Shown here piece by piece: positions 1 to 24,065 of a stretch of 24,065 nt of DNA. The stretch lies in IMG/VR virus record IMGVR_UViG_3300006928_000086, positions 1 to 24,065 of that record; one strand, written 5' to 3'. Each line of letters opens with the position of its first letter. The stretch's first letter is position 1. The position numbers were made by a program, and so were the translations under genes. The notes beneath the pieces were generated by a model. It was not told where the DNA came from. It saw nothing but the letters and a program-made list of their open reading frames with translations, and searched no databases. This DNA comes from a virus.

Positions 1-1783
1 AAGTTTCTCCAAAAAATATATTTCTTTTTAAGGGGTCATCAGGGTTATATAAAACAAAACAAGACTCTACATAATCATTATAAATACTCGCTACATTTAC
101 TTTAGCACTCCAAGATAAAGTAGTTCCATTAAAATTAGGATCTGTGACAGCATACAACCACTTATTCTGTTCAATCCAATATAATGTAACAGCATTGCCT
201 GGACCAAGTGTTAAGCATATAGTATGTTCATAATCATGAGTGGTATTAGTACCAGTAAGGTCTATAGTACTACTATTACTAATTGCTAATGTAGAAGAGT
301 TAATTGTAGTTATTTTGGTCCAAAGATCGTCATTACCACCTCTTGACCAAGTTGTTATAAATTTATTCTGTCCTGGGTGGTAAAGAGTATCAGGATTATG
401 ATAAGCACTGTCAGCTTCAAATACCACATCACCTGCGACTCCATCTGTAGTTATTGTCGCAGCATTTCCAGATGCTACCTGAACTGAACTACAATATCCA
501 TGATAATTTTGTCTTTTCCATGTAGTAAAGATAATATTATCTGTCGGATTAAATGCTGCACTAAAATCTTCACCATGCATTGGATCTTCGCTTAGTCCTG
601 AAGAATTTCTATAGGTAAAAGCAGTATCCGAAGTAATATCTCCAACAGTTATTCCCCATTTATTGTTCGTCCATTTGCAATTTGTATTGGCAGCTCGACA
701 ACAAAATGCTACTCTATCATCAGCAATTTTCAGAGGAACAATACAACTGTAACGAGAGACATTATGACCATCCATCCCAACCGCAGCACTCCAACTTATA
801 CTAGTGGCAGAATTTACTTTACCAATTTTCACCACAGTGTTACCATTATTACCATCATCATATACAAGTAAATAACGACTGTTCCCTGCATAAACCAAAC
901 CCGTATGAGTAATACTACTGCTGCTGGTGACTGTAGATTGATAACCCCAACTAATGCTGTTATCGCTTTGGGGGGTTCCAATCATTTTATCCAGATTACC
1001 ATTAGTTCTTACAAATGTAACTAGATAAGTATTGTTATCAGGATTATAAACCATTCTGTTATCAAGTCGATCTACTTGATCATTAGTTAGATATCCTCCA
1101 TTACTAGCAGTAGCAGGAGATGTGTTAGTGGTTGTGGTTTCTTTTATTTGTTCTACTTTTCCATCTGTTCTTATCTGTACACATTTATCAGCAGCAATAG
1201 CACCTTCGGCTTCTGCTTCAATTACATTACCACCTGCAGGTAAAGCAGCCCAACTAGGAGCACCACCAGATCCTGCAGAAGTTAATACTTGACCAGTTGT
1301 TCCATAGTTAGCACCACCAATACCAATTTGACCTGCTGGACCTACACGAACTCTTTCTCCACCTTCCGTAGTCATCTTTACATGACCATCAGAACCAGTA
1401 TCTACCGTCTGAACACTTGTATTTCCTGTCTGAATTGCTGTTGCATCTATACCTGTTAATTGCGAACCATCACCATATAATGTAGTAGCACTCATAATGC
1501 CAGCAGTTACAATACCAGCAAATATTGCATTACCATTAGGATCAATAGTCGCACCAATACCTGGACTAATAGGATTACCTACCTTTATTCCACTCTTCGC
1601 TGTTACAATACCTGTCGAATCTATATTAGTTACATCTTCATAAGTTAATACACCACCTACAGTGACATCTCCTGCAAATTGTCCAGTAGTTGCAGTAACA
1701 ATACCAGTTACAACAGCACCTTTATCTAAAGATGGTGCCCCACCAGTTCTATTCCTAATGGTATTGACATTTATCTGAGACAT
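1..1783 (-). CDS. Propeller-type tail fibre protein, paralogue A (partial, 3' end outside window)
   Basis: The frame is open from the ATG at 1783 to the left edge (594 residues, no stop), so the C-terminus lies outside the window. It is a probable virion-surface fibre or receptor-binding protein. The N-terminus MSQINVNTIRNRTGG is followed by GAVVTGIVTAT, then a linker with LTYEDVTNID (about 50-60) and a conserved module VKMTTEGGERVRVGPAGQIG (135-154). From about residue 230 there are repeats of roughly 50 residues, each starting with a hydrophobic strand: NTYLVTFVR, SRYLLVYDD, DRVAFCCRA, NIIFTTWKR, NKFITTWSR, AVTLYWIEQ. Six repeats are visible and a seventh starts at the edge. The linker, the conserved module and the repeats match the paralogues at 2321-8532. 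It has its own late-promoter-like box 18 bases upstream. The ATG is chosen because the MS-I-V start matches paralogues B and C. The fibre role is inferred; the paralogy is visible. Confidence 0.93.
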   Translation of the reverse strand, partial: MSQINVNTIRNRTGGAPSLDKGAVVTGIVTATTGQFAGDVTVGGVLTYEDVTNIDSTGIVTAKSGIKVGNPISPGIGATIDPNGNAIFAGIVTAGIMSATTLYGDGSQLTGIDATAIQTGNTSVQTVDTGSDGHVKMTTEGGERVRVGPAGQIGIGGANYGTTGQVLTSAGSGGAPSWAALPAGGNVIEAEAEGAIAADKCVQIRTDGKVEQIKETTTTNTSPATASNGGYLTNDQVDRLDNRMVYNPDNNTYLVTFVRTNGNLDKMIGTPQSDNSISWGYQSTVTSSSSITHTGLVYAGNSRYLLVYDDGNNGNTVVKIGKVNSATSISWSAAVGMDGHNVSRYSCIVPLKIADDRVAFCCRAANTNCKWTNNKWGITVGDITSDTAFTYRNSSGLSEDPMHGEDFSAAFNPTDNIIFTTWKRQNYHGYCSSVQVASGNAATITTDGVAGDVVFEADSAYHNPDTLYHPGQNKFITTWSRGGNDDLWTKITTINSSTLAISNSSTIDLTGTNTTHDYEHTICLTLGPGNAVTLYWIEQNKWLYAVTDPNFNGTTLSWSAKVNVASIYNDYVESCFVLYNPDDPLKRNIFFGET

Positions 1784-1801
1784 TTTATCTTACTTTTTAG
1801 A

Positions 1802-1809
1802 TATTTATG
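1802..1809 (-). promoter_or_regulatory. Late-promoter-like box upstream of fibre A
   Basis: The minus strand reads CATAAATA, one base from the T4 late -10 element TATAAATA. It lies 18 bases upstream of the ATG at 1783 and is followed by TCTAAAAAGTA, a leader shared with the other three propeller fibre genes. There is no strong Shine-Dalgarno sequence; the leader is A-rich. Confidence 0.6.
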
Positions 1810-1856
1810 CAATAATATAGGGCAATCAATAGAGAAACTCCTCAAGTTATTTAGCC

Positions 1857-2315
1857 TTAATGAGCATCCCCATTATTACCATCAGGGTCAGTTGGCCATT
1901 TAACATCATGAGGGAATCCTTCTTGTTTAGTTATATCACGAAGTGCTTGACGATATTCTTTCCACTCTGGTTCTAATTCTCTATCACATAGTGCTCTCCA
2001 ATCACTTTCTTTTATTAGATCATCTCTTCTCTTTCTTATATTCTCTGCATATTTCTTATCAACTGATTCTTCATCTTGTTGCCTAATACTATATTTTGTA
2101 TACCATTTACCGTTTATTTCTTCTATACCATCTCTATAAGTAACTGAATATGGTGGTGGACCTTGTTTCTGTGGTCCTTCAAAGACAACATCAGTATCAA
2201 ATGCATCTAATAACTTTTCATCTAAAAGTCTAGAGAAAGAAGTATTCTTATGTCTTTTTCTAAATTCTTGATCACTTAAAACTTCACCAGTACTTCTAAT
2301 TCTATATTCAGTCAT
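1857..2315 (-). CDS. Tail assembly chaperone-like protein (Phage_tail_APC-like C-terminus)
   Basis: This 152-residue, charged, soluble protein has no signal peptide or membrane segment, unlike the Ser/Thr/Gly-rich fibre proteins around it. Residues 1-75 hold MTEYRIRSTGEVLSDQEFR, then VFEGPQ and INGKWYTKY. The C-terminal third (96-141) has the pattern KRRDDLIKESDW, then WKEYRQALRDI, then GFPHDVKWP. This resembles the Phage_tail_APC family of tail assembly chaperones (R..L...DW, YRQALRD, FP..V.WP). It starts 5 bases after the stop of fibre B and precedes fibre A, so it is probably co-translated with B and may assist folding or trimerisation of the neighbouring fibres. The family call rests on remembered motif patterns. 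The partner is inferred from position. Confidence 0.85.
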   Translation of the reverse strand: MTEYRIRSTGEVLSDQEFRKRHKNTSFSRLLDEKLLDAFDTDVVFEGPQKQGPPPYSVTYRDGIEEINGKWYTKYSIRQQDEESVDKKYAENIRKRRDDLIKESDWRALCDRELEPEWKEYRQALRDITKQEGFPHDVKWPTDPDGNNGDAH

Positions 2316-2320
2316 AAGGT

Positions 2321-4156
2321 TTATGCAGGTTGTATTAATAAAGATGTTGCTGTTAATGCTCTACCAGCAACTACATTTGGAACTGCTGCTGTAAGTGCTA
2401 GACTCCCATCATTTTGAACATAATATTTTTGTGCGGGTGTTAATCCAGATTGAGTGGTTGTATTACCCACTACTTTAACAGTTGCAGTTTGACCATTAGT
2501 ATATCCTGCTTTACTAAACCCAATCATATTTTCTCCTGTTACATCAGTTGATGGTGGTCTAATAACTTGCACCACAGCTCCTTGTCCATTAGTTGGAGCA
2601 TATGATAATACTCCTCTATTAGCAGTTGTATCCATACATGCACCAAACCATCCTCCAGTGATATTAGAACCACCAGATTGAATAGTAGTATCAGTAACCG
2701 CCTCCAGACCAGTTCCAGCAATATTGTACATCATCAATATCATATGGATATTATTACTACTATCAATATAGAAAGTTATAAATTTACTAGCAAATGCATC
2801 ATAAAGTATTGGAGATCTATAATTTTGAGTCATTACACTTGATGTTGTTGGTGTCATTGATAGATGATCATTCCAAGTTACCTTCTCAGTATTAGTATTT
2901 ACTTTTCCTACGATAGAATACACTTTATTGCCAAGAGATTCATTTGTGTATACACCTATTACATTTTGAGTATCTGGATCATACACAATACCAGGAGCCG
3001 AAGCTACTGTGGGATCCATAACAGTTAAAGTAGTTCCCCACGAAAGAGAACCATTAGCCTCAATTTTTATTACTGATGAGGTTAGTTTACTAGAATCGCC
3101 AGAATACCTAAAAAGACATACAAATCTATCAGCATTAGAGTCATAACAAACATCCATTTTATTAATCTGATTACCAACAAAATTATATTCACCCCCTACA
3201 CCTTGAGATGAACCATCCCAAGATATACTCCTAACAGATCCTTGAGAAGCACTAGATCTACTATAAAATAGTAACCATCTACCCTTTGCTGTGCTATAAG
3301 CAGCAACAGGATATTGTGCAAGAGTAGTAGAAACTTCAAAATCAGATGAAAATGAAGGAACTGTTCCACTAATACCAGTCAATATAATGGCACGGATAAA
3401 ATCATTTGTAGTAGCTCTCCATGAAATCAAGTAAATATCATCATCAGAATCCCAAGAAATATCAAGACAAGAAGAAGAATCATCATGTACAGTAGTTGCA
3501 AACTGTACTGAAGTACCAAATGTAATAGTTGTTCCACTAACAGTACCCACAGTAGCATATCCTGTATTAGATGCTCTTGAAACTACAACAACTTTATTAC
3601 TAGTAGAACTATAAGCACAATTAGTTAAAGTCATACTAGTTCTACTATCAGCAGTTACTGCATTTCCTATTGCTTGAGTAGTATTTGTAATTGCTTTCAC
3701 TTTACCATCTGATGTCAGAATAACAGTCTGATCCGCATTTATACTTCCAGAAGCTACAAGTTGTACTGTTGGAGCAGCTTCTATACCTGTAAGGTTTGCA
3801 CCACTACCATCAAAACTTGTTGCAGTAACAATACCAGTAGCAATTACACCCCTTCTTGCTGTAATAAGTCCAACTGAATCAATATTCGTTACATCTTCAT
3901 ATGTTAATGTCCCAGTAACATTCATATTACCACTTACATCAACATTACCAGTTACTACAGCACCAGTTGCATTTGCTTGTACTTTTACATTACCACTACC
4001 ATCTTTTAATGCAGTTGCATCTATCCCAGTAAGATTTGCACCACTACCACTAAAACTTGTAGCAGTTACAATACCAGTTACTACAGCACCTTTAGAAAAC
4101 CCAGGTGATCCTGTATCATCCTTATTTACAATATCATCTACAAGTAACTGTGACAT
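2321..4156 (-). CDS. Propeller-type tail fibre protein, paralogue B
   Basis: This is a 611-residue probable receptor-binding fibre. The N-terminus is MSQLLVDDIVNKDDTG. The module VVTGIVTATSF..GSGANLTGI appears twice (24-47 and 104-127), flanking LTYEDVTNIDSVGLITARRG (84-103). From about 180 to 540 I count seven repeats opening with NKVVVVSRA, DIYLISWRA, GRWLLFYSR, DRFVCLFRY, NVIGVYTNE, SKFITFYID and NRGVLSYAP, as expected for a seven-bladed beta-propeller. The C-terminal cap (about 550-611) contains GNTTTQSGLTPAQKYYV and AGRALTATSLLI and matches paralogues C and D. Unlike A and C, it lacks the VKMTTEG..RVRVGPAGQIG module; it carries the second GIVTATSF copy instead. It starts after a perfect TATAAATA box and an AAGAAG leader. 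The fibre function is inferred from repeats and context. Confidence 0.95.
   Translation of the reverse strand: MSQLLVDDIVNKDDTGSPGFSKGAVVTGIVTATSFSGSGANLTGIDATALKDGSGNVKVQANATGAVVTGNVDVSGNMNVTGTLTYEDVTNIDSVGLITARRGVIATGIVTATSFDGSGANLTGIEAAPTVQLVASGSINADQTVILTSDGKVKAITNTTQAIGNAVTADSRTSMTLTNCAYSSTSNKVVVVSRASNTGYATVGTVSGTTITFGTSVQFATTVHDDSSSCLDISWDSDDDIYLISWRATTNDFIRAIILTGISGTVPSFSSDFEVSTTLAQYPVAAYSTAKGRWLLFYSRSSASQGSVRSISWDGSSQGVGGEYNFVGNQINKMDVCYDSNADRFVCLFRYSGDSSKLTSSVIKIEANGSLSWGTTLTVMDPTVASAPGIVYDPDTQNVIGVYTNESLGNKVYSIVGKVNTNTEKVTWNDHLSMTPTTSSVMTQNYRSPILYDAFASKFITFYIDSSNNIHMILMMYNIAGTGLEAVTDTTIQSGGSNITGGWFGACMDTTANRGVLSYAPTNGQGAVVQVIRPPSTDVTGENMIGFSKAGYTNGQTATVKVVGNTTTQSGLTPAQKYYVQNDGSLALTAAVPNVVAGRALTATSLLIQPA
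3776..4087 (-). repeat. Duplicated GIVTATSF module inside fibre B
   Basis: Residues 24-47 (4016-4087) and 104-127 (3776-3847) are near-identical 24-residue modules 240 bases apart, ending GANLTGIDA and GANLTGIEA. The DNA is also close, for example CCACTACCA followed by AAAACTTGT in both copies on the plus strand. This is likely an internal duplication of a stalk element. Confidence 0.8.
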
Positions 4157-4175
4157 CTTCTTATACTTTTTTAGA

Positions 4176-4183
4176 TATTTATA
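4176..4183 (-). promoter_or_regulatory. Late promoter box upstream of fibre B
   Basis: The minus strand reads TATAAATA, an exact match to the T4 late -10 element. It lies 19 bases upstream of the ATG at 4156, in the 38-base gap after fibre C. It is followed by TCTAAAAAAGTATAAGAAG, where AAGAAG may act as a weak ribosome site. Confidence 0.72.
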
Positions 4184-4194
4184 GAGTCAAAGGA

Positions 4195-6207
4195 CTAACC
4201 TTTAACTATAAGTTTTGTTGGTGATAAAGCAGTGCCAGCTTCTACACTTGGTGTATCTGCTGTTAGTGATAGAGCTCCAGTATTTGTTACATAATACTTC
4301 TGACCTCCTGTCAACCCAGATTGTGTAGTAGTATTACCAACTATCTTGATTGTTGCAGTTGCAGTATCAGCATAATTAGCTGCTGCGAAACCTATAAAGT
4401 TTTCAGCAGTGATATTAGTAGATGTAAATGGAATATCAACAGTACTCGCACTCATATAGTCACCATTACCTTCATCTTGAGTGGCAGTAATTACTCTGTT
4501 TTTAGATGGATTAGAAGAAACATCAAGATATTGGTAATCTACACCAGCAAAAACATTTAAATTATGATTTGCATCTACTAATGCATTTCCAGAAATTGTA
4601 AACCCTTTTATCTCAGTATTTGACGGAGAACTGGTAGCAAAATAACATATTGCTTCTTTCATTGTGGTATTCCAAGCATGTTTAAAACCGTCAGTAGCAT
4701 TTTGACTCAATTCAGTTGCTGCGGTATATGTTGGTTGAGCACTAGTGTCAGTAAAAGATAGTACTGCTCCCATTGGTTTACCACCACCAAAAGCTCTTCT
4801 ATAACTTAAAATTCCTTTTCCAGTAACAGAATCGTATGATAATCCAGGTTCGTAACCCATTTGTCCAGAAGAACCAGCATCTGTATTAGCTGATGGTCCA
4901 GTAAAAGGCGTTTGAGTTGCTTGAGTCATGGTTGGTGCTGAACCTGTGCCATTAGACTTAGCCCAAGCAGCTCTAAGATAACCTCCTGCAGCTAACCAAA
5001 CACCATTAGGAGGATATAAGAACCTGTTGGAATCCTCTGTTACATACCAATACGCACCTGTTGCTGGTATATATTCCATACACGCTCTATTTTCACCATT
5101 AGCACTTGAACCACTAGTATTATTATAGTAAGTCCACGATGAATCATCCGACAGATCTACATCATTATTAGAATCTAGTTGAGCATGTCTAAATTTCATA
5201 TTATTATCAGCATTTCTATAAGCAATCATGAAACCACCATTGTTATCAGAAGCAATTGCACAAGTCCTCTGACCACTACCACCAGCCTGTATATTCATAA
5301 TAGCACCCCAATCAATATCATTACCAGCACCATTAACCACTCCACCTCTTACAGCCGCATAACCTACACCATTATTCTGTACAACAACCATAATTTTACT
5401 TGTTGATCTATCTACTGCAACTCTAGGATTCCAACAGTCTGTAGGATCACCTGTTATTATTAGTGTTGGAGTTCCAAGAGTAATAGCACCATTAGCATCT
5501 ACTGAACCAAAAATATATCTAACTTTATTACTGTCGTTCATCTTTCTTCCAGTGATTATAAACTTATCATCATTTATCCATGCGACATCCTGAGTCCTAT
5601 ATGTTCCATTGCTGGAAAGTTCTGTGTCTACCTTAGTAGTAGTTGATGGTTCAATCGTTTGCACAATTTGACTAATTGTACCATTTGCATTGGCGACACA
5701 TGGTTTATCAGCAGTAATTGCACCTGATGCAGTACCTGTTATCTCTGGAGCAGTACTTACTGTTGCCCATGTAGGTGCAGCACCAGAACCACCAGAAACT
5801 AATAATTGACCTGATGAACCATAATTAGCACCACCAAGTCCAATTTGACCTGCTGGACCTACACGAACTCTTTCACTTCCTTCGGTAGTCATTTTTACAT
5901 GACCATCAGAACCAGTATCTATAGTTTCTACTTCAGTATTACCTTTACTTAACTTACCATCAAAACTTGTAGCAGTTACAACACCAGTAGCAATTATACC
6001 CCTTCTTGCAGTAATAAGTCCAACTGAATCTATATTTGTTACATCATCATATGTCAATGTTCCACCAATACTTACATTACTAAAAGTAGCAACGCCAGCA
6101 ATAACATTGGCAAGACTAGTTATCCCAACAACCTTTACACCGTTAGGAAAAAGTGGTTCACCTGTTCCTGCCCGATCAGTAATTCTATCTACTTTAATTC
6201 TTGACAT
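4195..6207 (-). CDS. Propeller-type tail fibre protein, paralogue C
   Basis: This is a 670-residue probable receptor-binding fibre. The N-terminus MSRIKVDRITDRAGTGEP is a familiar fibre start in marine T4-like phages. The linker LTYDDVTNIDSVGLITARRG spans 51-70, followed by ATGVVTATSFDG and the module VKMTTEGSERVRVGPAGQIG (104-123), then GGANYGSSGQLLVSGG. Seven repeats are visible between about 205 and 605, opening with DKFIITGRK, SKIMVVVQN, GGFMIAYRN, GAYWYVTED, GKGILSYRR, KEAICYFAT and KNRVITATQ. The fourth is longer than the rest and may carry an inserted loop. The C-terminal cap (about 609-670) contains VGNTTTQSGLTGGQKYYV and AGTALSPTKLIV. The gene lies 38 bases before B and 39 after D. 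Fibre function is inferred; homology to A, B and D is visible at both ends. Confidence 0.95.
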   Translation of the reverse strand: MSRIKVDRITDRAGTGEPLFPNGVKVVGITSLANVIAGVATFSNVSIGGTLTYDDVTNIDSVGLITARRGIIATGVVTATSFDGKLSKGNTEVETIDTGSDGHVKMTTEGSERVRVGPAGQIGLGGANYGSSGQLLVSGGSGAAPTWATVSTAPEITGTASGAITADKPCVANANGTISQIVQTIEPSTTTKVDTELSSNGTYRTQDVAWINDDKFIITGRKMNDSNKVRYIFGSVDANGAITLGTPTLIITGDPTDCWNPRVAVDRSTSKIMVVVQNNGVGYAAVRGGVVNGAGNDIDWGAIMNIQAGGSGQRTCAIASDNNGGFMIAYRNADNNMKFRHAQLDSNNDVDLSDDSSWTYYNNTSGSSANGENRACMEYIPATGAYWYVTEDSNRFLYPPNGVWLAAGGYLRAAWAKSNGTGSAPTMTQATQTPFTGPSANTDAGSSGQMGYEPGLSYDSVTGKGILSYRRAFGGGKPMGAVLSFTDTSAQPTYTAATELSQNATDGFKHAWNTTMKEAICYFATSSPSNTEIKGFTISGNALVDANHNLNVFAGVDYQYLDVSSNPSKNRVITATQDEGNGDYMSASTVDIPFTSTNITAENFIGFAAANYADTATATIKIVGNTTTQSGLTGGQKYYVTNTGALSLTADTPSVEAGTALSPTKLIVKG

Positions 6208-6225
6208 TGGTTATTACTTTTTAGT

Positions 6226-6233
6226 TATTTAGG
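6226..6233 (-). promoter_or_regulatory. Degenerate late-promoter-like box upstream of fibre C
   Basis: The minus strand reads CCTAAATA, two bases off TATAAATA, and lies 18 bases upstream of the ATG at 6207. It is followed by the shared leader ACTAAAAAGTA. The match to the box is weaker than for B, so support comes mainly from its conserved position and leader. Confidence 0.45.
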
Positions 6234-6246
6234 TGGGTTATACAAT

Positions 6247-8532
6247 TTATCTGACCAGCAATTTATTTGCAGCAATTGAATTACCAGCATCAATACTCTC
6301 ACTGTCTGCTGTAGTACTCAAAGTTCCATCAGCAACAACATAATATTTTTGTCCAACAGTAAGACCAGAGACTGCTGTATTTACTGCTCCAGGAAGAGCT
6401 GTTGAGGCAGTTTGTCCATTAGTATAAGAAGCATTAGCAATTCCAACATAATTACCCTTAGTCAAATTAGATACTCTTATAGCTTCTATGTAATATGCTG
6501 CTTTAGCCCCACCTATATCAGTTCTATTCATCATTAAAAAGTTCGCTGCATTTGTATTATAAACAACAATCCCGTTGTGAGTAGTTGCATTACCAGCAGT
6601 CTGGAAAGTATGCGGAGTAGAATATGTTATTGTAGTTCCAGTTAATGTTGTAATTAAACTTTTAACATAATCAGAACCACTACCATCAACATATGATATC
6701 ATAAATTTCTTTGGTCCTGCACCATATGATATTACTTGTCTGTAAGTAATACCAACATTAAATTGTGCTGCAGTACCGAAAGTAAAAGTAGTTCCACTAA
6801 GTGTTGCAGCTCTACAATTTCCTCTATTACTACTAGCAGCATAACATATAACATTTTTTCCTGAATCAGAATCATGAGCACCACTAAATTGAGCACCATC
6901 TTGATTATCTCCATTAAACTCCTGTCCAGTACCAAAAGTAACTGAATCATTAGCTACTGTTCCAGCCCATACATACCCATGATTACTATCACCACCATGA
7001 TGTGCCACAATACATAATTTATTTGCTGTTGTATCATACCAACATCCTGTTCCTCTAGCTTGTGCATTTAAAAACTGAACTTTATTATTAGGCCATGAGC
7101 TGCTGTTAGTGCCAGAATATTTTCCAATTCTACACCATCCTTTATTAGTTCCTCCATCATTAAACACCAAAGCATAATTACCTGTATTAGGACAAAAACA
7201 GAATGAATTATACTCCATATGATTACTATCAGTTGCATTATTAACTGCTGTACCAATTGTTATAGTTGTACCACTAACATCACAAACTTGTACTGATGCA
7301 GAATTACTTTGAGTATTATCTCGATAAGCAACAACAACTTTTTCATTAGTGGAATCATAAATTGCAACAAGGTTTGATGGATTTACTGAACCTGGGGTAA
7401 ACTGTTGCTTTGATGTCCATGTAATACTAGATCCACTTGGTGTACCAATCTGTACTTGTCCTATATCACCACCATTTGTATCTCTCCAGAAGTATAGATA
7501 TCTATCAGCAGCTGCATGATAAGCTATAGAATAATCATTAGTAGTCTCACCCACTACTGTTGAAGTCCCCTGTAATTCATTACTACCAGCAACACCCATC
7601 AATTTACCATCATCAGCAACACAAACTCCTTTACCTCCAGTTATTGATCCTGAAGCAATTCCTGCAAATTCTGGAGCAGAACTAACTGTTGTCCATGAAG
7701 CATCAGCACCAGGACCACCAGAAGTTAATAATTGACCTGATGTTCCAGTTGCCTTACCAGCACCAAGACCTATATCACCAACTACATCAATACCACCACC
7801 AGCAATATCAATACCACCAGTAGTTACTTTAATTCCTTTTCTTGCAGTAATAATTCCAACTGAATCTACATTAGTTACATCTTCATATGTTATTGTTCCC
7901 CCAACAGATAAGTTACCGCCAATATATACACTTTTTGCAATACCAACACCACCAAGAACTTGTAATGCACCTGTAGTAGGAGAAGTTGATTGAGTAACAT
8001 TAGTAATAGTAGTAATGCCCGCTGAGACAAAACCTAAAGGGAAATTAACAGAAGTCTGACCACTTTGATTGTATATATTATCTACATATATGTTACCAAA
8101 TACACCATTACCTCTAGCAGCATAATCAACATTAGTACCTGTAGCAATTCCTAAAACATCAACTAATAAATCATCACCATCAGACACTATAATTTCTTTC
8201 GTATCCTCAATAACAATAGTAGGAGCTTGAGTATATGCAATATGTCCACTGTCAGGAGGATTAATTGTTGAAGTTGTATTTACAAGAACTTCATTATTAG
8301 TATAATAAATTGTATTAAGTGCCTTTGTCTTATCTTCACTTAATGCTGTTCCTATACCAGCAGAGGCAATACCATCTAAAGTAGAACCATCACCATAAAA
8401 TGATGTTGCACTAACAACACCAACTACATTGACTTTTTCTTTTGGGTCAAGGGTACCAAAACCAACATCAGTGCCGTTAACAGCAATAACATCGGTATTA
8501 CCTAATTTAGCGAGATCTCGTGCTCTTGACAT
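6247..8532 (-). CDS. Propeller-type tail fibre protein, paralogue D
   Basis: This is a 761-residue probable receptor-binding fibre. Its N-terminus MSRARDLAKLGNTD differs from A-C but is another common marine-phage fibre start. Stalk modules follow: VVSATSFYGDGSTLDGIA (39-56), GALQVLGGVGIAKSVYIGG (188-206), ITYEDVTNVDSVGIITARKG (214-233) and GTSGQLLTSGGPGADASW (263-280). Residues about 325-700 hold seven repeats opening with DRYLYFWRD, EKVVVAYRD, GNYALVFND, NKLCIVAHH, GKNVICYAA, KKFMISYVD and ANFLMMNRT; many contain GTTITFGT-like second strands. This is the clearest of the four seven-blade patterns. The cap (about 698-761) contains SGLTVGQKYYVVADGTLSTTADSES. It is first of the four paralogues in transcription order and starts 24 bases after the stop of the LamG gene. 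Confidence 0.95.
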   Translation of the reverse strand: MSRARDLAKLGNTDVIAVNGTDVGFGTLDPKEKVNVVGVVSATSFYGDGSTLDGIASAGIGTALSEDKTKALNTIYYTNNEVLVNTTSTINPPDSGHIAYTQAPTIVIEDTKEIIVSDGDDLLVDVLGIATGTNVDYAARGNGVFGNIYVDNIYNQSGQTSVNFPLGFVSAGITTITNVTQSTSPTTGALQVLGGVGIAKSVYIGGNLSVGGTITYEDVTNVDSVGIITARKGIKVTTGGIDIAGGGIDVVGDIGLGAGKATGTSGQLLTSGGPGADASWTTVSSAPEFAGIASGSITGGKGVCVADDGKLMGVAGSNELQGTSTVVGETTNDYSIAYHAAADRYLYFWRDTNGGDIGQVQIGTPSGSSITWTSKQQFTPGSVNPSNLVAIYDSTNEKVVVAYRDNTQSNSASVQVCDVSGTTITIGTAVNNATDSNHMEYNSFCFCPNTGNYALVFNDGGTNKGWCRIGKYSGTNSSSWPNNKVQFLNAQARGTGCWYDTTANKLCIVAHHGGDSNHGYVWAGTVANDSVTFGTGQEFNGDNQDGAQFSGAHDSDSGKNVICYAASSNRGNCRAATLSGTTFTFGTAAQFNVGITYRQVISYGAGPKKFMISYVDGSGSDYVKSLITTLTGTTITYSTPHTFQTAGNATTHNGIVVYNTNAANFLMMNRTDIGGAKAAYYIEAIRVSNLTKGNYVGIANASYTNGQTASTALPGAVNTAVSGLTVGQKYYVVADGTLSTTADSESIDAGNSIAANKLLVR

Positions 8533-8545
8533 TATACTTTTTAGA

Positions 8546-8553
8546 TATTTAGG
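8546..8553 (-). promoter_or_regulatory. Degenerate late-promoter-like box upstream of fibre D
   Basis: The minus strand reads CCTAAATA followed by TCTAAAAAGTATA, 13 bases upstream of the ATG at 8532. The leader is shared with fibres A-C. The spacing is the shortest of the set and the upstream stop at 8557-8559 nearly touches the box. Confidence 0.45.
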
Positions 8554-8556
8554 GGT

Positions 8557-11355
8557 TTACGCATGAGCATAATATATGTATCTCATTCCAGTACCATTAA
8601 CATATGAACCACCATCGGTTATAGTAAATCCATTATCACTAGGTAGACTAATAAGAGGGTCAGCTTGATTAGTGAGGTTGTTGTTCATTCGCAACCACAA
8701 ATCCTGACCACCACTTAGTCCAGTTGCTGCATTAATACCTCTTGTAGTATCTAATTGATACCAACTTCCGTCTGTACCATCAGATCGTTTTATAATAACA
8801 AATCTTGGTCGGAATCCTGTTGTTATTGCTTGTGCTGAACCTGTTCCATCATAATAACCACACTTACTTACTCCATTAATACTAGCAAATAAATACATAA
8901 CGAAATTAAAACCATTTTGATTGACTGCATTATTATCTCCTACTGTGACAGTTGTTTTTGTTGGTGCAGTATCATTCCAATAACTAATATCATCTGAATC
9001 TCCATTTGCTTCATTTAAAAATATTCTATAATTTTCAGGATTAGTTCCACTATTCAGTCCTACATGATAAACACCCCAATTCGTACTATTGTCCCTACTC
9101 TTCACCCATATCATTTCTGGAACAGCATTCATACCATGAGTGAATTGCCTACCAGCAGTACCATTCCCCTTATAAGCGACTACATCATGAGTAAGACCTC
9201 GTTTCCATCCCCAAGTTTGCCACGAAGTATTGTCACCTGTATATGATTGCCATCCACGAGGATAATCCCATTCCCAATATTGGTTATAAGCTTGTGTAGT
9301 AGTATCATTACATTCCAGAACTGCTTTACCCGTTTGTCTTGTACCCATTAACCAAGCAGAACCTCCTGCAGGTTGTTTCATTATACATGTATCAGGAGCA
9401 AAGGGTAAAGTACTAGTTGCAGTATAATGATTTGGTGTTCCTGCTCTTGAATATGCACTGTGGAAATAATTTGCAGCAGTATCTGCAGTAGGTGGTCTCC
9501 CCACTTTACCATCAGGTCTTCGGATTGCCAAATATATGTACTTATTACTACTAACTCCATTAATATGGTTATAATCAACATCAATTTTAAATCCTGTAGT
9601 TGTTACATGTAACCAATTAATACTTTGTCTTTCAGTTGCATTAGCACTAGTTTCTATATCAAATTCAGCACCTTCACTAGATGTTCCAGAAGTACCCATA
9701 TTTGATATTTGTCTAGCAGTATCAAAAAGTATCCAATGTTCAGTACCACCCACTGCCCGTTTTATATAAATGTATTGAGGTTCCCAACCTAAATTAATTT
9801 CAGGACCATCATTAGATCCATTACCAGTATAACCACCACATTTAACTATAGATTCATCATCTTCACCAAACCCACCTGCATCATGTGCAAATAGATAGGC
9901 CATATAAGTACCATCGACATGATTAACTTGCTCATGCGTACCTACAGTGAAATTTAATTCTGTTGGTGCAGTATTATTCCAAGAGGTTGGTGAAGCAACT
10001 GCCTCATTTTGCAGATCTAACCATATTGCATAATTTTGTGGAGTTGTACCCCCATTGTTACTCCTATGATAAACTCTCCAATTAGAACTTGATCCACCAC
10101 CATCAATTCGTTTGATCATCATCATTCCAGGCACACTACCTAAATCATGAGGGATTTGACGATTAGCACCATTACCACTGTATTGAAGTTGAGTAAAGAA
10201 TCTCTTTTGCGTTTTAAAAGTCCAACCCACATATTGTTCTCCAGTAGCATTAGATCCAGCACCATTATTCTGTACAGTAAATCCTCCAGCATTAAAAGTC
10301 TTAATATGATATCCAGTATCAGTACCAACTTGAGTAGTATTAGTAAAACTATATGATGTACCTCCTCTTATGCTATCAACAATATTAGGATTACCAGTAT
10401 TAGATCTTCCCTTAAACCATACCATACCCCCATCACTAGAAGTACTAGAAGTAAATGGTCCAAAAGCCTCAGATGATGGAGCTCCCATTTTTTGAGATCT
10501 AAGCTGATAAGGATATGCAGTTTGCTTAGTTGCTGCGGATACAGTTGCTCCCTGACAACATAAGAGTTTTACATTACTCGCAGTTACACCTTGACTTGTT
10601 GTTGTTAATGGTTCTGTTGATGGTGTAAAGTTAGCACTATAAACTGGTTGTCCTACTGTTAAACGAAAATTTGATATATATCCTGTAAATTGTCCACCAA
10701 TTCCATTATGTCCACTGGCAGCACCCATAACAAAATCAGAATTACCATTACGGATAGTAGTATTGTTTTGTGTTCCAGTACCATGCATAACACCGTCTGT
10801 AAACAAACGGAATGTCAAATTACCACTAGCTAAGGTTCTGGTAATTGCAACATGATGCCATGAATTCTTTGACATGGTACCACCCTGAATTGGACCAACA
10901 AAGTTGTTATCAGAATCATAATAATAAAACTCTAAATCACTTACATTTGCATCTTGTGTACCAACAAATTCCCAAACATAACCAGTGGTTCCAGACCCCC
11001 AATTACCCCAAATTACATCATAGTTATCAAAGGCTCCTTCATGATAAACCCATGCTTCCATACAAAACTCATTATTACCTAAACAATAATCAGCTGTATA
11101 TCTACTTGTTAAAGAATCATTAAAACCATTAAAATATACACTTCTTCCTGAATTAGCAGTTCCTAAATTTATAGCATTAGGTTGGGATTGTATAGGTTTA
11201 TCCTCTCCAGTTGACAAATATAATGAAGGTGCAAATACATCATCCACATAGGTAATATCACCACCCCCACCAATTAAAGGACTACCAACTCCTCCACCAA
11301 GACCAGTAAGTCCTAAAATTGGTCTCTCTTTCTTTGCAGGTATTATGTCTTTCAT
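8557..11355 (-). CDS. LamG-like lectin and duplicated Trp-rich module fibre protein
   Basis: This 932-residue probable virion adhesin opens with a short Gly-rich leader (1-40). A laminin-G/concanavalin-A-like domain (about 66-245) shows RSVYFNGFNDSLTS, FCMEAWVY, NSWHHVAITR and LFTDGV, then GYISNFRLTVGQPVYSANFTP. Next comes a region with MVWFKGRSNTGNPNIVDS (311-328) and two large homologous modules (398-612 and 735-930). Each has a P..I.IKR strand, NW.VYH, P.NY.I.L, WN.TAPT..T.TVG and a second P...IIKR half. This resembles the DUF7483-type arrangement common in marine phage fibres. The ATG at 11355 lies 6 bases after the stop of the 257-residue fibre with no clear Shine-Dalgarno sequence, suggesting translational coupling. 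The LamG call is motif-based; glycan binding is inferred. Confidence 0.95.
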   Translation of the reverse strand: MKDIIPAKKERPILGLTGLGGGVGSPLIGGGGDITYVDDVFAPSLYLSTGEDKPIQSQPNAINLGTANSGRSVYFNGFNDSLTSRYTADYCLGNNEFCMEAWVYHEGAFDNYDVIWGNWGSGTTGYVWEFVGTQDANVSDLEFYYYDSDNNFVGPIQGGTMSKNSWHHVAITRTLASGNLTFRLFTDGVMHGTGTQNNTTIRNGNSDFVMGAASGHNGIGGQFTGYISNFRLTVGQPVYSANFTPSTEPLTTTSQGVTASNVKLLCCQGATVSAATKQTAYPYQLRSQKMGAPSSEAFGPFTSSTSSDGGMVWFKGRSNTGNPNIVDSIRGGTSYSFTNTTQVGTDTGYHIKTFNAGGFTVQNNGAGSNATGEQYVGWTFKTQKRFFTQLQYSGNGANRQIPHDLGSVPGMMMIKRIDGGGSSSNWRVYHRSNNGGTTPQNYAIWLDLQNEAVASPTSWNNTAPTELNFTVGTHEQVNHVDGTYMAYLFAHDAGGFGEDDESIVKCGGYTGNGSNDGPEINLGWEPQYIYIKRAVGGTEHWILFDTARQISNMGTSGTSSEGAEFDIETSANATERQSINWLHVTTTGFKIDVDYNHINGVSSNKYIYLAIRRPDGKVGRPPTADTAANYFHSAYSRAGTPNHYTATSTLPFAPDTCIMKQPAGGSAWLMGTRQTGKAVLECNDTTTQAYNQYWEWDYPRGWQSYTGDNTSWQTWGWKRGLTHDVVAYKGNGTAGRQFTHGMNAVPEMIWVKSRDNSTNWGVYHVGLNSGTNPENYRIFLNEANGDSDDISYWNDTAPTKTTVTVGDNNAVNQNGFNFVMYLFASINGVSKCGYYDGTGSAQAITTGFRPRFVIIKRSDGTDGSWYQLDTTRGINAATGLSGGQDLWLRMNNNLTNQADPLISLPSDNGFTITDGGSYVNGTGMRYIYYAHA
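8566..10164 (-). repeat. Duplicated module within the LamG fibre gene
   Basis: Residues 398-612 (9520-10164) and 735-930 (8566-9153) align in order: VPGMMMIKR with VPEMIWVKS, NWRVYHRSNNGGTTPQNY with NWGVYHVGLNSGTNPENY, WNNTAPT with WNDTAPT, TYMAYLFA with NFVMYLFA, KCGGYTGNGS with KCGYYDGTGS, and YIYIKR with FVIIKR. The intervening 613-734 segment is different. The coordinates cover both copies and the spacer. Confidence 0.85.
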
Positions 11356-11361
11356 TGAAAT

Positions 11362-12135
11362 TTAAGCGAAGTTAGAAACATTGCCAAGAACAGTAAATGC
11401 CTCATTTCCTGTTTTGATAACATTAAGTGTATAGAAGTCTTTTCCAGATGCACCACCAGCAGCAGGAGCAGCACCGCCATTCCATGCTTCAGTTGCAGCA
11501 AGACCATCAATTTTCCAGTTAGCAGAGAATCCAGCCGCTCCAGCAGTTGTAATAACACTTACAGTAAATGCATCACCAACTGCCAATGATGTGTTAATTC
11601 CCGTAGCTGATATAATATTAGGTGTGGATGTTGTTGTTTCTGCTACAGTAAACAGATGAACCATCCCATCATCTAAATTAATATTAAGATTATCACTTAA
11701 CTTACCTGCGGTTATCTTTACTTCTTCTCTAAGAAATCCGTTAAAATCTACTCCTGCTCTAAATGTTGATAATCCAACCACATCTTGGTTGGTCATATCT
11801 TCATAGGTTAATGTTCCAGCAACATTTAAATTACCAGTATAAGTACCATTAACTGCATTAATGTCTCCTGAAGAGGTAACATTTCCTGCTCCTATCGTAC
11901 CAACACTAATATTCGGAGCACCCGATAATCCATAAGCATTTGTAGCAGAAGTTGAAGTAGATGCAGTACCAGTAAGAGTACCTTGCACTCCACCTTGAGC
12001 AACAATAGCACCTGTGATGTTAATACCACCTGCACCTGTAATATTTTTACTGTTGGGAAGGGTAGCACCTTGAGTCAATTCGACAGACCCAGTACCTGCT
12101 TCGTCTATTACTTTATTGACTCTAATCTCAGACAT
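11362..12135 (-). CDS. Short tail fibre-like protein with conserved C-terminal domain
   Basis: This is a 257-residue protein. The N-terminus MSEIRVNKVIDEAGTGSVEL resembles the start of fibre C. Residues 40-100 are low-complexity (ASTSTSATNA and GNVTSSGDINAV). The linker LTYEDMTNQDVVGLSTFRAG spans 109-128. The C-terminal domain (about 136-257) starts REEVKITAGKLSDNLNINL and continues with GMVHLFTVAETTTSTPNI, AGFSANWKIDG, EAWNGGAAPAA and DFYTLNVIKTGNEAFTVLG. I recognise this domain as one recurrent in marine T4-like phage fibre proteins. It is preceded by an AATAAATA box and an AAAGGT ribosome site, and is followed 6 bases later by the LamG gene. A structural fibre role is likely; the receptor is unknown. 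Confidence 0.93.
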   Translation of the reverse strand: MSEIRVNKVIDEAGTGSVELTQGATLPNSKNITGAGGINITGAIVAQGGVQGTLTGTASTSTSATNAYGLSGAPNISVGTIGAGNVTSSGDINAVNGTYTGNLNVAGTLTYEDMTNQDVVGLSTFRAGVDFNGFLREEVKITAGKLSDNLNINLDDGMVHLFTVAETTTSTPNIISATGINTSLAVGDAFTVSVITTAGAAGFSANWKIDGLAATEAWNGGAAPAAGGASGKDFYTLNVIKTGNEAFTVLGNVSNFA

Positions 12136-12160
12136 GGTTTTCTATACCTTTGCTTGTTTT

Positions 12161-12168
12161 TATTTATT
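12161..12168 (-). promoter_or_regulatory. Late-promoter-like box upstream of 257-residue fibre
   Basis: The minus strand reads AATAAATA, one base off the T4 late element, 25 bases upstream of the ATG at 12135. AAAGGT sits about 10 bases before the start as a weak ribosome site. The 42-base gap holds nothing else. Confidence 0.55.
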
Positions 12169-12177
12169 AAAAATTAA

Positions 12178-12876
12178 TTAGACAAATAGACCAAGAACAT
12201 TGGTCTTCAAAGTTGTAGTTGGTGCTATATGAAAAGTTGCACCAGTTCCGACCAGAATAACACCTGGTTTAATCATTGCAACATTACCACAAGTAGCATC
12301 ATTTACCTCAATAGTTACAGATGTACCTGCAGCTACAGTGAAATTTTGAGCAGTCTTAAATACTACATCTAAAGGAGGATTTCCCCCAAGAGCAGTACCA
12401 ATTCCACCACCACCTCCACCAGCAATACTAATATCAACTGTATTAGTAGAAGCATCATACTGAAGTGTGTTACCTACTCCAACGAAATTAAGAGTCTTAA
12501 TTTCTGAAGCGATTGAATCTCCTGCAGAACTAATACCTATATTATAAGTACCAGTAACATTTAAATTAGCACCAACATTAAAATCTGAAGATGAAGAATT
12601 AACAAATCCTAGATTAAATGCTTTATATGCAACTAATTCAACAACATCACCATTTATTGCCGCCACTGTTAAAGTAATAGTACCACCATCAGTTGCACTA
12701 TAGTCAGTAGGAGAAATTAGACGAGCACCATTAATATATACATCCAAATATCCAACAGTATATCCAGAAGAAAAAGCAAACTCTGTCTGAGTGCTTGTTA
12801 CAGAATAATACTGTTTAGCAATGATTACTGAAGAATCACCTGGATTCCTTCCTATATAACCAGTCTTATCAGCCAT
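12178..12876 (-). CDS. Tail fibre-like protein with NGARL-type N-terminal domain
   Basis: This is a 232-residue protein. Residues 1-90 are a compact domain, YIGRNPGDSSVIIAKQYYSV, then QTEFAFSSGYTVGYLDVYI, NGARL and NGDVVELVAYKAF, which recurs at the start of fibre proteins in many marine phages. A stalk-like stretch (95-155) contains VGANLNVTGTYNIG and NTLQYDASTNTVDISIAG, followed by a hexaglycine hinge (153-158). The tail (165-232) is hydrophobic and beta-rich (TVAAGTSVTIEV, VAMIKPGVILVGTGATF) and resembles the C-terminus of short fibre proteins. The start overlaps the stop of the 179-residue gene by one base (TAATG), which implies translational coupling. The first ATG is used; no earlier start is possible without running into that gene. 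Confidence 0.93.
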   Translation of the reverse strand: MADKTGYIGRNPGDSSVIIAKQYYSVTSTQTEFAFSSGYTVGYLDVYINGARLISPTDYSATDGGTITLTVAAINGDVVELVAYKAFNLGFVNSSSSDFNVGANLNVTGTYNIGISSAGDSIASEIKTLNFVGVGNTLQYDASTNTVDISIAGGGGGGIGTALGGNPPLDVVFKTAQNFTVAAGTSVTIEVNDATCGNVAMIKPGVILVGTGATFHIAPTTTLKTNVLGLFV

Positions 12877-13415
12877 TAGCTAACCCCCGTTAGTATGCTT
12901 AGATTTACATCTATAGCATTATCTACATCACAATAAACTCTCACAGCATCATTAGGTTCAAGTAATGTTTTACCAGCATCACTTATAACAAAAGAACTTC
13001 CTGATGGAACAGGAATCTTTTGTGCTATCGCAGATTCAATTGATGCACTATTATCATGAACACTAACAGTCAAATTAACTTGATTATCAGTATTATTGGC
13101 AAAAGTACCTCCAATTATGATACTCTTTGTAGTACCAGGAGATTGATATACCTCAGTCTTTCCAAGGAATTTAACACTTTGACCACTTGCAGATGCTGTA
13201 TTAGTAGAGGCACGATCAACAGTAACCTGTCCAATACCAATTACTTGAACTTTAGATCCTGCAATATAATGTTGGTTATCTATAAGATCTCCTACACTAA
13301 CAGCACCAGTTGAGATACCAGTAATTGTAGTGGATAATGGACCAATAGTTCCTGCAGAACTTGAAGTCTCAATACCTACTGCTCTTGCTAATTTATTTGA
13401 AAAAGCTTCTGCCAT
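12876..13415 (-). CDS. Virion structural protein (179 residues)
   Basis: MAEAFSNKLARAVGIETSSS opens a Thr/Ser/Val-rich protein with two parts. Residues 20-90 contain TTITGISTGAVSVGDLIDNQ, KVQVIGIGQVTVDRAS and SGQSVKFLG. Residues 90-179 contain VYQSPGTTKSIIIGGTF, NLTVSVHDNSAS, IPVPSGSSFVISD and AVRVYCDVDNAIDVNLSIL. The second half looks like a small beta-sandwich seen in virion proteins of marine T4-like phages, where GTTKSIIIGGTFANNT-like and IPVP.GS-like motifs recur. It has an AATAAATA box overlapping the stop of the preceding gene, an AAGGA ribosome site before the ATG, and a TAATG junction with the downstream fibre gene. No catalytic motif is visible. A structural role is likely; its position in the virion is unknown. 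Confidence 0.92.
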   Translation of the reverse strand: MAEAFSNKLARAVGIETSSSAGTIGPLSTTITGISTGAVSVGDLIDNQHYIAGSKVQVIGIGQVTVDRASTNTASASGQSVKFLGKTEVYQSPGTTKSIIIGGTFANNTDNQVNLTVSVHDNSASIESAIAQKIPVPSGSSFVISDAGKTLLEPNDAVRVYCDVDNAIDVNLSILTGVS

Positions 13416-13435
13416 TTTTCCTTATTTGTTAATTT

Positions 13436-13443
13436 TATTTATT
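13436..13443 (-). promoter_or_regulatory. Late-promoter-like box upstream of 179-residue protein
   Basis: The minus strand reads AATAAATA, 20 bases upstream of the ATG at 13415 and overlapping the TAA stop (13442-13444) of the 271-residue gene. TAAGGA follows as a ribosome site close to the ATG. Confidence 0.55.
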
Positions 13444-14257
13444 AACCGCCAAGAGCGATTGCGAGACCAAGTGAAACACCTGGTGTAACTGTTGCTGTAG
13501 CAATACCATTTACCGAAGTAACATCCCATGCAGCACCATTGGTGGACACGAAATTAATAATAGTATTACCTGCTCCAATAAATGTTCCTTCTTCAGAAAC
13601 ACCTATAGCAGCACTTAATCCAGTAGCAATACCAGTTAAGTTTGAAGCATCACCATAAAAAGATGTTGCGGTGACGACACCAGCAACATAAACATCATTC
13701 CCAAAAGTAGAAAATCCTACAAAAGTGGAAAGTCCAGTAATTTTAATGTTTCTACCAACAACCTCATCATATACAATATCACCAGCAACATTTAAGTTAC
13801 CATCAATCCAAACATCACTCTTAAAAGTAGAAACTCCAACAAAAGTAGATAATCCAGTAATTCTGAGATTTCTACCTACAACTTCATCATAAGTTATATC
13901 ACCAGTAACATTTAAGTCACCAGTAATTGATGCATCTCCATAAACATAGAGTGCAGTTTGTCCAACAGATACTGATTGACGAACATCCAACGGATAAGAA
14001 GGAATGTCCGTTCCAACACCCACGAAATCATTAATAACAGTAAAAGTTGTGCCAGAAGCACCAACCTTTATATCTTTTAAGAATGTGGAAAACCCTGCAA
14101 CATAAAGATCAGTTGCACCAATCCCACCACTAACATCTAGGGTATGTTGGGGAACAGTAGAAGCAATACCGACCGTGTTAGTTTCGGCATTAGCAACTAT
14201 GAGGCTAGTATTAACCTCCAGTCCATTTTTGACTACAAAATTCTTATTGACAGCCAT
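13442..14257 (-). CDS. Tail fibre/stalk protein with tandem 40-residue repeats
   Basis: This is a 271-residue protein that looks like a fibrous trimer stalk. It starts MAVNKNFVVKNGLEVNTSLI and carries VGI..TVPQHTLDVSGGIG and VGVGTDIPSYPLDVRQSVSV, the VGIGT.P...LDV element of phage fibre stalks. Residues 114-153 and 154-193 are a tandem duplication with YDEVVGRN, ITGLSTFVG and STF..DV in each copy. A VTATSFYGDASNLTGIATG motif (195-213) shared with fibre paralogues follows, then a C-terminal Val/Gly-rich stretch ending LGLAIALGG. It stands alone behind a late-type box and a GC-rich leader. It has no enzymatic motif; a connecting or short fibre role is inferred. Confidence 0.93.
   Translation of the reverse strand: MAVNKNFVVKNGLEVNTSLIVANAETNTVGIASTVPQHTLDVSGGIGATDLYVAGFSTFLKDIKVGASGTTFTVINDFVGVGTDIPSYPLDVRQSVSVGQTALYVYGDASITGDLNVTGDITYDEVVGRNLRITGLSTFVGVSTFKSDVWIDGNLNVAGDIVYDEVVGRNIKITGLSTFVGFSTFGNDVYVAGVVTATSFYGDASNLTGIATGLSAAIGVSEEGTFIGAGNTIINFVSTNGAAWDVTSVNGIATATVTPGVSLGLAIALGG
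13679..13918 (-). repeat. Two tandem 120-bp repeats in stalk gene
   Basis: Units 13799-13918 and 13679-13798 encode 40-residue copies, with LNVTGDITYDEVVGRNLRI matching LNVAGDIVYDEVVGRNIKI and then GLSTFVG. The DNA is similar but not identical, with many third-position changes, so the duplication is not recent or is under selection for protein sequence. Confidence 0.88.
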
Positions 14258-14261
14258 AAGT

Positions 14262-14279
14262 CGGGATCACTCTCCCCCG
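14262..14279 (-). other. GC-rich leader hairpin candidate before stalk gene
   Basis: The minus strand contains CGGG, a 10-base loop and CCCG, 5 bases upstream of the ATG at 14257. The GGGGGAG run, the only strong Shine-Dalgarno-like purine run here, lies partly in the 5' arm and loop. The stem is only 4 base pairs and may not be functional. Confidence 0.3.
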
Positions 14280-14292
14280 CAATTAGTATTAT

Positions 14293-14300
14293 TATTTATT
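14293..14300 (-). promoter_or_regulatory. Late-promoter-like box upstream of stalk gene
   Basis: The minus strand reads AATAAATA within CTAAATAAATAATAATAC, 35 bases upstream of the ATG at 14257 and just after the TAG stop (14304-14306) of the glycine-rich adhesin gene. Confidence 0.5.
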
Positions 14301-14303
14301 TAG

Positions 14304-16880
14304 CTAAGTTGCAACTCTAATAACAACTTTAGCAGATGTAGTACTTCCACCTTGAGTAGTACTTACAACAGTAACAGATCCATCACCATATCCAGAACCT
14401 CCTCCTCCTCCACTATTACCACCAGCACCTGTTCCAGAATTTCCACCTTTTGCACCATTTCCTCCTCTAAATCCACCTGTATGTGGACCTCCTGCTGTCT
14501 GAATAATATTATAACCCGATTTATATCCTCTATGAATAAGACCAGTATTAGCTGCTTCTCTACCATCAGGAAGTCTAAAATGCGATTCAGTTGGATCTAA
14601 TATATCTTGACAAGGACTTAAACCTTGTTGTCTAAAATAAACTCCTTTGGTACAACTGATTGTATGTCCACCAGTGTTATTCCCACTTTGTCTATCTCCA
14701 GGATATACGAAAGGTGCAATATAAGCAGAACCAAATTTTCCATTAAGAGATAATCCACCTATTGATGACTGAACTGTTTGACCACCTCCCCCACCACCTC
14801 CAGCAGGAGCATCTGCACCTGGAATATTAATACCACCACCATTTCCACCTCTTTGACCAACCACTCCCGATCTACCAGCTTCACCTACACATGCTATTAA
14901 TGCAGCTTTTCTATAAAGAAATGGAGTATTCACATTATCTGTAAGACCAGCAATAATATATTCTTCATTTTGTTTCATAGTAAATCTTATTCTTCCAAAT
15001 CCACCTTCACCAGCACTAGCATCAGAAGCACCACCTCCCCAAAGATCCATTTCTACATCCAAATCTTTATCAGGAGAATATAAAGAATAAAGTTGAATAG
15101 TAGGTGCAGGACCAGCAAAACCAGTTCCAATAGTATCTAAAGTTAATTCACCATTAACAAGATTAGTTGTAGATATATTAGCAACAGTACTATCTAATCC
15201 AATACCTTCAACAGTAAGATTTGCATCTGTAACTGTTGATTCTACATGATAATCTACCTCATCTGAAGCAACAGGAGAATTAGATGCAATTGAAGAACTA
15301 ACATTACATTTTACAGTATAACCAATACCTGGTCCATCAGTATTCAATGTTAACTGATTAGTCGCAGAACCACTTACTGTAGTAGTTCTTGTTACAGGAG
15401 TAGGAACTATTGCAGTTTCATCAACAGTATAATGTACTCCTGCCCATCCACCACCAGTAGGATTAGAAGAACCACTTCTATATTCTACATGATTTGGCAT
15501 ATAAGAACTCATTCCTTGTACACCGCCAGGAGAACCACTTGGTCGATGTCCATGATGTCCACCACCTCCACCTGGAGCTCCAGCACCTCCACCTCCACCA
15601 CCAGGAGTGTCACTACCTTGACCATCATGTCCAGGAGAACCAGCATTACCTGGATCTGGATTGCTGTTATTTGTTACCCACGACATAGTAGAGGGACTAT
15701 ACCTACCTCCACCACTCGTTCTTACTGGACCAGCATCCATACCATTAGCACCATTTCCAGATTGAGACCCAGTACTATTAAAAGCACCGCCGCCTCCACC
15801 ACCGCCACCAGCGATTATTGATGCTGAACCATTAATCATTATCACAGAAGAAGCACCACCGCCACCTCCTCCACCAGCATCTCCAGAACTCGTATTGTTG
15901 CTATTCCAAGTACCACCCCATCCATGTGCTCCACCAGGTCCACCTCTCTGATTTACATTCTCTGCATTTCCTCCTGCAGCATTTTCTCTAGAACCTACCA
16001 TTCCATCATTTCCTCTTCTTCCAGCATATAATCCAACTGTAAGTGCATTACCTAATCCAAGATTTGGATTACCTGAATGATAAAAATTATTACCTATATG
16101 AAACCAACCAGTCATTCCTCTTCCACCTCTGCCACCTTTTCCACCTTGACTAACAACTCCTTGTGGGAAATTTCCACCACCTGTTCCACCTGCAGCACCT
16201 GCTATTTCAAATACAACATTCTTTGCTCCAGCAGGTACCGTAATAGAGTTACTACCACCCATAGGTGCATACTGTGATACTCTATTTTGCGTAGTACCTG
16301 GTATTTCTTCTACAGTACTTTTAGTAATTGTCCCATCACTTACATTTTCCCCATCCAATTGCCATTGAAATCCTATATCTGTTCCATTATCACTTAATGT
16401 AGCATTTATATTAAAATTATTGTCTGTAGATGGAATAGTTACAACAGTAGTTGGTTGAGCATTAATTTCAATTACAGGAAAAGAAGTTAATTCAGCTGAA
16501 TCAGAAGTAAGAGGTTCATTTACAGCATTACCTGTCTCAGATGAAGGAACATAATCTACCACAGCATAATAAGCCCCAACATCAGTAGGACTAGTTACAT
16601 TCGTTACCTGTAAAGTTGAAGTTTTTGTTCCTACATACTTAGTTCCTTCTGTTAATACTCCCAAAGGTCCATACCATTGATAAGCAATAGTACCCGTATT
16701 AGAAGAGGGAGCACCATCAAATGTTGCTATAGCATTTACTGTAAAAGTTGCTGTTGGTCCTCCTGTTTGTCCAGGAGCAACTCCTGCTACTTGTAATGAG
16801 GTGGGTTGAGTATTAAAAGACAGAATTGGACCATTAAGATCCAAATCTGTCGGGATGTCTCTAAAAAGTTGATTGTCCAT
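14304..16880 (-). CDS. Ig-like and glycine-rich tail adhesin
   Basis: This 858-residue virion protein resembles large marine-phage adhesins. Ig-like domain 1 (about 18-133) shows YQWYGP with the core Trp and GAYYAVVDY. Ig-like domain 2 (about 137-546) is split. Its first strands (NINATLSDNG, then FQWQLDGENVSDGT at 171-184) are separated from its last strands (SATNQLTLNTD, YTVKCNVSSS, ASDEVDYHV) by a glycine-rich insert (229-456) with runs of six to eight Gly. A third segment (550-858) starts beta-rich, has DLDVEMDLWGGGASD, GFGRIRFTMKQNEEYIIAGL and LIACVGEAG, and becomes a second glycine-rich domain (614-832) closing with SVTVVS and KVVIRV. Glycine-rich domains of this kind bind receptors in T4-like adhesins such as gp38 by polyglycine packing. 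The stop overlaps nothing downstream. The ATG overlaps the stop of the 1944-residue gene (TAATG), implying coupling. Confidence 0.95.
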   Translation of the reverse strand: MDNQLFRDIPTDLDLNGPILSFNTQPTSLQVAGVAPGQTGGPTATFTVNAIATFDGAPSSNTGTIAYQWYGPLGVLTEGTKYVGTKTSTLQVTNVTSPTDVGAYYAVVDYVPSSETGNAVNEPLTSDSAELTSFPVIEINAQPTTVVTIPSTDNNFNINATLSDNGTDIGFQWQLDGENVSDGTITKSTVEEIPGTTQNRVSQYAPMGGSNSITVPAGAKNVVFEIAGAAGGTGGGNFPQGVVSQGGKGGRGGRGMTGWFHIGNNFYHSGNPNLGLGNALTVGLYAGRRGNDGMVGSRENAAGGNAENVNQRGGPGGAHGWGGTWNSNNTSSGDAGGGGGGGASSVIMINGSASIIAGGGGGGGGAFNSTGSQSGNGANGMDAGPVRTSGGGRYSPSTMSWVTNNSNPDPGNAGSPGHDGQGSDTPGGGGGGAGAPGGGGGHHGHRPSGSPGGVQGMSSYMPNHVEYRSGSSNPTGGGWAGVHYTVDETAIVPTPVTRTTTVSGSATNQLTLNTDGPGIGYTVKCNVSSSIASNSPVASDEVDYHVESTVTDANLTVEGIGLDSTVANISTTNLVNGELTLDTIGTGFAGPAPTIQLYSLYSPDKDLDVEMDLWGGGASDASAGEGGFGRIRFTMKQNEEYIIAGLTDNVNTPFLYRKAALIACVGEAGRSGVVGQRGGNGGGINIPGADAPAGGGGGGGQTVQSSIGGLSLNGKFGSAYIAPFVYPGDRQSGNNTGGHTISCTKGVYFRQQGLSPCQDILDPTESHFRLPDGREAANTGLIHRGYKSGYNIIQTAGGPHTGGFRGGNGAKGGNSGTGAGGNSGGGGGSGYGDGSVTVVSTTQGGSTTSAKVVIRVAT
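14385..15041 (-). repeat. Glycine-rich domain 2 coding region with GGN-codon tracts
   Basis: Residues 614-832 are rich in Gly, with AGGGGGGGQ at 693-701 and GGNSGGGGGSGYGDG near the end. On the plus strand this appears as CCX trinucleotide tracts. The sequence between tracts is varied and contains Trp, His and Cys, compatible with loops displayed from a polyglycine core. Confidence 0.75.
15513..16196 (-). repeat. Glycine-rich domain 1 coding region with GGN-codon tracts
   Basis: Residues 229-456 contain four runs of five or more Gly, at about 336-342, 358-365, 427-432 and 437-441. Plus-strand CCX tracts lie near 15780-15810 and 15855-15880. The segment sits between strands of the second Ig-like domain. 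The tracts could favour slippage or recombination; no frameshift is seen. Confidence 0.75.
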
Positions 16881-19800
16881 TATGAGAAGTTCTGACCTCC
16901 GATTACTCCATATAGTCCTGAACCTACAGGATTAGACCCATCAAATATCTTAAAGGAGTAAATATCAGTCTTACTTGCAGTGGTTGTTACTGTCGGAATA
17001 ACTCCTCCTGGCCAGTAGACTGGTATCGTATTTCCATTAAACTTAAAGTTATCTATAGCAATAGAATCACCTCCAGTATCATCCTGACTAACCCTAATTG
17101 TAAAGGAGGTTGCCCCATCAGGAGGATTTATAAGATTAAACTGACTGATGTTTCCATCTGTTGCAGTACAAATAAATGTCTGTGCTTCAGATAGGTCAAC
17201 AGTTACAACACTACCAACATAAGTAAGAATTCCAACATTCTCCGAATAGGTCTTAAGTTTTGTATGACCTTGTACATCTAATGTAGAAGTTGGTTGTGTA
17301 CTGTTAATACCAACTGAACCAATACCAGAGGTAGCAATTACAGTTCCACCAGTACCAACATGAAGATTAGTAGTTGTTACAACACCTACTGTTGCATTTC
17401 CACCCAATACATCAACATTAACTGCAGTTGTAACTCCACTTACAAATACATCATTAGCAGTAAGAATTCCAACAAGTTTTACTTCACCATTAGCATATAA
17501 TGAAGTTGTAGAAGAACCAACTGCACCAAGTTCAAGATTGTATCTTGAAGCAGTAGTACCAACACCAACATTATTCAAATCAGTATTGTATATTCCACCA
17601 GTAACTTGAGTCCATCCAAGTGCAGAAGCATTTAGAGTTGTTAATCCAGAACCATCACCAACAAACATACTTGCAGTAAGTACTCCAGCAATATTCGTAT
17701 TACCAACTACATGAAGAGAATATCCATTAGCAGTTGTGCCAATACCTACTCCTTCTGAATCAAGTGCGATTAAGGATGTTCCTGAACCAACTTGTAACTT
17801 ATTAACTCCAGGTGTTGTAGTACCTATTCCTACTTGGTCAAAGAGTGCAATGTTCTCATCCTTAGAAAGACTTACACTACCAAACCTTCTCCAATCATTA
17901 TCTACACTATAAACCCAACCAACAAATCCACCATCTGATGGGTTTGAGTAGTAAGTAACATCACCAGGTGCTCCAGATAGTGAAGGAGCAGAACCACTTA
18001 AGGTATACTTTCTTGAAACTGTTTGGTCACCTTGAATATAATAAGACTGTGCTTCAATACCTCTAGAAGAATTAGAAGTTAGTTTGTTATTAACAATGAT
18101 TGGACCATTAAACTCAGAAGCAACCTTATTGTCTGCTCCACCTTCAATCTTAATAGAACGATGTACATTAACCTCGGTAACATCACTAACATTTAATCCA
18201 GCAATATCACTAATATCCTCACCAGTTACTGTAGCAACAGGTGTATTAAAGATTTCCTCTTTACCAGTAGCAGAACTTAGTCTCTTATTACCATTGTAAG
18301 AAACACCCTTATCATTCATTCCAGTATAGAATACTGCTCCACCATCATTTTTAGTGGATTGTGCTAAGAGTTCTTCAGTAAATGTAATCTGTCTATCTTG
18401 CTTATCTGGGAATGCAGTAGAATAATTACCTGGACCAAACCCAACATACTCAAAGGTATGACCAGAAGCACGAATAATTGAGTGTCTTCTAAGTTCAACT
18501 GGATTTGCAGAAACTTTTCTAATTACACTATTAACGGTATGACTTGTTCTCTTAGTTCCTAATACACCACGGAAAACATAAAGTGGATTACTACCAGTAG
18601 TTGTTGTCTTAACTCTTACAAGTTCATCATCAACCATCAAGTAATCACCAATGTTAACATCCAACTTAGATAGATTAGTAAGATTTACTTCATCTATATT
18701 TGGTGTTGCCATATCACCAGATAATGTAGTAGTAATTCCAGCATATGTTGGAACCATTCTACCGTTCAAGTTTTCATTATCAACTGTAATAACACCATCA
18801 TTAGAAGCATAACCTTCACGATATGCATATAAAGTTCCTGTTGCAGTTGGTGCAAGAGTTCCTACTCCAACCTTAACTGAGAATGAATTAAGATTAATAT
18901 TCTCATTAACTACAAAGCTTCCATTATAAAGTGCTTCGTTTGCTCCAGTAAAGGTAACCTTATTATCAACTCTTAATCCATGACGATTAGTTGTTGTAAC
19001 AGTAGCAATACCAACATCCTTATTATAAACTAAAGTATTAATTCTAACTGATTCACCTGTTGAATAGAAGTAAGAACCATCACATAAAGTAGAACCAACA
19101 TCAGTAGAGAATCCTGTTATCGTAGATGCAGACTCAACAGTTACTGTCTTAGCAGCACCAATCTCAACACCAGTAATTCTATGAAGTTGATTATATCCAG
19201 CATAGGATTCAGAACCCACACCAATAACTCTAACAGTATCTCCAACATTATCGTAAATATTATCAACCTCAACAACTGCTTGGGTATATGGTGCAAAAGT
19301 TGTAACTCCAGTTATTGCAAGAGTATTACCTATACCATAAGCACTACCACCATCCATTATCTTAACAGCAGTAATAGCACCATTACCATCAACAGTAATC
19401 TTAGCAGTTGCATTATGACCAGTAACAGAAGCACCTATAGCAACTAAAGATGCATTGTAAATATCTCCAGCACTTCCTGAACCATAACCCGCACCAGCAG
19501 TAGCAACACTAACCTTAGTAATACGATTTAATCCATGATCAATATCAGTATGAATCGTATGAGCAATTCCACTAACAGAATTAATATTAGAAATATTAAC
19601 ACCAATATCAGTATCAGAATTAAACTTGTTTAAAGTTTCTCTTGTTACACTATTTTGAACATCATCAACTACAACATCACCTATTAAATCAGGAGTTGCA
19701 AAAGAAACTGTTGGGTCTGGGTCTGAATTTGGATTATCTCTATTAGTTTGTGGATAAAGATCACTTACTGGTTGAGAAAACTTCTCATCATTAAATGGAG

Positions 19801-22714
19801 TAACAGGAGTTGAGTTTGATGCATTTAATAAAGTTAAGTAGTAAATACCATCTTGCTCTCCTGAAACATATTTCTTTGCCTCTTCTGCACTATAAACATA
19901 ATAAGTATCTTTAAATGTCTTTCTCTTAAAGTAAGGTAAAGCAGTTGTTCTTAATGAAGTATCATTAGTAAATGTTCCTGGATTAGTTGTTAAACCAACA
20001 GTAAAATTTTTAGTTCCTGTAATACCAGTAACATCAAACTCTTTATTATATCCAGAATTTAAAGTAGCAGTAGTATTAGTAGAACTCTTAATATTAACTA
20101 ACTGAACTCTAGAACCAACTGAAAGATTGTGTGGAAGTTCTGTAGATACATTTACATTTGAACCATCCCATGTGGCATCAGCAATAAATCTAAAGTTTCT
20201 CTGCTCACTCTCATTTGTAATAGATCCTGCTCCAAAATAAGTTTGAATCTCAGTATCTGAAGCACCACTAGAGGTATTACTCTCTTGGAGAATATATCCA
20301 TCATTAGGAGGTCTTGCTACACCACCATCTTTAGGTACTACATATCTTGCACGATATACTGTATCAATTGAATTTCTATTATCACTCTTTCTCTTAATAT
20401 AAGTTCTAGGAGTTGCAGCACCTAGATCTGTAGTACCAAGACTTACTATAGCAGAATATATTCCATTATCAACAAGATCTTCAGCAGCTTTAACATACCA
20501 TTGAGAGTTTATAATATCCCATTGAATTGGGTGACCAATATCACCAGAGTTCTTATCAGATACTCTACTAATAACTTTTAACAATCCACCCTTATCATTA
20601 ATACTTAATGCATTTCCTTTTAATGCACCATCTAATGTCTCAGCAACTTTAATATTAGTATTAGCAGTTAATCCTGAAGTAATAGCATAATAAACTTCAT
20701 TTGAATCTAAACCATCAGGAAGTCTACCATTATCACTAATAATACGAATTGATTCTCCTTCAAGGAAATCATGAGCAGCAGTTAAAGTAATAACATCTGG
20801 ATTTCCACCATCACTTCTTGCACCAATACTATTAATTCCTGTTGGACCTTGCTTAACAGTAAAGTTTTTCTCAGAACTTGACTGAGAACCAGGCATTACT
20901 ATTCTTGAACTATATTCAGTAGCAGAACCATCTTTTGCAACTAATACCCTTAAACTATCATTAGTTTTTGTACCAAACCTATACCCTTCTAAAACATTTT
21001 CTGGAGGAGTATCTTGATTAGTTTGTCCATACAAATAAAGATTTGCAGTAGAACCTATACCAGCAACAGGTCCAGTTTTCTCTACATCAACTAACTCAAA
21101 CTCAATAGAAGTTTCAGTTAATGGAACCTGCTTTGGTGGAATAATATGGGTAATATATCCCTTATCATCCTGCTTAAACGCATCCTTCTTAAATCCTGTA
21201 GAAGAAAGTGCTTTTGCACCAAAGTTTGAGTTAGAGTTTGTAAGTGAAATATCACCACCAGTCTCTGTTACAAAATGCTCTGCATAACCAATCGCAAATA
21301 CAGAAACTGCTTGTACAACAGCATCGTTATTTACCTTAAGATGGTAGTTCCTGTAAGAAGGTTTGTATATTGCATTTGAATCAGTACTTAATGGTTTGTT
21401 GGCAGCAGAATTATCATCATATACACCCGTTGTCTGATTATAAATCACAAACGCATTATCATCCTTCTGTAGTCCAATACCCGTAAACTGGGCAATAACC
21501 ATAGATTTAAATCCAGTTGCCTTACTGCCATCAGCAAGACATCCACACATACCATAAACTGACCTTAAGGAACAATTAAAGATATATGGAGAAGATGATG
21601 TAACAGTATCGGAACTTAATGCTAAAGTCGAACCTGCTGGAGAAGGAAGTGCTACTGTTGGAGGATTTTGTACTTGATAAACTACAGTTGTTGTAGTTGG
21701 TCTCTCGGAAACTACAAATTGTCCATTATATCCAGAAGCAGCAAGTCCTGAAACACGGAAAGGTGTATCTACATCCAATCCAGGAACAGCATCTGAAGTT
21801 GTAACGGTAATACTTGAATTTGGAGTTATTCCATCACCTGATCTAATACTTGTGATTCCAACAGATAAACCAGTAGAACCAACAATACGATATTCATCAA
21901 TTTTTGGTTGAATATCAAGATTGACACTTGGATAATCAGGTTCAATTGCACGACCTGAAGATTGACCATATACAATACTAATCTTCTCATAATACATCTG
22001 CAAATCAGTACGATCTGTAGAATAAGTTAAGAAATCATCATTAATATCTACATTATTGACACCATCTGCATATTCAAAGCAAGTAAGTTTATGATGAGAA
22101 AAATTAGGAACAAACTGATTTATGGTATAATCAAGATAACACTGTCCATTAGGATTTGCATCAAACATTGAAAATTGCCAAAAATAGCAATCACCTGTTA
22201 TACGGAAAAGTGCCGATTTTTCAATTTCTGCGTTTTCTGGGTTTGGAACATATTTTGGTCTAATCTTGGTTTTTCTTAAATCAAGACCAACTATAGATGT
22301 ACCACGAGGAACTATAACACCACCATATACACTGTTTAACTTATAAAGTTCATTATTAGGCGAATCTAAGTCAAAATTTGAATTTAAATCATATGGAGGT
22401 AAATCATTAGTTGTTGAACCACTTCGTAATTTATAATTATTTGCCCCATCAGGAATATAACCAGGTCTATTATCTACTACATGCTCTCCAGGATAAAGTA
22501 ATATAGTTGTTTTACCAAATCTATCGTTATCTAGTCCTTTCTGGTATGAAAATCTTGAAGATTCTATTAATGCCCTCTGAATCGTCTTAAATGGACGAGT
22601 CAGTGAATTACCCTGATTCTCAATACTGTCTGTAGCATCAAGGTCATTAGGGTTAACATAGAGGATCGTTCCTCTTACTGATTTCAAGAAATTATCTAAT
22701 CTGGAGAGACCCAT
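16880..22714 (-). CDS. Large virion structural protein, pectin-lyase-like start and fibre stalk end
   Basis: This is a 1944-residue protein, the largest in the window. MGLSRLDNFLKSVRGTILYV starts the conserved N-terminus of a large cyanophage virion protein. SLTRPFKTIQRALIESSRF (38-56) with ILLYPGEHVV (71-80) fits a right-handed beta-helix (pectin-lyase-like) domain, continued by SIVGLDLRKTKI and YIFNCSLRSVYGMCGCLADG (about 375-395). The middle is beta-rich, with YIKRKSDNRNSIDTVYRARY near 770. Near 1408 lies RRHSIIRASGHTFEYVGFG, then NYSTAF and YTGMNDKGVSYNGNKRLSSA, a block I recognise as strongly conserved in this phage group. From about 1620, VGIGTT-type repeats form a fibre stalk ending in VYWPGGVIPTVTTTASKTD and a Gly/Ser C-terminus. 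No catalytic pectinase residues can be assigned by eye. A tail- or baseplate-attached role is inferred. Confidence 0.96.
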   Translation of the reverse strand: MGLSRLDNFLKSVRGTILYVNPNDLDATDSIENQGNSLTRPFKTIQRALIESSRFSYQKGLDNDRFGKTTILLYPGEHVVDNRPGYIPDGANNYKLRSGSTTNDLPPYDLNSNFDLDSPNNELYKLNSVYGGVIVPRGTSIVGLDLRKTKIRPKYVPNPENAEIEKSALFRITGDCYFWQFSMFDANPNGQCYLDYTINQFVPNFSHHKLTCFEYADGVNNVDINDDFLTYSTDRTDLQMYYEKISIVYGQSSGRAIEPDYPSVNLDIQPKIDEYRIVGSTGLSVGITSIRSGDGITPNSSITVTTSDAVPGLDVDTPFRVSGLAASGYNGQFVVSERPTTTTVVYQVQNPPTVALPSPAGSTLALSSDTVTSSSPYIFNCSLRSVYGMCGCLADGSKATGFKSMVIAQFTGIGLQKDDNAFVIYNQTTGVYDDNSAANKPLSTDSNAIYKPSYRNYHLKVNNDAVVQAVSVFAIGYAEHFVTETGGDISLTNSNSNFGAKALSSTGFKKDAFKQDDKGYITHIIPPKQVPLTETSIEFELVDVEKTGPVAGIGSTANLYLYGQTNQDTPPENVLEGYRFGTKTNDSLRVLVAKDGSATEYSSRIVMPGSQSSSEKNFTVKQGPTGINSIGARSDGGNPDVITLTAAHDFLEGESIRIISDNGRLPDGLDSNEVYYAITSGLTANTNIKVAETLDGALKGNALSINDKGGLLKVISRVSDKNSGDIGHPIQWDIINSQWYVKAAEDLVDNGIYSAIVSLGTTDLGAATPRTYIKRKSDNRNSIDTVYRARYVVPKDGGVARPPNDGYILQESNTSSGASDTEIQTYFGAGSITNESEQRNFRFIADATWDGSNVNVSTELPHNLSVGSRVQLVNIKSSTNTTATLNSGYNKEFDVTGITGTKNFTVGLTTNPGTFTNDTSLRTTALPYFKRKTFKDTYYVYSAEEAKKYVSGEQDGIYYLTLLNASNSTPVTPFNDEKFSQPVSDLYPQTNRDNPNSDPDPTVSFATPDLIGDVVVDDVQNSVTRETLNKFNSDTDIGVNISNINSVSGIAHTIHTDIDHGLNRITKVSVATAGAGYGSGSAGDIYNASLVAIGASVTGHNATAKITVDGNGAITAVKIMDGGSAYGIGNTLAITGVTTFAPYTQAVVEVDNIYDNVGDTVRVIGVGSESYAGYNQLHRITGVEIGAAKTVTVESASTITGFSTDVGSTLCDGSYFYSTGESVRINTLVYNKDVGIATVTTTNRHGLRVDNKVTFTGANEALYNGSFVVNENINLNSFSVKVGVGTLAPTATGTLYAYREGYASNDGVITVDNENLNGRMVPTYAGITTTLSGDMATPNIDEVNLTNLSKLDVNIGDYLMVDDELVRVKTTTTGSNPLYVFRGVLGTKRTSHTVNSVIRKVSANPVELRRHSIIRASGHTFEYVGFGPGNYSTAFPDKQDRQITFTEELLAQSTKNDGGAVFYTGMNDKGVSYNGNKRLSSATGKEEIFNTPVATVTGEDISDIAGLNVSDVTEVNVHRSIKIEGGADNKVASEFNGPIIVNNKLTSNSSRGIEAQSYYIQGDQTVSRKYTLSGSAPSLSGAPGDVTYYSNPSDGGFVGWVYSVDNDWRRFGSVSLSKDENIALFDQVGIGTTTPGVNKLQVGSGTSLIALDSEGVGIGTTANGYSLHVVGNTNIAGVLTASMFVGDGSGLTTLNASALGWTQVTGGIYNTDLNNVGVGTTASRYNLELGAVGSSTTSLYANGEVKLVGILTANDVFVSGVTTAVNVDVLGGNATVGVVTTTNLHVGTGGTVIATSGIGSVGINSTQPTSTLDVQGHTKLKTYSENVGILTYVGSVVTVDLSEAQTFICTATDGNISQFNLINPPDGATSFTIRVSQDDTGGDSIAIDNFKFNGNTIPVYWPGGVIPTVTTTASKTDIYSFKIFDGSNPVGSGLYGVIGGQNFS

Positions 22715-22742
22715 CTTATTAACACGTATAGCCGTTATGGAT

Positions 22743-22750
22743 TATTTATC
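22743..22750 (-). promoter_or_regulatory. Late-promoter-like box upstream of large structural gene
   Basis: The minus strand reads GATAAATA, one base off the T4 late element, 28 bases upstream of the ATG at 22714. The start has no convincing Shine-Dalgarno sequence. The 106-base gap (22715-22820) also holds A and T runs but no convincing minus-strand terminator. Confidence 0.6.
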
Positions 22751-22820
22751 ATCATACAAATCCTTGCCGAACCTTACATGAGGAAAAAATTGACGGGGTT
22801 TTTTTCCGACTTTTTTGAAA

Positions 22821-23045
22821 TCAAACGTCGGTTTTCTCCTGAGCAATAGGATCTGTGTAAACTAACCTACCTTCAGGGCAAGTAGATCGTACCAATTCAA
22901 GTACATTCATAAACTGATCTGTATTGTCACAGACAACTTCTTTTGTATCTCCTTCATTAGAATAGAGATAAAAAGTTTTCTTAAGTGGGTCTACGACACA
23001 CTTCATTAAATATTCTTCGTCCATCCAAGCACTCATCATACTCAT
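22821..23045 (-). CDS. Small acidic protein of unknown function
   Basis: The 74 residues run MSMMSAWMDEEYLMKCVVDP, then KKTFYLYSNEGDTKEVVC, NTDQFMNVLELVRSTCPEG and RLVYTDPIAQEKTDV. The core reads like a compact alpha/beta fold. It has three Cys (at 16, 38 and 55) but no pairing or metal-site spacing I recognise, and no membrane segment or signal peptide. Start choice is uncertain. An in-frame GTG at 23057 overlaps a -10 box, so the ATG at 23045 is preferred (GGTGG lies 8 bases upstream). The ATGs at 23039, 23036 and 23024 are also possible. It sits 27 bases after the 259-residue virion gene and has its own very strong sigma70-like promoter, unlike the late structural genes around it. I cannot name the family. 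Confidence 0.85.
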   Translation of the reverse strand: MSMMSAWMDEEYLMKCVVDPLKKTFYLYSNEGDTKEVVCDNTDQFMNVLELVRSTCPEGRLVYTDPIAQEKTDV

Positions 23046-23047
23046 CA

Positions 23048-23076
23048 AGTATACCACCCAAACAAATAATTGTCAA
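23048..23076 (-). promoter_or_regulatory. Near-consensus sigma70 promoter for the small protein gene
   Basis: The minus strand has TTGACA (23071-23076), a 17-base spacer and TATACT (23048-23053), one base from the full sigma70 consensus at ideal spacing. The -35 overlaps the TGA stop of the upstream gene. The -10 lies a few bases before the preferred ATG at 23045, so a transcript from here would be nearly leaderless or would use a downstream ATG (23024). Confidence 0.75.
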
Positions 23077-23852
23077 CGAGTTATAGTATTTTGACCAGCG
23101 TATTTAGTATCAGTGGCTGTAGGATCAGGATAATCTTCCCATGTTTCACCCTTATATTCTACTGTTAATGGATTAATGTCCTTTCTTTCCGCATACACAT
23201 GATAGAAACAATCAATAGGCATTCCACCCTTTGCTTGAAGATATACTTTCTCATCATCCCATCTCTTTATAATGAGATCCTGATGAGCACCGATAGGTTG
23301 AAGTTGTACTGTAATACTATCTACATGAACTAAATCTTTCCAATAAGAAGGTAAGAAAATCTCCTTTTCATTCCTCAATCTTCCTCTATGATAAACACCA
23401 ACCTCTGCACCTTCAATACATGCATGAGCAAGACGCATTCCTTCCTCAGAGGGATGAGGTATATCAAATTTCTTAGGCAAACCATCTGCTACTGAGTGTC
23501 TTGCTTCCAACCTTCCAGTAGATAAACAATCAACTGACCCAGTAACATATAAATCACCATCTAATAAAACATTACCCTTGGTTTCTAATACCATAGGTAA
23601 TTTACCAGACACCCCAAGACTATCTTTAGGATGAGGACAATGCTTATCACCATTAGTCATAGGAGCCAACATTAAAGTAGCTTCAGCACTACTATAAGTT
23701 GATTGGTCACCAAAAAGAACTGGACCTTCTGCATAAAGAGACCCATTTATTCTTGGTTTCCTACCACCAGATCCTTGACCAACAGCAGGAGGAGCACCTG
23801 TGCCCACCATAAGTTGACCACCTACTTGAACATCGTCAAAATTCATTGTCAT
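23073..23852 (-). CDS. Virion structural protein with HP..G..L-EG-GVY-RGRL domain
   Basis: This is a 259-residue protein. The N-terminal part (1-110) holds MTMNFDDVQVGGQLMVGTGA, a Gly/Pro-rich stretch, INGSLYAEGPVLFGD and GNVLLDGDLYVTGSVDCLS, which are repeated beta strands as in fibre stalks. The C-terminal domain (about 123-234) shows KKFDIPHPSEEGMRLAHACI, EGAEVGVYHRGRL, IFLPSYWKDL, SITVQLQPIGAHQDLII and CFYHVYAERKD. This domain recurs in virion and fibre proteins of marine T4-like phages, and a related layout (LPDYFE, YQLT.IG, GxRKD) occurs in bacterial surface proteins. The start is set by a strong AGGAGG 8 bases before the ATG at 23852; an in-frame TTG at 23876 lies upstream of that ribosome site and is rejected. 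It probably leads this operon segment. Confidence 0.95.
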   Translation of the reverse strand: MTMNFDDVQVGGQLMVGTGAPPAVGQGSGGRKPRINGSLYAEGPVLFGDQSTYSSAEATLMLAPMTNGDKHCPHPKDSLGVSGKLPMVLETKGNVLLDGDLYVTGSVDCLSTGRLEARHSVADGLPKKFDIPHPSEEGMRLAHACIEGAEVGVYHRGRLRNEKEIFLPSYWKDLVHVDSITVQLQPIGAHQDLIIKRWDDEKVYLQAKGGMPIDCFYHVYAERKDINPLTVEYKGETWEDYPDPTATDTKYAGQNTITR

Positions 23853-23860
23853 TGTTTGTT

Positions 23861-23866
23861 CCTCCT
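23861..23866 (-). promoter_or_regulatory. Strong Shine-Dalgarno site that fixes the start
   Basis: The minus strand reads AGGAGG followed by AACAAACA and ATG. It is the strongest ribosome site in the window. It defines 23852 as the start, although TTG at 23876 is in the same frame. Confidence 0.85.
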
Positions 23867-23888
23867 TATAAAGCAAGTTACTCTTAGT

Positions 23889-23909
23889 GTAGAACCCGAA
23901 GCATTCTAC
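23889..23909 (-). other. Leader hairpin with UUCG-type loop
   Basis: The minus strand reads GTAGAA, TGCTTCGGG, TTCTAC: a perfect 6-base-pair stem. It can extend through a T-G wobble and a bulged G to a C-TTCG-G closed tetraloop. It lies between the promoter and the ribosome site of the 259-residue gene and is not followed by a T run, so it is a leader structure rather than a terminator. Confidence 0.55.
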
Positions 23910-23910
23910 A

Positions 23911-23927
23911 ACTATATTTAATATAGT
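23911..23927 (-). promoter_or_regulatory. 17-bp palindrome over the -10 region
   Basis: The arms ACTATATT and AATATAGT are perfect inverted repeats around one central base. The palindrome covers the TATATT -10 box (23920-23925) and includes ATTAAATA (23915-23922), a weak late-box variant. It could be an operator, or a chance AT-rich palindrome. Confidence 0.4.
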
Positions 23928-23947
23928 GTGTGTTTGAAAAATGTCAA
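23920..23947 (-). promoter_or_regulatory. Sigma70-like promoter upstream of the 259-residue virion gene
   Basis: The minus strand has TTGACA (23942-23947), a 16-base spacer and TATATT (23920-23925). The expected start of transcription near 23912 gives a leader of about 60 bases that carries the hairpin and the AGGAGG site. It lies immediately downstream of the partial gene at the right edge. Confidence 0.6.
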
Positions 23948-23965
23948 GAGGTCAAATAAATTTTT

Positions 23966-24065
23966 TTATAGTAGGCCGTCTCGTTCCATCTCTTTTCTGC
24001 GATTTTTGATGGCTTGACGTTTGAGTCGTTTGTTGGTTTCACGCTTGACTTCAGATGGTTTGACA
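23966..24065 (-). CDS. C-terminus of an unidentified basic protein (partial)
   Basis: A minus-strand frame enters at the right edge and ends at TAA (23966-23968), giving 32 visible residues: VKPSEVKRETNKRLKRQAIK then NRRKEMERDGLL. It is strongly basic and predicted helical, with 11 Lys/Arg, the sort of tail seen on nucleic-acid-binding or scaffold-like proteins, but this is too little to name a family. The frame is supported by non-biased amino acid use and by its stop lying just before the sigma70-like promoter of the next gene. Its start is outside the window. Confidence 0.65.
   Translation of the reverse strand, partial: VKPSEVKRETNKRLKRQAIKNRRKEMERDGLL

What the first reader, a model, noticed from the sequence alone, without database searches (positions are those of the whole stretch)
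1..8532. Array of four paralogous fibres, each with a predicted seven-bladed propeller head
Fibres B, C and D each show seven roughly 50-residue repeats opening with a hydrophobic strand (such as EKVVVAYRD, GNYALVFND, KKFMISYVD in D). Fibre A shows six, with a seventh starting at the window edge. All complete copies end in one C-terminal cap (SGLT.GQKYYV, then AG.AL..TKL). Conserved N-terminus and cap with divergent blades suggests a multi-receptor or host-range array in which different propellers are displayed on a common shaft. The blade count is my own reading of the sequence; I do not know of a published description of this fold in these phages.
Basis: partly seen in the sequence, partly recalled or inferred. 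Interest (0 to 1): 0.72.

Follow-up and report, generated by a model that had tools for sequence, protein, structure and literature searches.

The report
Swappable propeller-headed phage tail fibres
A marine cyanophage-like genome fragment carries four neighbouring tail-fibre genes that each end in a seven-bladed beta-propeller; the same head occurs in hundreds of uncultured phage contigs and has been swapped between fibre shafts, so it is probably an interchangeable host-recognition tip that is almost absent from cultured phages.

Summary
The window is a whole 24-kb viral record from a T4-like cyanophage. Four minus-strand genes, A to D, end in a domain of ~51-residue repeats. A blade profile trained without this contig or its near relative scores D 182, B 99, C 31 and A 19 bits; the best of ~1,000 shuffles scores 7. 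AlphaFold2 gives seven-bladed propellers for D (pLDDT 89, pTM 0.84) and for C, the weakest complete copy (80, 0.79). Of 150 non-redundant related heads, 96 have exactly 7 detected repeats and 8 exactly 14. A runs off the record in its seventh repeat.

Corrections: D does not share the A-C N-terminus. The 'cap' is the second part of a cement-like domain (Pfam PF09956); the propeller appears inserted in it. The array is not unique: a related 77.8-kb contig has five such fibres. There D's head (93% identical) sits on a different shaft, and A's shaft carries a different head. All four genes have the same late-promoter-like leader, so are probably co-expressed.

Best reading: an exchangeable set of receptor-binding tips. 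Ligands are unknown and binding is untested.

The parts
6247..8532 (-). Fibre D, 761 aa
   Evidence: ORF; shaft matches phage tail-fibre families
6463..7566 (-). Fibre D propeller, seven blades
   Evidence: AlphaFold2 pLDDT 89.1, pTM 0.84; PDB match Z 32.5; blade HMM 182 bits
7579..7671 (-). Fibre D linker: first strands of the cement-like domain
   Evidence: Modelled strands at head residues 2-26; linker+cap match PF22758 E=0.00018 and PF09956
6250..6462 (-). Fibre D cap: rest of the cement-like domain
   Evidence: Cap HMM 7e-30
4195..6207 (-). Fibre C, 670 aa; propeller about 4417-5661, linker 5662-5745, cap 4198-4416
   Evidence: AlphaFold2 pLDDT 80.4, pTM 0.79, seven blades; PDB match Z 33.8
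2321..4156 (-). Fibre B, 611 aa; propeller about 2534-3664, linker 3677-3766, cap 2324-2533
   Evidence: Seven blade-HMM matches and cap; 98.7 bits in held-out test
2..1783 (-). Fibre A, cut by the record end; linker 1139-1225, incomplete propeller 2-1138
   Evidence: Blade HMM 19.2 bits in held-out test; open at record end
1857..2315 (-). Tail assembly chaperone (Phage_tail_APC), between A and B
   Evidence: PF16778 E=1.7e-18
1794..1807 (-). Leader TAAATATCTAAAAA before A
   Evidence: 4 copies in window, 0 of 100 shuffles reach 4
4168..4181 (-). Same leader before B
6218..6231 (-). Same leader before C
8538..8551 (-). Same leader before D
3805..3930 (-). Shaft module of B; copies in C 5955-6080 (87% DNA identity) and D 7791-7916 (69%)
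   Evidence: family D1
1248..1427 (-). Shaft module of A just before its linker; copy in C 5765-5944 (82%)
   Evidence: family D3
5704..5821 (-). Shaft end and linker of C; copy in D 7630-7747 (79%)
   Evidence: family D5

Best explanation
A to D are tail-fibre proteins of a T4-like cyanophage. Each has a repetitive shaft ending in a head: a closed seven-bladed beta-propeller inserted into a loop of a small cement-like beta-domain, whose first strands lie before the propeller (the linker) and the rest after it (the cap). Linker and cap form a constant socket; the propeller is the variable tip that contacts the host surface, most likely glycans, through the loops of one face. The four genes share a late-promoter-like leader, so the phage probably makes them together and displays several specificities at once. 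New tips are gained by recombination in the conserved shaft and linker DNA. Shown: sequence anatomy, predicted fold, repeat count, module swaps, spread across phages. Inferred: trimeric assembly, co-display, receptor binding, ligand type.
For: Fold. Repeat number fixed at 7 or 14. Held-out statistics. Split cement-like domain. Head swap (D head 97.0% DNA identity on another shaft) and shaft swap (A shaft 91% DNA identity up to the end of the linker, then a different head), with flanking genes at 67-75%. Conserved shaft DNA between paralogues. Amino-acid change concentrated in BC and inter-blade loops, same face, without synonymous excess. Own leader for each gene. Chaperone gene in the array.
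Against: No binding data, no ligand and no virion data. Fibre A is incomplete. Loops are generally freer to vary, so one-face variability is not specific to receptor binding, and codons in that test are not independent. Most cement-domain matches are below the curated cut-offs. The cap fold was not modelled alone, and no trimer was modelled.
Confidence: 0.75

Rival explanations
1. The propellers are enzymes (glycan depolymerases or sialidase-like hydrolases) that degrade host surface polymers rather than only bind them.
For: Sialidases and other glycan-active propellers are among the Foldseek matches; phage tail tips often carry depolymerases (general knowledge).
Against: No Asp-box in A to D and in only 9 of 182 relatives. 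Across 79 heads the only near-invariant propeller positions are two Gly and one Asp, with no conserved catalytic set. The sialidase matches have high rmsd.
Confidence: 0.12
2. The fibres are alternatives used one at a time (a switching or donor repertoire), not displayed together.
For: Tandem paralogues with conserved shaft DNA could act as donors for gene conversion; head and shaft swaps are seen between phages.
Against: Each gene is open with its own leader. No inverted repeats of 18 nt or more in the array. No reverse transcriptase in the related 77.8-kb contig, which is incomplete.
Confidence: 0.1
3. The propellers are structural spacers or particle-to-particle adhesins with no role in host choice.
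For: Propellers serve as structural parts of phage nozzles (PMC9509320); the cap resembles capsid cement proteins; in AG-345-O18 the head is not at the C-terminus.
Against: Extreme head divergence between neighbouring paralogues with conserved shafts, module swapping and one-face variation fit recognition better than scaffolding.
Confidence: 0.1

Closest known systems
Phage receptor-binding proteins with propellers: phi11 RBP (five blades), PhiKZ gp131C (seven blades, 4GBF), PRD1 P2 (distorted five blades), as listed in PMC4901313
   Same: Propeller domain in a tail or spike protein thought to contact the host; PhiKZ gp131C also has seven blades
   Different: Not among the PDB matches shown, so relation untested; no array, no cement-like socket described in the passages read
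PLL-type seven-bladed lectins of Photorhabdus, Burkholderia (BP39L) and Chromobacterium (CV39L)
   Same: Closed seven-bladed ring, Z 29-32 over about 315 residues; glycan binding is a plausible shared function
   Different: 6-13% sequence identity, free-standing secreted lectins; ligand residues not compared
Lentibacter phage vB_LenP_ICBM2 ORF49
   Same: Only cultured phage found with the head: 90% coverage at 25% identity, blades plus cap, flanked by tail assembly chaperone genes
   Different: Short-tailed roseophage, no cyanophage-type shaft, a single copy found
Phage cement proteins (PF09956, PF22758)
   Same: Linker plus cap match across the junction; cap passes the PF09956 cut-off in 4 of 25 related records
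   Different: Here part of a tail fibre and interrupted by a propeller, not a free capsid protein

Membership tests
Seven-bladed beta-propeller fold | Seven consecutive blades of about four antiparallel strands | tested here: met
   Models of D and C; 7 or 14 repeats in relatives
Seven-bladed beta-propeller fold | Ring closed, matching solved closed propellers over the full length | tested here: met
   Z 32.5 over 311 residues to YncE (D); Z 33.8 over 342 to CylK (C). Predicted models only
Phage receptor-binding protein | Located on a tail fibre | tested here: met
   Shafts match tail-fibre families; gene neighbourhood and chaperone
Phage receptor-binding protein | Binds a host receptor and determines adsorption | not testable with these tools
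   Inferred from position, one-face variability and precedent only
PLL-type lectin family | Sequence homology to PLL lectins | tested here: inconclusive
   Only marginal sequence matches (CV39L E=0.73; PLL3 E=0.0096 on the linker) and 6-13% identity in structure alignments
Phage cement domain (PF09956) | Score above the curated family cut-off | tested here: inconclusive
   Met by caps in 4 of 25 related records (26.5 vs 24 bits); fused linker+cap of B and D below it, C with no match
Sialidase superfamily | Asp-box repeats | tested here: not met
   None in A to D; 9 of 182 relatives

The most novel reading that the evidence does not exclude
A previously undescribed, widespread class of phage host-recognition module: a seven-bladed propeller plugged into a split cement-like socket, used as an interchangeable tip on unrelated fibres of marine phages, as single copies, 14-blade doubles, chains of four in one protein, and gene arrays that may display several specificities at once.
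Probability: 0.55. Interest if true: 0.72.

Novelty: new variant of a known kind. Interest (0 to 1): 0.6.

Why it matters
How uncultured marine phages choose hosts is largely unknown because their fibre tips are unannotated. This head has no recognisable propeller family of its own in Pfam, is found in one cultured phage and one single-cell virus among 50,697 phage records, yet its cap is found at 345-372 places in viral contigs. The signature (linker, 7 x 51-residue blades, cap) makes such tips recognisable, and a constant socket with a swappable propeller is a directly testable model of host-range change in cyanophages.

Tried and rejected
Known repeat classes: WD40, kelch, FG-GAP and Asp-box signatures do not explain the heads. 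Diversity-generating retroelement: considered because D's head and its relative differ by 33 nonsynonymous and 4 synonymous codons; no reverse transcriptase in the 77.8-kb contig and changes are not confined to adenines. Invertible cassette: no inverted repeats. A viral scan with the full-head alignment could not run, no stretch being conserved enough; A's head alone found no relative. Pfam PF18050 (cyclophilin-like) matches 28 of 79 heads; it conflicts with the predicted fold and I take it as repeat-driven. PDB sequence searches gave nothing useful for linker+cap. PhiKZ gp131C, phi11 RBP and PRD1 P2 were absent from the PDB rows shown, which says nothing about their relation. Bacterial or archaeal origin: the single hit in a cellular genome set is a contig with phage-like lysis genes. 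The full T4 late promoter TATAAATA alone is not enriched.

Full report
What was checked. The window is the complete 24,065-base viral record. The main genes run on the minus strand, and the long protein at 16880-22714 places it with T4-like cyanophages: full-length 62-64% identity to Synechococcus phages Bellamy and S-SM2 and to marine virus AG-345-O18. The four fibre genes are at the stated places.

Are the repeats real? A 51-position blade profile was trained on other loci only, leaving out this contig and its near relative G001. It scores D 182.1 bits, B 98.7, C 30.7 and A 19.2; the best of 1,000 shuffled versions scores 7.3. Fibre A is open at the record end: six repeats and the start of a seventh by eye.

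Are there seven blades? C, the most divergent complete copy, is modelled at pLDDT 80.4 and pTM 0.79, again with seven, with a low-confidence insertion around blade 4. PDB alignments cover the whole propeller: D to YncE Z 32.5 and PLL-type lectins Z 29-32; C to the CylK propeller Z 33.8 and YncE 30.7. Independently of prediction, 96 of 150 non-redundant heads have exactly seven profile matches and eight have exactly fourteen; 127 spans from first blade to cap are 340-400 residues and nine are 680-800. Heads with fewer matches mostly have the same span, so weak blades are missed rather than absent. A repeat number fixed at seven or fourteen is what a closed ring requires and an open stalk would not.

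What is the cap? The heads have a linker before the first blade (ASGxIxxGxxVxxxxDG) and the cap after the last. With the propeller removed, linker plus cap matches two phage cement families: for D, PF22758 at E=0.00018 across the junction. Of 20 fused sequences 13 match PF09956 and 10 match PF22758 at E<=1, against 6 and 1 of 13 for cap alone (the sets differ). In 4 of 25 records of related phages the cap passes the PF09956 cut-off. The best reading is one cement-like domain with the propeller inserted in a loop. This is supported by sequence but not shown structurally.

Modules move. The paralogues share shaft DNA: 87% over 126 nt between B and C, 82% over 180 nt between A and C, 79% over 118 nt between C and D, while their heads are about 20-24% identical in protein. 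Against G001 (77.8 kb) two opposite swaps are seen. D's head is 97.0% identical in DNA to the head of a G001 fibre with a different shaft and N-terminus, although homologous flanking genes are 67-75% identical. A shares 91% identical DNA with another G001 fibre from nt 281 to 645 of the gene, that is to the end of the linker, and then the heads differ. G001 has five propeller fibres.

Where do heads vary? In 22 close pairs, amino-acid differences are most frequent in BC loops (0.236 per codon) and between blades (0.243), and lower in AB turns (0.155), CD turns (0.091) and strands; synonymous differences are not enriched there. BC and inter-blade loops lie on the same face in propellers (general knowledge of the fold). 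D and its G001 partner differ in the head by 33 nonsynonymous and 4 synonymous codons (dN 0.037, dS 0.012), a shortage of synonymous change with simulated p of 0.01-0.04. One pair is weak evidence for diversifying selection.

Expression. TAAATANCTAAAAA occurs exactly four times in the window, directly before A, B, C and D; 0 of 100 shuffles reach four. In G001 seven of nine copies lie directly before fibre-type genes, with and without propellers. It resembles a T4-type late promoter (knowledge of the group). There are no inverted repeats of 18 nt or more in the array. Simultaneous expression is the simplest reading. A tail assembly chaperone lies between A and B.

Spread. The cap finds 372 and 345 relatives in two overlapping scans of viral contigs; 38 of 119 loci hold two to four different head genes (some loci come from the same contig). 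Several loci encode 14-blade proteins, and L042 has four caps and 28 blade matches in one protein. Among 50,697 phage records only Lentibacter phage ICBM2 and single-cell virus AG-345-O18 were found with it; B's head finds none.

Known or new? Propellers in phage receptor-binding proteins are known (phi11, PhiKZ gp131C, PRD1 P2; PMC4901313), and propellers also serve structurally in nozzles (PMC9509320). The paper describing ICBM2 notes a variable tail-fibre region, and the passages found mention no propeller (PMC6775973). Searches of the paper library found no description of this family, but that library omits most subscription journals. I therefore file it as a new variant of a known kind. 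The receptor-binding role remains inference.

Noticed in passing
window 1794-1807, 4168-4181, 6218-6231, 8538-8551 (minus strand): The leader TAAATANCTAAAAA occurs only before the four propeller fibres in this window; in the relative G001 and in cultured phage Bellamy it also precedes other genes. It looks like a late promoter or leader class of these phages.
   Followed up: partly
window 6250-7671 against L023 6001-7422: The two D-type heads differ almost only by nonsynonymous changes (33 vs 4 codons), 20 of them in blades 1-2 and only 3 in blades 3-6.
   Followed up: partly
L116 1-5225: A contig binned as a Euryarchaeota MAG encodes four cap-ended propeller heads in one open frame next to phage-like lysis genes; probably a virus contig binned by mistake.
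   Followed up: partly
L009 3683-6241; L078, L105, L107, L109, L110, L115: Single proteins with 14 blade repeats and one cap, probably two seven-bladed propellers in series.
   Followed up: no
window 8557-11355: A 932-aa protein with DUF7483 and a weak laminin-G match sits next to fibre D; similar proteins alternate with fibres in G001, suggesting another head or adhesin class.
   Followed up: no
L118 (ICBM2) 2875-6879: Three tail assembly chaperone genes alternate with fibre-type genes, one of which carries the propeller, much like the chaperone between A and B.
   Followed up: no
L117 16264-19551: In single-cell virus AG-345-O18 the propeller and cap are followed by about 250 further residues, so the head is not always the C-terminal end.
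   Followed up: no
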